From NCBI RefSeq assembly GCF_036013525.1, contig NZ_CP107853.1, positions 9,982,001-10,046,000 of the forward strand: a DNA stretch of 64,000 nucleotides, given 5' to 3'. This DNA comes from Nonomuraea sp. NBC_00507 (lineage in GTDB: Bacteria > Actinomycetota > Actinomycetes > Streptosporangiales > Streptosporangiaceae). Under the pieces are notes generated by a model. That model was not told where the DNA came from and made no database searches. It saw only the letters and a program-made list of their open reading frames with translations. The translations under genes were made by a program, and so were the position numbers. Shown here piece after piece: positions 1 through 64,000 of the stretch; positions within the stretch are counted from its first letter, which is position 1; each line of letters starts with the position of its first letter.

Positions 1-607
1 GATCGCGCAACGGCACTTCTTCGCACCTCAACCCTGAGGGCACGAGGCCTCAAGACCGGCCGCCACCGGTCCCCGCTGACAACGACCTCAGCAACCCGCC
101 CGCCACATCCCCATCGCCAGGCCGACCACCTGACGGGCCGGCGGGGTCCCACCCCGGCCTCACCAAGCCACGCGCAGCATCCCCCATCCTCTGAGCCGCC
201 CCTACCCCGAGGAGCAATCGGATGCACGGATTCTCGCCCAGCACCCTGCCCAGGCCACCGCCCCGCAGGTTCTGGCGCCGGTCACGATCACCGCGGCCGG
301 CCGCGCAGCCGCCATCAGCGTCCCGCACCCGCCGCACCGAGCAAGGACACTCAGCGGGCGGTGACAACGCCGTAGCGGCCCCGGCGAGAAGTAGGGCGGC
401 CGTGCCCGCCAGCCGCCCGGAGCGAGCACGTCAGCTCTGGCAGCCGCTCCCCTCGCTGCCCCGCCGTTCATCGCCACCTAGCTCCATGCCTTCTTCAGGA
501 AGGCACCCAGGCGCCACCACAGCATCACCGTCGCAGCGAATCGCTTCGTGGCGCCCAAGGCGGCAACGACCGCCTGCACAGAGCCGCAAACACACAAGGG
601 ACACGAC
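1..607. other. No convincing gene; upstream region of the cellulase
   Basis: Several reading frames are open on both strands, as expected at this GC content. None has a recognisable domain or a start with a good ribosome-binding site. I see no RNA gene or strong hairpin. The right end supplies the leader of the cellulase, including AAGGGA at about 596-601. Confidence 0.5.
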
Positions 608-2167
608 ATGCTCAACTCCCCACGCACCCGACCCAGTCCTCACTCCACCGCACGCCCGACCGCCCGTACCCGCTCCCGCCGCCGCGCGGCGGCCGGTCTG
701 CTGGCCGCGCTGATCACCGTGCCGCTCAGTGTTCTGTCCGGCGCATCACCGGCCGCCGCCGACGACAACCCTGTGGACGCCAGCAAGTTCAAGGGCGTGA
801 ACTGGGCCATGCCGGAAGACAACTACCAGAGCGAACCCATCGTCCCCGAGGGGCTGGAGGCATCCGACGACTACGACACCGTCAAGGCCAAGGCCAACGC
901 CATCCTCAGCGGGTTCCAGAGCACCACCGGCGCAAACACCGTCCGGCTGCCGATCAACATCCACACCATCCCCGGCACGACGTGGGGCGACAAGTACGCC
1001 GGCGCCATCGATGCCGCGACGGACATGGGCTTCAAGGTCATCCTGTCCTATTGGGAGGGGGACGGCGTGGACGAGAACAACGACGGGAAGCCGGACGGGC
1101 CCGGCAGGGACGGCAAGATCGTCGACATGGATGCGTTCAAGTCGATGTGGAAAGCCGTGACGGACGCGTACAAGGACAACAGCCAGGTCTACTTCGAGCT
1201 GCTCAACGAGCCCTATGCCATCGACCCCAAGGACTGGGCGAACATCGCCGCCACCTGGATCGCCGACAACCCATCGATCCCCAAGAACCGAATCATCGTG
1301 AGCGGAGAGCGATGGAACGGCGACGTCACGTCCTATTGCGCCGATGAGCGCCTTAACGGGACCTACCTCTCGTTCCACCACTACGCGTTCAACAACGACG
1401 AGAAGACCTACGACGAGTGGGTGGAGGATTTCAAGCGCCAGGTCGGCAACTGCGGCAAGCGCACCATCCTGGACGAGTTCGGTGCGCCGATGGACGACGG
1501 CCGCGACTACAACGACGCGGACAGCACCGACAACTTCGTCCGGTACCTGCGCGCAGAGACCGACACTGTCCTCGAACTCGGCATGGGCGCGGTCCAGTGG
1601 CCGGCCCTCGGGGGCAAGCACGGCTCCCGGCCGAAGCCCGAGTACGACGGGCACGACTGGTACTCCCTCTTCCACCTGGAGGGCAGCGGAACCGACCTGG
1701 CGCTGGGCGTCCGCAATATCAGCGGCATCGAGCGCCTCAAGTACGCCTTCGGCATTGACGCTGACGCGCGCACGAGCGTCCTGCGCAACGTCGACGCCGG
1801 CCAATGCCTCGACGCCCCCGACAATGCCACCTCCTCCGTCAAGGTCGCTGACTGCGACGGAACGGACGCCCAGAAGTGGACCAGGATGCCCTCCGCGCTG
1901 ATCAAGGTCGGCGGCAACAAGTGCCTGTACGCCGCAAGCTCGGGCGACGGTTCCCATGTCGGCACCACTGACTGCGACGACCGGGACCACCGCCAGAAGT
2001 GGATGTTCTACTCCGACGAAACGATCCGCTCAGTGCATCCGATGACGCCTCCGAAGGCGGAGGAGCCCGCCCCTCTGTGCCTGGACAAGGACCTGGCCTC
2101 CTCCAGGGTCCAGCTCTACAAGTGCTGGGGCGGCAAGAACCAGCAGTGGAACATCAAGACCAGCTAG
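608..2167 (+). CDS. Secreted GH5 cellulase with C-terminal ricin-type lectin domain
   Basis: Predicted exported endo-beta-1,4-glucanase of 519 residues. The ATG at 608 was chosen because AAGGGA lies just upstream and it opens an arginine-rich signal peptide with a hydrophobic core, cleaved near ASPAAA-DD (about residue 51). The GH5 barrel begins at FKGVNWAMP. The likely acid/base is Glu in ELLNEPYAI (about residue 201) and the nucleophile is Glu in ILDEFGAP (about 290). From about residue 393 a ricin-B-like beta-trefoil follows, with repeated Q-W signatures (DAQKW, RQKW, NQQW), probably for carbohydrate binding. A paralogue of the same layout lies at 50031-51491 on the other strand. The beta-glucosidase follows 149 bp downstream and would finish cellobiose breakdown inside the cell. 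Confidence 0.9.
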
Positions 2168-2316
2168 ACGAAGTCCCGCGGGACACACCCGCAGGCCGGT
2201 CGCGGACCTCAAGGGCCGCGACAGGCCTCCCCGGGGGCGCCCCCCGAGCAGCGCCCCGATCCATCCGCGGTCCATCCGCACCCCGAACACATCCCGACCA
2301 CGCAGTGAGGACAGCT

Positions 2317-3687
2317 GTGCCCCTTGACGACCTGACCGCCTTCCGCCCCGGCTTCGCCTGGGGTGCGGCCACCTCCGCCTACCAGATCGAAGGCGCGGTC
2401 GCCGAGGACGGCCGAGCACCATCCATCTGGGACACCTTCTGCAAGCAGCCCGGCGCCATCGCCGGTGGTGACACCGGTGACATCGCCTGCGACCACTACC
2501 ACCGCTGGCCCCAGGACGTGGCGTTGATGAAGGCCCTCGGCCTCAACGCCTACCGCTTCTCCATCTCATGGCCCCGCGTCATGCCGGAGGGGGACGGCCG
2601 CGTAAACCAGGCGGGGCTGGCCTTCTACGACCAACTGGTCGACGCGCTGCTGGAAGCGGGCCTTGCTCCTCATGCCACCCTCTACCACTGGGATCTGCCG
2701 CAGGCCCTCGAGGACCACGGCGGCTGGCCCGCCCGCGACACCGCCCTACGATTCGCCGACTACGCCACCGTCGTCGCCGAGAAGCTGGGTGACCGGGTCA
2801 CCGACTGGGCGACGCTGAACGAGCCGTACTGCTCCGCATGGCTCGGCCACCTCCAGGGCGTCATGGCGCCGGGTCGCACCGACCTGACCGCCGCCGTACG
2901 CGCCTCACACCACCTGCTGCTCGCCCACGGGCTCGGCGTCCAGGCGATCCGGGCAGCAGCCCCACGAGCGCGGGTCGGCATCGTCAACATCCTCACGCAG
3001 TCCGAGCCCGCGAGCGACCGGGACGAGGACATCGCCGCCGCACACCGCGACGACGGGCACAGCAACCGTTGGTGGCTCGATCCCATCCACGGCCGTGGCT
3101 ATCCGGCCGACATGGTCGAGGTATACGGGACCGAACCACCCATCGAGCCCGGAGATCTGGAGACGATCGCGGTGCCGCTGGACTGGCTGGGCGTGAACTA
3201 CTACAAGCGGTCAGTCACCGTTGACGATCCGCAGGGACCCGCACCTTTCGCCCGTCCCGTCACACCGCCGGGAACACCCCGTACCGGGATGGACTGGGAG
3301 GTCCACGCGGACCGGCTGGAACACGTGCTCGTCCGGGTCACCGAGGACTATGCGCCGCGATCGGTCCTCGTCACCGAGAACGGCTCCGCGTACCCCGACC
3401 GTGTAGCACCAGACGGCAGCGTGCACGACGTCGAGCGCACCGCCTTCCTGGAGTCCCATCTGGCGGCCTGCGCGCGGGCTGCCCGCCGCGGCGTCCCGCT
3501 CGACGGCTACTTCGCCTGGTCCCTGCTGGACAACTTCGAATGGGCGTACGGCTACTCCCAGCGGTTCGGGATCGTCTACGTCGACTACGAGACCCAGACG
3601 CGCACGGTCAAGGACAGCGGCCACCGCTACGCCGAGATCGTCCGCGCCCACCGGCGCACGCGCGAGCAGGCCGTCGTCGAGCTCTGA
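2317..3687 (+). CDS. GH1 family beta-glucosidase
   Basis: Predicted cytoplasmic retaining beta-glucosidase of 456 residues, the usual GH1 length; it has no signal peptide. The open frame extends far upstream, but the GTG at 2317 is preceded by GAGG at a good distance and begins the typical GH1 N terminus ([19 protein letters not shown]). The acid/base Glu is in TLNEP (about residue 169) and the nucleophile Glu is in LVTENG (about 354). The glycone-binding [12 protein letters not shown] motif is near the C terminus. It probably hydrolyses cellobiose or short cello-oligosaccharides released by the adjacent cellulase. No CebR-like operator was seen directly upstream. Confidence 0.93.
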
Positions 3688-3800
3688 CCGACGTCCACGC
3701 CGCCTGGCAGGCGAACCATGCCCGGCCACTGACGGCAGTTGCCGGCGCCCGCCCACGCCCGCGCAGCGCCGCGAGGACCTAGCCGTGCGCCAGCGCATCC

Positions 3801-3835
3801 TGCGCGTCCACCTCACCCCGCAAGGTGAACGCGCA
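3801..3835. terminator. Hairpin between convergent genes
   Basis: TGCGCGT and CACCT pair with AGGTG and ACGCGCA with one internal mismatch, giving a stem of about 12 pairs. It sits between the end of the GH1 gene and the end of the convergent nitroreductase gene. There is no T-tract, which is common for actinomycete terminators. Confidence 0.55.
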
Positions 3836-3846
3836 GGCGGCTGCGG

Positions 3847-4512
3847 CTACTCCGTGGGGCGGTGCGGAGCTCCGTACCGCTGGTAGAACACGTTGCGTTC
3901 CAGTGGGCGGCGACCGGGATGGCGCCGCTCCTCGGCTGGGTAGCCGAGCGCTACCAGCAGTGCTATGGCGAGGTCGTCGCGATCGTCAATGCCGATGGCC
4001 TTCTTCACCTTGGTCTCGTCCCAGCCATTCATCGGTGAGGTGGCCAGTCCCATCTCCGTGGCGGCAAGCATCACGTACGTGGCGGCGATCATGGCGTCCT
4101 TCACCGCGTATTCACGGAGCAGACCGCGTTTCTCCAGGTCCTGCTGGAATACCTGGGAGGCCGCGGAGAACATCGCCACGAACTCCTCGTTCCAGGCTTC
4201 ATTGCGGCGTGCCCGGTCATAGATGTCGCCGCGGTCGTCGCGCCAGGATTGGGTCTCGGCGACAAAGACGAGGACGACGGGTGCCTCCTGCGGTTGAGGC
4301 TGTCCTCCAGTGGCCCAGGTCAGCCCTTCGCGGCCCTGGTGGGAGTCGACCACCACAATCGAGCGGTCCTGCAGGTTCCAGCTGGTGGGCGCCTCGATGG
4401 CCAGGCTGAGAAGGGAGGCGAGCTGGGACGCCGGGACAGGATCCGGCCGGTAGTGGCGGATGGTGCGGCGAGTGCGGATCGCCTCGGCTACGGAAAGTGC
4501 GTCGCTCTTCAT
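3847..4512 (-). CDS. Nitroreductase-family oxidoreductase
   Basis: Predicted FMN-dependent NAD(P)H oxidoreductase of 221 residues. The N terminus has the family pattern EAIRTRRTIRHYRPDPV followed by APTSWNLQ, which line the FMN phosphate site. The C-terminal part has an LGYPAEER segment typical of the family. The start MKSDALS (ATG at 4512) was preferred over the longer frame because the longer N terminus would be encoded by the operator region. No clear ribosome-binding site precedes it. It is divergent from an HxlR regulator across a 68-bp gap holding a perfect inverted repeat. This is a classic arrangement for a reductase induced by an electrophile or quinone; the substrate is unknown. Confidence 0.85.
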   Translation of the reverse strand: MKSDALSVAEAIRTRRTIRHYRPDPVPASQLASLLSLAIEAPTSWNLQDRSIVVVDSHQGREGLTWATGGQPQPQEAPVVLVFVAETQSWRDDRGDIYDRARRNEAWNEEFVAMFSAASQVFQQDLEKRGLLREYAVKDAMIAATYVMLAATEMGLATSPMNGWDETKVKKAIGIDDRDDLAIALLVALGYPAEERRHPGRRPLERNVFYQRYGAPHRPTE

Positions 4513-4522
4513 GGGACCAACT

Positions 4523-4579
4523 ATTGGAGAGTGGCTCTCCAATCGGAAGAAGGCACCAATTAGTGCGCTACTCTCCAAT
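4523..4579. promoter_or_regulatory. Probable HxlR operator region (two sites)
   Basis: Site 1 (4523-4543) is a perfect inverted repeat: ATTGGAGAG, three bases, CTCTCCAAT. Site 2 (4559-4579) keeps the right half CTCTCCAAT exactly, but its left half has decayed to ATT. The two centres are 36 bp apart and both lie between the divergent nitroreductase and HxlR genes. Site 2 touches the HxlR start codon, which suggests autoregulation and perhaps a leaderless transcript. Confidence 0.75.
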
Positions 4580-4580
4580 C

Positions 4581-4988
4581 ATGAAGACCGTCGTTGAGTC
4601 GTCCGGGCTACCGGCCGATGTCTACTCCGCCAAGTGCCCGACTCGCCAGGTCCTCGACCACATCGCCGGCAAGTGGACCATCCTGGTGGTGGATGCCCTG
4701 CTCGAGGGCACCATGCGCTACACCGACCTGAGCCGCCGCATCGAGGGGGTCTCGCAGAAGATGCTCACCCAGACGCTGCGTGCTCTGGAGGCTGACGGGT
4801 TCGTGACCAGGACCATGCACCCCACCATTCCGCCCCGCGTCGAGTACGACCTGACCGAGCTCGGCCTCAGTCTCGCCGAGCCGATCACCGCGCTCCGGCA
4901 GTGGACCGAAGACCACATCAACGACATCGAGAAGGCTCGGCGCAAGGCACCGGCACCGGCAGCGGTGGACGCCTCTCGCGAACCGTGA
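4581..4988 (+). CDS. HxlR-type winged-helix transcriptional regulator
   Basis: A 135-residue regulator with the HxlR signature: an N-terminal Cys (SAKCPTRQVLDHIAGKW, about residue 18), then the MRYTDLSRRIEGVSQKMLTQ recognition region, then a wing. The Cys before the helix-turn-helix is the redox or electrophile sensor in characterised family members. The ATG at 4581 directly abuts the operator half-site with no ribosome-binding site, so translation may be leaderless. It probably represses the divergent nitroreductase gene and itself through the inverted repeats at 4523-4579. Confidence 0.87.
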   Translation: MKTVVESSGLPADVYSAKCPTRQVLDHIAGKWTILVVDALLEGTMRYTDLSRRIEGVSQKMLTQTLRALEADGFVTRTMHPTIPPRVEYDLTELGLSLAEPITALRQWTEDHINDIEKARRKAPAPAAVDASREP

Positions 4989-5099
4989 CGATCGGCACTA
5001 CCGCGATACCGACGTCGCCGGAGGCCAAGAACACCGCCTGGACCGCCAATCCCGTGCGCGGTTACCCGCACCTGACCATGCGCTGGTAGCTGTCCGCCG

Positions 5100-5452
5100 A
5101 CACGCGCTCCCGACCGCGGGGCGATCGATGCCATCCAGGCCCCCACCTCACGCCGGTGGTGTTGAGTCTGTCTGCGATCAGATGCCGACATGCGCCCGCA
5201 ACGATCCCGGTGGCGATCAGCCAGCCTGCCGCCAGCGCGTCGGCCTAGTCGAGGTAGCCGCGCGGCCGTCAGATACTTTGCCCACATCTCCAGGCCTTTG
5301 CACTGGTCGGCGGTCCGTCCGGCCGCCCGGGCCCGCCAGCGTAGCTCGGCGAGGGTTTCGTCGAGCCGCCCCGATTCGGCCTGCTCCCACCGCTCCCCGG
5401 ACGGAACCGGCCAGCTACTCGAGCGCGACCTGCCGCCGCACTTCTTCGCCAT
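5100..5452 (-). pseudogene. Decayed ISKra4-family transposase, C-terminal part
   Basis: Read on the minus strand with frame changes, this stretch gives YLD-stop-ADALAAGWLIATGI followed by VAGACRHLIADRLNTTGVRW. These match the conserved GVIEGACRHLVKDRM.ITGARW block of ISKra4-type transposases. There is an in-frame TAG inside the block, and upstream pieces (RTADQCKGLEMWAKYL) lie in another frame. No N-terminal half and no intact ends were found. It is a dead insertion-sequence remnant left of the P450 module. Confidence 0.75.
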
Positions 5453-5473
5453 CCTCCGCGCGCACGGAGCGGT

Positions 5474-5499
5474 ATTACTTCATTTCATGTTGAAGTAAT
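5474..5499. promoter_or_regulatory. TetR operator upstream of the P450 gene
   Basis: A perfect inverted repeat, ATTACTTCA, eight bases, TGAAGTAAT, about 65 bp before the P450 start. The core TTACTTCA...CATGT...GAA is repeated at 7725-7748 in front of the TetR/monooxygenase genes, so both are likely bound by the TetR protein encoded at 7107-7715. Confidence 0.8.
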
Positions 5500-5563
5500 G
5501 GCCCCGATCGCCTACATTTCTTCCTCAAGAGATGAAGTTTTTCTGGAATGAGGGAGCCCGAGC

Positions 5564-7126
5564 ATGAGCATCGACGGCACGTGGGCGTTCACCGCGGAGT
5601 CTCCGAGGGGCGCGCAGAGCTTCTCCGCGACGTTCACCTCGGACGGCGAACGGCTGACAGGGACGATGACCGGCGCGCAGGGGTCCTGGGAGATCGATGA
5701 GGGCTCGGTGCGCGGCAACGAGGCGGGCTGGCTGGTGCGCCGGGCGGTCATGGGGATGAACCTGCGCTTCACCGGCATCGTCGACGGCGATCAGTGGACG
5801 GGTAAGGTCAAGGCCGGAGTGCTCGGAAGCTTCCCGGCCAGCGCGGTCCGCACGACACAGGAGCGACCACCGCCGGCCCCGTCCGAGCCCACCTTGATCA
5901 GCCCGGAGGGACGGGCCGACCCGTATCCCCTGTACGCCCGCATGCGAGAGGAGGGTCCCGTCCGTCCCGTCGAAGGCCCGCTGGGCGCTCAGGTCTGGAT
6001 GGTCACCGGGTACGGCGAGGCCAGGGCCCTGCTGAACGACCCGCGCATCTCCAAGCACCCCCGGTATGCCCCCCAGTGGCTGCGTGAGCTGGGCATCGTC
6101 ACCGCCGACGAGGGGCCGACCGGAACGAACATGCTCAACAGCGACCCGCCTGACCACACGCGGTTGCGCCGCCTGGTGAGCAAGGGATTCACCCCGCGCC
6201 GCATCGAGGCACTGCGGCCCAGGGTGCAGCGCATCACCGACGATCTGCTCGACCGGATGGCACCGCTGGGACAGGCAGACCTGATCGACGCGTTCGCCTA
6301 CCCGCTGCCGATCACGGTGATCAGCGAGCTGATCGGCGTGCCGGAGGAGGACAGGGCCGACTTCAGGTCCTGGACCGCCGCCATGTTGCTGCTGCCGCTG
6401 GAGGAGGACCTGCGTGCCAGGCGCTTGAAGGGCATCGAGGCCATCAACGCCTACCTCGCCGCCCTGATCGAGCGCAAGCGCGGCGACCTGCGGCCCGGCG
6501 TGCCGAGGGACGAGCAGCCCGACCTGGCCAGCGCGCTTGTGGCGGCTGCGGACGACGAGGATGGCGGGCTGAGCGAGCGAGAGCTGGTGGGCATGCTGAA
6601 TCTGCTGCTCGTCGCCGGCCACGAGACGACGGTCAACCTGATCGGCAACGGCATGGCGGCGCTCCTGCGCCACCCCGACCAGCTCGCCCTTCTGCGCGCC
6701 CAGCCGGACCTGCTGCCTTCCGCGATCGAGGAGATGCTGCGCTACGACGGCCCCGTCGAGCAGGGAACGGGGCGGACGGCGGTGGAGGACATCCAGATCG
6801 GCGGGGTGACCATTCCGGCGGGCAGCCAGGTGACGGTGGCTCTGGCCGCCGCCGACCGGGATCCCGGGCGGTTCCCCGAGCCTGACCGGTTCGACATCCA
6901 GCGCGAGGACAACGCCCATGTCGCTTTGGGCCACGGGCTGCATTTCTGCCTCGGCGCGCCGCTGGCCAGGATGGAGGCGGAGATCGCCTTCCGCGGCCTG
7001 CTGGACCGCTTCCCGGACCTGGCGCTGGCCTGCCCGCCCGAGCAGCTGCGTCAGCGGCCGGGGACGGCCATCCTGTTCCGCGGGCTGGCCGAACTGCCCG
7101 TGACGTTCACCCCAGTGGCTCGGTGA
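5564..7126 (+). CDS. Cytochrome P450 with an extra N-terminal beta-barrel-like domain
   Basis: 520 residues; bacterial class I P450s are about 400. Residues 1 to about 104 form a separate domain (DGTWAFTAESPRG ... LTGTMTGAQGSW ... GDQWTGKVKAGVLGSFPASA) that resembles small all-beta proteins of unknown function. After a PPPAPSEP linker comes a full P450: oxygen-binding I-helix LLVAGHETTVNL, K-helix EEMLR, and heme loop ALGHGLHFCLGAP with Cys at about 462. The start ATG at 5564 follows GGGAG at a good distance. It overlaps the convergent TetR gene by 20 bp. The shared operator motif suggests co-regulation with the two FAD monooxygenases. The substrate is unknown. Redox partners are not encoded nearby. 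Confidence 0.9.
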   Translation: MSIDGTWAFTAESPRGAQSFSATFTSDGERLTGTMTGAQGSWEIDEGSVRGNEAGWLVRRAVMGMNLRFTGIVDGDQWTGKVKAGVLGSFPASAVRTTQERPPPAPSEPTLISPEGRADPYPLYARMREEGPVRPVEGPLGAQVWMVTGYGEARALLNDPRISKHPRYAPQWLRELGIVTADEGPTGTNMLNSDPPDHTRLRRLVSKGFTPRRIEALRPRVQRITDDLLDRMAPLGQADLIDAFAYPLPITVISELIGVPEEDRADFRSWTAAMLLLPLEEDLRARRLKGIEAINAYLAALIERKRGDLRPGVPRDEQPDLASALVAAADDEDGGLSERELVGMLNLLLVAGHETTVNLIGNGMAALLRHPDQLALLRAQPDLLPSAIEEMLRYDGPVEQGTGRTAVEDIQIGGVTIPAGSQVTVALAAADRDPGRFPEPDRFDIQREDNAHVALGHGLHFCLGAPLARMEAEIAFRGLLDRFPDLALACPPEQLRQRPGTAILFRGLAELPVTFTPVAR

Positions 7127-7715
7127 TCAGTCGCTGGATGACGGGCGCCATCAGCGGGACGAGCGTTTCCGCGGACATCGAGGCCAAGGGCTCCACGCCC
7201 AGGAGGTGTCGGGCCACGGCCAGGCCGGCGAGCTGGGCGCCGATCAAGCTGGCCCGCAGGTGCGCGTCCGGCAGGTCGAGGTGCTGGGCGAGCGAGCCGG
7301 CGAACTCGTTCTCGATGAACTCGCGCAGCTTGGCCGCGGGCTCCGGATCGGTGACGGCCAGGCGGGTCAGGGCGCCCACCCCGTCGGCGGCGTCGCCTCC
7401 CTCGGTGACTTCGAGGAACCGGCGCACCAGCCTTTCCCCGAAGTGCTCCACCCCCTCCGACAGCAGCTCACCCACCGGATCGCGCTGCGGGCTGTACCTA
7501 TTGAGCACGGCCTCATAGAGACCCTGCTTGCTGCCGAAGAAGTAGTGGATCATCGCGGGGTCGACACCGGCGTCGACGGCGATCGCTCTGATGGTGGCCC
7601 GCTGGAACCCCTCGGCGCCGAACCGCGCCGCTGCGGCCTCGACGATGCGCTGTCGGTTGGCCGCGCCGGTGCGCCATCGGCCGCGGCGTCCCTGCTCACC
7701 GACGGTGTCGCTCAC
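7107..7715 (-). CDS. TetR-family repressor of the P450/monooxygenase module
   Basis: 202 residues. The N-terminal helix-turn-helix reads RQRIVEAAAARFGAEGFQ, then TIRAIAVDAGVDPAMIHYFF, and is followed by an all-helical ligand-binding domain. The start is a GTG at 7715. The probable operator begins ten bases upstream of it. It lies tail to tail with the P450 gene and head to head with the first FAD monooxygenase. Both promoter regions carry the same 24-bp motif, so it most likely represses all three transcripts until a pathway compound binds. The ligand cannot be read from sequence. Confidence 0.9.
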   Translation of the reverse strand: MSDTVGEQGRRGRWRTGAANRQRIVEAAAARFGAEGFQRATIRAIAVDAGVDPAMIHYFFGSKQGLYEAVLNRYSPQRDPVGELLSEGVEHFGERLVRRFLEVTEGGDAADGVGALTRLAVTDPEPAAKLREFIENEFAGSLAQHLDLPDAHLRASLIGAQLAGLAVARHLLGVEPLASMSAETLVPLMAPVIQRLITEPLG

Positions 7716-7724
7716 GACGTCAGC

Positions 7725-7748
7725 TTACTTCACCGCATGTCGAACTTA
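7725..7748. promoter_or_regulatory. Second TetR operator, between tetR and the FAD monooxygenase
   Basis: This 24-base site matches the operator before the P450 gene at 18 of 24 positions, keeping TTACTTCA, CATGT and GAA. It is a less perfect inverted repeat. It overlaps the divergent promoter region of the tetR gene and the 7766 monooxygenase gene. Confidence 0.75.
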
Positions 7749-7765
7749 TCCGAGACGGAGGACCC

Positions 7766-9217
7766 ATGGACCGGAGTGTCCACGTTCTGGTGGTCGGTGG
7801 AGGGCTCAGCGGCTTGGCCGTAGCCACCCTCCTCGGCCACTATGGCGTGCCCTGTTTGATCGTCGAACGCCGGACCGAACTGCCACCCACCTCGCGCAAC
7901 GAACGGCTCAGTGTGCGCGCCATGGAACTGCTGCGCACCCTCGGCCTGGAGGAACCGGTCCGCGCGGCCGGATTCCATCCCGATGAACTCGGCGACATGC
8001 TGCAGGCCGACACCCTGGCCGGCGCCGAACTCGGGCGGGTGCCGCAGCCGTGGGTGGCCGTGCCGCCGCAGCTGAGCCCGCTCGAGCCCGTTTGCTGCAA
8101 CCACGCGTGGCTTCGTGAGCTGCTGCGCGAGCGCGCCCGGGAGCTGGGCGCGGAGATCTGGACCGGCTCCGAGCTGACCGACCTGCGGGAGGAGGCCGAC
8201 GAGCTCGTCGCCGACGTGCGCCGACCCGAGGGCGAGACGAGCGTGCGGGCCTCGTACGTGGTCGGCGCCGACGGCCCGCACAGCCTCGTCCGCGAGCGCG
8301 CCCTGATCGAGGCGGAAGGTCCGGGCACCATCGCTCAGCTGTACGGCGTGGCCTTCCGCGCGGATCTCAGCGAGGCCATCCGCGGGCGGCACTTCGCCGG
8401 CGTGCAGCTCGATGGCGTGGGCGGCACCCTGCTGAAGGAGTCCGGGCCCGACTCCTGGGTGCTGCTGCGCCCTCACCCGGCCGACGACTCCCTCGACGAC
8501 GGCGAGGACCTGGTCGAACTCGCCTGCACAGCGGCAGGCCTGCCGGACCTGAAAGTCGAGATCGACGGCATCTTCAGGTTGCCGATCACCCTGCTCACCG
8601 CTGAGCGGTTCACGCGTGGCAGGATCGCGTTGATAGGCGATGCCGCCTGCTCGCTGCCACCCACACCCGGCATGCACGGCGGCAGCGTGCTTCAGGACGC
8701 GCAGAATCTCGCCTGGAAGCTGGCTCTGATACTCAGCGGCAGGGCCGGTCCCGGGCTGCTCGACAGCTACGACGCCGAGCGCCGCCCGCTCGCGAGCCTC
8801 GCGCTCACCGACGCGCTCACCCGGATCAGTGTGATCCCACCGTCGGAGGATCTGCCCGACCGGCTCACCCTGGAATTCGGTGCGGTGTACCGGTCCTCGG
8901 CGGTGGTCCCGGAAGGCGAACAGACCTTCGTGGACCCCTTGGAGTCCGCAGGACTGCCGGGCACCCGCGTGCCCTACGTGGGGCGCGATCTGTTCGGTCG
9001 GGACTTCGTCTGTCTGGCCGGCCCCGGCTGGGCGAGCACTGACATCCCGCTCACCGCACTAGAGGCGTCGTGGGCCGAGGCCCTCGGTGTGAGCGCGAGC
9101 GGTGCCGTACTCGTCCGTCCCGATGGCATCATCGCCTGGCGCGCGCGGACGGCATCACCAGAACACGACCTCGAAACCGTACTCAACCAGATCCTGAACA
9201 GAGGAGATCAGCCGTGA
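7766..9217 (+). CDS. FAD-dependent aromatic-type monooxygenase (PheA/TfdB type)
   Basis: 483 residues, class A flavin hydroxylase. It shows the N-terminal dinucleotide fold VLVVGGGLSGLAVATLL, the DG motif VVGADGPHSLVR, and the FAD-ribityl GD motif IALIGDAACSLPPTPGMHGG. The thioredoxin-like C-terminal domain of this family is present. ATG at 7766 follows GGAGG. The next gene overlaps it by GTGA, so the two are translationally coupled. Probably hydroxylates or oxidatively rearranges an aromatic or polycyclic compound using NAD(P)H and oxygen. The specific substrate is unknown. Confidence 0.88.
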   Translation: MDRSVHVLVVGGGLSGLAVATLLGHYGVPCLIVERRTELPPTSRNERLSVRAMELLRTLGLEEPVRAAGFHPDELGDMLQADTLAGAELGRVPQPWVAVPPQLSPLEPVCCNHAWLRELLRERARELGAEIWTGSELTDLREEADELVADVRRPEGETSVRASYVVGADGPHSLVRERALIEAEGPGTIAQLYGVAFRADLSEAIRGRHFAGVQLDGVGGTLLKESGPDSWVLLRPHPADDSLDDGEDLVELACTAAGLPDLKVEIDGIFRLPITLLTAERFTRGRIALIGDAACSLPPTPGMHGGSVLQDAQNLAWKLALILSGRAGPGLLDSYDAERRPLASLALTDALTRISVIPPSEDLPDRLTLEFGAVYRSSAVVPEGEQTFVDPLESAGLPGTRVPYVGRDLFGRDFVCLAGPGWASTDIPLTALEASWAEALGVSASGAVLVRPDGIIAWRARTASPEHDLETVLNQILNRGDQP

Positions 9218-10395
9218 CCTCGCGCGTCATCATCGCCGGAGCCGGACTCGGCGGACTCACGCTCGCCCGCGGGCTACGCCGAGCCGGGATCGATGCGGCC
9301 GTCTACGAGCGGGACCCGGCACCGGACAGCCGCGCCCAGGGAGCCCGCTTCCACATCGACGACAGAGGAAAGCAGGCCTTGCACGCCTGCCTGCCCCCGG
9401 CCCATGCCGAACTGTTCGAGGCGACCCTGGGGCGCGACAGCCGAGCACTCAAGGTGATCGGCGACGTGAACGGCCGCCTGGAGCTGCTGGCCACGAACTC
9501 CTTCGACGGCGGACAGGGCAGGCCCGACGCCGTGCGGCCCGGCCACCCGGTCAGCCGTCAGCTACTGAGGCGCATCCTGCTGCACGGACTGGAGGACCGC
9601 GTGCACTTCGGCCGGGAGCTCGTCCGGTTCGAGTACCTGAGCCAGGGTGTACGCGCGTACTTCGCCGACGGCGGCCACGCCGACGGAGATCTCCTGGTCG
9701 GAGCCGACGGCATCGGCTCCGCCATACGCCGCCAGCTCCTCCCCCACGCCGAGGTGATCGACACCGGGGCGCGCTGGCTCGGAGGCAAGAGCCCGATCAC
9801 CGCGGAGATCACGAGCACCGGGATCATCGATCTGATCGGAAGCAACTTCACCATCACCGAGCTGGACCACCTCGGCATGATCCTGGCGGCCATGCAGTTC
9901 AGCGAGCCACCACCGAGCGCCGCCGCGCGGCTGCTGCCAGGACTGGACCCGGGCGAGGCCGCCGACTTCCTGATGTGGGCGCTGATCCCGCCCAGCGACA
10001 GGCTCGGGACGGGATTCCAGACCATCGGTGCCAGGCGGCTCTGGGAGCTCGCGCGCGAGCTGGTCGAGCCGGCTCATCCGACGTTGCGGCTGGTCATCGA
10101 GCAGGCCTGGCCGGAGCAGACGCTCTGCCTGCCGCTCGGCGCCTCGATGCCGATCGACCCGTGGCAGCCCACCGCCGTCACCCTGCTGGGCGACGCCGTC
10201 CACGCCATGCCGCCCAACCGCGGCTCGGGCGCCAACACCGCCCTGCAGGACGCCGCGCGCCTGTGCCGCCACCTGGCCGGCGCGCAGCCGCTGCTCGATG
10301 CGGTGGCCACCTACGAGGAGGAAATGCGTCGTGACGGGTTCGAAGCGGTCAACGCTTCGGTGTCCGCCATGGGCGACTTCCTGCTGCGCGGCTGA
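9214..10395 (+). CDS. Second FAD-dependent monooxygenase
   Basis: 393 residues from the GTG at 9214, which overlaps the upstream stop (GTGA) and has GAGGAG in front. The open frame begins earlier, but the FAD fold starts immediately after this GTG (VIIAGAGLGGLTLARGL). The DG motif is LLVGADGIGSAIRR and the GD motif is VTLLGDAVHAMPPNRGSGAN. It belongs to the same fold as its neighbour but lacks the C-terminal thioredoxin-like domain, and looks closer to salicylate- and tetracycline-hydroxylase-like proteins. The pair may act one after the other on the P450 product. Substrate unknown. Confidence 0.87.
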   Translation: MTSRVIIAGAGLGGLTLARGLRRAGIDAAVYERDPAPDSRAQGARFHIDDRGKQALHACLPPAHAELFEATLGRDSRALKVIGDVNGRLELLATNSFDGGQGRPDAVRPGHPVSRQLLRRILLHGLEDRVHFGRELVRFEYLSQGVRAYFADGGHADGDLLVGADGIGSAIRRQLLPHAEVIDTGARWLGGKSPITAEITSTGIIDLIGSNFTITELDHLGMILAAMQFSEPPPSAAARLLPGLDPGEAADFLMWALIPPSDRLGTGFQTIGARRLWELARELVEPAHPTLRLVIEQAWPEQTLCLPLGASMPIDPWQPTAVTLLGDAVHAMPPNRGSGANTALQDAARLCRHLAGAQPLLDAVATYEEEMRRDGFEAVNASVSAMGDFLLRG

Positions 10396-10399
10396 ACCC

Positions 10400-11044
10400 G
10401 TGCATCTGCTGCGCCGCGTCGGCGCCCACGTTCTCGAGACCGCGCTGCCCGTCATCGGCTTCACCGTCGCCTACGCCACGACGAGGCAGATCGCTCCCTC
10501 TCTGGCGGCCGCGCTGGCGGCAGCCGCCGCAGTGGCCCTCTTCCGAGTACGGCAGGCCCAGAAGCCGTGGGCGGCGCTCGCCGGGTTCGGCGTGTCGGCA
10601 GCGGCGGCGGCACTGGTCACCGCCTCAGGCAACGCCGCCGACTTCTTCCTGCCGCTGCTGGTGATGCGCGGGACACTCGCCGTCGCCACGCCCATCCTGC
10701 TCCTGCTCAGGCTGCCGCCGTTCGGACTTGCGTACGGCGTGCTCACCCGGCAGGGCCTGGCCTGGCGACGCTGCGCCATCCAGCTACGCGCCTTCACCAT
10801 CGTCAACCTCCTCTGGTTCCTCATCGACGCCACGCTCACCGCCAACCAGATCAGGCTCTACCTCGACGATCAGGCCGTCGCGATGGGAGCCGTCAAGGTT
10901 CTCATCGAGGCACCCACATACCTCCTGTCCGCGGTCGTTCTCTGGAGGCTCTATCGCCGCCTGGCCGCGCGACCCTGCCGTCGGCCGACTTGCCCCTTCC
11001 ACGCCCACCCGGCCGCGCTGCCCGCACACGGCTTGTCGTTGTAG
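10400..11044 (+). CDS. Multi-pass membrane protein (DUF3159-like) with an altered C terminus
   Basis: 214 residues from GTG at 10400, five bases after the previous stop. The hydrophobic segments (ALPVIGFTVAYATT, LAAALAAAAAVALF, FFLPLLVM, LLWFLIDATLTAN and the last near LLSAVVLWRLYRRL) suggest five or six membrane helices, resembling actinobacterial DUF3159/VC0807-type proteins. The role is unknown; the position suggests export or membrane association of the oxidation products. The last 25 or so residues (from about 10975) are encoded antisense to the GH31 fragment, so the natural C terminus was probably lost at a rearrangement junction. Confidence 0.65.
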   Translation: MHLLRRVGAHVLETALPVIGFTVAYATTRQIAPSLAAALAAAAAVALFRVRQAQKPWAALAGFGVSAAAAALVTASGNAADFFLPLLVMRGTLAVATPILLLLRLPPFGLAYGVLTRQGLAWRRCAIQLRAFTIVNLLWFLIDATLTANQIRLYLDDQAVAMGAVKVLIEAPTYLLSAVVLWRLYRRLAARPCRRPTCPFHAHPAALPAHGLSL

Positions 11045-11636
11045 CCAGTCGTGGGGTTGGTCGCGCCCCAGCCGGACATGGTCATGAACGCCGGGGTGAA
11101 GGCCTTCCACTGCAGGTCGCGGCTGAAGGTGAGCGGCGAGCCGCCGTAGATTCCGTCGACATCACCCGAGGCGTAGTTGAGTGCGGAGAATCCGGCGCCG
11201 GCGATGGCCGGCACGTGCCAGCGCATGTCGGAGAAGGTTCCGTAGGTGTCGCCGGTCCAGACGACCGCGTTGCGATGGGTTCCAGCCCAGCCGTCCACGG
11301 TCCACACGAAGCGGCGCGCGTCGGAGTTGTCCTCGATGCCGTCCACGGCGGACTGGACGCCGTTGAAGGCCGGCTCGTAGCCGCCACCCACCCAGGCGAC
11401 GTCGGTCTTCACCGCGCGGGTTCCGGCCTGGCCGACCTCGTAGCCGATGTTGGCCAGGCTGCTCTCGGTCCACAGACCCGTTTGAAAGCCGAGCTTCTTG
11501 AGCTCATTCACGGTGTGAGGCAGGTCCTCGTAGCCACAACTGTAGCCGTCGTTGGGCAGGAACCAGCCGGACGGCATGTCCTTGGCGCGAGCGTCCTGGG
11601 CGTAGGCGATGACGTCCGGGGTCCTGATGTGGCCGA
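11024..11636 (-). pseudogene. Internal fragment of a GH31 glycoside hydrolase
   Basis: The minus strand encodes a continuous piece typical of the GH31 barrel (DMPSGWFLPNDGYSCGYEDL, then GFQTGLWTESSLANIGYEV, then KTDVAWVGGGY, then RRFVWTVDGWAGTHRNAVVW, then SALNYASGDVDGIYGGS). There is no start, signal peptide or C-terminal domain. It is cut abruptly on both sides, by the membrane protein tail on the left and a helicase fragment on the right. It cannot make a functional enzyme. Confidence 0.75.
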
Positions 11637-12147
11637 GCCGGTCCTTCTGACCTACGCCCAGCGGCGCTCGCACGATCTGTCCCGCTACCAGGAGCCGGAG
11701 GCGATGATCGCCGGGCGGGTGCGCGCGCCGTACGTGCCGCTCGGCAACGACCGCATCGACCGGCGGCACGCGCACTCCGCGGCGCTGGCCGCCTTCTTCA
11801 GGCACGCCAAGGAGACCTCGGGCGTGGTGTGGAAGACGGCGGGCGACTTCTTCCTGTCCGGCGCGAGCGCGCAGGTCAAGGACTTTCTCACGCCGGAGCC
11901 CGACGAGGTGCTCAGCTCGCTGCGCCGGGTGCTGCCCGCGCCGGTGCAGGCGCAGATCGGGGTCGGCTCGGGCGCGTGGGTGCACGACCTCGCAGACCTG
12001 CTCGAGAAGATACGACTGGAGCTCGCGGCGGACATCGAGGCCTTCGAGGAACGCAGGAAGGAAGCCTTCGACAAGCGCCGCAGCGATCTGGCCGCCCGCT
12101 ACGAGCGGACAATCAACACACTGACCCGCCGATCCCTGATCGGTTAA
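11637..12147 (+). pseudogene. C-terminal fragment of a large DEAD/DEAH-type helicase
   Basis: From about 11640 the plus strand reads LLTYAQRRSHDLSRYQEPEA and continues to a natural stop after RRSLIG at 12147. The last 45 residues are strongly charged (ADIEAFEERRKEAFDKRRSD). The RRSHDL segment and following layout resemble the C-terminal part of big helicases found in phage-defence islands (DrmA-like). This is recall, not a search. All helicase motifs are missing. The fragment begins exactly where the GH31 fragment ends. Confidence 0.5.
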
Positions 12148-12149
12148 CC

Positions 12150-12212
12150 CAGGAGCGGCTGCACAAGGAGGTGCGCAGGAGGACCGGCGTGGTCGGTATC
12201 TTCCCCGGGCCG
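12150..12212 (+). pseudogene. IS256-family transposase C-terminal remnant
   Basis: The plus strand reads QERLHKEVRRRTGVVGIFPG, which matches the ERLNKE.KRR.DVVGIFP signature near the end of IS256-family (MULE-like) transposases. Only about 20 residues remain. It lies between the helicase fragment and the antiporter gene, suggesting insertion-sequence activity built this junction. Confidence 0.7.
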
Positions 12213-12240
12213 CGATGCAGGGGCCTCCCCGATTGCGACG

Positions 12241-14256
12241 TCAGCTTTGGTGCTCGAAAAGCCGCTCGTCCGCGAAGCACCAGCCCCAGCTCTCGCCCGG
12301 CTCGGCCGACTGCACCACGCCGTGCCCCGTCCCGGTGAAGTGCGCATGGGCGTGACGTCCGGTGGAGGAGTCACAACATCCGACGTGGCCGCACGTCAGG
12401 CAGATGCGTAGGTGCACCCATGTGGTGCCCATGCGCAGGCACTCGGCGCAGCCCGCGGTCAGCGGCAGCACCGGGTGGATGAGCCGGGTGTGCTCGCAGC
12501 CGTCGCCCTTGGCGACGGTGAGACGGAAGACACGCGAGGTGTCCAGGGACTGGTTGTGGGGATGGGCGGTCGGCAGGCCGAGTTCCGTGTGCACCCGGGA
12601 CGTCAGGGCCACTGAGCTGGTGAGATCGGGGTCGACGATGTGATCGATGCCCGCGTTGGAGAGATGCTCGACAGAGCTCAGGCCGATGGGCCGGCTGACG
12701 ATGACGGCCTTCGGGTTGAGCTGCCGGGCGAGGGTCGCCACCTGGGCGGTCATCTCGTGCTCGTCGTCCGGGATCACGATCATCCGCGCCTGGACCACGC
12801 CGGCGTGCTGGAGGATCTGGGTCTTGCTCGGATCGCCCAGCACGACATCGTAGGAGAGCCGCCGGGCCTCCGCCGCACCCTCCGGGCTCAGCGTGATCAC
12901 GGTAAAGGGCATCTGCGTCAGGGCCAGCTCGGCGGCCAGATGGCGCGCCGAGCTGCCGTAGCCGGAGATCAGCACGTGGTCGTGCCGCCTTCCGCGATCC
13001 TCGTTCCGGGTGGCCGGATCCGCGGCGCGGCGAGATGGCGCGCGACGGCTCCAGCGATCGCCCAGCCAGTTCCCCGCCCCGCCCAGGAGCGGGGTCGCGG
13101 CCATGAGCAGGACGGTCACAGCGATGAACGCCTGCGAGCCTTCCTGGCCCAGCCCGGCGGGGGACAGCCCGGCGGCGGAGCCCGTCCGTTCGAGGACGAA
13201 CGAGAACTCGCCGATCGGGACCAGCAGGAGCGAAACCGCTGTCGCGGACCCCGTGCCCAGCCCAAGCAGCCGGGCGGGTATCCAGCTGGCCAGCGTCTTC
13301 ACCAGCAGGATCGCACCCACCCCCGCCGCGACGAGCGGCAGGTGGCTCAGGACGAAGGGCAGGTCGAGGAACATCCCGATGGAGACGAAGAACGTGGCGC
13401 TGAACAGGATCTGCAACGGCATGATCTCGCCGATGGCGTGCTCGCTGTGCTCGCTCTCGCTGACCAGCAGCCCGGCGAGGAAGGCGCCGAGCGACACGCT
13501 GACGCCGGCCAGGTTGGTGACGAAGGCGGTACCGAAGCAGATCGCCACGATCGCCAGCAGGAAGAGCTCCGGCGAGCAGGTCCTGGCGACCACGGCCAGC
13601 AGCGAAGGCATAACCTTGCGGGCGACGACGAGCACCACGACGATCACCGCGGCGGCGGTGCCGATGGCCCGGAGGATGTCCCAGACCGAACCGCCGCCCT
13701 GGCCCAGAAAGGGAATGATCAGCACCATGACGACGATGGCCAGGTCCTGGAAGAGCAGGAAGGCCAGCGTCGCCTGACCGCGTTCGGTGTTGGTCTGTCC
13801 GCGGGAGGCCAGCAGCTTCAGCACGATGGCCGTGGACGACAGCGACACCAGCATGCCGGTGAAGGCCCCGACCTGCCAGGGAATCCCGAGTGCCGCCAGC
13901 ACGGCGAGTACGCCACCGGTCGCCAGCAGCACCTGAAGGCCGCCGCCCAGCAGAATCAGCCGCTTGATCCGCGCGAGCTGCTCAAGGGAGAACTCCAGCC
14001 CGATCGAGAAGAGCAACAGGATGACGCCGAACTCCGCGGCGATCTCCACGACCTCGGGCTCGCGGACCAGGCCCAGGGCGTTCGGCCCAATGACCGCGCC
14101 GGCGATGAGAAACCCAACGATGGGGACGATCCGCAGCCGGAATGACAGATAACCGATAAGCGCCGCTGCCAGGACAATGGCGACGACGCCGCCGAGAAAA
14201 CCGATGGTTTCCGAAGCGAAGGAACCCGAAACATACGCGACGGCCAACAGGCCCAC
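12241..14256 (-). CDS. Cation:proton antiporter with TrkA-N domain and C-terminal UBP zinc finger
   Basis: 671 residues in three parts. Residues 1 to about 400 form a CPA2 (KefB/Kef-C-like) antiporter with about 12 membrane helices, including IGYLSFRLRIVPIVGFLIAG and GLEFSL. Residues 425-560 form a TrkA-N/RCK domain (HDHVLISGYGSSARHLAAEL) that probably binds NAD(H) or nucleotide. From about 585 comes a ZnF-UBP domain (CEHTR, then GCAECLRMGTTWVHLRICLT, then CGHVGCCDSSTGRHAHAHF). GTG at 14256 abuts GAGGA; a TTG at 14247 would be better spaced. The zinc finger resembles the stand-alone protein at 41989-42249. Confidence 0.88.
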   Translation of the reverse strand: MGLLAVAYVSGSFASETIGFLGGVVAIVLAAALIGYLSFRLRIVPIVGFLIAGAVIGPNALGLVREPEVVEIAAEFGVILLLFSIGLEFSLEQLARIKRLILLGGGLQVLLATGGVLAVLAALGIPWQVGAFTGMLVSLSSTAIVLKLLASRGQTNTERGQATLAFLLFQDLAIVVMVLIIPFLGQGGGSVWDILRAIGTAAAVIVVVLVVARKVMPSLLAVVARTCSPELFLLAIVAICFGTAFVTNLAGVSVSLGAFLAGLLVSESEHSEHAIGEIMPLQILFSATFFVSIGMFLDLPFVLSHLPLVAAGVGAILLVKTLASWIPARLLGLGTGSATAVSLLLVPIGEFSFVLERTGSAAGLSPAGLGQEGSQAFIAVTVLLMAATPLLGGAGNWLGDRWSRRAPSRRAADPATRNEDRGRRHDHVLISGYGSSARHLAAELALTQMPFTVITLSPEGAAEARRLSYDVVLGDPSKTQILQHAGVVQARMIVIPDDEHEMTAQVATLARQLNPKAVIVSRPIGLSSVEHLSNAGIDHIVDPDLTSSVALTSRVHTELGLPTAHPHNQSLDTSRVFRLTVAKGDGCEHTRLIHPVLPLTAGCAECLRMGTTWVHLRICLTCGHVGCCDSSTGRHAHAHFTGTGHGVVQSAEPGESWGWCFADERLFEHQS

Positions 14257-14357
14257 TCCTCAAACGTCAGTGGTCGACAATAGCGATTCACAACCCGCGG
14301 ACCGGCGTCAAGCAGCTCGATCCGACCTCGTCAGGTCGGCCGGACCAGGGCCGGACT

Positions 14358-14451
14358 AAGTCGAATCAAGGGCCGAAGTCGAATCAGGGCGAAGGCGGAT
14401 TAAGGGCGGAGCCGGATTGCGGGCGGAACCGGACCGGGCGAAGCGGCCCGG
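14358..14451. repeat. Degenerate tandem repeat upstream of the FAD monooxygenase gene
   Basis: About six head-to-tail units of 11-18 bases, starting at 14358, 14376, 14392, 14410, 14427 and 14441, of the type AAGTCGAATCAAGGGCCG drifting to AAGCGGCCCGG. The first two are nearly identical. The array ends about 100 bp before the 14555 start. It could be a binding array for a direct-repeat-reading regulator such as a SARP, or simple slippage. Confidence 0.55.
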
Positions 14452-14554
14452 AAAATAGTCAAGGCATACTTCGTGAGGTCCGCGTTGTGTTTCCGGGTGC
14501 CCGCCTCCGATCCTGTCGAATGTCGAAATATCACCGAGTCGACTTGGAGCAAGC

Positions 14555-16054
14555 GTGCCCAATTCTTCGGTCAACAACGTCCTGCCGGGAAGCACGGACG
14601 TCCTCATCGTCGGCGCGGCACCTGTCGGCCTTGCCCTCGCCTGCGCCCTGCGCTCCTTGGGCGTGGAGACTGTCGTCATCGACAGGCTGAGCGAGCCGCT
14701 GGTGCACACCCGCGCCGCGGCCATGCAGGCGCGGACGCTCGAATCGCTCGCCACCATCGGAGTCGACCAGGAGCTGATCGCCCGTGGGAAGCCCACGCCC
14801 ACGCTGACGGTCCGGGACGGCAAGCACCGCCTGTGGACCACTCCGTACGCACAACTCGACACGCCGTACCCGTATATTCTTGTCGTTCCGCAGCCGACCA
14901 CCGAAGCGGTGCTCGCCGAGCGGTTCGCCGAGATGGGCGGCACCGTCTTCCGTGACCACACCCTGGTCAACATGTGGGACCAGTACCCGGGCATGGTCGC
15001 GACTGTGGCCTCGAAGTCGGGTGAGTTGCGCGCCATCGAGGCCCGCTATGTCATCGGCTGCGATGGCATGCACAGCACTGTCCGGCAGCGGATGGGCATC
15101 GCCTGGGAGGGGACCGAACGCCCGCAGAGCTTCGCCCTGACCGAGGTCGTCATGGACTGGCATGGTCCGGACGAGGGCATCGTCTTCTTCTTCTCGCCCG
15201 AGGGACTGCTCGTCGTCGCCCCCCTGACCGGTGAGAACCGGTACCGCATCGTGGCGCTGGAGAGCGATAGCACGCCCCCGCAGGATCTGGCCGGCATCCA
15301 GCGCCTGCTCGAGACCAGAGGGCCGGCCGACGCGGGCGCCGTCGTGCACACGATCGAGCGCACCTCGAAGTGGCGGGTGGGCCTGCGCCTGGCCGAGACC
15401 TTCGGCGAGACCGGCCCCGTCTTCCTGGCCGGTGACGCGGCGCATGTGTACAGCCCGGTCGGCGGCCAGGGCATGAACACCGGCATCCAGGACTCGATCA
15501 ACCTCGCCTGGAAGCTCGCGGCGGTCATCGACGGCAGCGCCTCACCCAAGTTGCTGGAGACCTACACCGCCGAGCGCCGTCCGGTCGCCGACGGCCTGGT
15601 CACGATGACGGCGCAGATGACCGACATCTCGTCGATCCTGCACCCCGAACGGCTGGCGCTGCGCAACCACATCTTCGCCGCGGTCGGCGGGCTGCCGGAG
15701 TTCCCCTCATGGTGGGCACGCCGACTGGCCCAGCTCGAAGTCGACTACGGCGGCGGGGACCCCGAAGGCCCTCAGCCGACCGTGGGCCACCGGATGCCGC
15801 CGCGGCACGGCATGGCGCAGGGGCTCGCGTGGTCGCTGATGGTCCCACCCGACGCCGACGTTGTCGCGGTCAAGGAGGCGACCGGGCAGATCAAGACGCC
15901 CATCACCGTGGGCACCGCCGACCTGCCGCATGCGGTGCTGGTGCGGCCCGATGGCTACGTGGCCATGACGGCGCCCGCTGAGGACGCGGCGTCGCTGCCC
16001 GGCCGGCTGCCCGGCTGGCTGCAGGACCCCCGAGCCGCCCAGAGACAGAAATGA
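14555..16054 (+). CDS. FAD-dependent monooxygenase (PheA/TfdB type)
   Basis: 499 residues. GTG at 14555 is preceded by GGAG. The FAD fold reads DVLIVGAAPVGLALACAL; the usual GAGPVG is GAAPVG here, a small deviation in the phosphate-binding loop. The DG motif is YVIGCDGMHSTVRQRMG and the GD motif is VFLAGDAAHVYSPVGGQGMN, which is characteristic of phenol/polyketide hydroxylases. A C-terminal thioredoxin-like domain follows. It is coupled by ATGA to the VOC gene. It probably oxidises an aromatic ring. The downstream muconolactone-isomerase-like and EthD proteins fit aromatic oxidation chemistry, although no PKS genes are visible. Confidence 0.88.
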   Translation: MPNSSVNNVLPGSTDVLIVGAAPVGLALACALRSLGVETVVIDRLSEPLVHTRAAAMQARTLESLATIGVDQELIARGKPTPTLTVRDGKHRLWTTPYAQLDTPYPYILVVPQPTTEAVLAERFAEMGGTVFRDHTLVNMWDQYPGMVATVASKSGELRAIEARYVIGCDGMHSTVRQRMGIAWEGTERPQSFALTEVVMDWHGPDEGIVFFFSPEGLLVVAPLTGENRYRIVALESDSTPPQDLAGIQRLLETRGPADAGAVVHTIERTSKWRVGLRLAETFGETGPVFLAGDAAHVYSPVGGQGMNTGIQDSINLAWKLAAVIDGSASPKLLETYTAERRPVADGLVTMTAQMTDISSILHPERLALRNHIFAAVGGLPEFPSWWARRLAQLEVDYGGGDPEGPQPTVGHRMPPRHGMAQGLAWSLMVPPDADVVAVKEATGQIKTPITVGTADLPHAVLVRPDGYVAMTAPAEDAASLPGRLPGWLQDPRAAQRQK

Positions 16055-16536
16055 CCGGGGCTTACAGCCGGCCGATCGGCGCGGCCCCGCTCATGCACGT
16101 CGCGGTGCTCTGCGCCGACGTGGACAAGTCGCTGGCGTTCTACCGCGACGGACTGGGTTTCTCGGCCAGGTACGAGTGGACCAAGTCGATCGCCGAGTCC
16201 GGGCAGGTCGTCTACGACGCTCGCGGGGTCTACCTCGAGCTGGGCGGACACACCTACCTGGAGCTGTTCCCCGGAGGCAGATCCGATGCGGACTCCTCGC
16301 CCGGCCCGATGCACCACATCGCGATCATCGTGCCCGACGTGGACGAGGCGTACCGCAAATGCCTCAAGTCCGGAGGTGCGGCGTTCCCCGTGGACACCTG
16401 GACCGGTGAGCCGACCTCGGTCGTACTCAACGGTGAGCCCGAGGTCAAGTGCCGCGTGGCCTTCATCAAGGGCCCCAGCGGTGAGCTCATCGAGCTCTAC
16501 GACCAGCGGGGCCCCATCCATTGCGCCATCCACTGA
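16051..16536 (+). CDS. VOC-family (glyoxalase/bleomycin-resistance fold) protein
   Basis: 161 residues, ATG overlapping the upstream stop (ATGA). Two beta-alpha-beta-beta-beta halves are visible. The first starts MHVAVLCADVDKSLAFYRDG and the second starts MHHIAIIVPDVDEAYRKC. Candidate metal ligands are the His of MHVAV, the Glu of TYLELFPGG, the His of MHHIAI and the Glu of GELIELYD. It could be an isomerase, a lyase or an extradiol-type enzyme acting on the product of the coupled monooxygenase. It is too divergent to name a reaction. Confidence 0.8.
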   Translation: MTGAYSRPIGAAPLMHVAVLCADVDKSLAFYRDGLGFSARYEWTKSIAESGQVVYDARGVYLELGGHTYLELFPGGRSDADSSPGPMHHIAIIVPDVDEAYRKCLKSGGAAFPVDTWTGEPTSVVLNGEPEVKCRVAFIKGPSGELIELYDQRGPIHCAIH

Positions 16537-16545
16537 CCGACGCCT

Positions 16546-16581
16546 GATCTTGTGCGGCTGACGCGTCAGCCGCACAAGATC
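16546..16581. terminator. Perfect 36-bp palindrome, bidirectional terminator
   Basis: The 18 bases GATCTTGTGCGGCTGACG are followed directly by their exact reverse complement. It lies in the 58-bp gap between the convergent VOC and histidine-kinase genes, so it can terminate both transcripts. Confidence 0.8.
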
Positions 16582-16594
16582 GGATACCACGCGG

Positions 16595-17998
16595 TCAGTC
16601 GTCGCACGTGGATGGGGTGATCGGGAGCAGCACCTGGAAACGGGTGTCACCGGGGCGGGAGGTCACGCGGATGTCGCCCCCGTGCCGATCCACCACGATC
16701 CGGTGGCAGATGTCGAGGCCGAGACCCGTCCCGTCGCCGACCGGCTTGGTGGTGAAGAACGGCTCGAAGATCCGGTCGCGGATCTCCGCGGGGATGCCCG
16801 GGCCGGTGTCACCGATCTCGACGGTCAGGTAGGTGTCGTCACCGAAGGTCCTGATATGCAGCTTGCCATGGCCGTCCATCGCGCTGACGGCATTGTCGAT
16901 CAAGTTGGTCCACACCTGGTTGAGCTCGGCGGCGTAGGCGTCGATGGAGGGAAGCCCGCGGTCGTACTCTCGCGAGACCTCCACGCCGGACAGCTTGTGG
17001 GCCAGGATCGCCAGTGTGCTGTCCAGCAGGATGTGCACGTCGGCGCGCTGGAGCGGCCCGCGATCCATCTGGGAGTACTGCTTGGCCGCGCCGATGAGGT
17101 CGATGACCCGCGTGGTGGCCTCGGTCATCTCCTGGAGAAGCTGATCGATCTCCAGCACGGTGGTCAGCCGGTCGATCGCACCGGCGAAATCCTCGGCGTG
17201 GCTCTGCTCGAAGTTCTTGGCCCATTCGACGTCCGCGCCCGCGGCCACCAGGACCGGGGCCGCCTGCCACGGATTGGCCACACCGCGGTCGTCCAGCCAG
17301 TCGCCCAGTTCCTCTTCGCGATCCCCCATCTCCAGGAAGGAGAGCGTCGAGGTTCCCGCCAGGTCGGCGGGCAACTCGCCGAGGACCTTGGCCAGCCGCT
17401 CACGCAGCACCCTGCTGGCCCGCACGGTCGCCGCGGCCGGGTTGTTGAGCTCGTGCGTCAGCCCTGCGGTGAGCGATCCGAGTGCGGCGAGGCGCTCACG
17501 TTCGGCAACCCGCTCGTTGGCGGTGCGGATGCCCCTGCTCATCCCCTTCATGATGTGCATCGGCATCGGGAACCACTCGTTCAACGCCTCCAGGAGATCG
17601 ACGACGGGGAGCGAGAAGATGCGGCAGGGAGTCAACGCCTCCAGGGTGTGCGGGTAGGTTTTGACCTCCTCATCCACCACGGCCAGCACGCCGCCCGCGT
17701 AGGCGCCGCGAAAATCGCTGCGGTTGATCTCGACCTCGGCGCCGCCCCGCACCCTGCGCGTCATCTTGATGGTCCCCGACAACAGCACCACGAAGCACTC
17801 TGCCGGGTCACCCTCGCGGTAGATCCGCTCTCCGGCTGCATAGGTCCTTTCGCCACCCCGGGTGTTCAGCCACTCCAGGTGACTCTCATCCAGCGATTCG
17901 AACAGAAACAGGCTCTTCAGCTCGACGGTGTCCACAGGACGACCATAGGCAGCGGACGAGCCGGCGGGTGATTTCCGTGCACACTTCGTCAACTTCAC
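16595..17998 (-). CDS. Orphan sensor histidine kinase with cyclic-nucleotide-binding-type domain
   Basis: Up to 467 residues. Residues 25-145 form a cNMP-binding/Crp-like sensor fold (YAAGERIYREGDPAECFVVL). The dimerisation/phosphoacceptor helix is LAALGSLTAGLTHELNNPAA (His at about 181). The HATPase domain has the N box ELNQVWTNLIDNAVSAM, G1 EIGDTGPGIP and G2 GTGLGLDICHRIV. There is no membrane segment, so it is soluble. GTG at 17998 gives the longest form; GTG at 17935 is an alternative that begins just before the sensor domain. No response regulator is adjacent. The receiver-TrxR fusion at 40207-41880 is a possible partner. Confidence 0.87.
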   Translation of the reverse strand: MKLTKCARKSPAGSSAAYGRPVDTVELKSLFLFESLDESHLEWLNTRGGERTYAAGERIYREGDPAECFVVLLSGTIKMTRRVRGGAEVEINRSDFRGAYAGGVLAVVDEEVKTYPHTLEALTPCRIFSLPVVDLLEALNEWFPMPMHIMKGMSRGIRTANERVAERERLAALGSLTAGLTHELNNPAAATVRASRVLRERLAKVLGELPADLAGTSTLSFLEMGDREEELGDWLDDRGVANPWQAAPVLVAAGADVEWAKNFEQSHAEDFAGAIDRLTTVLEIDQLLQEMTEATTRVIDLIGAAKQYSQMDRGPLQRADVHILLDSTLAILAHKLSGVEVSREYDRGLPSIDAYAAELNQVWTNLIDNAVSAMDGHGKLHIRTFGDDTYLTVEIGDTGPGIPAEIRDRIFEPFFTTKPVGDGTGLGLDICHRIVVDRHGGDIRVTSRPGDTRFQVLLPITPSTCDD

Positions 17999-18087
17999 GG
18001 AGTGTGCGGGGAATCCCGGGTTCCCTTGCTCTCCCCTGAGCGGGGTGACTCTACTAGTGCCAATCCATCATTGTCGGAGGAGCTTTC

Positions 18088-19539
18088 ATGGCCGATAGCG
18101 CAACCACCCGAAAGGTCGTCACGAAGCTTTTCGCGGACGTGCAGAGCGGAAATGTGGAAGGCGTTCTCGACGCCCTGTCGCCGTCGATCGTCTTCGCTCT
18201 CCCCGGGAACAAGTTCAATACCGTGGTGCCCAATCTCAAGACCTGGCGGGGCAAGGACGGGGTGATCGAGGCTTTCCGGCTGAGGTCGCTCTGGACGGAC
18301 GTCACCGACTTCGAGCAGCGCGAGATGATCGTCGAGGACGACCGGGCCTTCGTCATCAACTGGCAGTCGATCCGGCACAAGGCGACGGGGATGGAGGCCG
18401 ACTTCGAGTTCTCCATGGTGCTCACCGTCGGGGACGACGGGTTGATCACGCACTGGAAGGCCTTCTTCGACTCCTCGCCCGAGGTGGCGATCTTCCGGTC
18501 CGACATCAACGAGCGGATGATCAGTGAGGTCCTCGCGGGCGCGGCCGACAAGGTGGCCGAGCTCGTGGCCCAGGGTGCGAACCCCAGCCACCGGGACCCC
18601 GGCACCGGCCTGACGGCGCTGATGATCGCCGCCGGGCGCGGGGACGTGACGACCGTCCGCACGCTGATCGAGGCAGGCGCCGACGTCCTGAGCGCCGACA
18701 GCGGCGGCGGCGCGACCGCCCTGCACAAGGCGTGCCAGGGCGGCAGCCTCGCGGTGGTCAAGGCGCTGGTCGAGGCGGGCGCCTTCGTGGACTGCGTGGC
18801 CGCGACGACCGGCCACACGCCGCTGATGGACGCGCTGTGGTTCAAGTTCCCCGCCATCGTCGAGTACCTGCTCGGCCAGGGGGCCGGCCTGCAGTTGTCC
18901 ACCCACTACGGGTTCCCGCTCAAGGAGCATTTCGACTACGAGCTGAACGTCAACGCCATCGGCAAGGACCGCCTGCTGGAGGCCGAGCGGCACATCAAGG
19001 AGAGGCAGCGCCGCGACGAGGAGGCCATGGCCGGCCAGCGGCTGATGGACGCCGTCACCAAGGGCGACGTGGAGCTGGTCAAGCAGTTCATCGCCGAGGG
19101 CGCCGAGGTGGACGAGCGCTTCCCGGTCGTGAACGGCTTCAACGACCGGCACACGCCGCTCCTGGTCGCCGCGCGGGACGGGCACACCGAGATCGCCCGG
19201 CTGCTGCTGACGGCCGGCGCGGACGTCAACGCGGTCGAGCCGACGTTCGGCGCGGTCCCGCTGCACAAGGCGGTCTACAACGGCCACCAGGAGCTGACCA
19301 GGCTGATCGCCACGTGGCCGGGCGTCGACCTGAACTTCCAGGGCGCCACCAACGGGTACGCGCCGCTGCACGACGCGATCTGGCACGGCTACCACGAATG
19401 CGCCCGCATCTTGGTCACCGCCGGAGCCGGGCTGGACCTGGTGGGGCACGACGGCAAGACGCCCCTCGACCTGGCGATCGAGATCAACGGCGCCGACCAC
19501 ACCTTCACCCAGTTCATCAGTGCCGCGGGCGCCCAGTAG
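18088..19539 (+). CDS. SnoaL-like domain fused to ankyrin repeats
   Basis: 483 residues; ATG at 18088 follows GGAGGAG. Residues about 5-130 look like a SnoaL/NTF2-type cone (VTKLFADVQSGNVEGVLDAL, then a DWKxF-like end HWKAFFDSSPE). Residues 145-275 and 320-480 hold ankyrin repeats, for example TGLTALMIAAGRGDVTTVRT and HTPLLVAARDGHTEIARLLL, split by a charged helix (RHIKERQRRDEEAMAGQRL). SnoaL-type folds act as small-molecule cyclases, hydroxylase partners or isomerases. Ankyrin repeats bind proteins. Catalysis or scaffolding among the neighbouring enzymes is therefore possible. No close characterised relative comes to mind. Confidence 0.8.
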   Translation: MADSATTRKVVTKLFADVQSGNVEGVLDALSPSIVFALPGNKFNTVVPNLKTWRGKDGVIEAFRLRSLWTDVTDFEQREMIVEDDRAFVINWQSIRHKATGMEADFEFSMVLTVGDDGLITHWKAFFDSSPEVAIFRSDINERMISEVLAGAADKVAELVAQGANPSHRDPGTGLTALMIAAGRGDVTTVRTLIEAGADVLSADSGGGATALHKACQGGSLAVVKALVEAGAFVDCVAATTGHTPLMDALWFKFPAIVEYLLGQGAGLQLSTHYGFPLKEHFDYELNVNAIGKDRLLEAERHIKERQRRDEEAMAGQRLMDAVTKGDVELVKQFIAEGAEVDERFPVVNGFNDRHTPLLVAARDGHTEIARLLLTAGADVNAVEPTFGAVPLHKAVYNGHQELTRLIATWPGVDLNFQGATNGYAPLHDAIWHGYHECARILVTAGAGLDLVGHDGKTPLDLAIEINGADHTFTQFISAAGAQ

Positions 19540-19554
19540 AGGAAGGGACTTGCG

Positions 19555-19863
19555 ATGTTGTTCTACGTGCAGATGCGATGGAACCACGAGGGCCGGATCA
19601 CGCTCGACGAGCTGTGGGAGGTCGAGGCCGAGGAGGCCGAGCACGCGCAGGAGACGCTCGACTCCGGCTTCTGCGTCGGCATCTGGAAGGTGGCCGCGCA
19701 GAAGCGGGTCATCGCGATCATCGAGTCGCCGGACGCCGAGGAGCTCGACCGCACGGCACTGGGCCGGCTCCCGATGCGGGAGTACCTCGAGTTCGAAGAG
19801 GTCTGGCCGCTGCGCGACTATCTCGGCTTCGCCGAGGACGTCCGCAAGCGCTACAAGGTCTGA
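19555..19863 (+). CDS. Muconolactone isomerase-like small protein
   Basis: 102 residues, ATG at 19555 with AGGAAGGGA upstream and only 15 bp after the ankyrin gene. The start MLFYVQMRWNHEG and the helix AEEAEHAQETLDSG fit the ferredoxin-like MIase fold (PF02426 type). In the beta-ketoadipate pathway this family isomerises muconolactone. In biosynthetic settings it may isomerise or cyclise an oxidised aromatic product. It sits in one transcription unit with the SnoaL-ankyrin and EthD genes. Confidence 0.75.
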   Translation: MLFYVQMRWNHEGRITLDELWEVEAEEAEHAQETLDSGFCVGIWKVAAQKRVIAIIESPDAEELDRTALGRLPMREYLEFEEVWPLRDYLGFAEDVRKRYKV

Positions 19864-19891
19864 AAGCGGCGAAGCGGAAGAAAGGCACACC

Positions 19892-20584
19892 GTGATTCAT
19901 CAGTTGATCTTCGCCGCCCCGAAGCCGGGAATGAGCGACAAGGAGTTCCAGGACTACTGGCTCAATGTGCACGCGGTGAAGTACGCGAGCAAGATCCCGC
20001 AGATCCGGAAGTACAAGATCGACACCGTGCTCCCGTTCCCGGCGCTCGGTGAGCCGCTGTGGAGCGGCATCGCGGAGATCTGGCTGGCCAACGAGGAAGA
20101 ACAACTCGCGTCTTTGCAGACCAAGGAGTTCCTGGAGGGCGCCAGGCTCGACGAGCCGCGCTGGGCGGCGTTCTGGCGGACGCTCGTGCTCGACACCGAC
20201 GCCTACGAGCTGGCGGGCGGTCCCGACGCGAGCACGGATCCGGCGGGGGTGAAGCTGGTCTCCCTGGTGAAGCGGAAGGAAGGCCTGCCCCTGGAGGACT
20301 TCAGGGAACGCAGCAGAACCAAGCACGCCGACCTGGTCACGCGGATCCCGGGACTGCGCCGCTACATGCAGGGTCACACCCGCGACGGCGCCTACGGCAT
20401 CGGTGAGGCGGTGCTCGACAGCGCGCACCAGCTCTGGTTCGACAACGTCGACGCCCTGTCGGCGGCACTGAACTCGCCGGAGTTCCGTCAGGCCGAAGAG
20501 GACCTGCGCACCTTCACCGAGCCGCGCTACATCCACCGCCTGGTCGTCCGGGAGCACTGGGTCATCGGACCCGAGCCTCGCTGA
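19892..20584 (+). CDS. Tandem EthD-domain protein
   Basis: 230 residues from GTG at 19892; the open frame runs further upstream through the previous gene in another frame. Two EthD/dimeric alpha-beta-barrel halves are visible. The first half is MIHQLIFAAPKPGMSDKEFQ with DYWLNVHAVKYASKIPQIRK. The second is VKLVSLVKRKEGLPLEDFRE with SRTKHADLVTRIPGLRRYMQ. EthD folds occur in ethyl-tert-butyl-ether degradation and in aromatic polyketide cyclases or anthrone oxidases. A strong terminator hairpin follows 14 bp later, so this ends the 18.1-20.6 kb operon. Confidence 0.82.
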   Translation: MIHQLIFAAPKPGMSDKEFQDYWLNVHAVKYASKIPQIRKYKIDTVLPFPALGEPLWSGIAEIWLANEEEQLASLQTKEFLEGARLDEPRWAAFWRTLVLDTDAYELAGGPDASTDPAGVKLVSLVKRKEGLPLEDFRERSRTKHADLVTRIPGLRRYMQGHTRDGAYGIGEAVLDSAHQLWFDNVDALSAALNSPEFRQAEEDLRTFTEPRYIHRLVVREHWVIGPEPR

Positions 20585-20598
20585 CGTGGGGCTCACCA

Positions 20599-20636
20599 AG
20601 ACGGAGCCCTGCCCGATGCCGGGCAGGGCTCCGTCT
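20599..20636. terminator. Strong terminator hairpin
   Basis: A perfect 17-bp stem (AGACGGAGCCCTGCCCG and its reverse complement) with a four-base loop, between the convergent EthD gene and the IS701-like gene. It can serve both strands. Confidence 0.85.
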
Positions 20637-21715
20637 CAGATCGCGGTACGGAAGCCGTCGGATTCGGCGATCCGCCGCAGGCGATAGCCCCAGGCGAGCG
20701 AGGAGAGGGTGACGTGATGGTGCCAGCCGCGGAACGAGCGGCCCTCGAAGTGGCGCAGGCCGGTCTCATCACTCATGCGCGCCAGGCCGTCGGCAGCGCT
20801 GTGCCGCAGATTGATCAGCGCGGTGAGGCCGTACAGATCGATATGAGTGAGGTTGCTGAGCCACGCGCTCTTCAGCCAGCCGCGGGGGCTCCACTCCACG
20901 ATCAGCTTCCGGTCGCTCGACGGCAGGCGAGTTCGTAGCAGGACCGACGTGAACCGCGACTCCCCCGTCCCGTCGTCTCGCCACAGCGTCAGCCCCCCGC
21001 TGCCGAGGGCCGCGCGCGACGCCAGGTCTCCCACGGTCACCTCGCCGGACATGGCCGTGGTCTCCGCCACACGGACCACGTACTGCAGAGCGCGTTCCTC
21101 CAGCGCCGTCACCAGGCGCAGGACGTCCGGGTCCGGTTCGGCCGGCACGATGACCGGGGCGGGCCGCAGGCCCGCGGCCGTCCTGAGTTCGTCGACGAGG
21201 TCGACGACGTGGCACACCCGAGGCCGGTGCCGAATCGTGTCGGGCACCCCGGTAAGCGCGCGCCGCTCCTCGTCCTGGTCCCACGACTTGGGCAGCATGA
21301 GCCGCCAGTCCACGGGACAGGCACCGGGGTCGCCCACCAGGAGCGCGGCCAGGGCCAGCTGGCAGTTCAGCCGTCTGCCCTCGGTGGCGGCGAACTGGCG
21401 GGCCACGCCGACCGACTTGTCGCCGTTCTTGGGAAAGGCCACCTCCGCCACCACCCAGGCCCGCGGGCGAACGACGCCTACCAGGCTGCGGGCGAGCACG
21501 TGCCGGACGGCGACGTGGTCCCACGGGCTCTGGTTGACGAACTGCTGCAGGCACTGGTCGGCCGGCCGGCCGGTGATCTGCTCGGCAATGCGACGGAGGG
21601 ACTTCCTGCCGGGGATCTCCACGAGCCCCCGGATGTAAACCTCGCCCCAGCGCCGCTGATCGGACCGGGGCAGCGGGGACAGCATGTCATGGCAATATCG
21701 GCCGAGGTCGTCCAT
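20636..21715 (-). CDS. IS701-transposase-derived protein, apparently catalytically dead
   Basis: 359 residues from ATG at 21715, which has GAGGAA upstream; the longer frame is less likely. The fold follows IS701-type DDE transposases: a helical N terminus (LQQFVNQSPWDHVAVRHVLA), then VVAEVAFPKNGDKSVGVARQ, then a C-terminal HFEGRSFRGWHHHVTLSS. The catalytic DDTGFPK motif is AEVAFPK here, and the second acid (VADAGYG) reads VPAEPDP. The final Glu (FEGR) is kept. No inverted-repeat ends were seen beside it. It has a dedicated start site and terminator and looks like a domesticated gene. A divergent paralogue lies at 38872-40056. Confidence 0.75.
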   Translation of the reverse strand: MDDLGRYCHDMLSPLPRSDQRRWGEVYIRGLVEIPGRKSLRRIAEQITGRPADQCLQQFVNQSPWDHVAVRHVLARSLVGVVRPRAWVVAEVAFPKNGDKSVGVARQFAATEGRRLNCQLALAALLVGDPGACPVDWRLMLPKSWDQDEERRALTGVPDTIRHRPRVCHVVDLVDELRTAAGLRPAPVIVPAEPDPDVLRLVTALEERALQYVVRVAETTAMSGEVTVGDLASRAALGSGGLTLWRDDGTGESRFTSVLLRTRLPSSDRKLIVEWSPRGWLKSAWLSNLTHIDLYGLTALINLRHSAADGLARMSDETGLRHFEGRSFRGWHHHVTLSSLAWGYRLRRIAESDGFRTAI

Positions 21716-21825
21716 GGTGGGTTCCTCATTGTCGGCTTTCCGCAATTGGCCCCAAATTAGGCGCGCCCGCCGGGCGGGCGGCAATGATATGCGGAGACTT
21801 TCAGAACTAGCCGGATCCGCGGCCA

Positions 21826-21898
21826 GACTAAGTCAGGTACGAAAAGGCTCCGTGACGGAGCGTGCGGTATCAGCGGCGATCCGGAACATGACTTAGTC
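21826..21898. promoter_or_regulatory. Widely spaced inverted repeat in the 21.7-22.0 kb divergent promoter region
   Basis: GACTAAGTCA (21826-21835) and its exact reverse complement TGACTTAGTC (21889-21898) are separated by 53 bases between the IS701-like gene and the large operon. The related CGGACTAAGTC also occurs at about 14352-14362, upstream of the 14555 monooxygenase. It may be a shared regulator site. Confidence 0.5.
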
Positions 21899-22010
21899 CG
21901 ACCGGTGGCGGGCCGATCTCGGAAAGTCCGGCCAGCGGCGTTGCCGTCCGACCTTGGCACCCCGGACAGTTAAGGAAATATCGGGGGAAATTCGATTTCA
22001 GGGAGAATTC

Positions 22011-22838
22011 ATGTCGCCCAAGATTCTGGTGATCCTGTCCGAATACGGGTACTGGGGAGAGGAGTTGGTCGGGCCGCTGACCCGTTTCGATGAAAAGGGT
22101 TACGAGGTGGTCTTCGCCACCCCGACGGGGCGGCGCGCGCACGCCCTGCCGCCGAGCATGGACCCTGGGTACGTCGACCCGCCGCTGGGCCGGTCGGTGA
22201 CCACGCCGGAGGTCGCCAAGCTCACCAAGGAGCTCGACGAGTCCAGCCGGCTGGACAACCCGCTCAGCCTGACGGACATCGTTCCCGAGCGGCCCTACAC
22301 CGCCGACGCCGACTACCTTCGCCAGCTGGAGCGATACCATCACGCGCTGGCCCGGGTGGAGGACGAGTTCGTCGCCGGATTCGACGCCCTGCTGATCGTG
22401 GGGGGCAGCGGACCCATCGTCGACCTGGGCAACAACGAGCGGGTCCACGCGCTCATCCTGGCCTTCCTCAAGGCGGGCAAGCCCATCGCGGCCGAGTGCT
22501 ACGGGGTGACCTGCCTGGCCTTCGCCCGGGACTGGGAGGACCGCAAGAGCATCATCTGGGGCAAGCACGTCACGGGTCACTGCAAGGAGTACGACTACAA
22601 GGACGGCACCGGCTTCCTCGGCACCGACTTCGTCATGGGCCCGCCGCCGTACCCCCTCGAGTACATCCTGCGGGACGCCACCGGTCCTGACGGCCGCTAC
22701 CACGGCAACTTCGGCAAGGAGACGTCCGTCATCGTCGACTACCCGTTCATCACCGGGCGCTCCACCCCGGACTCCTTCCTGACCGGCGAGAAGATCGTGG
22801 AGGTCCTCGAATCGGGCCTGCGCCGATACGGCTGGTGA
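22011..22838 (+). CDS. DJ-1/PfpI-family protein (class I glutamine-amidotransferase-like)
   Basis: 275 residues. ATG at 22011 with GGGAGA upstream. Starts MSPKILVILSEYGYWGEEL, with FDALLIVGGSGPIVDL and the nucleophile elbow PIAAECYGVTCLAFARDW (Cys at about 164). It is longer than typical PfpI proteins, closer to Hsp31-like members. Possible activities include hydratase, glyoxalase III/deglycase and amidase. It is the first gene of a coupled operon: its TGA overlaps the GTG of the ThDP enzyme gene. A second DJ-1 protein follows that enzyme, so the three probably act together on an alpha-keto or aldehyde intermediate. Confidence 0.83.
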   Translation: MSPKILVILSEYGYWGEELVGPLTRFDEKGYEVVFATPTGRRAHALPPSMDPGYVDPPLGRSVTTPEVAKLTKELDESSRLDNPLSLTDIVPERPYTADADYLRQLERYHHALARVEDEFVAGFDALLIVGGSGPIVDLGNNERVHALILAFLKAGKPIAAECYGVTCLAFARDWEDRKSIIWGKHVTGHCKEYDYKDGTGFLGTDFVMGPPPYPLEYILRDATGPDGRYHGNFGKETSVIVDYPFITGRSTPDSFLTGEKIVEVLESGLRRYGW

Positions 22839-24478
22839 CGGCCGTGACCAGGACCGGCAACGAAGCGATCATCGAGCAGTTCCTCGCCGACGGGATCACC
22901 TGCATGTTCGGCAATCCCGGCACGGTCGAGCAGGGTTTCCTTGACGCGGTCGAGAAGTTCGAGGAGATGCGCTATGTCTTGACGCTTCAGGAGGGCGTGG
23001 CCGTCGGCATCGCCGACGGATATGCCAGGGCCACCGGCGGGCCCGCGCTGGTCCAGCTGCACAGCGGGGTCGGCCTGGGCAACGGCATCGGCATGATGTA
23101 CCAGGCGATGCGCGGGCACGCTCCGCTCGTCGTCATCGCCGGCGAGTCCGGCGTCCGCTACGACGCGATGGACGCGCAGATGGCCGCCGACCTCGTCGCC
23201 ATGGCTCGGCCGGTCACCAAGTACGCCACCAGGGTGATCGACCCTTCCTCGGTGCTGCGGGTGCTGCGCCGGGCACTGAAGATCGCCATGACTCCGCCGA
23301 GAGGGCCGGTCTTCGTCTCCCTTCCGCTGGACGTGCTGGACCATCCGAACGACGAGCCGATCGTCCCGACGAGCCTGCCCATGACCGAGTCACTCCCCGT
23401 CCCTGAGCTGGTGGACCAGGCCGCCGGGCTGCTCGCCCGGGCCGAGCGTCCGCTGGTCCTCATCGGGGACGGCGTCGCGACTTCCGGCGCGCAGTCCGCA
23501 CTCACCCGGGTGGCCGAGCAGCTCGGCGCGGACGTGTGGGGCGTGGACTACGCCGAGGTGGGGATCGACGGACGGCACCCCCTCTACCGGGGCCAGACCG
23601 GGCACATGTTCGGCGAGGTGAGCAGGGCCATCGTGCGGGACGCGGACGCGATCCTCGTCGTGGGCACGTACCTGTTCCCCGAGGTCTTCCCCGATCTGTC
23701 CACGCCTTTCCGGGCCGACGCCCGGATCGTCCATATCGATCTCAACGCCTATGAGATCGCCAAGAACCATCCCGTGACGCTCGGCCTGGTGGCCGATCCC
23801 AAGGCGACGCTCACCGCCATCTCCGAGCGCCTGGAACGGCGGTTGACCTCCGCGGACCGGGAGGCGGCGGCGCTCCGGCTGCGTACGCTGCGCGACCGTG
23901 CCCAGGGTGACACGACCCACTCGCTGGTCGGGGAGTTCGCCGCCAGGCTCGCCGCGGTGGCGCCGGCCGACCTGATGGTCTTCGACGAGAGCCTCACTGC
24001 CTCCGGCGCGATAAGCGCCCATCTCCCCCCGGGGCTGCCCGGCCACTGGTTCCAGACCCGTGGCGGCTCGCTGGGGGTCGGCATCCCCGGCGCCATCGGC
24101 ATGAAACTGGCCCACCCCGACAAGACCGTCGTCGGCTTCACCGGCGACGGCGGGAGCATGTACACCTTCCAGGCGCTCGCGACGGCCGTGCGGGAGGGCG
24201 TCGGGGCGAAGTTCGTCATCTGCAACAACCGGAGCTATCGGCTGCTCGACCTCAACATCGAGAAGTACTGGAAGGAGCGGGGCATCCCGCACCATGCCTA
24301 TCCGCGCGCCTTCGATCTGTCCGACCTGGGCCTGGCCTTCGTGGACATCGCCCGCGGCTTCGGCGTGGACGGCATGCTCGTGGAGAAGCCGGCTCAGCTC
24401 GACGAGGCGCTGGACCGGATGCTCGCCAACGATCGCCCCTTCCTCCTCGATCTGAAGAGCGACGAGGGGGAATTGTGA
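22835..24478 (+). CDS. ThDP-dependent enzyme, benzoylformate-decarboxylase-like
   Basis: 547 residues, GTG start overlapping the upstream stop (GTGA). It has the three-domain fold of ThDP decarboxylases. The PYR domain has MFGNPGTVEQGF, the activating Glu in LTLQEGVAVGIADGYARATG and LHSGVGLGNGIG. The PP domain has the diphosphate motif GDGGSMYTFQALATAV followed by CNN. The NPG and LHS motifs are those of benzoylformate decarboxylase rather than acetolactate synthase. Likely reactions are decarboxylation or carboligation of a 2-oxo acid. The two flanking DJ-1-type genes are overlapped on both sides, which is unusual. Confidence 0.88.
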   Translation: MTAVTRTGNEAIIEQFLADGITCMFGNPGTVEQGFLDAVEKFEEMRYVLTLQEGVAVGIADGYARATGGPALVQLHSGVGLGNGIGMMYQAMRGHAPLVVIAGESGVRYDAMDAQMAADLVAMARPVTKYATRVIDPSSVLRVLRRALKIAMTPPRGPVFVSLPLDVLDHPNDEPIVPTSLPMTESLPVPELVDQAAGLLARAERPLVLIGDGVATSGAQSALTRVAEQLGADVWGVDYAEVGIDGRHPLYRGQTGHMFGEVSRAIVRDADAILVVGTYLFPEVFPDLSTPFRADARIVHIDLNAYEIAKNHPVTLGLVADPKATLTAISERLERRLTSADREAAALRLRTLRDRAQGDTTHSLVGEFAARLAAVAPADLMVFDESLTASGAISAHLPPGLPGHWFQTRGGSLGVGIPGAIGMKLAHPDKTVVGFTGDGGSMYTFQALATAVREGVGAKFVICNNRSYRLLDLNIEKYWKERGIPHHAYPRAFDLSDLGLAFVDIARGFGVDGMLVEKPAQLDEALDRMLANDRPFLLDLKSDEGEL

Positions 24479-25029
24479 GCCGGATCGGCGTCCTCATGGA
24501 GAGTGACTACTTCGAGCCCGAGATCTTCTACTATCGCTGGCGCTTCGCCGAAGAGGGGTACGAGGTCGACTTTCTCACCAGGTTGTGGGACCAGGACGAG
24601 CTCACCTTCACCGGCCACGAGTATCGTGCGCCGTTCACGGTGCGGCAGAGCCTGGAAGACCTCGATCTCGACCGCTACGCGGCGCTGATCGTGCCGTCCG
24701 GCATGGTGTCCGACCGGCTGCGCTACAGCGACGACGTCGACGTCCTCGCCCCTGCCGTCAGCCTGCTCCAAAGGGCCTTCCGCGACCGGGGAACGATCAA
24801 GGGCATCATCTGCCACGGCATGTGGCTCGCCGCGCCCATCCCCGAGGTGGTACGCGGACGCAAGGTCGTCTGTCACAACAACCTCGTCGGCGATGTGCGG
24901 AACATGGGCGCCGAATACACCGACCAGGACGTGGTGATCGACGGGGATCTGGTGACTGGCCGGACCGGCCGGCATGCCCACCTCTTCGCCAGAACGATCA
25001 TCGACATGTTGAAGGGAGACCGGCGGTGA
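24475..25029 (+). CDS. Second DJ-1/PfpI-family protein
   Basis: 184 residues, GTG overlapping the previous stop (GTGA) and its own stop overlapped by the next start. Starts MSRIGVLMESDYFEPEIFYY. The nucleophile elbow is IKGIICHGMWLAAPI, with a Cys-His pair as in PfpI and YhbO. The position of an early acidic residue (ESDYFEPE) fits the Glu/Asp that tunes the Cys. Sequence is distant from the first DJ-1 gene at 22011, so this is not a recent duplication. Function is inferred only from fold and context: processing of the ThDP enzyme's substrate or product. Confidence 0.82.
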   Translation: MSRIGVLMESDYFEPEIFYYRWRFAEEGYEVDFLTRLWDQDELTFTGHEYRAPFTVRQSLEDLDLDRYAALIVPSGMVSDRLRYSDDVDVLAPAVSLLQRAFRDRGTIKGIICHGMWLAAPIPEVVRGRKVVCHNNLVGDVRNMGAEYTDQDVVIDGDLVTGRTGRHAHLFARTIIDMLKGDRR

Positions 25030-26825
25030 ACTTCACCTTTTCCGACACGATTGCCGGTCGGGTCGTCGGTTACGAGCGCGCCGGCAAGATCCTTCGCTTG
25101 AGGACCGTCGACGACCGGGAGTTCGCCGTGTCGCTGGCCGGCTCTCCCAGTGCGGAGCTCCTGCGCAACCTCGGCGAACCGTACATCGACGCCAGCGGAC
25201 ACCTGGAGGACATGCTCGAACCCGGGCGGTTCCTCTTCGCCTACGGGATCTTCTACCCCGGTGGCCGGTTCGACGCCAAGCGGTTGATCTTCCTGGGTCG
25301 GCGCGGCGGCGCGGCCCGGTTCGAGGAGTCGAGCTGGTGGATCAGCCAGCTCAAGGAGATCGCCTCCTTCTACCGCAAGGCGCAGTTCGGCGACGGGCCG
25401 GTGGACTACACCGAGTACCGCACGAATATCAGGCTGGGCGGCGAGAAGACGAGCAGCCACCGGCAGGAGACCGACACGATCTCCCGCCTGGTGTACGGCA
25501 TGGCCACGGCCTACCTGCTCAGCGGCGAGGACGCCTATCTCGAGGTGGCCGAGCGCGGCACCGAGTATCTCCGCAAGCAGATGCGGTTCGTCGACGTCGA
25601 GGAAGACGTCGTGTACTGGTACCACGGGGTCAGCATCGACGGTGATCGCGAGAAGAAGCTGTTCACCTCGGAGTTCTCCGACGACTACGACGCGATCCCG
25701 ATGTACGAGCAGATCTACGCGCTGGCCGGGCCGGTGCAGACGTACCGGGTCACGGCCGACCCGCGCATCAAGAAGGACGCGGACGCCACGCTACGGCTCT
25801 TCGAACGGTTCTTCCTCGACCACCAGCACGGCGGCTACTTCTCGCACATCGACCCGATCATGCTCAGCTTCGAGCACGAGTCGCTCGGCCCGAACCTGGC
25901 CAGGAAGAACTGGAACTCTGTGGGCGACCACGCGCCGGCGTACCTGATCAACCTGTACCTGGCGACCGGCGAGCGGCGCTACGCCGACTTCCTGGAGTCA
26001 ACGTTCGACACCATCGTCGAGCGGTTCCCCGACGACAAGAACAGCCCGTTCGTGCAGGAGCGGTTCCACCGGGACTGGACGCCGGACACCACCCACGGCT
26101 GGCAGCAGAACCGGGCCGTGGTCGGCCACAACCTGAAGATCGCCTGGAACCTCATGCGCATGAACTCGTTGCGCCCCAAGGCGGCCTACTCCGACCTGGC
26201 CGCCCACATCGCGAGGACCATGCCGGCGGTCGGCAGCGACCGGCAGCGCGGCGGCTGGTACGACGTCCTGGAGCGGACGCGCGAGGAGGACATCGGCGGG
26301 CACGCGTTCGTCTGGCACGACCGCAAGGCGTGGTGGCAGCAGGAGCAGGCGATCCTGGCCTACCTCATCCTCGCAGGGGTCACCGGTGAGGAGTCCTACC
26401 TGGCCGAGGCCCGCACCGCCGAGTCGTTCTACAACGCCTTCTTCCTCGATCACGACGAAGGGGCGGTCTACTTCAACGTCCTGGCGAACGGCCTGCCGTA
26501 CCTGCTCGGTACCGAGCGGCTGAAGGGCAGCCACTCGATGAGCATGTACCACTCGGCCGAGCTGTGCTATCTGGCGGCCGTCTACAACAACCTGCTGATC
26601 AATGGGTCGCCACTGGATCTGCACTTCCAGCCGGATCCGTCCGACGTGCCGCGGCGGATCCTGCGGGTCTCGCCGGACCTGTTGCCGCCGGGGCGGGTCC
26701 GGGTCGCCGAGGCCGAGGTCGACGGCGAGCCCTACAAGGATTTCGACGCCGAGGCGCTCACCGTGCGGCTCCCGGACGTGTCACGCAGGGTCAGGGTCAA
26801 GGTGCGATTGGAGGTGACCCGATGA
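25026..26825 (+). CDS. AGE-family epimerase-like protein with an N-terminal extra domain
   Basis: 599 residues from GTG at 25026, overlapping the upstream stop. Residues 1 to about 95 form a small beta-rich domain (AGRVVGYERAGKILRLRTVD). The rest is an alpha6/alpha6 barrel of the N-acylglucosamine 2-epimerase/cellobiose 2-epimerase type: GGYFSHIDP, NSVGDHAPAYLINLYL, HGWQQNRAVVGHNLKIAWNL and DRKAWWQQEQAILAYLILAG. The last two resemble the GH..E and WW.QAE active-site helices. About 600 residues is longer than usual (400). It probably acts on an oligosaccharide or sugar conjugate, in keeping with the GlgX gene further down the operon. Confidence 0.78.
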   Translation: MNFTFSDTIAGRVVGYERAGKILRLRTVDDREFAVSLAGSPSAELLRNLGEPYIDASGHLEDMLEPGRFLFAYGIFYPGGRFDAKRLIFLGRRGGAARFEESSWWISQLKEIASFYRKAQFGDGPVDYTEYRTNIRLGGEKTSSHRQETDTISRLVYGMATAYLLSGEDAYLEVAERGTEYLRKQMRFVDVEEDVVYWYHGVSIDGDREKKLFTSEFSDDYDAIPMYEQIYALAGPVQTYRVTADPRIKKDADATLRLFERFFLDHQHGGYFSHIDPIMLSFEHESLGPNLARKNWNSVGDHAPAYLINLYLATGERRYADFLESTFDTIVERFPDDKNSPFVQERFHRDWTPDTTHGWQQNRAVVGHNLKIAWNLMRMNSLRPKAAYSDLAAHIARTMPAVGSDRQRGGWYDVLERTREEDIGGHAFVWHDRKAWWQQEQAILAYLILAGVTGEESYLAEARTAESFYNAFFLDHDEGAVYFNVLANGLPYLLGTERLKGSHSMSMYHSAELCYLAAVYNNLLINGSPLDLHFQPDPSDVPRRILRVSPDLLPPGRVRVAEAEVDGEPYKDFDAEALTVRLPDVSRRVRVKVRLEVTR

Positions 26826-27166
26826 CGGACACGACGCTGACCTCTCAGCGGGTCGGCGAGCTCACTGTGGTGCGGATCTCCGGCGAGATCACCAGCGCGA
26901 CCTCATCCGGCCTGCAGGATCGCCTGCTCCCGTTGATCGGGCAGGGTGCGAGCCTGCTGGTCGATCTGACCGCCGTGCCGTACATCTCCAGCGCGGGACT
27001 GCGCACCATGCTGCTCGCCCACCGGCGGGCACAGGAGGTCGGCGCCGCGATCAGGTTGTTCGGCCTGTCGGACGAGGTGCGATTCGTGATGTCGGCGACG
27101 GGCTTCCTGGCCTTCTTCCACATCGGTGAGGACCTGGAGACCGAGCTGGGGCGTGCCAGGTCATGA
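26822..27166 (+). CDS. STAS-domain anti-sigma factor antagonist (first copy)
   Basis: 114 residues, ATG overlapping the upstream stop (ATGA) and itself overlapped by the GlgX start. The STAS core LTVVRISGEITSATSSGLQD and the phosphorylation loop AVPYISSAGLRTMLLAHRRA are visible. The Ser in SSAG (about residue 59) is the expected target of an RsbW-type kinase. Partner-switching proteins of this kind release a sigma factor when dephosphorylated. It is separated from the second STAS protein by glgX, an unusual interleaving. Confidence 0.9.
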   Translation: MTDTTLTSQRVGELTVVRISGEITSATSSGLQDRLLPLIGQGASLLVDLTAVPYISSAGLRTMLLAHRRAQEVGAAIRLFGLSDEVRFVMSATGFLAFFHIGEDLETELGRARS

Positions 27167-29277
27167 GCGTTCAGGAGAACTGGGAGAGAATCGACGTCGT
27201 CCCCACCAGGGAGATCTCCGGATATCGCGTCAGGCGCGGTAGACCGATGCCCTACGGGGCGACCATCGTGCCCGGCGGTGTGAACTTCTCGGTCTTCTCC
27301 GATCGGGCCACCTCCATGGCACTGGTGCTTTTCGAGCGGGGTGCCCCGAGCCCGACCGCGGTGCTGCCCATCCCGGAGTCGTTCCGGGTGGGCAGCGTCT
27401 TCACGATCACCGTGTTCGGGCTCGACCACGAGAACCTGGAGTACGGCTTCTACGCCGACGGTCCCTACGATCCGGCCCGCGGTGACAGGTTCGACTCCTC
27501 CAAGGTCCTCACCGACCCGCACGCCCGGCTGCTGTCCGGCCGGGAGACCTGGGGCGCCGAACCGAACTGGGACGACATCTATCAGTACCGCTCCCGGCTG
27601 CTCTACGACGACTTCGACTGGGAGGACGATCGGCCGCCGGGCATCCCCTTCGAGGATCTGATCATCTACGAGACCCACGTCCGGGGCTTCACCCGCCACC
27701 CCTCGTCGGGGGTGAGCGGGCCGGGCACCTTCACCGGACTGCGGGACAAGATCCCGTATCTGCGGGAGCTCGGCGTCAACTGCGTCGAACTCATGCCGAT
27801 CTTCGAGTTCGACGAGTTCGACAACCCGCGCGTCAACCCGGTCACCGGTACCAAGCTGCACAACTACTGGGGCTACAACACCGTCGGGTTCTTCGCCCCG
27901 AAGGCCGGCTACGCCGCCACCGGGCAGTACGGGATGCAGGGCGACGAGCTGAAGACGCTCATCAAGGACCTGCACAAGGCGGGCATCGAGGTCATCCTCG
28001 ACGTCGTCTTCAACCACACCGCCGAGGGCAACGAACACGGGCCGACCATTTCGTTCCGCGGCCTGGACAACGCCACCTACTACATGCTCACGCCGGAGGG
28101 CTACTACTACAACTTCAGCGGCACAGGCAACACGGTCAACTGCAACCACCCGGTGGTGCGCGACTTCGTGCTCGGCTGCCTTCGCTACTGGGTGTCGGAC
28201 TATCACGTCGACGGCTTCCGGTTCGATCTGGCCGCGATCCTCGACCGCGCGCCCGACGGCACGCCGCTGCCCAACCCGCCGCTGCTTGAGCAGCTCGCCT
28301 ACGACCCGCTGCTGCGCCGCTGCAAGCTGATCGCCGAGGCATGGGACGCGGCGGGCCTCTACCAGGTCGGCGGCTTCCCCTCCTACGGCCGCTGGTCGGA
28401 GTGGAACGGCCGCTATCGAGACACGCTGCGCCGCTTCATCAAGGGCGATCCCGGCGTGGCCGGCGACATGGCCACCCGCATGGTCGGCTCCCCTGACCTG
28501 TACCACGGCCGCTCGGCGTCGGCGTCGATCAACTTCGTCACCGCCCACGACGGCTTCACGCTGATGGACCTGGTCTCCTACAACGACAAGCACAATGAGG
28601 CCAACGGCGAGGGCAACGGGGACGGGGCCAACGACAACAACAGCTGGAACTGCGGGGCCGAAGGACCCACCGACGACCCCGTGATCCAGGAGCTTCGCCT
28701 GCGGCAGATGAAGAACGCGATGGCGCTGCTGCTCGTCAGCCAGGGTGTGCCCATGATCCTTTCGGGCGACGAGGTCGGCCGCACGCAGCAGGGCAACAAC
28801 AACACCTACTGCCAGGACAACGAACTGTCCTGGTTCGACTGGTCGCTGGTGGACGACAACGCCGAGCTGCTGCGGTTCGTCCGCCTGATGATCGCGTTCC
28901 GGCACGCCCATCCCCTGGTGCGGGCGGCAGCGCATCCGCTGGGCGCCGATCCCTCCGGACGAGGCGGCCCGCCGGACGTGAGCTGGCACGGTGCACGCGC
29001 CTGGGCGCCCGACTGGTCCCCGGGGAGCCGGCTGGTCGCCGCCCTGCGGACAGGAACAGACCAGGACGGCAAGGTCGAGCGCATCTACGTGGCGGCCAAC
29101 GCCCACTGGGAGCCCGCTGAACTCGAGCTGCCGGGGAGCGGCTGGCGAGTCGTCGCGGACACGGGAGCCGCGCACCCGTACGACATCTATGAGTTCCGTT
29201 ACGAACAACCGACCGTGGAGGACCGCTACCTGCTGGGTCCCCGATCCGTCCTGATCCTCGTGGGCCAGGACAACTGA
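27163..29277 (+). CDS. glgX: Glycogen debranching enzyme GlgX
   Basis: 704 residues, the normal length for GlgX. ATG overlaps the previous stop (ATGA). The N-terminal CBM48-type domain is PYGATIVPGGVNFSVFSDRA. The GH13 barrel follows: EVILDVVFNHTAEGNEHG, nucleophile Asp in GFRFDLAAIL (about 355), acid/base Glu in LIAEAWDAAG (about 392), and FVTAHDGFTLMDLVSYNDKH. It hydrolyses alpha-1,6 branches of phosphorylase-trimmed glycogen. No other glycogen gene is in the window; instead it sits between two STAS genes, so carbon-store mobilisation may be wired to a partner-switching signal. Confidence 0.93.
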   Translation: MSVQENWERIDVVPTREISGYRVRRGRPMPYGATIVPGGVNFSVFSDRATSMALVLFERGAPSPTAVLPIPESFRVGSVFTITVFGLDHENLEYGFYADGPYDPARGDRFDSSKVLTDPHARLLSGRETWGAEPNWDDIYQYRSRLLYDDFDWEDDRPPGIPFEDLIIYETHVRGFTRHPSSGVSGPGTFTGLRDKIPYLRELGVNCVELMPIFEFDEFDNPRVNPVTGTKLHNYWGYNTVGFFAPKAGYAATGQYGMQGDELKTLIKDLHKAGIEVILDVVFNHTAEGNEHGPTISFRGLDNATYYMLTPEGYYYNFSGTGNTVNCNHPVVRDFVLGCLRYWVSDYHVDGFRFDLAAILDRAPDGTPLPNPPLLEQLAYDPLLRRCKLIAEAWDAAGLYQVGGFPSYGRWSEWNGRYRDTLRRFIKGDPGVAGDMATRMVGSPDLYHGRSASASINFVTAHDGFTLMDLVSYNDKHNEANGEGNGDGANDNNSWNCGAEGPTDDPVIQELRLRQMKNAMALLLVSQGVPMILSGDEVGRTQQGNNNTYCQDNELSWFDWSLVDDNAELLRFVRLMIAFRHAHPLVRAAAHPLGADPSGRGGPPDVSWHGARAWAPDWSPGSRLVAALRTGTDQDGKVERIYVAANAHWEPAELELPGSGWRVVADTGAAHPYDIYEFRYEQPTVEDRYLLGPRSVLILVGQDN

Positions 29278-29294
29278 CGCGTAGGAGATCACTC

Positions 29295-29606
29295 ATGGCC
29301 TTCACTGCGACTCTGACGACCGAGGCGGGCACGGCGACCATCAAACTGACCGGTGAGATCGACGCCTCCACCGCGGCGCAGTTTCACGACAAGCTGGACG
29401 AGGCGGTGGCCTCCGCGGTGCAGAGGCTGGTCTTGCAGGCGGAGGAGCTGACCTACCTGGCCAGCGCCGGCCTGCGGGTACTGGTGTTCGCCCGGCAGAA
29501 GCTGGGCGAGAACGTGAGCATCGTGATCACTGGTGCGGCCGACCCGGTGGCGAGAACCATCCGCATGGCAGGGCTCGACCGTAGCATCGAGATGACGGTC
29601 GCGTGA
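29295..29606 (+). CDS. STAS-domain anti-sigma factor antagonist (second copy)
   Basis: 103 residues, ATG at 29295 with AGGAG in front, 17 bp after glgX. The core is TIKLTGEIDASTAAQFHDKL and the phosphorylation loop is LTYLASAGLRVLVFARQKLG, with Ser in ASAG at about residue 57. It shares only the family core with the first STAS protein, so the two probably have different partners or form a heteromer. The anti-sigma kinase gene begins 7 bp later. Confidence 0.9.
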   Translation: MAFTATLTTEAGTATIKLTGEIDASTAAQFHDKLDEAVASAVQRLVLQAEELTYLASAGLRVLVFARQKLGENVSIVITGAADPVARTIRMAGLDRSIEMTVA

Positions 29607-29613
29607 GTGGGCG

Positions 29614-30030
29614 ATGCGCTGCCTACCTGCGTCTCTGACATCCCTCGAAGAAGTCGCCCGCTATGTGCGCACGCTTGCCGACAGTGCGGGACTGCCCGCC
29701 CACGACGCGCATCGGCTGCGGCTGGCGGCAGACGAGTTGGTGACCAACATCGTCCTGCACGGCTACGGGGATCGGGAAGGCTCGCTGACCCTCGAAGGCG
29801 GCGTGGACAAGGAAGGGGTCTGGCTAAGGATCCAGGACGAGGGCAAACCCTTCGACCCCAGGGCCGGCTTCCAGCCGCCCGAGAACGGTGTGCCACCATC
29901 GGAGCGGCGGATCGGCGGCCTTGGGATCTTCCTCGCCCTGTCGTCGCTCGACGATTTCAGTTACGAACTGACGGCCGGACGGAACACGAGCACACTCGTG
30001 GTCCGCTCCGGCACGGATGAGAAAACATGA
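29614..30030 (+). CDS. RsbW-like anti-sigma serine kinase (HATPase_c_2)
   Basis: 138 residues. It carries the GHKL ATPase motifs of anti-sigma kinases: N box HRLRLAADELVTNIVLHGYG, G1 LRIQDEGKPFDPRAG and G2 RIGGLGIFLALSSLDD. It is expected to phosphorylate one or both neighbouring STAS proteins and to bind a sigma factor or another target; no sigma-factor gene is in this operon. ATG at 29614 is eight bases after the previous stop codon. It overlaps the phosphatase start by ATGA. Confidence 0.9.
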   Translation: MRCLPASLTSLEEVARYVRTLADSAGLPAHDAHRLRLAADELVTNIVLHGYGDREGSLTLEGGVDKEGVWLRIQDEGKPFDPRAGFQPPENGVPPSERRIGGLGIFLALSSLDDFSYELTAGRNTSTLVVRSGTDEKT

Positions 30031-31226
30031 ACAAGATCAAGGTTCTCGCGCTCAATGACCAGCGCGAGCTGCCGACCGACCTGGCCGACTCCTTGCGGCG
30101 ACTTGAACTGAACGTCGAGACCCGCTCCCCGGGGGAGATCCTCGGGGCGTCGAACGTGCCCGCGGCCGATGTGCTGCTGGCCGCGTGCGACGTGCCGCCC
30201 AACATCGTCCGCGCGGTCGGCCGCCGGCTGTCCGAGGGCGGCCACTATCCCGTCGTCCTGGCCTACACCGTGGACAACTTCGGGGCGCTGGAACGCCACA
30301 TCCGCGTCGGCGTCGACTACCTCGTGCCGCCGTTTCTCCCTGCCCTGGTGCAGGCGCGGATGCGTAGCTGCGCGGAGCGAGCGGAGATCAACCGCACGAT
30401 CCGGGAGACCGCGGAGCAGGCCGACCTGCTGCGCTACGAGCGAGAGCTGGAGATCGGCAGGGAGATCCAGCTGGGGTTCCTGCCGGACTCGCTGCCGAAG
30501 CCCGACGGCTGGCGGCTTTCGGTGCGCTACCGGCCGGCCCGTACGGTGGCGGGTGACTTCTACGACGCCTTCGAGCTGGTCAACCGGCGCAGGCTCGCGC
30601 TGATCGTGGCCGATGTGTGCGACAAGGGGGTCGGCGCGGCGCTGTTCATGGCGTTGATCCGCAGCCTCCTGCGGCACTCGGCCGAGCAGGCCGGCATGCC
30701 GGGAGTGGTCGGCATCGACCGGCTGGCCGACGATCTGCGGGGCGCGCCGCTGATCGGCGAGGCGCCGCTGCTCAACGCGGTGATGGGCACGAACGACTAT
30801 CTCACGCGCAACCATCTGCGGCAGGGCTACTTCGCGACCCTCTTCTTTGGCGTGCTGGACCCGGTGACCGGCAACGTCGTCTACGTCAACGGCGGGCACA
30901 ACCCGCCGGTGCTGCTGCGGGCCGACGGCGGGGATCCGGTGGTGCTCGACCCCACGGGGCCGGCGGTGGGAGTCGTACGCGACTCGCCGTTCGCGCTCGG
31001 CTACGCGCAGCTCAATCCCGGCGATCAGCTCTTCATCTACACAGACGGTGTGACGGAGGCCAGGGCCGAATCGGGGGAGTTCTTCGGGGAGGACCGCATG
31101 TTCGACGTCCTCGCGTCCGGCGATGTGGAGATCCTGCAGAGGATGGATGAGGAACTCGGCGCCTTCGTGGGCGAGGCCGAGCAGTCGGATGACATCACGA
31201 TGATGGCCGTCTACCGGATGCCCTGA
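30027..31226 (+). CDS. PP2C (SpoIIE/RsbU-type) phosphatase with N-terminal receiver-like domain
   Basis: 399 residues, ATG overlapping the kinase stop. Residues 1-115 look like a receiver (KVLALNDQRELPTDLADSL), but the usual acidic pair and phospho-Asp site are poorly conserved; ADVLLAACDVPPN is the closest. A helical linker (YERELEIGREIQLGFLPDSL) leads to the SpoIIE phosphatase, with metal-binding motifs RTVAGDFYDAFELV, LIVADVCDKGVGAALFM, YVNGGHNPPVLLR, IYTDGVTEAR and QSDDITMMAV. It should dephosphorylate the STAS proteins and so activate the switch. The atypical receiver suggests control by binding rather than phosphorylation. Confidence 0.9.
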   Translation: MNKIKVLALNDQRELPTDLADSLRRLELNVETRSPGEILGASNVPAADVLLAACDVPPNIVRAVGRRLSEGGHYPVVLAYTVDNFGALERHIRVGVDYLVPPFLPALVQARMRSCAERAEINRTIRETAEQADLLRYERELEIGREIQLGFLPDSLPKPDGWRLSVRYRPARTVAGDFYDAFELVNRRRLALIVADVCDKGVGAALFMALIRSLLRHSAEQAGMPGVVGIDRLADDLRGAPLIGEAPLLNAVMGTNDYLTRNHLRQGYFATLFFGVLDPVTGNVVYVNGGHNPPVLLRADGGDPVVLDPTGPAVGVVRDSPFALGYAQLNPGDQLFIYTDGVTEARAESGEFFGEDRMFDVLASGDVEILQRMDEELGAFVGEAEQSDDITMMAVYRMP

Positions 31227-31960
31227 TGCCTCAGGTCCTGACGGTCCACTCCTACCGCGGGGGCACCGGGAAATCCAGTGTGGCGGCCAACCTGTCCGTG
31301 CTGTTGGCCAAGGAGGGATGCCGGGTGGCGGTGCTCGACGCCGACATCCACGCGCCCTCCCTCGATACGATCTTCGGAATCAATCCCGGCCCGGGGGCCT
31401 GCTCGCTCGTCGACTACCTGGTCGGCGAGTGTGAGATCGAGGACGCGGTGTTCCCGCTCGAGCCTCCGGGGCTGTTCGCCGTCGTGGCCAGGACCAGCGT
31501 CGCCTCGATCAACGCGCTCACGACGTCCGGGTATGACGTCGGGCTGCTGAGCGAGGGCTACCTGCGGCTCATCGGCGCGTTCGGGCTCGACCTGCTGATC
31601 CTGGACACCCGTACGGGGCTCTGCCCCGAGACCGTCACGGCCATGGCGAGCTGTGACCGGCTGATCGTCGTCTCCCGGGCGGATCGGCTGGCCCTGGTGG
31701 GCGCGTCGGAGACCATGGCCCTGACCAACCGGCTCGGCTGCTCCGAGCGCGCGCTCGTGGTGAACATGGCGCCGGACGGTCAGATCGGCGAGGACTTCCG
31801 GCGCCGGCTGGAGGACCTGCACGGCTGCCCGATTGAGGCGATCCTGCCGTACGAGCCGCTGCTCGCGGCGCACGACGGCGAGGGACTGTTCGTGACTGCC
31901 CATCCGAACCATCCGCTGGTCACCGGCTTCCGCCGGATCATTTCCGCAGTGATCAAATAA
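31226..31960 (+). CDS. MinD/ParA-like (SIMIBI) ATPase
   Basis: 244 residues, ATG sharing one base with the phosphatase stop (TGATG). The deviant Walker A is HSYRGGTGKSSVAANLSVLL. It is followed by VLDADIHAPSLDTIFG and a Walker B-like DLLILDTRTGLCPETV. It resembles the CpaE/MinD/septum-site group that positions or switches on membrane or polar complexes, not plasmid ParA, and no ParB is present. Its coupling to the partner-switching genes suggests it is an effector or localiser for the pathway. The target is unknown. Confidence 0.87.
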   Translation: MPQVLTVHSYRGGTGKSSVAANLSVLLAKEGCRVAVLDADIHAPSLDTIFGINPGPGACSLVDYLVGECEIEDAVFPLEPPGLFAVVARTSVASINALTTSGYDVGLLSEGYLRLIGAFGLDLLILDTRTGLCPETVTAMASCDRLIVVSRADRLALVGASETMALTNRLGCSERALVVNMAPDGQIGEDFRRRLEDLHGCPIEAILPYEPLLAAHDGEGLFVTAHPNHPLVTGFRRIISAVIK

Positions 31961-32007
31961 CCGCCACAGACAACTGTCCTTCGCAGTGACAGAGCTAAGG
32001 GGGAACG

Positions 32008-33303
32008 GTGTTCGCGATCGCGCTTGCCGGCGGAAGGGGGGTGCGCGCACGCCCCTTAACGCTGACGACGCCGGACTACCTGCGGAGCAAGGCGGCCATG
32101 CGGGTGGCCGGGCGCAGCCTCATCGAGTGGTCGGTCGACCTGCTGGCCGCGCAGGGAGTGCGGGATTTCTACATCGCGGCCTGCGGGAGCGAGAACCGCG
32201 GCCAGATCAAGTCCATCCTCGACTACGGCGACCGGCTGGGTGTGTCGGTTCGCTATTCGCGCATGCGCTTCGACCGGCACAACACCGGGTCGGGCGAGGC
32301 GACGCTGCGGTGCCTGGAACATTGGAACCTCGACGGGCCCGGGCTGGTCTTCCCCACCGACTCGCTCTTCGAGTTCGATCTGCCGGCTATGGCGGGGGAA
32401 CACCGCGCGGCGGGGGCCGCGGTCACGGTGGCCGCGGTGCACCGTTCGACGGTGCAGGCCGAAGGCAAGTACGGCGTGCTCGACTGCGACTCCGACGGGG
32501 TCGTGTCGCGATTCGTGGAGAAGCCGGACCGCATGACCGCCCGCAGCCTGGCGGATCGGCACGGGCAGGTGCGGACGAACGCCGGCATGTACCTGATCGA
32601 CGGCGCGCGGCTGCGGATGGCGGCCCGCGATCCCGAACTGACCGCGCTGGTCCGCTCCCGCCTCGACTGGGGCCGCGACCTGCTGCCGTATCTGGTGTCA
32701 TGCGGGCATCGCGTGACCTCTCACGTGATCGACAGGTTCGGTGACCTGGGCAGCCCGTCCGACTTCCTCGACACGCTGCGCGACGTGCTCCATGACAAAT
32801 ATCCTCAGGTCAGTGACCGGATGGGCGCCCGCATTCACGAGAGCAGCCTCTATCTCAAGGACTCCGTCTCCAGCCGGACGCTCGCCGAGAAGATCCGCGA
32901 CGGCTCCGTTCGCGTGGGCGACAACGTGCGGATCGGCCGGGACGTGGAGATCGGCCCGGGGGTGGAGCTCTTCGACTCCGACATCGGCGACGGCGTGGAC
33001 GTCGGAGCGGGCGCGAAGCTGCACCGGGTCTCCTGCGGAGATCACAGCATCATCGGGCCGGGCGCCCGCCTCTCCGACGCCGTCGTCGGTCAGATGGTCG
33101 AGATCAGGTCAGAGCGGAACCACCCGGTGGTCCTCGTGGGATACTGCGCGCTCGGGGACGAGGTCCGGGTGCACGCGGGATTGCAGCTGCGCGGCGTCAG
33201 CATCTTCCCCCGACTGGAGGTCTGGTCCGACGCACGCGTCCCGCCGGGCACGTGCCTGATCGAGCCCCGGGACATCGTCCGGTGGTCGCCCCGCTCGGCA
33301 TGA
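32008..33303 (+). CDS. NDP-sugar pyrophosphorylase-like nucleotidyltransferase with left-handed beta-helix
   Basis: 431 residues. GTG start after AAGGGGG, about 47 bp after the ATPase stop. The N-terminal nucleotidyltransferase domain has IALAGGRGVRARPLTLTTP, FPTDSLFEF and the sugar-binding FVEKPD. The C-terminal part shows hexapeptide repeats (VRVGDNVRIGRDVEIGPGVE, DVGAGAKLHRVSCGDHSIIG). The classic GxGxRLxPLT loop reads GGRGVRARPLT, so key residues are partly kept. It could make an NDP-hexose or could be a regulatory paralogue like the large subunits of GlgC. It ends the plus-strand operon, 13 bp from the convergent aldo/keto reductase. Confidence 0.85.
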   Translation: MFAIALAGGRGVRARPLTLTTPDYLRSKAAMRVAGRSLIEWSVDLLAAQGVRDFYIAACGSENRGQIKSILDYGDRLGVSVRYSRMRFDRHNTGSGEATLRCLEHWNLDGPGLVFPTDSLFEFDLPAMAGEHRAAGAAVTVAAVHRSTVQAEGKYGVLDCDSDGVVSRFVEKPDRMTARSLADRHGQVRTNAGMYLIDGARLRMAARDPELTALVRSRLDWGRDLLPYLVSCGHRVTSHVIDRFGDLGSPSDFLDTLRDVLHDKYPQVSDRMGARIHESSLYLKDSVSSRTLAEKIRDGSVRVGDNVRIGRDVEIGPGVELFDSDIGDGVDVGAGAKLHRVSCGDHSIIGPGARLSDAVVGQMVEIRSERNHPVVLVGYCALGDEVRVHAGLQLRGVSIFPRLEVWSDARVPPGTCLIEPRDIVRWSPRSA

Positions 33304-33316
33304 CGCCGCCGTCCTC

Positions 33317-34243
33317 CTAGGCACTGACCTTGTCAAGCAGGGCGAGCTCGTCGGAGGTGAGCCGCAGCGTCAGGAAGGGGAGCAGCTCGGCGAGCTGGGC
33401 GGGATTGCGCGCCCCGGCGAGCGGCGTCGCGACGGTCGGCTGGGCCGCGAGCCAGGCCAGGGCGACCGCGGCCAGCGTGGTGCGGTGCGCCGCGGCGATC
33501 TCGTCCATGGCCGCGAGCACGGCCGGCCCGTTGCCGCCCAGATGGGCGCGGGCCCGCGCGGCGCGCGGGCTGGCGACCTCGGGCCCCCCCGGACGGTATT
33601 TCCCGGTCAGGAAACCACGGGCCAGCGCGACGTACGGCAGGCAGGACAGCCCGCCGGCGGCCACCGTGGGGGCGAGGTGGATCTCGTAGTGGGTACGCTC
33701 CACCAAGTTGTACTCGGTCTGGAGCGCCACGTACGAGGCGAGCCCGTTCCGCGCCGAGGTCTCCAGAGACGCCGCGAGCCGCTCCGCCGTGAAGTTGGAC
33801 GCCGCGATGTGGCGCACCTTCCCGGCCCGCACCAGCGCGTCGAACGCGGCGAGGGTATCGGCGATGGGGGTGGCGTGGTCGTCCATGTGCGCGAAGTAGA
33901 GGTCGATGTGGTCCGTGCCGAGCCGCCGCAGCGAGTTCTCCACCCCCCGCCGGATCGTCCCCGGCGCCAGGTTTGACATGCCGGGAACCGCGCCGATCTT
34001 GGTCGCGATCACCATCCGGTCCCGGATGCCGCGGGACTTCAACCACCGGCCGATGATGGTCTCCGACTCACCCCCGCCGGCACCCGGCCGCCCGTACAGG
34101 TCCGCCGTGTCGATGAAGTTGCCGCCGGCGGCGGCATAGGCGTCCAGCACGGCGAACGACGTCTTCTCGTCCGCGGTCCACCCGAAGGGATTGCCTCCCA
34201 GGCACAGCGGGGACACATCCAGATCACTCGTGCCGATTCTCAT
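33317..34243 (-). CDS. Aldo/keto reductase
   Basis: 308 residues. The catalytic tetrad can be placed: Asp in GNFIDTADLYG, Tyr in the same motif, Lys in MVIATKIGAVPG and His in DLYFAHMDDH. The NADPH-binding C-terminal part has VATPLAGARNPAQLAELLPF. ATG at 34243 overlaps the stop of the upstream SARP gene (ATGA), so the two are translationally coupled and the reductase is under the same promoter as the regulator. It may reduce a ketone or aldehyde made by the adjacent sugar/ThDP operon. Confidence 0.9.
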   Translation of the reverse strand: MRIGTSDLDVSPLCLGGNPFGWTADEKTSFAVLDAYAAAGGNFIDTADLYGRPGAGGGESETIIGRWLKSRGIRDRMVIATKIGAVPGMSNLAPGTIRRGVENSLRRLGTDHIDLYFAHMDDHATPIADTLAAFDALVRAGKVRHIAASNFTAERLAASLETSARNGLASYVALQTEYNLVERTHYEIHLAPTVAAGGLSCLPYVALARGFLTGKYRPGGPEVASPRAARARAHLGGNGPAVLAAMDEIAAAHRTTLAAVALAWLAAQPTVATPLAGARNPAQLAELLPFLTLRLTSDELALLDKVSA

Positions 34244-36108
34244 GCCGTCAACGCTCCATCCATATCACGAAAGGTCTCCGTAGCCGGCGGTGCCCACTCG
34301 CCCGCCGCCTTGCATGGGAGTGGCCGGGCGGACATCGCCCGCTCCAGGGCCGCGGAGAGCTGCTCATCGCTCTCCTCGGCCTCCGCCCGCTCGCGGGCGT
34401 AGGCGAGTACAAGATCGGGACAGGCGAAGCCCGCTCCGCAACGACGCAGGAGATTCGCCTCCACCAACTCCTCGAGCAGGTCGGCGGTGTGGCCGAGCGG
34501 TGCGTCCGCCAGGGCGGCGGCGATCCACGGGTGCACCTGCCCGTCGCCGAGGGCGCCGATCCGCCGCAGCAGCAGCCGCGAGTCGGCTTCGAGGTCGCGA
34601 TAGGCGCAGTCCAGGGCCGCCCGGATCCGGAGGTCGCCGCTTTCCAGCTCCTTGAGCAGGTTGTCGGATTCCAGCACCTGTACCATCCTGTCCAGGCGCC
34701 AATGTGGCCTGGCGATGAGCCGGGCCGTCACGATGCGCAGCGCGAGCGGAAGCCCGCCGCAGATGGAGATCAGCCGCCGGGTGGCGGCGGGTTCACGGGC
34801 CAGTCGCTCGGCCCCCGCTCCGTGCGCGAGGATCGCGTGGGCCGCGACGGGCGTGAGCGGCGCGAGCGCGATGTGACGCGCGCGGGGAAGACCCGTGAGC
34901 GGACTCCGAGCGGTCACGATAGCGCCCGAGCCTGTCCCGAAAGGGAGCAGTGGCTGGATCTGTTCGGCGCTTGACGCGTTGTCCAGGACGATGAGCACGC
35001 GGCGCTCGGCGAGCAGCGCGGCGAACTGCGCGGCGCGCCGCTCGAGGCCGACGGCGATGTCCCCGGGGTCGACCCCCAGGTCCCGGAGGAATTCCGCGAG
35101 CATCTCGACGGGCAGGACCGGCTGTCCGCGGCGGCCCTTGAGATCGGCGAAGAGCTGACCGGCGGGGAACTGCTCCTGGACCAGATGCCCGGCCTCGGTG
35201 GCGACGGTGGTCTTGCCGATGCCGCTGGGGCCGGTGATCATGATGATGCGGTTTCCCGCGGCGAACGCCCGCCGTACCTGCTCCACCTCGTCCCGGTGCC
35301 CCACCGTATTCAGGAGCGCGGCCGGTAACTGGCGGGGAACGCGCCTGGCCGCCAGGGTAAGGTCGAAGGCCCGGTCCTGGAGGAGAATCCGCTGGTGCAG
35401 GCCGCTGAGGGCATCACTCGGCACGGTCCCCAGAGTGCTCTTCAGCCGCAGGCGCAGCGACTGGTAGGTCTGGAGCGCGTCCGACGCCCGGCCGGAGCGG
35501 TAGTAGGCGAGCATCAGTTGCTCGTGGAACTTCTCGTGCAAAGGGTGCTGGTCGGCGAGAGCGCGCAGTTCGGGGATGATCGCGCGATGCCCGCCGAGGG
35601 CGAGTTCGACGTCCATGAGCTCTTCCAAGGACGTCAGCCGCAGCTCTTCCCAGTACGTGCGGGCCGCCTCGGCCAGCTCGATGTCGACCCCGGTCAGCAA
35701 CGGTCCCCGCCACAGCGCCACAGCGCGCCGGAACCCCTTCGCCGCGTCGGCCAGGCGTTCTTCCTGTACGGCCGCGTGCGCCTCGGCCAGGAGGCCTTCG
35801 AACTCGAGGGTGTCGATGCCCGCGGCGGCGTGGAGCACGTAACCGGAGCGACGGGTCTCGATGTCGATGCCGCGTGCGCGCAGCGCGCTCACCCCTCGGT
35901 GTACCTGGTTGGCCGCGCTATCGGGCGCGTCTTCCCCGTACAGTGCCTGGATCAGGGAGCTCTGCGGCACCTCGCAGGAGGGGTTGAGCAACAGCCGGGC
36001 CAGGACGATCCGCGGTCTTCGGCCTTCGATCGCGACCTCTTCCCCATCTCGGGTGACGAGCAGGGGTCCCAGCAGCCCGAAATGCCACGAGTGCGGTTCC
36101 CTCACCAT
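34240..36108 (-). CDS. SARP-type transcriptional activator with NB-ARC domain
   Basis: 622 residues, ATG at 36108 after AAAGGAG. OmpR-like winged helix at about 8-95 (IEGRRPRIVLARLLLNPSCE), bacterial transcriptional activation domain at about 100-245, then an NB-ARC ATPase with Walker A ITGPSGIGKTTVATEAG and Walker B RRVLIVLDNAS. It lacks the C-terminal TPR array of full AfsR-type proteins. SARPs activate secondary-metabolite clusters by binding direct repeats near -35. Its partner SARP lies 66 bp upstream in the same direction. It is coupled to the aldo/keto reductase gene. Confidence 0.9.
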   Translation of the reverse strand: MVREPHSWHFGLLGPLLVTRDGEEVAIEGRRPRIVLARLLLNPSCEVPQSSLIQALYGEDAPDSAANQVHRGVSALRARGIDIETRRSGYVLHAAAGIDTLEFEGLLAEAHAAVQEERLADAAKGFRRAVALWRGPLLTGVDIELAEAARTYWEELRLTSLEELMDVELALGGHRAIIPELRALADQHPLHEKFHEQLMLAYYRSGRASDALQTYQSLRLRLKSTLGTVPSDALSGLHQRILLQDRAFDLTLAARRVPRQLPAALLNTVGHRDEVEQVRRAFAAGNRIIMITGPSGIGKTTVATEAGHLVQEQFPAGQLFADLKGRRGQPVLPVEMLAEFLRDLGVDPGDIAVGLERRAAQFAALLAERRVLIVLDNASSAEQIQPLLPFGTGSGAIVTARSPLTGLPRARHIALAPLTPVAAHAILAHGAGAERLAREPAATRRLISICGGLPLALRIVTARLIARPHWRLDRMVQVLESDNLLKELESGDLRIRAALDCAYRDLEADSRLLLRRIGALGDGQVHPWIAAALADAPLGHTADLLEELVEANLLRRCGAGFACPDLVLAYARERAEAEESDEQLSAALERAMSARPLPCKAAGEWAPPATETFRDMDGALTA

Positions 36109-36174
36109 GCTTCTCCTTTCACGCTAGGCGACGATGCTTCGCGAATTCGTGGATCAGGGTGGCGCAGGAGCCTT

Positions 36175-38571
36175 TCAGATGGCGCGAACGTCGGATGCGA
36201 GCGTGTTGCCCAGCGCCTCCAGCACGGTGACCAGCCCGTGCAGAGCGCGGGCTTGATGGACGGCGTCTGCGGTGCGGCGGAAGAGCTTCATGGCCCGCGC
36301 GTAGGCGTCGCGGGCGCGGCGCAACTCTTCGCCGCGGTAGGCGATCAGGCCGAGGTCCAGGGCGATGAGCCCCTGTCCGTGGAGGTCCTCGATCCGCTCG
36401 AAGAGCGCCTGCGCGCGTTTCAGTAACGTCATCGCCTCCTCGTGCGCCCCGCGGAGGGTGGCGCGGTGACCCAGTGAGTACCACAGCATGGCCTGGCCCC
36501 GCTGGTCGCCCGACCGGTGGACGGCCTCCAAGGCCACCTCGTGACCGCCCAGCCATTCGTCGTTGTAACCACCGGACTCGAACAACGGCAGCAGCGAGAT
36601 CGCGAGCTCCCAGCAGTGTTCGGCCAGGCCGTACTCGGCGCAGCACCGGATCGCCTGGTTGATGGTGCAGAGATTCGCCGCCAGCCACTCCCGCCCGAGC
36701 TGCGCGGGCACGTGCGAACCGATCGGCCGGCGCGCGGCCGACGCATAGGGCGGCTGCCGGCCGTGAATGGACGCGTAGGCCGCGTCGGTCTGGGTCAGCA
36801 GCGTGCCCATGACGCGCTCGACCGCCGCTCGCTGCTGGTCCTGGGATTCTTCCGCGTCGGCCCGTTCGCGGGCGTAGGCGAGGATGATGTCGTGGCACTG
36901 GAAGCGGGCGGGTTCAACGGCCCGCAGAAGGTAACCGTCGGCGAGCGTCTCCAGCAGATCGCCGGCGCTTGCCTCCGTGGCGTCGGCCAGGGCGGTGGCG
37001 GTCCAGTCGCAGACGTCGCTGAGCCGGAGTGAGCCGATCAGGCGGAACAGCCGCCGGGCCTCGGGGGGCAGCGAACGGTAGGTGACATCGAGGATGGCTC
37101 GCATGTGCAGCCCATCGCTGCGGAGCTCGTCCAGCGGGTTTTCCTTGATCCGGCTGAGCAGGTGGGAAAGGCTCCAGTGCGGCTTGGCCGTCAGGCGGGC
37201 GGCGAGGATGCGCAGCGCGAGCGGGGAGCCGCCCATCAGCTTCAGCAGGCGATCAACGGTTGCGGGATCGTCGGCGAGCTGCGCCGCCCCTATCGCCTCC
37301 GTGAGCAGCCGGCGGGAGTCCTCCCTGGTCAAGGGAGCTAGCGGGGTACGGCTCGCGCCGTCGAGTTCGGCCAGCGGGGGGCGGCTGGTCACGATCACCG
37401 CGCTTCCCGGCGTTCCCGGGAGCAAGGGGCGTACCTGGGCGGAGGAGGCGGCGTTGTCGAGCACCAGCAGGACCGGACGTTCGGCGACGATGGAGCGGAA
37501 GCAGGCGCTCCGCCGGTCGAGCTCGTCCGGAATCTCGGGGTCGCTGAGCCCCAACTCACGGAGGAAGCGGGCGAGCACATCGCCGGGTTCGGCGGGCCAG
37601 TCGGACGCGCCGCCGAGATCGATGAAGAGCTGCCCGTTGGGATACTCGTCCTTGATCTGGTGGGCCACCTCGACGGCGACCGTCGTCTTGCCGATCCCGC
37701 CGGGCCCGGTGATCAGGGCGATGCGGTTCTGGTCGAGAGCCCGGCGCACCTGGCCGACCTCGTCGCCGCGACCCGTCAGGCCCGGCGTGGCGGGGGGCAG
37801 TTGCCGCGGCCCGGGCGTCGTGGCGGTGGCCGGGGCGGGCGCGAGCAGAGTTTGGCGCAGGGTTCGCAGCTCGATACACGGATCGGAGCCGAAGGTCTCC
37901 GCTAGGTACGCGCGGAACGACTCATACACCTTCAGAGCGGCGGCTGTCCGGCCCATGTGGTGCAGCACCCGGATGTACTGCTCCTGGAACTTCTCGCACA
38001 GCGGGTAGTCGCGGACGAGCCCGGCGAGCTCCGGGGCGAGCGCTTGGTACAGGCCGAGTTCGAGCTCGGCGTCGATGCGCTCTTCCAGGGCGATGATGCG
38101 GCGCTCCTCCCACCTGCCCGCGCTCGCCATCAGCACCGGGCTGTCGAGTTCGCTCAGCACGGGCCCCCGCCACAGGGCGAGCGCCGCCCGATAGGCACGC
38201 GCCCCCTCCCCCGGGTTTCCCGACCTTACAGCCGTGCGGGCGCGCGCGCAGAGATCGTCGAAGACGTAGGCGTCCACACAGTCGCGGTCGACCCGCAGCA
38301 CGTACCCCGTGCTCTCGTTCCGGATGTCGAGGCCGAGCCGGCGTAGCTCGCTGACGCCGCGCTGCACCTGGTTACGGGCGGTGGTGGGCGGGTCCTCCGC
38401 ATACATGGCCTGGATGAGCTGCTCGGTGAGGACTACCTGGCCGGGCGTCAGTAACAGGGAGCCCAGCACCACGCTGGCCCGGCGTCCGGGCAGCTCCAGC
38501 TGTCTCTCGTCACAAAAGACACGCAAAGTCCCCAGGATCTCAAACCGAAATCGCAGAAGGTTTCCCATCAC
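36175..38571 (-). CDS. AfsR/SARP-type activator with NB-ARC and TPR-like C terminus
   Basis: 798 residues. Winged helix at about 10-100 (LPGRRASVVLGSLLLTPGQV), BTAD at about 105-250, NB-ARC with Walker A LITGPGGIGKTTVAVEV and Walker B RPVLLVLDNAA, then tetratricopeptide-like helices near the end (AMTLLKRAQALFERIEDLHG, RRARDAYARAMKLFRRTADA). GTG at 38571 and ATG at 38568 are both possible starts, with weak AAGG upstream. It is a clear paralogue of the 34240 gene. Two large SARPs in tandem suggest layered control of a biosynthetic locus, probably the neighbouring 22-33 kb operon. Confidence 0.9.
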   Translation of the reverse strand: MMGNLLRFRFEILGTLRVFCDERQLELPGRRASVVLGSLLLTPGQVVLTEQLIQAMYAEDPPTTARNQVQRGVSELRRLGLDIRNESTGYVLRVDRDCVDAYVFDDLCARARTAVRSGNPGEGARAYRAALALWRGPVLSELDSPVLMASAGRWEERRIIALEERIDAELELGLYQALAPELAGLVRDYPLCEKFQEQYIRVLHHMGRTAAALKVYESFRAYLAETFGSDPCIELRTLRQTLLAPAPATATTPGPRQLPPATPGLTGRGDEVGQVRRALDQNRIALITGPGGIGKTTVAVEVAHQIKDEYPNGQLFIDLGGASDWPAEPGDVLARFLRELGLSDPEIPDELDRRSACFRSIVAERPVLLVLDNAASSAQVRPLLPGTPGSAVIVTSRPPLAELDGASRTPLAPLTREDSRRLLTEAIGAAQLADDPATVDRLLKLMGGSPLALRILAARLTAKPHWSLSHLLSRIKENPLDELRSDGLHMRAILDVTYRSLPPEARRLFRLIGSLRLSDVCDWTATALADATEASAGDLLETLADGYLLRAVEPARFQCHDIILAYARERADAEESQDQQRAAVERVMGTLLTQTDAAYASIHGRQPPYASAARRPIGSHVPAQLGREWLAANLCTINQAIRCCAEYGLAEHCWELAISLLPLFESGGYNDEWLGGHEVALEAVHRSGDQRGQAMLWYSLGHRATLRGAHEEAMTLLKRAQALFERIEDLHGQGLIALDLGLIAYRGEELRRARDAYARAMKLFRRTADAVHQARALHGLVTVLEALGNTLASDVRAI

Positions 38572-38871
38572 CTTGTGTCCGCCCCTTCGAAGAGGACAGC
38601 TGCGACCAAACGTCTGATCATTACCACAGCATAGGTGCAGCGGTCAGGTCTTTGTGTAGCGTTCGTAACACTCTGCGCTGAGCTGGAATCCTTTAGATCC
38701 TCTCGCTAAAGGGCGTCGGTCGAAAGGTGCGTCATTAAAGCTATGCCATTCCATATTACGTCCACGTAACATCTGCGAAATGAGGGCGACGGGAGAAGGA
38801 TATGATCTTGGCGGCAGAAGGTTGAAATTTGAATGCCCACGTACGGGCGGGTCACTGCGGCGAGCGTGGCG
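38572..38871. promoter_or_regulatory. AT-richer promoter region of the SARP pair, with inverted repeats
   Basis: This gap is less GC-rich than its surroundings and holds no gene. TTACGT-CC-ACGTAA (38756-38769) is a perfect inverted repeat. A second, CCTTTAG / CTAAAGG, occupies 38690-38696 and 38706-38712. These are candidate operators or promoter elements for the minus-strand SARP gene. Confidence 0.45.
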
Positions 38872-40056
38872 TCACGCCCGCCTCCTCAACATGTCCGCGG
38901 TGACGAGACCCGGGCGCTCACCTATGGTTTCGGACAGCAGCTTTCTGAAGGCGTGGGCGGCCGAGACCAGGGTCACGTGATGGTGCCACCCACGATAGGA
39001 CCGGCCCTCGAAGTCGCGGAGTCCGGTGTCGTTGGAGACGAGCATCCGCTGCTCCCTGACGCAGTCGACCGTCCTGGTGAGCCGGAACAGCGCGAGCGAC
39101 GTCACGTGCGTGATGCTGGTCAGCCAGTACTCGGTGCTGCCGCCGCTGGTGACGCCCAAGAGCACGAGCGGGGGCTCGTCGGCCGTCCGCTGGTCGGCCT
39201 GGCCGGGCATCTTCACCCGCGTGCACTGCACCAGTGTCGGCCGATGGCCGGGTGGGCCACCGCTCACCGGCTGGCCCAGATCCCGCAGCGCGTGGATGAG
39301 CTGGGAGGCCTGCATGCGACGGCCCGTCAGGAAAGGGACCCGGGAGTCCGTGGGACTGATCGGGGTCGATCCGTAGACCCGGACGGCGAACGGGATGCCG
39401 TGGCGGGAGAACTCGTTCATGATGGTCTCGAAGTTGAGCGATCTCGCGTCCATGACCACCGGCCGCGGCCGGAGTCCCCACCCGTGCAGGACGTTGATGG
39501 CGGCCTGCACGCCGAGTTCGCCCGCGTTCGCCACGGTGGCGTCGTCCGGCACGCCCGCGCGCCGGCGGCGCTCGTCGTCGAGCCAATTGCCGGACAACAC
39601 CATCTGCCAGTCGATCGGATACGCGTCGTGCTCGGCCGCCAGCCAGATGCCGAGCACCTCCTGAGAAGAGATCATCCGTCCCAGCTTCTGGTGGAAGCGC
39701 CGCTCCACGCCCACCGAGTGCTCGCCGGCCTTCGAGATGAGGACCTGTTCCACCACTACGGCGGCGAACTTGCCGTTCTGCTCCAGATAGGAGGCGAGCG
39801 CACGCCGGACCGGGGCCCAGTCCCAGGGCGAGTGGCTGATGAACTGCTGCAGACTCTGCTCCACGGCCGGCCCTGATTTGGCGGCCATTCTCCGAATGGT
39901 CTTGCGGCCCTCTGTGGTGAGCAGGCCGCGGAGGTAGCGTTGCGCGTGCTGCCGCTGATCACGCCGTCTGAGTGAGGCGAACAGCACGTCGCAAAACTCC
40001 GAGAACAGCTCTGATGATATTCTCTGCCGAATGATCGACTCGTCGATTGTGCTCAC
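38872..40056 (-). CDS. Second IS701-transposase-derived protein, active site degraded
   Basis: 394 residues from GTG at 40056, which has GGGGAGA upstream; the open frame is longer. It shares the layout of the 20636-21715 protein: LQQFISHSPWDWAPVRRALA, VVVEQVLISKAGEHSVGVER and DFEGRSYRGWHHHVTLVSAA. The first catalytic motif DDTGFPK is EQVLISK, so the first Asp is lost. The second acid may survive (VVMDARS). No terminal inverted repeats or target duplications were noticed. With its paralogue it brackets the 22-38 kb locus. Confidence 0.75.
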   Translation of the reverse strand: MSTIDESIIRQRISSELFSEFCDVLFASLRRRDQRQHAQRYLRGLLTTEGRKTIRRMAAKSGPAVEQSLQQFISHSPWDWAPVRRALASYLEQNGKFAAVVVEQVLISKAGEHSVGVERRFHQKLGRMISSQEVLGIWLAAEHDAYPIDWQMVLSGNWLDDERRRRAGVPDDATVANAGELGVQAAINVLHGWGLRPRPVVMDARSLNFETIMNEFSRHGIPFAVRVYGSTPISPTDSRVPFLTGRRMQASQLIHALRDLGQPVSGGPPGHRPTLVQCTRVKMPGQADQRTADEPPLVLLGVTSGGSTEYWLTSITHVTSLALFRLTRTVDCVREQRMLVSNDTGLRDFEGRSYRGWHHHVTLVSAAHAFRKLLSETIGERPGLVTADMLRRRA

Positions 40057-40206
40057 TGCGTCTCCCCGTGCAGAAACCCCCGTGCACTGGAAATAGTTGC
40101 AGCACGCACTGTCGCTGTGCTGTCTCTGCGTCACTGCTGTTCAGAGAGCCGACGGCGCGAGTATCGTGAGGCCGTAATAATTGTTCGGTTCGCAGATCAG
40201 ATCAAG

Positions 40207-41880
40207 TCAGTTCCTCGATCGGTAGAGATGCACGAGAGCGACGGCCATGGCGCCTTCGCCGACCCCGGAGGCGACGCGCTTGACGGACCGAGCCCGTACG
40301 TCGCCGGCGGCGAAGACGCCCGGCACGCTGGTCTCGAGGTAGTACGGCTCGCGGTCCGCCGTCCAGGACTCCGGGATCGTCCCGTCACGGGTCAGATCAG
40401 GACCGGTGAGGATGAAGCCGTGCTCGTCGCGGGCGACCGCCCCGTCCAGCCACTGCGTGCGCGGGCGCGCGCCGATGAAGGTGAACACGAAGCCGGCGGA
40501 TTCCTCGCTCTCGGTCTGGGTGGCGTCGTCGAAGAGACGGATCCGCTCCAGGCGCTCACCGCCAAGGAACTCCAGGACCCTCGTCCGCAGCCGTACTTCG
40601 ATGTTCGGCGTCCGGAGGATCTCGTCGACGAGATACTGCGACATCCCGGCTTCCAGGGACGACGAGCGGATCAGCATGGTGACCCGCGTGGCGTATTTGG
40701 AGAAGTGCATGGCGGCCTGACCGGCGGAGTTCGCTCCGCCGACGATGAAGACGTGCTGGGAGGCGCAGGACTGGCTCTCGGTGGTGGCCGCTCCGTAGTA
40801 GAGTCCGGCACCCGCGAAGCGGTCGGCGCCGGGAACGTCAATCTTGTTGTACGAGACACCCATCGCCAGGAGCACGATCTCGGCGCTGATCTCGGTGCCG
40901 TCGGTCAGGGTGACGATCTTGGCCGGGTCCGCCCGGCGCAGCCCGTCGGCCTCGACCGGGTACAGCAGTTCGGCTCCGAACCGGCGGACCTGGGACACGG
41001 CCCTTCTCGCCAGATCCCCGCCGGACAGGCCGGACGGGAAGCCGAGATAGTTCTCGATCAGGCTCGACGTGCCGGCCTGCCCCCCGGGCACGTTGGCGTC
41101 GAGCAGCAGGCACGACAGCCCCTCGGACGCCGCGTAGACGCCCGCGGCCAGCCCCGCGGGGCCGGCCCCGATGATGACGATCTCGTAGTGGGGCCGGGAC
41201 GCGGTCGTGGACAGGCCGAGCCGGTCGGCCAACTCGGCGCCGGCCGGGGCAGACAGGCGGTCACCATTGGGGAAGATGACCACGGGGAGGGCGAACTCTC
41301 CGTCACCTGCCAGCTTCTGCGCTTCCGGACCGAGGTTGATGTCCATGAACTGGAACGGCTGCTCGTTGCGCGTCAGGAAGTCGCGGACCGTGTGGGTGGC
41401 AGGGGAGACCGCGTTTCCGATCACCTTGATGCCCTGGTAGCTCTGCCGGTGAGCGGCCTGCCAGTCGGACAGCAAATCGTCCAGGATGGGGAAGAGCCGC
41501 TCTTCCGGCGGGTCCCACGGCTTCATCAGGTAGTGGTCGAGCCGGACCCGGTTGATGGCGGTGATGGCCGCGTCCGTGTCGGCGTAGGCGGTCAGCAGCA
41601 CGCGCTTGGCATCGGGAAACCGGCTCACCGCCTCCAGCAGGAACTCCACGCCGGTCATCCCGGGCATGCGCTGGTCGACCAGGAGCAGCGCGGTGTCGAG
41701 ACCACGCGTCTCGATGGACCCCAGGACCTCCAGCGCTTCCTGCGCCGAGGCCGCGCCCAGGATCCGGAACCGGTCCGCGTACGTGTTGCGCAGGTCCCGC
41801 CGGACCGCCCGCAGCACCTGCGGGTCGTCGTCGACGGCGAGGATCACCGGCTTGGGCGCGTGGTTCTCGGTCCTGTCCAT
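40207..41880 (-). CDS. Receiver / thioredoxin-like / thioredoxin-reductase-like fusion protein
   Basis: 557 residues from ATG at 41880, preceded by AAGGAG. Receiver at about 10-135, with phospho-Asp in LLLVDQRMPGMTG. A thioredoxin/glutaredoxin-like segment at about 155-210 (HTVRDFLTRNEQPFQFMDIN) has no CxxC. The TrxR-type FAD/NAD(P)H module spans about 230-550 (YEIVIIGAGPAGLAAGVYAA; VFIVGGANSAGQAAMHFSKY; GVFAAGDVR). The redox-active CATC of true TrxR is replaced by SQSCASQH, leaving a single Cys. It is therefore a phospho-controlled flavoprotein, not a standard disulfide reductase. A UBP zinc-finger gene lies upstream in the same direction. Confidence 0.9.
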   Translation of the reverse strand: MDRTENHAPKPVILAVDDDPQVLRAVRRDLRNTYADRFRILGAASAQEALEVLGSIETRGLDTALLLVDQRMPGMTGVEFLLEAVSRFPDAKRVLLTAYADTDAAITAINRVRLDHYLMKPWDPPEERLFPILDDLLSDWQAAHRQSYQGIKVIGNAVSPATHTVRDFLTRNEQPFQFMDINLGPEAQKLAGDGEFALPVVIFPNGDRLSAPAGAELADRLGLSTTASRPHYEIVIIGAGPAGLAAGVYAASEGLSCLLLDANVPGGQAGTSSLIENYLGFPSGLSGGDLARRAVSQVRRFGAELLYPVEADGLRRADPAKIVTLTDGTEISAEIVLLAMGVSYNKIDVPGADRFAGAGLYYGAATTESQSCASQHVFIVGGANSAGQAAMHFSKYATRVTMLIRSSSLEAGMSQYLVDEILRTPNIEVRLRTRVLEFLGGERLERIRLFDDATQTESEESAGFVFTFIGARPRTQWLDGAVARDEHGFILTGPDLTRDGTIPESWTADREPYYLETSVPGVFAAGDVRARSVKRVASGVGEGAMAVALVHLYRSRN

Positions 41881-41988
41881 GCTGACTCCTTCGCGGGGAG
41901 CGCCAGAACCCATGGGCTCGCTCATTTCCTCATTCCTCATGAGAGTCGGAGAGGCTCCTGGATGCCTTCGGGACGGTTCACGTCACGC

Positions 41989-42249
41989 TTACATCGCCTC
42001 CAGAACCACCTCGTCGACGTAACACCACGCCCAGTCCTCACCCGGTTCGACGGAGGCGGCGATAGGGTGACTCGTCGCCCGGTAGTGCTTGGTGGCGTGC
42101 CGGTTCCGGGAGGAGTCACAACATCCGACGTGGCCACAGCTCAGGCATTTCCGGAGATGTATCCATCCGCTGCCGATCGCCAGACACTCCTCACAACCCG
42201 CCGACGTCGGATTCACATCCTTGACCTGGTCCACATGCGTGCACTCCAT
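41989..42249 (-). CDS. Stand-alone UBP-type zinc finger protein
   Basis: 86 residues from ATG at 42249, with GGGAGG upstream. The whole protein is one ZnF-UBP domain: MECTHVDQVKDVNP, SAGCEECLAIGSGWIHLRKC, LSCGHVGCCDSSRNRHATKH, and a final GEDWAWCYVDE. In eukaryotes this fold holds the C-terminal tail of ubiquitin. Its ligand in actinobacteria is not established. It is close in sequence to the C terminus of the antiporter at 12241-14256 and lies just upstream of the receiver-TrxR fusion, which suggests a common pathway. Confidence 0.9.
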   Translation of the reverse strand: MECTHVDQVKDVNPTSAGCEECLAIGSGWIHLRKCLSCGHVGCCDSSRNRHATKHYRATSHPIAASVEPGEDWAWCYVDEVVLEAM

Positions 42250-42585
42250 GCCGACCTCCCTGTTACTCTTTATTCTTGGCACTAACGTGCAGAATCTTAG
42301 GCAGAACCAGGGGCCGCTTCGGGCGGAGTTGACTTACTTATGCGAATTCGCGCCCAACCTGACTTCCCGCTTCACCCTCCTGGATTTGGGCGTGTGGAGT
42401 GACCCCGGCCACTTGCGCCGAGATCACGGGACGGTGACTCACTCGCCTGCTGGTACGCCTTTAGCTCCCACGTTTCGACCGCGATTTCCGGCAAATGACG
42501 CGGCGGCCAAACCGACGGTGTTGATCTTGGACGTGGCTCCGCGATCAGCGGCGCGATTGGGCGGTCTCGTCATAGTCTGGATGAA
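42250..42585. other. Divergent intergenic region, no gene seen
   Basis: Lies between the UBP zinc-finger gene and a divergent HxlR regulator. The part near the zinc finger gene is AT-richer and probably holds its promoter. I found no long inverted repeat and no coding signal. Confidence 0.5.
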
Positions 42586-42957
42586 GTGAGCGATTCCAAC
42601 CTCTTCCTTGCCGACTGCCCGGCCCGCACCACACTCGACATCATCGGCCACACCTGGTCGGTCGTGGTGATCGTCGCCCTGGGCGAGCGTCCGCTACGCC
42701 ACGGTGAACTGCTGTCCCGCATCGGCGGGATCAGCAAGAAGATGCTCAACCAGACGCTGCGCCGGCTGGGCTCGCACGGCCTGCTGATCCAGGCCAATGG
42801 CCGCTACGAACTCACCGATCTGGGCCGTTCGCTGCTCATTCCGGTCCGTGCGCTCGCCTCGTGGGCCGAGACCCATACCGGGGCCCTGCTGGAGGCCCAG
42901 GATCGGATGGCGGGGGAACCGATCGGTTCCCACCTGTCTCCTACGGTCGATCCATGA
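42586..42957 (+). CDS. HxlR-type transcriptional regulator
   Basis: 123 residues from GTG at 42586. It shows the HxlR fold: FLADCPARTTLDIIGHTWSV with the N-terminal Cys at about residue 11, then LRHGELLSRIGGISKKMLNQ and LRRLGSHGLLIQ. It is related to the 4581 regulator but has a shorter wing. No obvious palindrome was found in front of it, and the neighbouring genes give no clear target. It may control the UBP zinc finger/TrxR pair that is transcribed away from it. Confidence 0.85.
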   Translation: MSDSNLFLADCPARTTLDIIGHTWSVVVIVALGERPLRHGELLSRIGGISKKMLNQTLRRLGSHGLLIQANGRYELTDLGRSLLIPVRALASWAETHTGALLEAQDRMAGEPIGSHLSPTVDP

Positions 42958-43211
42958 ACCGCATCGCGACTGTCAATGCGCCGCCGAAGGCAGGCGAGGA
43001 TCGGTCCCTGCCCCTTGGGCCGTGATCCGAGAAGACATAAATAGACGGTCGCCATGCGCTCATATGCAATGACGCCCGCCCTTTCTTTGCCGGAAACGAC
43101 ACCGCCGGCCTGATACGCCTTCGGGGTGACAGCGACCCTGAATCGACCGAAAACCGGTGGTGTTTTCCGCACGCCACAATGGCGGATTCGGTTTGCACGT
43201 GAGGAGCCATT

Positions 43212-43622
43212 TTGACGCAAGCGCTGGCGGTGGCCGCCACTGTATGGGGCATGCTCGGCCCATTGTCGCTGCTCGCCCAGCGGCAGGCGATCATCCGGGC
43301 CGGTTCCAGCAGGGGAGTTTCCCTGGTCTATCTGATGACGACCTCCATCGGTTACATGATCTGGCTGCTTTATGGCGCTCACATCCAGGACTTCGCATTG
43401 ATTATCGTCGACGGGATCGGCTTGATCACCGGCGGCGTCACGTTGTACTGCGCCCTGAGACTGCGGATCTCGGAGGCTCCGGCGACGGGGAATGCGAATG
43501 GCGCCCGGGGTGGGCGCCATTCGCGTGAGCTGGATAATGACCGGGGCTGCACCTGCAGGTCGGCGGGCTCGGCCGCAGACGGCGGCGAACGCCTCTCCCC
43601 GAACGGCACCAGGGCCGGCTGA
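43212..43622 (+). CDS. SemiSWEET-like (MtN3/PQ-loop) sugar transporter
   Basis: 136 residues from TTG at 43212, preceded by GAGGAG. Residues 1-88 form the three-helix SemiSWEET repeat: ALAVAATVWGMLGPLSLLAQ, GVSLVYLMTTSIGYMIWLLY and FALIIVDGIGLITGGVTLYC. SemiSWEETs dimerise to move sugars across the membrane. The last 45 or so residues are hydrophilic, low in complexity and not typical. A perfect hairpin (43494-43524) lies inside that tail, so the true 3' end may originally have been near 43490. Confidence 0.75.
   Translation: MTQALAVAATVWGMLGPLSLLAQRQAIIRAGSSRGVSLVYLMTTSIGYMIWLLYGAHIQDFALIIVDGIGLITGGVTLYCALRLRISEAPATGNANGARGGRHSRELDNDRGCTCRSAGSAADGGERLSPNGTRAG
43494..43524. terminator. Hairpin inside the 3' part of the SemiSWEET frame
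   Basis: A perfect 12-bp stem (GCGAATGGCGCC and its reverse complement) with a seven-base loop. Such a stem is typical of an actinomycete terminator, but here it lies about 100 bp before the annotated stop, pointing to a changed gene end. Confidence 0.6.
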
Positions 43623-43636
43623 TCAGCGGATACGCT

Positions 43637-44317
43637 TCAGCGCTCGGCGGCCTCCAGCGCGGTCCGGATCGTCGCGCTGCCGGCCGGCACCCCCGGTGAA
43701 GCCCAGAAGTCCGCGGAGCCGCCCGCGTAGGGCCTGCCGTAGACGGGGGTCCCGGGCTGGAGCCGCCATCCCTCAGCCAGCGGTCCCGCGTCGACGGTGT
43801 CGTAGCCGATGGTGTCGAGGAACGCCGTCACCGCCTTCTTCACGGCGTCGTCGTCGCCGGCGATCGGCAGGGCGCTGCGGTCGGCGGCGCCGGAGGGGCG
43901 GGCCAGTGTCCCGAGGTGGCGGAAGAGGATGTTGTTGAAGACTTTGATGACCTTCGACGTCGGCAGGTGCTGTTGCAGCAGTTCGCTCGATGTCGTCGAC
44001 GCATCGTCGAGCCGCGGGAACTGCCCGTCCCGCCGCGGAGAGTAGTTGCCGGTGTCGAGGACCGGTTTACCGCCGAGCGGCTCCACCGGGATCCGGCGGT
44101 ACGCCGTCAGCGGGATGCTGACGACGACGAGGTCGCCCGATGCGGCGGCCTCCGCCGAGGTCGCCGCGCGGGCTTTCGGGCCGAGCTCGTCGACCAGGTC
44201 CTTCAGCGTCTCCGGGCCGCGCGAGTTGCTCAGTACGACGTCGTATCCGGCTGCCGCGGAGAGCCTGGCGACGGTGCCGCCGACGTGTCCGCTGCCGATG
44301 ACTGCGATGGTCGTCAT
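43637..44317 (-). CDS. NADP(H):F420-oxidoreductase-like dinucleotide-binding protein
   Basis: 226 residues, ATG at 44317. The Rossmann fold starts MTTIAVIGSGHVGGTVARLS, followed by VVLSNSRGPETL and VVVSIPLTAYRRIP. The segment KPVLDTGNYSPRRDGQ and KVIKVFNNILFRHLG matches the F420-dependent NADP reductase/YqeG-type group that often binds NADP through the SNSRGP loop. It may pass hydride between F420 and NADP, or be an NADP reductase with another acceptor. It is convergent with the SemiSWEET gene, leaving 14 bp between stops. Confidence 0.83.
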   Translation of the reverse strand: MTTIAVIGSGHVGGTVARLSAAAGYDVVLSNSRGPETLKDLVDELGPKARAATSAEAAASGDLVVVSIPLTAYRRIPVEPLGGKPVLDTGNYSPRRDGQFPRLDDASTTSSELLQQHLPTSKVIKVFNNILFRHLGTLARPSGAADRSALPIAGDDDAVKKAVTAFLDTIGYDTVDAGPLAEGWRLQPGTPVYGRPYAGGSADFWASPGVPAGSATIRTALEAAER

Positions 44318-44495
44318 GCTGGCGCAAACCTTGGCCGCGGTGGGGGCATTCCCGCTCAGTTAACGTAGTCCTCGCCAGTCACTCTCGTGATCACCCCGTG
44401 GCACTGCCATTGTCCGCACGCGGGCGGCTCCGCCCCGCGCCTGGCTGAAACCGGCGCGAAGGCGTGGTGAAACCCGGGTCGCCGAGCTTGTGGCC

Positions 44496-44591
44496 ATGAG
44501 CATGACCACGCAGACGACGGCCGTGAGCGCTGTCCGGGCCGAAGGGCTGGTCAAGTCGTTCGGCGCGAAGCTCCGCCGCCTCCGGCCGTAG
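44496..44591 (+). pseudogene. N-terminal stub of an ABC transporter ATPase
   Basis: ATG at 44496 opens MSMTTQTTAVSAVRAEGLVK SFGA, the typical first strand of drug-exporter (DrrA-like) ATPases, but after SFGAKLRRLRP it stops at TAG. Walker A and everything after it are missing. It is the relic of a deleted transporter gene. Confidence 0.65.
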
Positions 44592-44613
44592 CGGCCTCCC
44601 GCCGCCGTCATCC

Positions 44614-44640
44614 GCCGTGGCCGGCGTCGGCGGCCACGGC
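44614..44640. terminator. Hairpin downstream of the ABC stub
   Basis: A perfect 10-bp stem (GCCGTGGCCG and its reverse complement) with a seven-base loop, followed by GGTTTCG. It may be the old terminator of the deleted transporter gene, or it may end the minus-strand ectB transcript. Confidence 0.55.
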
Positions 44641-44647
44641 GGTTTCG

Positions 44648-44788
44648 TTACCCCTCTGGAACAGGCCGACCGCCCGGGCTGTCGGCGTCGGCCACGTTCG
44701 GCCATCCGCCGTGCCGGGCACGCTCGCGCGCCGGGGCCTGGGTTTCCAGCGACTTCTCCCGGATGTACTCCAGCTCGGGCTCGGCCAT
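44648..44788 (-). CDS. Possible small protein, 46 residues, unknown
   Basis: ATG at 44788 to TAA at 44648 on the minus strand gives MAEPELEYIREKSLETQAPA, then RERARHGGWPNVADADS and a Pro/Gly-rich end. It lies 131 bp downstream of ectB in the same direction. The acidic, helical first half looks protein-like. No family is recognised and the ribosome-binding site is not convincing. It could equally be the eroded 5' end of a longer gene. Confidence 0.3.
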   Translation of the reverse strand: MAEPELEYIREKSLETQAPARERARHGGWPNVADADSPGGRPVPEG

Positions 44789-44919
44789 GCAACGGGCCGG
44801 TCAGCATTTCCAGCTCGATATCGTGGCAGCCCAGTTCCCCGGCGATCGTCAGGAGTTCGTGCGTGCTGCGTTAGGTTGTGTCGACGAGCTGGTTCTCCAA
44901 GCCCAGGCGGCGATTGCGG

Positions 44920-46182
44920 TCAAACGGGTACCTTCGCGCGGACTGCGTGCACCGACTCGGCGATGATCTCCAGGCCGCGGTCGAGGTCCTGCGCGGTCGT
45001 CGTCAGCGGCGGAAGCAGCTTGACCACCTCGCTCCGCGGGCCGGAGGTCTCCATCAGCAGGCCCAGGCGGAACGCCTCGCCGCAGACCCGGCGGGCCATC
45101 TCGGGCTTTCGCATGACCAGGCCCCAGGCCAGGCCGCGGCCGCGCACGCCCGCGACGTCGCCGGCGTTGTCAAGTGCGATCTCATTCAGCGCCCGCTCGA
45201 CCTGCTCGCCCTTGGCGAGGGTCTGCCTCTCCACGCCCTCGCCGGTCCAGAAGTCCTCCAGCGCGGCGGTGGCGGTCACGAACGCGGGGTTGAAGCCCCG
45301 GAACGTGCCGTTGTGCTCGCCCGGCTCCCACACGTCCAACTCGCGCCGCATGAGCGTGACCGCGAACGGCAGGCCGTAGCCGCTGAGAGACTTGGACAGG
45401 CACACGATGTCCGGAGAGATGCCGGCTTCCTCGAAGCTGAAGAACGCTCCGGTACGCCCGCAGCCCATCTGCACATCGTCCACGATCAGCAGGATGTCGT
45501 GCCGCTTGCACAGGTCGGCCAGGCCGCGCAGCCACCCGGCGGTGGCGACGTTGATACCACCCTCGCCCTGGACGGTCTCGACGATCACGGCGGCGGGCCT
45601 GTCCAGGCCGCTGCCGCTGTCGCCCAGCATCGTCTCGAACAGCAGGAAGTCGGGCGTGCGGCCGTTGAGGTAGTCGTCGTAGGGCATCACCACGCTGTGT
45701 CCCAGCGGCACGCCGGCGCAGTGCCGTTTCATGGAGTTGCCGGTCACCGCGAGCGCTCCGAGCGTCATCCCGTGGAAGGCGTTGGTAAAGCTGACCACGG
45801 TCTCGCGGCCGGTGTACTTGCGGGCGAGTTTGAGTGCCGCCTCCACCGCGTGATTGCCCGCCGGCCCGGGAAACTGCACCTTGTAATCGAGCCCGCGCGG
45901 AGCGAGGACGACTTCGTTGAAACGCTCCAGGAAGTCGCGTTTGGCGGCGGTGAACATGTCGAGGCTGTGGACTATCGCGTCACCGGCCAAATAATTCATC
46001 AGCCGGCGTTTCAGCTGCGGGTGGTTGTGTCCATAGTTCAAGGTTCCCGCGCCGGCGAAGAAGTCGAGATAGGTCTTGCCGGTCTCATCGGTCATGTGAC
46101 TGCCGCGCGCGGTGGTGAACACCGTGGGCCAGCCCCTGCAGTAGCTGCGTACTTCGGATTCAAGGTGGGCAAAAACGTCCAT
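44920..46182 (-). CDS. ectB: Diaminobutyrate-2-oxoglutarate aminotransferase
   Basis: 420 residues from ATG at 46182, chosen for GGAGG upstream and for the classical EctB start (MDVFAHLESEVRSYCRGWPT). PLP class III features: GPAGNHAVEAALKLARKYTG, SFTNAFHGMTLGALAVTGN, LLIVDDVQMGCGRTGAFFSF, and the Schiff-base Lys in CLSKSLSGYGLP. It converts aspartate semialdehyde to 2,4-diaminobutyrate. No ectA, ectC or ectD is nearby, so ectoine is not the likely product here. It may instead supply a diamino acid to the NRPS locus at 56-64 kb. Confidence 0.9.
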   Translation of the reverse strand: MDVFAHLESEVRSYCRGWPTVFTTARGSHMTDETGKTYLDFFAGAGTLNYGHNHPQLKRRLMNYLAGDAIVHSLDMFTAAKRDFLERFNEVVLAPRGLDYKVQFPGPAGNHAVEAALKLARKYTGRETVVSFTNAFHGMTLGALAVTGNSMKRHCAGVPLGHSVVMPYDDYLNGRTPDFLLFETMLGDSGSGLDRPAAVIVETVQGEGGINVATAGWLRGLADLCKRHDILLIVDDVQMGCGRTGAFFSFEEAGISPDIVCLSKSLSGYGLPFAVTLMRRELDVWEPGEHNGTFRGFNPAFVTATAALEDFWTGEGVERQTLAKGEQVERALNEIALDNAGDVAGVRGRGLAWGLVMRKPEMARRVCGEAFRLGLLMETSGPRSEVVKLLPPLTTTAQDLDRGLEIIAESVHAVRAKVPV

Positions 46183-46517
46183 GGCTTCTGCCTCCGGCAG
46201 GTGGGAGGGGTAAGTCTGGCATCCATCAGGAAAGGGAGCATTACTGGGGATGAGCGACATCTAGTCGAACGGCGCCGAGGCGACATCGCAGGGTGAACCG
46301 ATACGAAATGATCGCCTCATGATCGCCACTGATGGCCCGCTGAAGACGCATCCCGGCGCCCGAACCGGGCATGGAGGGGCTCGTCGCGCTCGATCACCCC
46401 ACGGGCGGTACGTGGCGGCATCTCCACCCGTGTTGATCCCTTGACGGTCCGCGAGCTATCGGCCACGGCCTGCGAGCAGAGACCGCATGATGATCGGCGC
46501 GGAGTGAAGTCGTGGGG

Positions 46518-47804
46518 TCAGATGCCGAGCGGGTGATCGTAGAAGGGGTACGACATGCAGATGCGCTCGATGTGCCTGCGGGCGGAGGTGGCAGCCTCGC
46601 CGCCGAGGTCCGCGCCGGTCCGAGCGGCGTCGAGAATGTCGGCGATCAGGTTACCGACCTCGCGGAACTCCGCGTCGCGCAGACCCCGCGACGTGGCGGC
46701 GTTGACGCCCAGGCGGATGCCGGAGGTCTTCTTCGGCCCGCGCGGATCGAAGGGGACCTGGTTCATGTTGCAGATGATGCCCGCCTCCTCCAGGTGCGCG
46801 GCCGCTTCCGCTCCCGTGATCCCGGCCTCCCGCAGGTCCACGAGGGCGAACGGCAGGTCCGTGCCCCCGGAGACGATGTGGTAGCCGCGGTCGATGAGCG
46901 TTCGGGCGAGCACCTGCGCGTTTTGCACGCTCTGTGCCGCGTAGTCCTTGAATTCCTCGCTCGCGGCCTCTTTGAAACAGATCGCCTTGGCTGCGATGTG
47001 ATGCGTCTGGACCCCGTCCTGCACTCCGGGGGTCACGGCGGAGTCGATTTTCCCGGCGAGGTCGGTGCGATTGGTCAGAATGATCGCTCCACGGGGCCCG
47101 CGCAGGCTCTTGTAAGTTGTGGACGTAACCACGTCCGCGAAACCGATCGGGCTGGGATGAAGTCCCGTCGCGACCAGGCCCGAGAAGTGTGACATGTCCA
47201 CCAGAAAAAGACTGCCGACCTCATCGGCGATGTCCCGGAAACGGGAGAAGTCGATCTCGCGGGGATACGACGATCCCCCGGCGATTATCAGGTGGGGCCG
47301 GTGCTCCAGCGCCATCCGCCGGATTTCCTCGTAGTCGAGCGTCCCGGTCTCCGGGCCGACTCCGTACCTCGAAATGGCGAACAGGCGTCCGGTGAGGTTG
47401 GACGGCGCGCCGTGGGTAAGGTGGCCGCCGGCCGCCGTGTCCATGCTGAGGATACGGTCGCCGGGCTGCAGGAGCCCGATGATGACCGCGTGGTTCATCT
47501 GACTGCCCGAATGCGGCTGCACGTTGGCGTGGGCGCATCCGAACAGGTCACGGACCCGGCCGATGGCGATCTGCTCGATCCTGTCGGCCAGGTCGGACCC
47601 GCGCAGGTAGCGCTGCCCGGGATAGCCTTCGAGCTGCGTGTTGGTGAAGACTCCGCTCAGCGCCTGGCGGACCGCTTGGCTCACAAGGTTCTCCGAGGCG
47701 ATCAGAGAAAGCCGCCTCCGTTGGTTCTCGTATTCCCGCGAAAGAATCCAATAAAGCTCGTCGTCGGTTCTTCCGACATCATTCTGGAAATGTGTTGAGC
47801 TCAA
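46518..47804 (-). CDS. Serine hydroxymethyltransferase homologue
   Basis: 428 residues if it starts at TTG 47804 (AAAGGG upstream); TTG 47810 is also possible, and no ATG or GTG fits the family N terminus. SHMT features: LIASENLVSQAVRQALSGVF, GYPGQRYLRGSDLADRIEQI, a PLP Lys in TSTTYKSLRGPRGAIIL, and HIERICMSYPFY at the end. The normal THKTLRGPR reads TYKSLRGPR; the His-to-Tyr change next to the PLP Lys suggests altered substrate choice. A second, specialised SHMT may make or cleave an unusual beta-hydroxy or alpha-methyl amino acid. It is in line with ectB downstream. Confidence 0.88.
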   Translation of the reverse strand: MSSTHFQNDVGRTDDELYWILSREYENQRRRLSLIASENLVSQAVRQALSGVFTNTQLEGYPGQRYLRGSDLADRIEQIAIGRVRDLFGCAHANVQPHSGSQMNHAVIIGLLQPGDRILSMDTAAGGHLTHGAPSNLTGRLFAISRYGVGPETGTLDYEEIRRMALEHRPHLIIAGGSSYPREIDFSRFRDIADEVGSLFLVDMSHFSGLVATGLHPSPIGFADVVTSTTYKSLRGPRGAIILTNRTDLAGKIDSAVTPGVQDGVQTHHIAAKAICFKEAASEEFKDYAAQSVQNAQVLARTLIDRGYHIVSGGTDLPFALVDLREAGITGAEAAAHLEEAGIICNMNQVPFDPRGPKKTSGIRLGVNAATSRGLRDAEFREVGNLIADILDAARTGADLGGEAATSARRHIERICMSYPFYDHPLGI

Positions 47805-48137
47805 CGTCAAACCCTTTGCCCCGATTGCGGACGAATGAACGATTTGGACGGTGAATTTACCTGCAGACGACTCGGGAGTCAATGCTGCGACACGACGCCT
47901 CCACGCGAACGGATGGCGCGAACCATGTATATGCAGGCTTTCCTTATTCAATGAACCCGGACCAGGTCGTGGCGCAGAGGCGCATCGACCGCGGGCGGAG
48001 TTCGGTATTGAGTCGGGTCGGGCCACCAGACAGGATGGGACCGCAAAACAGGACGCACGCAGGCGCGACACACACCACAACGCCAGAGGGGTGCGCATCC
48101 CAGGGTTAGACCATCGAGTCTTCCATTTCGAGCCGGC

Positions 48138-48161
48138 CTAGGCCGGAATCTTCAGGTCCAC
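48138..48161 (-). CDS. Seven-codon ORF behind an exceptionally strong ribosome-binding site
   Basis: On the minus strand AGGAGGTGATC is followed by AC and then GTG GAC CTG AAG ATT CCG GCC TAG, encoding MDLKIPA. The 11 bases are perfectly complementary to the 3' end of 16S rRNA, far stronger than any other site here. The stop lies in a perfect palindrome (48133-48146, CCGGCCTAGGCCGG). It could be a regulatory leader peptide for the SHMT gene some 330 bp downstream, or a minimal RiPP precursor. The sequence is not recognised. Confidence 0.4.
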   Translation of the reverse strand: MDLKIPA

Positions 48162-48185
48162 GTGATCACCTCCTATCCCACGTGG
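48158..48185 (-). promoter_or_regulatory. Hairpin presenting the ribosome-binding site in its loop
   Basis: In the minus-strand RNA, CCACGUG and CACGUGG form a perfect 7-bp stem around a 14-base loop that holds the full AGGAGGUGAU site. The GUG start codon of the seven-codon ORF lies in the 3' arm of the stem. This looks like a translational control element. Confidence 0.5.
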
Positions 48186-48436
48186 TAGTCAACACATGGT
48201 GGTTCCGGAAGTCAACGCTCTTCGCATATGGAGGCATACTTAGCCAAGTTCGGTTCTTGGGCAGTATTTCTTTCACCTGAAACCCGTATAACTCGGGCGC
48301 CCTGGACGGGCAGAGGGTGCTCGAAATGGGGTGTTCCGCCTGGGATCGACGCCCGCGGTTGAATGGGGCCAGAACGCGCATTACGTTGGACCACTCGCCG
48401 ACCGTGGCGAAGCGGCGACGAGGATCGGAGGTGGCG

Positions 48437-49432
48437 GTGGACGGCGCGATGCGCACCCGCGCTTGGGGCGTGGGCCTGGCGGTGTTCTCCTCGGTTTGCT
48501 TCGGCGCGTCCGGGCCGTTCGGCAAGGCCCTCATCGAGGCCGGCCTGAGCCCTCTGCAGGCGGTGTGGCTGCGCATGGCGACGGCGGCGCTGGTCCTGGT
48601 CCCGCTCGCGGTGATCCTGCGCGGCCGCGGCCTGACCCGCGGCCTGCGTCCCCACCTCGTGCCGCTGCTCGGCTACGGGACGGCGGGCGTTGCGGGCGCC
48701 CAGGCGTGTTACTTCGTGGCCGCGTCCCGGCTGCCGGTGGGCGTGGCGATCCTGCTGGAGTTCAGCGGACCGGTCATCGTGCTGGTGTGGCTGCGGCTGG
48801 TCCGCCGCGTCCCGGTTAACCGCAGCGCCGCCACCGGTGTCGCGGTCGCCCTGGCCGGGCTCACCCTGGTCGTGCAGGTGTGGACGGGCCTGAGTCTGGA
48901 CCCGGTCGGGCTGGCCGCCGGGCTCGGCGCGGCCGCCTGCCTGGCCGCCTACATCCTCATCATTGACCGCCTCACCGGGCACGTCGACGCCCTGGTCATC
49001 ACCGCGTCCGGCAGCGTCGTGGCGGCCGCGGTGCTCACCGCGCTCGCCGCCCCCTGGGCGATGCCCTGGGACGTGCTGCCCGCCCAGGTCCCCGTCGCCG
49101 GGTACGCAGTACCCGGTTGGACGCTGGTCGCCTGGATCGGGCTCGTCAGCACCGTCCTTGCCTACCTCGCCAGCGTCGCCGGGCTGCAGCGCCTGTCCGC
49201 GCAGGTCGGCGGCGCGATCTGCTACACCGAGGCGGTCGCCGTCGCGCTCATCGCCTGGGCCGTCCTCGGCGAGCGCCTCACCCCGGCGCAAATGGTCGGC
49301 GGCGCGATCGTGCTCACCGGCGCCTACATCGCCCAGCGCGCCGCCGCCCACCGCCCGAACCTTTCCGCGAACGCCGCCTGCACACCCCCGGAGGCCACGC
49401 CCCCGGAGGCCGCGCTCCGGAGGACGAGCTGA
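48437..49432 (+). CDS. EamA/RhtA-type transporter (amino acid or metabolite exporter)
   Basis: 331 residues from GTG at 48437, chosen because GGAGG precedes it; ATG at 48449 is an alternative. Ten hydrophobic helices form two EamA repeats: AVFSSVCFGASGPFGKALIE opens the first and AAGLGAAACLAAYILIIDRL the second. The family exports threonine, homoserine, cysteine and related compounds. It is divergent from the SHMT/ectB genes, so it may export the amino acid made by them. The C-terminal tail (about 25 residues, Pro/Ala-rich) is variable. Confidence 0.87.
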   Translation: MDGAMRTRAWGVGLAVFSSVCFGASGPFGKALIEAGLSPLQAVWLRMATAALVLVPLAVILRGRGLTRGLRPHLVPLLGYGTAGVAGAQACYFVAASRLPVGVAILLEFSGPVIVLVWLRLVRRVPVNRSAATGVAVALAGLTLVVQVWTGLSLDPVGLAAGLGAAACLAAYILIIDRLTGHVDALVITASGSVVAAAVLTALAAPWAMPWDVLPAQVPVAGYAVPGWTLVAWIGLVSTVLAYLASVAGLQRLSAQVGGAICYTEAVAVALIAWAVLGERLTPAQMVGGAIVLTGAYIAQRAAAHRPNLSANAACTPPEATPPEAALRRTS

Positions 49433-49448
49433 AGAACAGTCCCCGCGG

Positions 49449-49600
49449 ACCGCGGGTATTCGCCTGCGGACCGCGGAGCAGAAGAGAGAAATCTCCCGCA
49501 GGGTGTCCGAGGCGCTCGTCTCGGTGGCCAAGGCAGCACCGGGAACCGTACAAGTGCTCTTCCGCATGGCACGCCCACACGATCAGTATTTCAACCCGTC
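49449..49600 (+). pseudogene. Fragment of a 4-oxalocrotonate-tautomerase-like gene
   Basis: The plus strand reads IRLRTAEQKREISRRVSEAL followed by VSVAKAAPGTVQVLFRM. This is the helix-strand core of 4-OT-type tautomerases (R.A.QK..L...I..AL). The segment carrying the catalytic Pro1 is missing, and the frame runs on into unrelated sequence. It is a remnant directly behind the EamA gene. Confidence 0.55.
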
Positions 49601-49821
49601 CGATCTGGTGGCCGCGTTCTATCCAGCGGCCGGCAACGCCGAAGTCACGTTCCGTTCCAGGGTCCAGGTCCGTAAACGGATAAGCGGAATCACGTATTGC
49701 GTTCCCGCGGTCTGCGGACGCGCCGGGCAGTGATGCCTGACTTGGCTCACGTTCAAGATCGAATCCGGGCTGTAGGCCGTTGACCTGATGGTTCGCCGCG
49801 GAGTGCGCACGCCGCTTTCCG

Positions 49822-49946
49822 CGGCTCACAGGAGATCGAGCACATCGGCTCCGCGAAGGACGCAGAGTCGGGGATGCTCAAAGCGGTCGCGCGACAGGCG
49901 GCCGGCCGCCGGGCAGGAAGAACTGGACCTCGGGCTGGACGACGCT
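49822..49946 (+). pseudogene. IS1634-like transposase N-terminal remnant
   Basis: One frame gives QEIEHIGSAKDAESGMLKAV ARQ and, after a frameshift, the next gives AAGQEELDLGLDDAPG. Together they match the start of IS1634/IS4-group transposases (IEHIGSAH...LL..AR, then LDLGLD). Only this piece remains, between the exporter gene and the second cellulase. Confidence 0.65.
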
Positions 49947-50030
49947 CCGGGGTGCCGTCCAGGATCACGTAGACTACCCGCCCCCGGTGGCCCAATGCCT
50001 TCGTGATCACGTGCTTCTGTTGGTGTGGCC

Positions 50031-51491
50031 TCAAGCGTCCCAGCGCTGGTTGGCGCCGCCCCAGCAGGTGTACTGCTGGAGGCGGGCGCTATTTGCCGTC
50101 GACTGGCCGGACACGTCGAGGCACTTGCCCGAGTGCCGGGCGACGATCTCGACGTAGCTCGTGCCGGACACGGTGCGGAGATGCCACTGCTGGTTGGTGC
50201 CGCTGCCGCACGTGTACTGGATGACGGCCGCGTTGTCCGCGGTGGAGGCGTTGTTCACGTCGAGGCACTTGCCGGAGTGCTGCGCCACGATGTTGTGGTA
50301 GCCGTTGCCCAGATCGCGCAGTTGCCACTGCTGGTTGGCGGCCCCGGTGCAGGTGTACTGGATGATCTCGGCGGCGTTCGCGGTCGAGCCCTGCAGGACG
50401 TCGACGCACTTGCCGGAGTTCTGGTTGACGATCTGGGTCGTCGTCGCGCCACCGCCGCCGTCGACGGCGTCGCCCCAGCCGTAGCGCAGGCGGTTCGCGC
50501 CGGACTGATTGCGGATCGTGAGGTTGAGGTCGGTGCCGCTGCCGCTCCTGGCGTACATCGAGTACCAGTCGTAGCCGATGTCGCCGGGCTTGCCGCCGAT
50601 GGCCGGCCAGTAGGTGCCGCCCATGGCGTTGTCCCGCATCACCTGGGTGACGGCGCGGATGTGGCGGACGAAGTTGTCCGTGCTGTTCGCGTCGGCGTAG
50701 TTCAGGCCGTTGTTCATCGGAGCCCCGAACTCGGTGACGACCGCCCGCGAGGCGCAGGTGCCAAGGCGGGTCTGGACGTGGGACCGCCAGCCGTCGTACG
50801 TGTTCGCCGAGTAGAAGAACGCGTAGTGGTGGAACGAGAACAGCGTGCCGGCGAAACGCGAGTCGTTGCACAGGTCACGGAGGTCCTGGCTGTAGCCGGT
50901 ACCGCCGACGAGCACCCGGTTCGGCGGGGCCGAGTAGTGGTAGCCCAGCCAGTCGGCGGCGATGTTGCGCCACTCGGCCGAACTGTAGCCGTGCGGCTCG
51001 TTCATCGGCTCGAAGTACACGAGGCTGTTCGATCCGTACTGGGAGGTCACGGTCGACCACATCGAGTTCCACGCCGACAGGTTGGTGATGCGGCCCCCGG
51101 AGGCCGCGCCGTCCTCCCAGTACGCGAGGATGACCTTCCACCCGCGCGCCGTGGCGGCGTCGACGGCGCCGCGGTAGGCGTTCCACCAGGTGGTGCCGAC
51201 GGTGTGGGTGTTGATCGGCAGCCGGACCGTGTTCACGCCGAGTGTCGACTGCATGTCGTCGTACAGCGCGTTGGCCTTGGCCTGCACCGTGGCGTAGCTG
51301 TCGGAGCCGCTCAGCCCGTCGACGACGAGCGGGCCGGTGCTGAAGTTGTCGCCCAGCACCGCCCAGTTCATGCCGCGGAACTGACTGGTCGCGGCCGCTG
51401 CGGGCGTTGTCCATAAGCTCACCACGGTGATCGGCAGGAGCACCAGGGCTGCCAGTCCGGCGAGCAGCCGCCTGGCTCGGGATGTGTCCAT
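50031..51491 (-). CDS. Second secreted GH5 cellulase with ricin-type lectin domain
   Basis: 486 residues from ATG at 51491, which opens a clean signal peptide (MDTSRARRLLAGLAALVLLP, cleaved near PAAAA-TSQ); the longer frame has no such start. The catalytic domain starts FRGMNWAVLGDNFS. Acid/base Glu is in YFEPMNEPHGY and nucleophile Glu is in VVTEFGAPMN. From about residue 355 a full ricin-B trefoil shows three repeats ending NQQWQL, NQQWHL and NQRWDA, each with a GKC(L/V)DV core. It is a clear paralogue of the 608-2167 gene. A LacI-type palindrome lies 250 bp upstream. Confidence 0.92.
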   Translation of the reverse strand: MDTSRARRLLAGLAALVLLPITVVSLWTTPAAAATSQFRGMNWAVLGDNFSTGPLVVDGLSGSDSYATVQAKANALYDDMQSTLGVNTVRLPINTHTVGTTWWNAYRGAVDAATARGWKVILAYWEDGAASGGRITNLSAWNSMWSTVTSQYGSNSLVYFEPMNEPHGYSSAEWRNIAADWLGYHYSAPPNRVLVGGTGYSQDLRDLCNDSRFAGTLFSFHHYAFFYSANTYDGWRSHVQTRLGTCASRAVVTEFGAPMNNGLNYADANSTDNFVRHIRAVTQVMRDNAMGGTYWPAIGGKPGDIGYDWYSMYARSGSGTDLNLTIRNQSGANRLRYGWGDAVDGGGGATTTQIVNQNSGKCVDVLQGSTANAAEIIQYTCTGAANQQWQLRDLGNGYHNIVAQHSGKCLDVNNASTADNAAVIQYTCGSGTNQQWHLRTVSGTSYVEIVARHSGKCLDVSGQSTANSARLQQYTCWGGANQRWDA

Positions 51492-51741
51492 GGGGGAACC
51501 TTTCTCGTGCGTCGTCGCGGTGGTCTGCTCACGGGCCGGAAGGTCGCGTCGGCCGATCCGGCCGAGATGGTCCTGGTGCCTGGCGTAGTCGCGCGCGGTC
51601 GGGCGGGCACGACGAGACGTGGTGCTTGTCATGCTTCTCCTTGAGGGCATGCACCATGGACCGGCGGCACTGCCGGTTTGTGCACGCTCACGGCGTGATC
51701 GTTGACACCCGCCCGGAGAGAAATCCGTCTACCAAGCCCAA

Positions 51742-51753
51742 GTTAGCGCTAAC
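51742..51753. promoter_or_regulatory. LacI-type palindrome upstream of the second cellulase
   Basis: GTTAGCGCTAAC is a perfect 12-bp palindrome with the central GCGC preferred by LacI-family repressors. It lies between the start of the cellulase gene and the end of the truncated ABC-F gene, 250 bp from the cellulase start. Confidence 0.55.
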
Positions 51754-51914
51754 ACATCGCCGAGAAAAGAAGCAAAGCGGCGTCGCCCGGGGCCTCGGTG
51801 AGCGCCCGGGTGAGCCGATCGAGCTCGGCCAGGTCCGTACGGGCCTCGTGCGGGGCGTCGTCGAGCACGCGCCGCGCGCCCAGCGTCCGTACGAGATCGC
51901 CGGCGAGCAGCACG

Positions 51915-52955
51915 TCACTCGCCGGCGGGACCCCCGGTCTCCAGCAGCCGCCCTTCGGACAGCTCCAGCCAGCGCTCCACCTTGATCTCCGCGAGGAACC
52001 GCTCGTCATGGCTGACCACCGCGAACGCCCCCTCGTACGCCCCGAGCGCGCTCTCCAGCTGCCCCACGCTGGTCAGGTCGAGGTTGTTGGTCGGCTCGTC
52101 GAGCAGCAGGAGCTGCGGCGCCGGCTCCGCGCACAACACGCAGGCCAGCGTGGCGCGCAGGCGTTCGCCGCCGGACAGCGAGCCCACCGGCAGGTGCGCC
52201 CGCGGCCCGCGGAACAGGAAACGGGCCAGCAGATTCATCCGGTCCGCGGCCGGCATGCCGGGGGCGAACGCGGTCAGGTTCTCGGCCACGGTGCGCTCGA
52301 CGTCGAGCAGGTCGAGCCGCTGCGACAGGTAGGCGACCCGGCCGTCGGCCCGGCCGGTCGTACCACCGTCCGGCTCAAGGTCACCGCTGATCAGGCGCAG
52401 CAAGGTCGACTTGCCCGCGCCGTTGGGGCCGGTCAGCGCGATGCGCTCGGGCCCGCGGACGGTCAGGTCGATGCCCGGCGCGGCGAACAGGCCGCGCGCT
52501 TGCAGGCGTTCGCCGTGGAAGACCGTACGCCCGGCGGGCACGTTGGTCCCCGGCAGCTCCAGCGCGATCCTCTGGTCGTCGCGCAGCGCCCGCCCGGCCT
52601 CCTCCAGCCTGACCTTGGCGTCGCTGACGCGGGCGGCGTGCACCTGACCCGCCCGCCCGGCCGACTCCTGCGCGCCGCGCTTCATGTTCCCGGCGAAGAT
52701 GCGTGGCAGCCCGGCGTTCTTGAGATTGCGGGCGGCGTTGCCGGCCCGGCGCTCGGCGCGCTCGCGTGCCTGCTGCATCTCCCGCTTCTCGCGCTTGAGC
52801 TCCTGCTCGGCGCTGCGCACGTCACGTTCGGCGGCTTCCTGCTCGGTACGCACGGCGTCTTCGTACGTGGTGAAGCCGCCGCCGTAGAAGCGGAGCTCGC
52901 CGCGGTCGAGCTCGGCGATGCGGTCCATGCGGTCGAGCAGGCGGCCTGCTCCGGG
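51915..52955 (-). pseudogene. Truncated ABC-F ATPase, C-terminal half only
   Basis: The readable part starts at RLLDRMDRIAELDRGEL, which is normally the middle of an ABC-F protein. It continues through the interdomain linker and a complete second ABC domain: Walker A IALTGPNGAGKSTLLRLISG, signature VGSLSGGERLRATLA, Walker B LLLLDEPTNNLDL and switch His in VVSHDERFL. The first ABC domain is missing and unrelated sequence replaces it beyond about 52955. ABC-F proteins of this class protect ribosomes from antibiotics and need both domains, so this gene is probably dead. A shorter product from the ATG at 52928 is conceivable. Confidence 0.75.
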
Positions 52956-53085
52956 TGAGGGTCTCGCCAGGGCGACGCGGCTGCCGTTCGCCGTGTCTCC
53001 CCGTCATCTGACTGATGTGTCGGAATCCCCTGCCCGAAACAGTAAGAAATGCGCTTTCCTTGTGACACGACACGGAGGACTCCAC

Positions 53086-53424
53086 ATGATCAACAGACGC
53101 ACCTTCGGCAAGGCCGTCGGTGTGGCCGACCGGCGCGACCGGCGCCTCGCTGGCGGGATCGCAGGCCCTCCCGCCCGCCTCCGCCACCACGCGCGGGGCG
53201 GCCCCGAGGTTGCCGGTGGTCACGCCGGCACGCACACGTCCTTCGCCTCGCCGAAGCAGGTCAAGGCCGGGTTGCTGGACATCGGTTACGCCGAGGCCGG
53301 CCCGGCCCGCGGCTACCTCGTCACGAGCCTCGAGGCCAACCTCGAGCCGCTGCCGCCGAAGGCGGAACACGCCTGGTCACGACGATCCGGCGCGGCGGTG
53401 GTCACGGCCTGGCCATGGCGCTGA
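53086..53424 (+). pseudogene. Broken Tat-secreted alpha/beta-hydrolase gene
   Basis: ATG at 53086 with GGAGG upstream opens MINRRTFGKAVGV, a twin-arginine signal. The continuation ATGASLAGSQALPPASATT lies in another frame, then HTSFASPKQVKAGLLDIGYA and EAGPARG return to the first. That is the usual start of exported alpha/beta-hydrolases. The next recognisable piece (SLEANLEPLPPKAEHAW) belongs to the middle of such proteins, so the nucleophile region is deleted. At least one frameshift and one deletion are present. Confidence 0.65.
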
Positions 53425-53448
53425 ACGGCCGCATGGGAAACTGCTGCG

Positions 53449-54288
53449 GTGACCGCACGACGTATCGCCTACCAGGGCGAGCCCGGCTCGAACTCCCACA
53501 TGGTGTGCAAGCACCACTACCCCGACTGGCATACGGTGCCGTGCGCGTCCTTCGAGGACGTGTTCGCGGTGGTGGAGAACGGGGAGGCGGAGCTGGCGAT
53601 GATCCCGATCGACAACTCGATCGCCGGCCGGGTCGCCGACATCCACCACTTCCTGCCGACCTCGGGCCTGTACATCGTCGGCGAGCACTTCCTGCGCATC
53701 CAGTTCAACCTCATGGCGCCGCCGGGTGCGACCCTGGACACGATCAAGGCCGTGCACAGCCACGTGCATGCCCTCGGCCAGTGCCGCCGGATCATCCGCG
53801 AGCACAAGCTGGTGCCGGTGATCGCCGGTGACACCGCCGGCGCTGCGCGCGAGGTGGCCGAGGCGGACGACCCGACCCAGGCGGCGATTGCGCCGCCACT
53901 CGCGGCGGAGATCTACGGTCTGCACATCCTCGCCCGCGACGTCGAGGACGAGGAGCACAACACCACGCGGTTCGTGGTGCTCAGCCCGGACTTCGTGCAG
54001 GCACCGCGCGGCGAGGGCCCGGTGGTCACCTCGTTCGTCTTCAACGTCCGCAACCTGCCGGCCGCGCTCTACAAGGCGCTCGGCGGGTTCGCGACCAACG
54101 GCATCAACATGACCAAACTGGAGAGCTACATGGTCGGCGGCCACTTCGCGGCCACCCAGTTCCTCGCCGAGGTCGACGGGCACCCCGAGGACCCCGGCCT
54201 GAAGAACGCGCTGGAGGAATTGGCGTTCTTCACCACCGACGTGAAGATCCTCGGAGTCTACCCAGCCGGCCCGTCCCGCGCCGACTGA
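53449..54288 (+). CDS. pheA: Prephenate dehydratase
   Basis: 279 residues, GTG at 53449. Catalytic domain: RIAYQGEPGSNSHMVCKHHY, ELAMIPIDNSIAGRVADIHH and the catalytic Thr in NTTRFVVLSPD. C-terminal ACT domain starts TSFVFNVRNLPAALYKALGG; the Phe-binding ESRP reads ESYM, as in the proteobacterial-type short enzymes. It makes phenylpyruvate, the last step but one of phenylalanine synthesis. It could be the housekeeping copy or could raise phenylpyruvate for the nearby NRPS/2-oxoacid dehydrogenase locus. Confidence 0.9.
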   Translation: MTARRIAYQGEPGSNSHMVCKHHYPDWHTVPCASFEDVFAVVENGEAELAMIPIDNSIAGRVADIHHFLPTSGLYIVGEHFLRIQFNLMAPPGATLDTIKAVHSHVHALGQCRRIIREHKLVPVIAGDTAGAAREVAEADDPTQAAIAPPLAAEIYGLHILARDVEDEEHNTTRFVVLSPDFVQAPRGEGPVVTSFVFNVRNLPAALYKALGGFATNGINMTKLESYMVGGHFAATQFLAEVDGHPEDPGLKNALEELAFFTTDVKILGVYPAGPSRAD

Positions 54289-54557
54289 ATCTCGAGACGG
54301 GCGCTCTGGCTGGTGTGATTGCACCAGATTGGAGGCGAAGCCCCTTGTCCGCGAGGAGCAGGAGTCCCGGGGGGCGGCAAGGCCCACCACGGACCACCAC
54401 CGAGCAGGCCGAACACCCTGGTACGGCTGGCCCTACCACCCATGGGAGGGCCGGCCGTCCTCTGGTTCGGGGGGTCGCCAGGCTGGGACGGAACCGCGCC
54501 GATTCCTAACGTCGAGGCTGTTCCGTCATCGCGGCTTCCGCTTCGAAAGGCGTGCCG

Positions 54558-55547
54558 ATGCCCGCAGTCCTCGAACCAGCCCGTACGGCGGGCCGCCGCC
54601 TGCACCGCCCGCTCCTGATGATGGTCGCCTCGATGGCACTGCTGCTGGTCGTCTCGGCCGTGGGCATGGTGGCCGACGACCGTGTCCTGCTCGGTGCGCC
54701 GGTCTGGGGGAAGCCCCTCAAGTTCGCCGTGTCGTTCATCGTGTACGGCCTGACGCTGGCCTGGTTGTTGACGCTGCCGCACAGGGCGAGCCGCTGGACC
54801 TGGTGGATGGCGACGCTGCTGGCCGTCACCGGCATACTCGACGTCGGCGTCGTCGTGGTCCAGGCGGCGCGCGGTACGTTCAGCCATTTCAACCAGGCGG
54901 ACGACCCGTTCAACAACGTCATCCAGGTGATCTTCGGCGTGGGCGTGCAGCTGCTCATGCTGGCGAACTTCGTCCTCGCCGGGCTCCTGATCTTCCAAAG
55001 GGTCGGCGACCGCGTGCTCACCTGGGCGATTCGCGCGGGCCTGACCTTCGTGATCGCCGGGATCGGCCTCGGGCTCCTGATACCGATGAGGTCCAGCGAG
55101 GTGTGGACGGCCAAGGACGCGGCCGGGCACGCGATCCCCCTGGCCGCCCAGCACAACGTGGGCGTCCCGGACGGCGGTCCCGGGCTGCCACTCACCGGCT
55201 GGAGCACGGTCGGCGGCGACCTGCGCATCCCGCACTTCGTCGGCCTGCACGGGCTGCAGGTCATGCTGGTCGTGGCGCTGGTGCTCGGGTTCCTGGCGAG
55301 CCGGGTCACCCTGCTGCGCGACGAGCGGACCCGGGCGGGCCTGATGATCGTGGCGGCCGCGGCGTACGCGGGCCTGATCGTCCTGGTGACTTGGCAGGCG
55401 CTGCGCGGCCAGGCGCTGATTCACCCCGACGGCCAGACGCTGGGCGCCCTGGCCCTGCTCATGGCCGCCACGACGGCGGCGAGCTGGGCGGTCCTCGCCG
55501 CGGGCGGTTCGCCGGGCCCGCGCCGGGTGGTTCGCTCGGTGACCTGA
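54558..55547 (+). CDS. Multi-pass membrane protein, unknown
   Basis: 329 residues from ATG at 54558, seven bases after GAAAGG; GTG at 54552 would touch that site. About eight hydrophobic segments are visible, including LLMMVASMALLLVVSAVGMV, FAVSFIVYGLTLAWLLTL and LMLANFVLAGLLIFQRVGDR. Conserved-looking loops are GAPVWGKPLKFAVSF and DLRIPHFVGLHGLQVM, the latter with two His that could bind a metal or haem. I do not recognise a named family. No neighbour suggests a role. Confidence 0.7.
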   Translation: MPAVLEPARTAGRRLHRPLLMMVASMALLLVVSAVGMVADDRVLLGAPVWGKPLKFAVSFIVYGLTLAWLLTLPHRASRWTWWMATLLAVTGILDVGVVVVQAARGTFSHFNQADDPFNNVIQVIFGVGVQLLMLANFVLAGLLIFQRVGDRVLTWAIRAGLTFVIAGIGLGLLIPMRSSEVWTAKDAAGHAIPLAAQHNVGVPDGGPGLPLTGWSTVGGDLRIPHFVGLHGLQVMLVVALVLGFLASRVTLLRDERTRAGLMIVAAAAYAGLIVLVTWQALRGQALIHPDGQTLGALALLMAATTAASWAVLAAGGSPGPRRVVRSVT

Positions 55548-55836
55548 TCGACGCCCGGTCATGCCCTGCTGACGGCGCCTCTTCTCATGATCGCGGGAGC
55601 GGGAGCCTGCCCGATGGCTGTCGACCACCGTGGCGGCTGGCAGGTGCTCGTAGACCGCCCACACAACCTCCGGAAACGTCAACCTGGACTCCATCACCCC
55701 GCGGGCCACGTGACCGGTGCTCGAGGCGGAGAACGTCGTGAGGACGTGCACTTCCGCCCTCGTGGCCGGGACTGTGTCCAGCCGTAGCGAGGTCGAAGTG
55801 TGCTGCCTACGACGATCTCTCAAGATCTCGTTTGAC

Positions 55837-57141
55837 TCATGTGGCGCATTCCCGGCGAGCCGAGCCGACCACGAAGGCCTCCAGCCGGTGCAGCAGGGCG
55901 GCCATCTCGCCCTCGGGCAGGCGGGTGGTGTCGGCGCTCAGTTCCACGCCGAGCGTGCCCTTCCAGCGCATCAGGGCCACGCAGAAGTCGCAGCTGCGCC
56001 GGTACATGCCGGGCAGCCACTCCAGTTCGGACTCCCCGTCCGCGTGGTCGGCGCCGCCTGGATCCTCGCCGGGGCGCAGGTCGTTGAAGCAGCACAACGG
56101 GAACATGGGGACGCCCCGGTCGGCGCTCATTCGGTCGACCATCGCATGCAGGGCCAGCGAGTCGAAGCGGGCGCGCCGGTAAGACGCGAGAACCGCCGGA
56201 TAGGCGCTCACCAGGGTCTCGGAAAGGCTTCCGCACGGGCCCAGGGTGAACAGTCCCAGCTGGTTCAGGCTGCTGACCAGGTCCCGGGTTCGGTCGCTGA
56301 AGCGGTTGTGCACGATCGGGGTGATCGCGCACACTTCATGCCCGGTCAGCTCGCGCAGCAGCATGGCGACCGCCACCAGCAGGACCGTGGCCGTGCTGAC
56401 GCCGGTACCGCGGGCGAGCACGTGTGCGGCGTGGTTGAGCCGGGGCGACGACAGCACGGCCCGCGCGAACTTAGGCGTCGTGCCGCTCCCGACAACGGTG
56501 GGAAACATGGAGGACGGTACCGTCCGAAGAAGCGCCTCCCACTGCGCGATCGCCCGGTCCGAACGGGCCGATGCCGCCTCCTCCTCCCGTACCAGGTCGA
56601 GCACCTGCGACGACGGCGGCCGCGCGATCACTCCGCGGAGCAGCAGCATCCGCAGGTCGCGCACCACGACGTCGGCCGCGCGCCAGTCCGCGACGACATG
56701 ATTGATCACGAGCGCAACGTGAGTGACGGCGCCGTCGCAGACCACGAGTCCGGCGCGCAGCGGCTGCTCGCCGTCGCCGAATGTTCGTCCGGCCAGGCGG
56801 GCGACAAGTTCCGCCGCGGCATCGTCCACGTCGCCGCGTGCCGACTCAACCATCTCGATCGACAGGGTCCCGGCCGCCGCCACCTCCTGATACGGCCCGG
56901 CCACGCCGAGCCGTACCAGGGATCGCAGGGCGTCATGCCGGCGCATCACCTCGGCCAGGGCGGCCGCCACGGCCGAGGGATGGCGCGGCCCGCCCGCGCG
57001 CGGGACTGCGAGCAGCCGGGGCACGTTGAAGTAGCGCGCGTCCGGCCCCACCCGCTGGATGGCCGTCCAGATGTCCCGCTGTCCCCACGCGAGCTCCGCC
57101 GTGCCGGAACGGTCGGCGGCGAAGTCCACCGAAAGCTGCAT
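55837..57141 (-). CDS. Free-standing NRPS condensation-type protein (second of pair)
   Basis: 434 residues from ATG at 57141, with AAGGA upstream and 26 bp after the stop of the first condensation gene. The fold has the N-terminal ELAWGQRDIWTAIQR (C1-like) and the core VALVINHVVADWRAADVV, where HHxxxDG is NHVVADW: the second His and the Asp remain, the first His and the Gly are lost. Later motifs (LPGMYRRSCDFCVALM) diverge from standard C domains. It may be an atypical condensing, releasing or acyl-transfer enzyme acting with the 57168 protein. No A or T domain is attached. Confidence 0.75.
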   Translation of the reverse strand: MQLSVDFAADRSGTAELAWGQRDIWTAIQRVGPDARYFNVPRLLAVPRAGGPRHPSAVAAALAEVMRRHDALRSLVRLGVAGPYQEVAAAGTLSIEMVESARGDVDDAAAELVARLAGRTFGDGEQPLRAGLVVCDGAVTHVALVINHVVADWRAADVVVRDLRMLLLRGVIARPPSSQVLDLVREEEAASARSDRAIAQWEALLRTVPSSMFPTVVGSGTTPKFARAVLSSPRLNHAAHVLARGTGVSTATVLLVAVAMLLRELTGHEVCAITPIVHNRFSDRTRDLVSSLNQLGLFTLGPCGSLSETLVSAYPAVLASYRRARFDSLALHAMVDRMSADRGVPMFPLCCFNDLRPGEDPGGADHADGESELEWLPGMYRRSCDFCVALMRWKGTLGVELSADTTRLPEGEMAALLHRLEAFVVGSARRECAT

Positions 57142-57167
57142 GACATTCCTTCGGCTCTCAGACACCC

Positions 57168-58628
57168 CTAACTCCGGACTTTCCAGTCCGCGGCTCCCAG
57201 TTCAGACAGCCGCAGACCCGGGTCGCCGCCCGCGCGCGTCACCACGCGCGCGAAGGCATCCGCCAGCCGGTGCGCGGTGGCGGCGTCGAACAGGTCGGTC
57301 GAGTACTCCAGCCAGCCGCCGATCCCCTCGGGCCCCCGGTACACGTCAAGGGACACCTCCACCCGGGCCCGGCCCAGGTCAGGCTGTGGATACACCTCCA
57401 CGGCCAGGTCCCCCAACTCGGTACGGAGCAAGTCTCCGGTGGGCAGGTTGTGGGTGAGGTTGAACATCGCCTGGTACAGCGGCGGACGGCTCAGGTCGCG
57501 GGGCACCCGGAGTGCGCCGAGGATGCGATCCAAGGACGTACCGCCGTGGGCGAGGGCCTTCAGGGTGCTGATTCGGGTACGCCGCAGCAGCTCGCCGAAG
57601 GGCGGATCCCCCGAAAGGTCGGCCCGCGCGACGAGCGTGGTGGAGAAGTAGCCGATCAGCGGGGCCAGCTCGGGCCGGTCCCGGCCGACCACGGGCACGC
57701 CTACGCAGAAGTCGTCCTGCCCGGCGGCCGCACCCAGCGTGACCTGCCACGCGGCGAGCAGGGCCATGAACGGGGTGGCCCGGTGGGCGCGCGCGATGAG
57801 TTCCAGGCGGGTGACATCCGCGTCCGGCACGGCCACGCCGGCCTTGGCGCCGCGGCCGGTCCAGCGGGCGGGGCGAGGGCGGTCGAGGGGCAGGTCGAGC
57901 GGCGGCGCTCCGGCGAGCCGCTCGATCCAGTAGTCCAGATGGTCCCGGTCCTCCTCGGCTCGCCGCCGCTCCGTCACGGCGAAGTCGCGGTACTGCGTGG
58001 GCAGCTCGTCCAGCATCGGAGGACGGCCTTCCCGGTGGGCGCGGTAGCATTCGCCGAGCTCGCGCATCAGCACGTCGAGCGACCAGTGGTCGACCACGAT
58101 GTGGTGCAGCACGATGCACAGGACGGCGTCGTCGGCGGCCAGGCGCAGCAGCCCCGCCCGCCATGCGGGGGCCGCCACGAGGTCGAACGGCCGCCCGGCG
58201 TAAGCGGCGATCGCCGGCTCGATGTCGGAGCAGGCGGGATCCAGGTGGTCCAGCCGCACTTCGCGGGGCTCGTCCACGACCTGGGCGGGCAGGTCGCCGT
58301 CCAGGACGAAGCGGGTGCGCAGCACCTCGTGCCTGGCGGCGATCACGGTGAACGCCGCGGCGAGACCAGTCTCGTCGATGGGGCCGCGCAGCCTTACCGG
58401 CCACGTGATGTGATAAGCGCAGTCGTCAGTGTCGAAGCGTTGCAGGAACCACAGCCGCTCCTGCCCGGTGGACAGCGGCCAGGTCCGCTTCTCCTGGCCG
58501 CCGAGCAGCGACCGGCGCAGCGCAGCGCGGCGTTCGGCGGGCAGCGCGGCCAGGCGCCGCCGCAGTTCCTCGCGCTCGGCCGTGCCCTGCTCTTGATGGT
58601 CGGCGACCACCCTCATCTCGGGGCTCAC
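57168..58628 (-). CDS. Free-standing NRPS condensation domain protein (first of pair)
   Basis: 486 residues, GTG at 58628 with GAGGAGGG upstream. A short helical head (REELRRRLAALPAERRAALR) resembles a docking or linker helix. The C domain has C1 WPLSTGQERLWFLQRF, C2 RHEVLRTRF, C3 LCIVLHHIVVDHWSLDVL (HHxxxD complete, Gly replaced by His), C5 IGYFSTTLVARADLSGDPPF and C7-like LPTGDL. It should join an acyl or aminoacyl chain on a carrier protein to an amine. A CebR-like operator lies 72 bp upstream, and the 2-oxoacid dehydrogenase operon diverges from the same region. Confidence 0.88.
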   Translation of the reverse strand: MSPEMRVVADHQEQGTAEREELRRRLAALPAERRAALRRSLLGGQEKRTWPLSTGQERLWFLQRFDTDDCAYHITWPVRLRGPIDETGLAAAFTVIAARHEVLRTRFVLDGDLPAQVVDEPREVRLDHLDPACSDIEPAIAAYAGRPFDLVAAPAWRAGLLRLAADDAVLCIVLHHIVVDHWSLDVLMRELGECYRAHREGRPPMLDELPTQYRDFAVTERRRAEEDRDHLDYWIERLAGAPPLDLPLDRPRPARWTGRGAKAGVAVPDADVTRLELIARAHRATPFMALLAAWQVTLGAAAGQDDFCVGVPVVGRDRPELAPLIGYFSTTLVARADLSGDPPFGELLRRTRISTLKALAHGGTSLDRILGALRVPRDLSRPPLYQAMFNLTHNLPTGDLLRTELGDLAVEVYPQPDLGRARVEVSLDVYRGPEGIGGWLEYSTDLFDAATAHRLADAFARVVTRAGGDPGLRLSELGAADWKVRS

Positions 58629-58699
58629 GAGCCCTCCTCGTTGATCGGCAGCGTCTCCGGCTCGCGCGTTCGCCGGCGGAATGTGGTGCGGGCGCCTTT

Positions 58700-58713
58700 T
58701 GGGAACGCTCCCA
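58700..58713. promoter_or_regulatory. CebR/LacI-type operator before the condensation genes
   Basis: TGGGAACGCTCCCA differs by one base from the cellobiose repressor site TGGGAGCGCTCCCA. It is embedded in a longer inverted repeat (CTTTTGGGA ... TCCCAAAAG, 58696-58717). It lies 72 bp upstream of the GTG at 58628. Confidence 0.75.
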
Positions 58714-58911
58714 AAAGAGGCTAGGTTTCGCCTCCGAGCAGGTCAAGATCTCCTTCTTGCCCTTCGCCGCAGCCCAATGTGATCCGACCGGGACGGTAGG
58801 CGATCCCTGCACGTGGCGCGGGCCATTCCGAACGATTCATTCTCGACGTTTGACAGCCTGGAAACTTCTTCGTCTGATGCTGACGACATCCAACTGATCG
58901 AATAGAATTCG

Positions 58912-58925
58912 TGGGAGCGCTCCCA
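58912..58925. promoter_or_regulatory. Exact CebR-consensus operator before the E1alpha gene
   Basis: TGGGAGCGCTCCCA, a perfect palindrome extended to 16 bp (58911-58926). It is identical to the published consensus for the cellobiose-responsive repressor CebR of Streptomyces. It ends 31 bases before the GTG at 58957 and just after an AT-rich stretch (AATAGAATT) that may be the promoter. Confidence 0.8.
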
Positions 58926-58956
58926 CCGCCTCGACACCCACCAAGGAGTGCCGATC

Positions 58957-59874
58957 GTGCCAGAAGGATTGCTGGAAGAGATCACGGAGGACCTGTCCGA
59001 TGACGACCTCGGGCTGCTCCTGCTGATCAGGCACTTCGAACGCAAGCTGCTCGACCTGTTCGGCCAAGGGCTGGTACAGGGCACCACCCACACCTGCCTG
59101 GGGCAGGAGTACGTGCCGGTCGCGTTGGCGCCGCTGCTGGGCGAGCGGGACTTCGTCTTCAGCAATCATCGCGGGCATGGCCACTACCTGGCCCGATTAC
59201 GGGACCCGTACGGGTTGCTCGCGGAGATCCTCGGGCGGGAGGGCGCGGTCTGCGGCGGCGTGGGCGGCAGTCAGCACATTCTGTCCGGCCGCTACCTGTC
59301 CACCGGGATCCAGGGCGAGAGCCTGCCGGTCGCCGCGGGCGTGGCCCTGCATCTGCGGGACGCCGAGCCGGGCGCGCTGGCGCTGGCGTACATCGGCGAC
59401 GGAACGTGGGGACAGGGCGCCGTCTACGAGGCGCTCAACATGGCCGCGCTCTGGCGGCTGCCGCTGGTCGTGGTGACCGAGAACAACGGGATCGCGCAGA
59501 CCACACCGACGTCGGCGCAGATGGCGGGCACGATCGGGGATCGGGCGCGGGCGTTCGGGTGCCGGTTCCTGCACGTCGGCTCGCGGGACATAGGCGAGAT
59601 CCGGGACGGGCTGCGGCCGCTGTTCGAGCGGACCAGGGAGGGCGCGGGGCCGCTGGTGGTGGAGTTCGCCACGCACCGGCTCGGGCCTCACAGCAAGGGC
59701 GACGACACCCGCTCCGCCGAGGAGATCCGGCGCGCCCGCGACCACGACTGGTTCCCGCGCGAGGGCGCCACCGTGTCCCCTCGCTTTGCCCGCATGGACG
59801 CGGAGGCGCGCGCGTTCGTCGAGGTGGTGGCCGGTGAGGTGCTCGGGCGACCGCTGTCGGCACGGGAGGGCTGA
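58957..59874 (+). CDS. 2-oxoacid dehydrogenase E1 alpha subunit
   Basis: 305 residues from GTG at 58957, eight bases after AAGGAG. The earlier GTG at 58948 overlaps that site. ThDP-binding motif GDGTWGQGAVYEALNMAALW followed by ENN is complete. HTCLGQEYVPVAL and NHRGHGHYLARLRDPYGLLA are typical of pyruvate/acetoin/branched-chain E1 alpha. With the beta subunit it decarboxylates a 2-oxo acid and transfers the acyl group to E2. Set in an NRPS locus, it may make an acyl-CoA starter. Expression is probably derepressed by cello-oligosaccharides through the operator just upstream. Confidence 0.9.
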   Translation: MPEGLLEEITEDLSDDDLGLLLLIRHFERKLLDLFGQGLVQGTTHTCLGQEYVPVALAPLLGERDFVFSNHRGHGHYLARLRDPYGLLAEILGREGAVCGGVGGSQHILSGRYLSTGIQGESLPVAAGVALHLRDAEPGALALAYIGDGTWGQGAVYEALNMAALWRLPLVVVTENNGIAQTTPTSAQMAGTIGDRARAFGCRFLHVGSRDIGEIRDGLRPLFERTREGAGPLVVEFATHRLGPHSKGDDTRSAEEIRRARDHDWFPREGATVSPRFARMDAEARAFVEVVAGEVLGRPLSAREG

Positions 59875-59879
59875 GGGAG

Positions 59880-60890
59880 ATGCGGGTCGCGGAGAGCCTC
59901 AACCAGGCGCTACACGAGGTGCTCGCCGGCGATTCGTCCGTGTGGATGCTCGGCGAGGACGTGCTCGATCCGTACGGCGGGGCATTCAAGATCACCAAAG
60001 GGCTGTCCAGCCGTTTTCCCGGCCGGGTGCTGGCTACCCCGATCAGCGAGAACGGCATCGTCGGCGTGGCGGGCGGCCTGGCCCTCGCGGGCGGCAAGGC
60101 CATCGTCGAGATCATGTTCTCCGACTTCGTGACCCTGGCCTTCGATCAGATCGTGAATTTCGCCAGTAAATCGGTCTCCATGTACGGCCGGCCGCTGCGG
60201 CTGCCACTGATCGTGCGATGCCCGTCCGGGGGCGGCCGCGGCTACGGACCCACGCACAGCCAGAGCCTGCAGAAGCACTTCATCGGCGTACCCGGTCTCG
60301 CGGTGTACGAGGTGTCCCCCTTCGACGACCATCGCGAGCTGTTCGGCGAGATGCTCGCGCGCGGCGAGCCGTGCCTGCTGTTCGAGGACAAGACCCTCTA
60401 CACCCGGCAGATCTTCGGCGGCGGGGTCGCGGACGATCTGTTCCGGTACGACGTGCTGCCGCGGGCCGCCACGGCCGGCGAGGTGACCAGGGTGTACCTG
60501 GACGATCCCGAGCAGGCGGACTGCGTGATCATCGCGCCGGGCGGGCTGGCGCACCGGGCCCTGGCCGCGATGCGCACGCTGCTGCTGGAGCGGGAGATCA
60601 CCTGTCTGCTGCTCGTGCCGCGGCGCCTGTATCCCTTCGACGTGACCCCGCTGTCGCCGCTGCTGGAGCGGGCCGGTGCCGTGGTCGTCGCCGAGGAGAG
60701 CACCGCCGGCGGCACCTGGGGGGCCGAGGTGGCGCAGCAGGTGCACAGCCGGCTCTGGGGGCGCCTGCGGCGTCCGGTGTCCCTCGTCCACTCGGCGGCC
60801 AGTGTGATCCCGGCGGCCGTCCATCTTGAGCGTGACGTGCTGGTGCGGGACACCGCGATCGTCCGCGCCGTACAGGAGCTCTTGCCTTGA
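59880..60890 (+). CDS. 2-oxoacid dehydrogenase E1 beta subunit
   Basis: 336 residues, ATG five bases after the alpha stop, with GAGGGAG upstream. E1 beta hallmarks: VWMLGEDVLDPYGGAFKITK, ATPISENGIVGVAGGLALAG with the ThDP-activating Glu, and the transketolase C-terminal domain from about 210 (VIIAPGGLAHRALAAMRTLL). The gene order alpha-beta-E2 and the overlap with E2 match a normal dehydrogenase operon. Substrate (pyruvate, branched-chain or aromatic 2-oxo acid) is not decided by sequence. Confidence 0.92.
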   Translation: MRVAESLNQALHEVLAGDSSVWMLGEDVLDPYGGAFKITKGLSSRFPGRVLATPISENGIVGVAGGLALAGGKAIVEIMFSDFVTLAFDQIVNFASKSVSMYGRPLRLPLIVRCPSGGGRGYGPTHSQSLQKHFIGVPGLAVYEVSPFDDHRELFGEMLARGEPCLLFEDKTLYTRQIFGGGVADDLFRYDVLPRAATAGEVTRVYLDDPEQADCVIIAPGGLAHRALAAMRTLLLEREITCLLLVPRRLYPFDVTPLSPLLERAGAVVVAEESTAGGTWGAEVAQQVHSRLWGRLRRPVSLVHSAASVIPAAVHLERDVLVRDTAIVRAVQELLP

Positions 60891-62005
60891 CCGAGCTGAG
60901 CGTGCCCAAACTCAACAACAACGACACCGAGTACCTGCTGGTCGAGTGGCTGGCCGAGGACGGCGCCGGGGTGCTGAAGGGCGATCCGGTGGTGGTTCTG
61001 GAGACCTCCAAGGCGGCCGAGGAACTGGTGGCCGAGGCCGATGGCGTACTGCGGCGGACGGCGGAGACCGGCGCGACCTGCGTGCCCGGGGAGGTGATCG
61101 CGTACATTTCCGATGACTCGGCGCCTCCGCCGGCGGCCGCCGATCACGAAGCCCCTGCGCGTGAAACCGACGGTGAGTCCTCCGAGCCGATCATCACCGC
61201 GCCCGCCCAGGCGCTGATCGACGAGCACGGCGTGGACCCGGCGCGGATCCGCGCGCTGGGGAAGAAGGTGATCAGGCGCGCCGACGTGACAACCCTGATG
61301 GAGACCGGTGGCGACAACGCGTCGTCGCGGCCGAGGACGCTGCCGGCCGTTCAGCGGGCCGTGGCCGCTGCGGTCACCCGTTCCCATCAGACGATCCCGG
61401 CCGCCTTCACCGCCGTGAAGCTGGACGCCGGCCCCGCCATCGCCCGGGCCCGCGTCCTCAGCAAAGAGGCCAGGGCGCTGATCGGCCTGCCTGAGCTGCT
61501 GGTTTCGGCGGTCGCCTCGCTGCACGGGCAGTTCCCGATGTGCTTCGCCGAGCCGGTGGTGGTGGACGGGCCCGGAGGCGAACTGGCCGTGGTCCCCTCG
61601 TCGGCGCCGAACGTCGGTGTCACCGTGGACGTCGGCGATGGCCTGTACGTCCCGGTGCTGCGCGGCGCCGACCGCCTGTCCCTCGGGGAGATCGCGCAGC
61701 GGCTGACGGCGTACCGGACGACGGCGATGCGGGGGGCCTTCCGTGAGGAGGACCTGGCGGGCGGGAACATCGTCGTCACCCTGCACACCGACGCGGCCGT
61801 GCTCCTCGCCGTGCCGATCGTGTTCCCGGGGCAGACCTGCGCGCTGTCGCTGTGCGCGCCGCAGCACGAGTTCGCCCTCGACTCGACCGGAAACGTCGTG
61901 AAACGCACCACGGTCACCCTCGGGCTCGCGTTCGACCACCGCGTCGTCAACGGCCGCGAGGCGGCGATGTTCCTGAATGCCGTGCGGAAGACCGTCGCCC
62001 CCTGA
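60887..62005 (+). CDS. 2-oxoacid dehydrogenase E2 (dihydrolipoyl acyltransferase)
   Basis: 372 residues, TTG start overlapping the E1 beta stop (TTGA). Lipoyl domain at 1-78 with the lipoylated Lys in VLETSKAAEELVAEADG. A short linker is followed by an E3-binding-type segment (TAPAQALIDEHGVDPARIRA). The catalytic domain ends TLGLAFDHRVVNGREAAMFL. The normal DHRxxDG is DHRVVNG, so the Asp is Asn; the catalytic His is kept. One lipoyl domain and a short inner core make it small. No E3 gene is present, so it must borrow one. Confidence 0.9.
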   Translation: MTELSVPKLNNNDTEYLLVEWLAEDGAGVLKGDPVVVLETSKAAEELVAEADGVLRRTAETGATCVPGEVIAYISDDSAPPPAAADHEAPARETDGESSEPIITAPAQALIDEHGVDPARIRALGKKVIRRADVTTLMETGGDNASSRPRTLPAVQRAVAAAVTRSHQTIPAAFTAVKLDAGPAIARARVLSKEARALIGLPELLVSAVASLHGQFPMCFAEPVVVDGPGGELAVVPSSAPNVGVTVDVGDGLYVPVLRGADRLSLGEIAQRLTAYRTTAMRGAFREEDLAGGNIVVTLHTDAAVLLAVPIVFPGQTCALSLCAPQHEFALDSTGNVVKRTTVTLGLAFDHRVVNGREAAMFLNAVRKTVAP

Positions 62006-62023
62006 GCGGGGGTGACGTGCACG

Positions 62024-64000
62024 TCATCCGGACTGCCCGGTCAGGGCGCGCCGCGCCTCCTCCTCACTCATCGCGTCGATCTCCTCGATGAGCAGGTCCT
62101 CGACGGCCTCGGCGAGCTCGGCCACGGTGCCGCAGCCGAACACGGTCCGGATCGGCACCTCCACCTCCAGCATCGCCCGCAGCCGCGCCGCGACCCGGGT
62201 GGTCATCAGCGAATGCCCGCCCAGCTCCAGCAGATCGTCCAGCACGCCGACCCGTTCGAGGCCGAGCACCTCGGCCCAGATCTCGGCGACCAGCGCCTCG
62301 CTGTCGGTGCGCGGCGCTGTGTGGTCCGTCCCGGTGACCCGGTCCGGCTCGGGCAGCGCGGCCCTGTCGACCTTGCCTCGGGAGGTGAGGGGCAGCTCCG
62401 CCAGCTGTGACCACAGGGTCGGCACGAAGCCCCTCGGCAGCCTGCGCGCGGCGTGCGCGCGCAGCTCGGCGGGATCGGCGGGGCCGGTGAAGTAAGCCAC
62501 CAGGTCCTCCCCGCGCGCCGCCACGGCCACCTGCCCGGCGCCTGGGTGCTCGCGCAGGGCGGCCTCCACGTCGCCGGGCTCGATGCGCACGCCGCGGACC
62601 TTGACCTGGTCGTCCAGGCGGCCCAGGAACTCCAGCAGTCCGTCCGAACGCCACCGCGCCCGGTCGCCGGTGCGCAGGCGCCGGGTGCCGGGGTCGCCGT
62701 ACGGGTCGGGCTCGAAGGCGGCGGCGGTGCGGCCGGGCAACCCGGCATACCCGCGCGTGACCCCGGCGCCGCCGATCACCAGCTCCCCCGCAGCGCCCGG
62801 CGGCACCGGCTCGCCTCGAGGGTCAAGCACCCGCACCGACGTGGCCGACAGCGGCCGGCCGATCGGCGGGCGCCCGCCGGAGTCGGTCCCGTCCAGCTCG
62901 GCCCAGGTGGCGATGACCGTGGCCTCGGTCGGCCCGTACGTGTTGACCAGCCGGACCCCGGGCCCCTCGCGATGCCAGCGCGCCACCGCCGCCCCGTCGG
63001 CCTGCTCACCGCCGAGGATCACCAGCCGCAGCGCCGGCGGCCAGGCCACCTCAGCCGGCGACTCGACGAGCCGATGCCAGTACGCGGTCGGAAGATCCAG
63101 CACGGTGATCCGCCGTCCGTCCGGCTCGGCCAGCAGATCGGGCAGGCTCGCCGGGCCGTCCGGCAGCGGCACCACCGCCGCCCCGGACGCGAGCGCCGGG
63201 AAGATCTCCTCGACGTGGGTGTCGAAGCTCAGCGACGCGAACTGCACCACATGATCCCCCGGCCCCAGGCCGTACTCTCGCCGCATCCACCCGACCCTGG
63301 CCGCCACCGAACCATGCTCGACGAGAACCGCCTTGGGCAGCCCGGCAGACCCCGACGTGGTCATCACGTAGGCGATTCCCTTCTCTGGCCCCTTGGCCGC
63401 GCTCCCCTCCCCCACGGCGCGCACGCCGTCCTCGCCGATCAGCCACGCGGCACCCGCGGCGGCCATGGAGTCTGTGTGCCGGGCGAACGGGTCGGCGGGG
63501 TCCAAGGGAAGGTACGCGGCGCCCGCCCGCCACACACCCAGCAGTGCGGCGATCACCTCGGCGGACGGGGCCAGCCGTACGGCCACCACGTCGCCCTCCC
63601 GGACGCCGCTCTCCCGAAGGGTGCCGGCGAGCGTGCCTGCCCGGTCCCAGAGAGCCGCGTACGAGACCACGTGATCATCGCAGCGCACGGCGACGGCGTC
63701 CGGCATCCGGCGCACCACGTCCGCCACCAGGTCCAGCACCCCGTCCGCGACCGGCTCGGCGGGCCCGGCGGCCAGCTCGGCCATCGTCTTCTCGTCCTGT
63801 GCGGTCCACGCGGGAAGCCGCGAGATCGGCGTGTCCGGCTTGGTCACGGCCCCGGCCAGCAGCGTCAGGTAGCGCTCGGCGATCGTCTCCACCTCGCCGA
63901 TGTCGAACACCGCGCCGTCGTACCCGAAGCAGATCGCCAGCTCGTCCCCAGCCGGCCAGACCTCCACCAGCAGATCCACCACGATCTGGTCGTGGTTTCC
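62024..64000 (-). CDS. NRPS module: partial condensation, adenylation and thiolation domains (runs off window)
   Basis: The 3' part of an NRPS, open to the window edge. In order: tail of a C domain, A domain and T domain. A3 is YVMTTSGSAGLPKAVLVEHG (normally TSGSTGxPKG), A5 NTYGPTEATV, A7-A8 LRTGDRARWR and FLGRLDDQVKVRGVRIEPG, A10 LTSRGKVDRAAL. By-eye pocket residues in the order 235 to 517 are D, T, E, D, I, G, T, V, I, K. Two acidic positions (E239, D278) suggest a basic or diamino acid. The T domain is LLELGGHSLMTTRVAARLRA. No thioesterase follows; the stop is 16 bp from the convergent E2 stop. Confidence 0.92.
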   Translation of the reverse strand, partial: GNHDQIVVDLLVEVWPAGDELAICFGYDGAVFDIGEVETIAERYLTLLAGAVTKPDTPISRLPAWTAQDEKTMAELAAGPAEPVADGVLDLVADVVRRMPDAVAVRCDDHVVSYAALWDRAGTLAGTLRESGVREGDVVAVRLAPSAEVIAALLGVWRAGAAYLPLDPADPFARHTDSMAAAGAAWLIGEDGVRAVGEGSAAKGPEKGIAYVMTTSGSAGLPKAVLVEHGSVAARVGWMRREYGLGPGDHVVQFASLSFDTHVEEIFPALASGAAVVPLPDGPASLPDLLAEPDGRRITVLDLPTAYWHRLVESPAEVAWPPALRLVILGGEQADGAAVARWHREGPGVRLVNTYGPTEATVIATWAELDGTDSGGRPPIGRPLSATSVRVLDPRGEPVPPGAAGELVIGGAGVTRGYAGLPGRTAAAFEPDPYGDPGTRRLRTGDRARWRSDGLLEFLGRLDDQVKVRGVRIEPGDVEAALREHPGAGQVAVAARGEDLVAYFTGPADPAELRAHAARRLPRGFVPTLWSQLAELPLTSRGKVDRAALPEPDRVTGTDHTAPRTDSEALVAEIWAEVLGLERVGVLDDLLELGGHSLMTTRVAARLRAMLEVEVPIRTVFGCGTVAELAEAVEDLLIEEIDAMSEEEARRALTGQSG

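Follow-up and report, generated by a model that had tools for sequence, protein, structure and literature searches.

The icfG cluster of Synechocystis PCC 6803 (slr1852 to slr1862), studied since the 1990s (papers of 1994 and 1999), is a long-standing puzzle of carbon control in cyanobacteria, combining two STAS proteins, a kinase and a phosphatase with two sugar enzymes. In the parts of the published accounts consulted, both STAS proteins are reported to be phosphorylated by the kinase Slr1861, for which three STAS substrates are described, and the phosphatase IcfG dephosphorylates Slr1856, not Slr1859; growth was impaired by loss of Slr1859, not of Slr1856. The same partial record states that Slr1861 binds SigC, in 2025 the first sigma target to be reported for it, and controls RNAP-SigC, and that it is released from SigC by the STAS protein Ssr1600, encoded outside the icfG cluster. 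No target of the second STAS protein, Slr1859, was found in the portions of the literature searched.

Here, we analyzed a 64,000-nucleotide stretch of the Nonomuraea sp. NBC_00507 genome (the window). A sequence-only reading had described eleven plus-strand genes, most of them overlapping, and all 11 were confirmed by Pfam, GC3 and same-order orthologues (Table 1): 7 of the 10 junctions overlap, six by 4 bases and one by 1 base, with gaps of 7, 17 and 47 bases at the other three. The filter for a GC3 coding signal was passed by 9 of the 11 genes (the first STAS gene and the kinase gene are not listed), and the Pfam domains of the cluster genes scored above cut-off. Orthologues occur in the same order elsewhere, with AGE proteins 58 to 77% identical in most loci and lower identities for the STAS proteins and the kinase; for DJ1a, identity in actinobacterial loci is 69 to 83%. 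The top NCBIfam model for the ThDP enzyme, PRK07092, was matched at 309 bits, under its cut-off of 493. The neighborhood extends beyond positions 22011 to 33303, with an EthD gene upstream and an opposite-strand DDE_5 gene in between; orthologues of the EthD gene were present in eight related loci, and in Streptomyces relatives it adjoins the DJ-1 gene.

Table 1. Features of the cluster and its flanks in window coordinates; the starts of the AGE gene (25026) and the first STAS gene (26822) are corrected ones
Feature	Positions	Strand	Basis
EthD-domain protein (two stretches), upstream island member	19886..20584	+	EthD
DDE_5 transposase-like gene without first catalytic Asp	20636..21784	-	PF13546
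DJ1a, DJ-1/PfpI-like ("type 1 glutamine amidotransferase domain")	22011..22838	+	Pfam ThiJ_like and DJ-1_PfpI above cut-off
ThDP enzyme, benzoylformate-decarboxylase-like	22835..24478	+	three TPP_enzyme Pfam domains
DJ1b, DJ-1/PfpI protein	24475..25029	+	Pfam DJ-1_PfpI, 67.7 bits
Enzyme of the AGE superfamily with an additional N-terminal region; candidate output enzyme	25026..26825	+	PF07221
STAS1, positional counterpart of Slr1856; candidate input arm	26822..27166	+	STAS, TIGR00377 above cut-off
GlgX glycogen debranching enzyme	27163..29277	+	TIGR02100, 688.2 bits (cut-off, 640.9)
STAS2, positional counterpart of Slr1859; candidate output arm	29295..29606	+	STAS Pfam
RsbW/SpoIIAB-type serine kinase	29614..30030	+	HATPase_c_2, 80 bits
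PP2C (SpoIIE-type) phosphatase, degenerate receiver	30027..31226	+	SpoIIE, 151 bits
MinD/ParA-type ATPase, RGGTGKS P-loop	31226..31960	+	Pfam ParA/AAA_31/CbiA
NDP-sugar pyrophosphorylase-like, hexapeptide C-terminus, accessory	32008..33303	+	NTP_transferase, 84 bits; Hexapep, 33 bits
Second DDE_5 transposase-like gene	38872..40134	-	PF13546

The gene set that marks an icfG-type cluster was found in full in the window: an AGE protein (slr1855 in Synechocystis), a STAS protein (slr1856), GlgX (slr1857), a second STAS protein (slr1859), a PP2C phosphatase (IcfG, slr1860) and an RsbW-like kinase (slr1861), with the first four in the same order in both, judging from locus tags and, for Synechocystis, published gene lists. 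On this sequence evidence, the window cluster is, with near certainty, an actinobacterial member of an old and widespread icfG-type cluster. We thus ruled out an unknown system, icfG being a known relative, and the earlier statement that no system with this gene set had been described must be withdrawn. The kinase and PP2C genes stand in opposite order, kinase first in the window and PP2C first in Synechocystis; five cyanobacterial loci (L024, L025, L028, L065 and L086) have the AGE-STAS-GlgX-STAS order with PP2C ahead of the kinase. Relative to Synechocystis, the window also has a ThDP enzyme, a DJ-1 protein, a MinD-like ATPase, an NDP-sugar enzyme and a degenerate receiver on PP2C, and Pfam scans of window genes showed no counterpart of the icfG carboxymuconolactone decarboxylase Slr1853. 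Judging by titles and the beginnings of abstracts, and for PMC8670252 and PMC8256260 by passages of text, no paper among those listed describes such links for epimerase, STAS and GlgX genes or for the transposase genes.

What is new is the breadth of the cluster: the five-gene core, AGE-STAS1-GlgX-STAS2-kinase, was recovered in 85 of 109 sampled AGE loci under 12 phylum labels. AGE, STAS1 and GlgX were consecutive in 91/109, bearing out the view that the carbohydrate genes and the partner switch form one set. The 109-locus set is counted without L001 and L002 (duplicates) and five distant partial matches, and 80 loci are those most similar to a Nostoc AGE protein among the 551 matches listed, found through AGE alone and including many MAGs (one, L072, is titled UNVERIFIED_CONTAM). 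Since the same core occurs under 12 phylum labels, among them relatives of the glycogen cyclers Accumulibacter and Competibacter, its purpose is not tied to photosynthesis. Divergence was correlated among the five core genes (Spearman 0.66 to 0.82), and co-inheritance was strong among them and lower for the PP2C and DJ-1/ThDP genes, in correlations whose input includes, besides orthologues, a few distant paralogues of DJ-1/ThDP. At closer range, matches were found in 21 of 200 genomes of the family, 35 of 345 of the order (one with distant copies only) and 7 of 396 of the phylum, in which full-length orthologues were confined to the window's own genome and G352. Recent transfer between phyla found no support, the Actinomycetota AGE proteins forming a single clade (SH-aLRT 100 in a quick tree), though the distribution is patchy and copies also occur on plasmids.

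In actinobacteria, the clusters come with degenerate DDE_5 transposase-like genes as neighbors. The two in the window are 33% identical to each other. We consider ordinary insertion sequences a disfavored explanation for them, although a search for terminal repeats, made with a repeat finder alone, gave several weak pairs and no clear one.

The AGE protein has, besides its Pfam domain, the AGE fold (judged on the model of a relative, L095) and both conserved histidines. Its scores are under the equivalog cut-offs (24.7 versus 600 bits and 32.2 versus 800 bits), and the third residue after the first His is Lys in 109/109 sampled AGE loci, in place of the Glu of the solved proteins 8bry and 8h1k; for these two reasons, we do not call it an epimerase. 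For GlgX, a second model, NF002983, was not reached (538.4 versus 901 bits), and two more GlgX-like genes (46 to 47%) lie elsewhere in the window's genome.

STAS1 and STAS2 form two separate lineages (FastTree, on a short alignment), and the STAS domain fused to AGE belongs to the STAS2 lineage. A STAS2-type domain and AGE share one frame in 11 of the 109 sampled loci, STAS1 and AGE in none, and STAS and GlgX in 0 of 104; further AGE-STAS2 fusions were seen in L148 and L149. A large database yielded 52 clusters of fused AGE-STAS proteins; both Pfam domains are precomputed for 47 of them, and 49 contain GHNLK, the AGE motif. A single clade of the seven fused AGEs was not rejected (p-AU 0.53), so two independent fusions were not borne out and the fusion may have one origin. 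The structure model of the L095 fusion reached a pTM of 0.82 and a mean pLDDT of 83.9, with VIA-align structural matches that concern the AGE part only. In the 95 loci for which 7 kb or more of downstream sequence was available, STAS1, STAS2 and kinase were all present in 79, STAS2 alone in 11, STAS1 alone in 3 and none of the three in 2, one of which (L013) carries a divergent STAS2. STAS2 is retained in loci without STAS1, kinase and phosphatase, and all three loci with STAS1 alone have a kinase elsewhere in the genome or on a plasmid (61 to 77% identity). Less in keeping with a STAS2-AGE partnership, AGE in L147 carries a mere stub of STAS, and in a distant AGE lineage (L014, L185 and L186) no STAS was in view.

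The phosphorylatable serine of STAS2 is tied to the presence of the kinase: it was found in 98/98 kinase-bearing loci (85 plus 13, counted without the kinase-bearing L150), compared with 2 of the 17 that were kinase-less, these 17 being 12 of the first set plus L013, L146, L148, L149 and L184. "Kinase-less" here means no kinase within the stretch fetched (only 8.6 kb for L070); nine genomes with fused AGE-STAS2, that of L070 included, were searched whole, and none of the nine gave a kinase match above 33%. Only three of these contrasts are independent by lineage (sign test, p 0.25). In two genomes with both a fused copy and the kinase cluster, the fused copy retains the serine (2/2). A strict rule of no serine without a kinase was ruled out by L015 and L095, which retain it (the L095 genome without a cluster-type kinase), and by the wider set of fused proteins, 40/52 of which have it (39 by pattern and P0139 by eye), with kinase status known for few. 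Most kinase-less Nostoc copies have Thr at this site, which can also be phosphorylated. In STAS1, both serines of the SSAGLR motif are present in 95/95 loci, window included.

The Glu and Asn of the kinase N-box, the Asp of the next box and the GGxG glycines are invariant in 85/85 kinases, that of the window included, so that by sequence the window combines a STAS pair bearing phosphorylatable serines with a kinase bearing conserved ATP-binding motifs. The "receiver-like" domain once assigned to the phosphatase survives in part: Pfam found no receiver in the N-terminal part, and we read it as a degenerate one because it aligns with the receiver/linker region of a Chloroploca receiver-PP2C protein (35% over 99 residues). 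Domain scans of 10 phosphatases gave GAF, receiver, Cache-HAMP or nothing recognized as the sensor part while the output genes stayed, which makes a signal sensed by the phosphatase, as suggested before, a reasonable inference. The proposal that the MinD-like ATPase is the effector was rejected as a general rule, since tblastn with the window's protein, which may miss distant homologues, detected it in only 30 of 109 sampled loci and not in many with an intact core; among 30 relatives scored, 22 have RGGTGKS, and its scores for the cell-division MinD models were below cut-off (TIGR01968, 47.3 versus 212.9 bits; TIGR01969, 78.3 versus 201.75 bits). A better effector candidate would be the AGE enzyme together with STAS2. 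The NDP-sugar gene (with matches that cover over half of it in five other sampled loci) is accessory. PADLOC, run on 10 proteins, gave a GlgB-type match for GlgX and only weak ATPase matches, no sign of the defense island that had been considered.

Our reading of the two arms is that STAS2 would be the output arm, a phosphorylatable partner of AGE, and STAS1 the input arm, which fits the published Slr1861, IcfG and Slr1859 results. As a whole, we propose, with a probability of roughly 0.48, that the cluster is an icfG-type two-STAS partner switch wired to carbohydrate enzymes, with an AGE output controlled by STAS2; beyond gene expression, the switch may have a sugar enzyme as its direct target. 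STAS2 would be a partner subunit of the AGE enzyme. Without a signal, the kinase would phosphorylate STAS2 and thereby detach or silence it; once the exchangeable sensor region of PP2C detects a signal, PP2C would dephosphorylate STAS1, which could then capture the kinase, leaving STAS2 unphosphorylated and the AGE enzyme active beside GlgX on a glycogen-derived sugar. The binding, the direction of the effect and the substrate are what we infer here.

The main rival, which we rate clearly below the STAS2-AGE switch, is a transcriptional one, in which the kinase acts as an anti-sigma factor that the STAS proteins antagonize, the sigma factor lies in trans and the enzymes are merely cotranscribed or part of the regulon. 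The reported hold of Slr1861 on SigC and its release by Ssr1600 argue for it, and a target in trans would be available, with 110 Sigma70_r2 matches in the window's genome (150 of 176 candidates scored). With the same candidates scored, neither the window nor the sequence within 120 kb of it has a Sigma70_r2 match, nor was a sigma factor found among the 20 neighbor families annotated with Pfam, and this explanation accounts neither for the fusion of STAS2 to AGE nor for STAS2 being kept without kinase, STAS1 and PP2C. Both lines, Slr1861-SigC and STAS2-AGE, together with the three STAS substrates described for the Synechocystis kinase, would suit a kinase hub that holds a sigma factor as well as STAS2-AGE and so joins expression to enzyme activity, a combination that we consider unlikely. 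Least of all do we favor, as very improbable, carbon-starvation genes traveling as an island by co-selection without a shared mechanism: the DJ-1, ThDP and PP2C genes do diverge out of step with the core, copies sit on plasmids, and G667, given as the same species, has only a 66% identical copy, but across phyla the order of the five core genes is maintained and their divergence stays correlated.

If the STAS2-AGE switch is real, carbohydrate enzymes would be under direct partner-switching control, and the STAS2-AGE fusions offer a concrete handle on the role of the second STAS protein. A wider generalization, held a little more tentatively than the switch itself, is that icfG-type clusters might be a pan-bacterial posttranslational switch of sugar enzymes, with STAS2 as a phosphorylatable AGE subunit, fused to the enzyme in some lineages, a detachable kinase/STAS1/PP2C input and, in actinobacteria, a family of catalytically degenerate DDE_5-derived proteins as regular neighbors.

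Among other known systems, Hmp of Nostoc punctiforme is a PP2C-STAS-kinase set that acts on hormogonium development and, unlike the window, comes without AGE or GlgX in the part of the account consulted (PMC8256260). RsbU-RsbV-RsbW and SpoIIAA-SpoIIAB share the kinase, STAS and PP2C families and their key residues with the window, which differs from them in having no neighboring sigma factor, two STAS lineages and a tie to enzymes. In SiaABCD of Pseudomonas aeruginosa, SiaA is a PP2C phosphatase and SiaB a kinase, and, by analogy with what we propose for the window, the signaling set is tied to an enzyme. SiaC is reported to bind and activate that enzyme, SiaD, in the part of the account consulted (PMC8457831). 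The output of SiaABCD is a diguanylate cyclase, whereas the window has one STAS protein more and carbohydrate enzymes.

The eleven genes that the sequence-only reading had listed (plus strand, positions 22011 through 33303) were all recovered with the domains it had named, and are joined by six 4-base overlaps, one 1-base overlap, and gaps of 7, 17, and 47 bases. A receiver domain was indeed assigned to the PP2C phosphatase, albeit a degenerate one. The GlgX protein scored above the cutoff of one NCBIfam GlgX model and is not unique, as two more GlgX-like genes are found elsewhere in the 12.9-Mb genome, which its relatives place among the actinobacteria. The gene set had also been put forward as an undescribed system; since the icfG cluster of Synechocystis PCC 6803 (slr1852 to slr1862), with matching genes, is already known, it is of a known kind. 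According to the respective papers, slr1853 encodes a carboxymuconolactone decarboxylase (PMC3564720), while slr1855 encodes an AGE family protein, slr1856 and slr1859 STAS proteins, slr1857 GlgX, slr1860 the phosphatase IcfG, and slr1861 a kinase (PMC12329169, PMC8670252, PMC3564720, PMC11619594).

Scanning a single genome for each species yielded at least 551 AGE loci, the best 80 of which, together with plasmid and actinobacterial loci, formed a set of 109. In 91 of these, AGE, STAS1, and GlgX followed one another with no other scored family in between, and the complete core (AGE-STAS1-GlgX-STAS2-kinase) was present in 85. The loci fell under 13 phylum labels and the full core under 12; the Bacillota label stands for a single record, titled as contaminated, and the two Balneolota contigs stop shortly past GlgX. 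Plasmids of Streptomyces, Nostoc, Deinococcus, and Gemmobacter carry AGE relatives with 60 to 73% identity, and further plasmids of Streptomyces, Nostoc, Gloeothece, Gloeocapsopsis, and Runella carry relatives with 57 to 60% identity, mostly with the same neighbors as in the window (exceptions, loci L014 and L147). The actinobacterial order is DJ1a-ThDP-(NTF2-GMC)-DJ1b-(VOC)-AGE-STAS1-GlgX-STAS2-kinase-PP2C-MinD, with losses at some loci. In G667, a genome given as belonging to the window's species, the sole AGE match is 66% identical to that of the window and lies in another version of the cluster (L176); versions seem to have been exchanged within one species. Finally, a distant AGE lineage (L014, L185, and L186; 35 to 37% identical) is accompanied by DJ-1 and ThDP genes, with no STAS or kinase gene in view, and is possibly an unregulated cousin.

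Pairwise distances of the five core proteins correlate at 0.66 to 0.82. Against this core, the correlation is 0.28 to 0.39 for PP2C, 0.13 to 0.36 for DJ1a and the ThDP enzyme, and 0.16 to 0.27 for DJ1b; DJ1a and the ThDP enzyme correlate with each other at 0.74 and with PP2C at 0.66 to 0.74. Among the 10 PP2C proteins scanned, the input part was a GAF domain (L022 and L024), a receiver (L035), a Cache-HAMP arrangement (L040, L048, and L072), or a fused kinase (L010), and nothing was recognized in the window, L061, or L085. The correlated core distances and varied input parts therefore point to a core that stays fixed while the input and the side enzymes can be exchanged.

The two STAS proteins represent distinct lineages: a branch with a support of 100 sets 95 STAS1 rows apart, in a tree of only 112 columns for which the program flagged long branches. 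Both serines of the STAS1 motif SSAGLR are kept in 95/95 sequences; among STAS2 sequences, 87 of 97 have the second serine, and the ATP-binding residues of the kinase are kept in 85/85. A STAS domain of the STAS2 type forms the C-terminal part of AGE in Gemmobacter, Gloeothece, and a Nostoc-Chlorogloeopsis-Brasilonema group (11 of 109 AGE frames); STAS1 was found in none of these 109 frames and no STAS domain of either type in any of 104 GlgX frames. A large protein database holds 52 protein clusters of this fusion type. STAS1, kinase, and PP2C are absent from those fused loci with enough sequence, and whole-genome searches of nine fusion-bearing genomes found no cluster-type kinase (matches, where there were any, had 25 to 33% identity and E values above 1e-5). 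An actinobacterial group (L013, L144, L146, and L184) also lacks STAS1, kinase, and PP2C and keeps an unfused STAS2, which in L013 directly follows AGE, though GlgX is missing there. At L008, L017, and L023, by contrast, where STAS1 is present with no kinase nearby, a kinase is encoded elsewhere (61 to 77% identity). A Gloeocapsopsis AGE (L147:10992-12875) ending in a short STAS2-domain stub is apparently a truncated or decayed copy.

At the STAS2 phosphorylation site, serine occurs in 98/98 kinase-bearing loci and in 2 of 17 loci with no kinase in the fetched stretch (L015 and L095); the other residues are threonine in nine Nostoc group copies, alanine in L011, L013, and L077, and proline in L144, L146, and L184. 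These amount to three independent contrasts (sign test, P = 0.25). Two genomes combine a kinase cluster with a fused AGE-STAS2, and both fused copies keep the serine. A strict kinase-serine rule was discarded, because serine is kept in 40 of 52 fused proteins, whose kinase status is mostly unknown, and because threonine can also be phosphorylated. At the level of sequence, the evidence is good that STAS2 belongs with AGE and moderate that the kinase acts on STAS2.

The cluster is flanked by several further genes.

Features around the cluster in the window
Feature	Position	Strand	Remark
FAD monooxygenase, VOC protein, SnoaL-ankyrin protein	14555-16536 and 18088-19539	+	
cNMP-binding HATPase protein	16595-17998	-	
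DDE_5 transposase-like gene	20636-21784	-	PF13546, beside cluster
Two BTAD/NB-ARC regulators	34240-38571	-	Adjoin cluster
DDE_5 transposase-like gene	38872-40134	-	PF13546, beside cluster
Receiver-flavoprotein disulfide reductase	40207-41940	-	

The two DDE_5 genes are the strongest of 10 PF13546 matches in this genome and have full open frames, the others being weaker, partial, or interrupted by stops. Actinobacterial relatives of the cluster regularly have such a gene close by: all 20 AGE-bearing genomes tested (1 to 13 matches per genome) have one no more than 20.4 kb from AGE. The chance probabilities multiply to about 1e-37, a figure that treats the genomes as independent, which they are not; of 12 additional canonical loci, each about 20 kb long, 9 include one in view. 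DDE_5 genes are not confined to AGE carriers, being present in 16 of 20 genomes without AGE. Among 30 alignment rows from the vicinity of AGE, representing 29 genes of which one appears twice, 29 lack the motif's first Asp, one of the residues that we take to be catalytic; the multicopy control element L151 keeps it, and two more intended controls, L152 and L153, yielded no aligned row. This Asp is kept in 5 of 10 copies from AGE-less genomes. The near-AGE genes look like a domesticated family. Between the EthD and DDE_5 genes, an inverted repeat (20599 to 20636) whose 17-base arms match perfectly around a 4-base loop is perhaps a two-way terminator.

Relatives of the FAD monooxygenase, VOC, and SnoaL-ankyrin proteins (58 to 66% identical) lie downstream of the AGE cluster on the Streptomyces SAT1 plasmid (L146), and the island is therefore wider than the operon. 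Homologues of the HATPase and the disulfide reductase directly follow fused AGE-STAS2 genes in cyanobacteria and are found at 5 and 7 of 24 actinobacterial loci, respectively, with more among further loci; perhaps they form a second, redox-like control module. A single 1,178-residue frame (L020:1115-4651) unites CMD, EthD, glyoxalase, AtaL, and SnoaL domains, several of which are separate neighbors of the cluster at other loci. Beside the cluster at L014, L143, L173, and L011, Nif11-type leader peptides, or sequences weakly matching them, stand with GMC oxidoreductases and EthD proteins, possibly indicating a peptide product.

We propose that a signal would reach PP2C, which would dephosphorylate STAS1; dephosphorylated STAS1 would capture the kinase, leaving STAS2 unphosphorylated and AGE active alongside GlgX. 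The chief rival holds that the output is a sigma factor instead of the AGE enzyme, and such an output was demonstrated for the icfG cluster kinase: according to that report, Slr1861 is an anti-SigC factor and the kinase for three STAS proteins, Ssr1600, Slr1856, and Slr1859 (PMC12329169). The same report describes carbon phenotypes in icfG operon mutants and dephosphorylation by IcfG of Slr1856 (by position, the STAS1 counterpart) but not of Slr1859 (that of STAS2), and growth is impaired by loss of Slr1859 but not of Slr1856 (PMC12329169, PMC11619594). The proposed switch onto AGE fits these published Synechocystis data on IcfG and on the loss of either STAS protein. A partner switch acting on an enzyme is reported for SiaABCD (PMC8457831), which offers a precedent for an enzyme output and an analogy with that proposed here for AGE.
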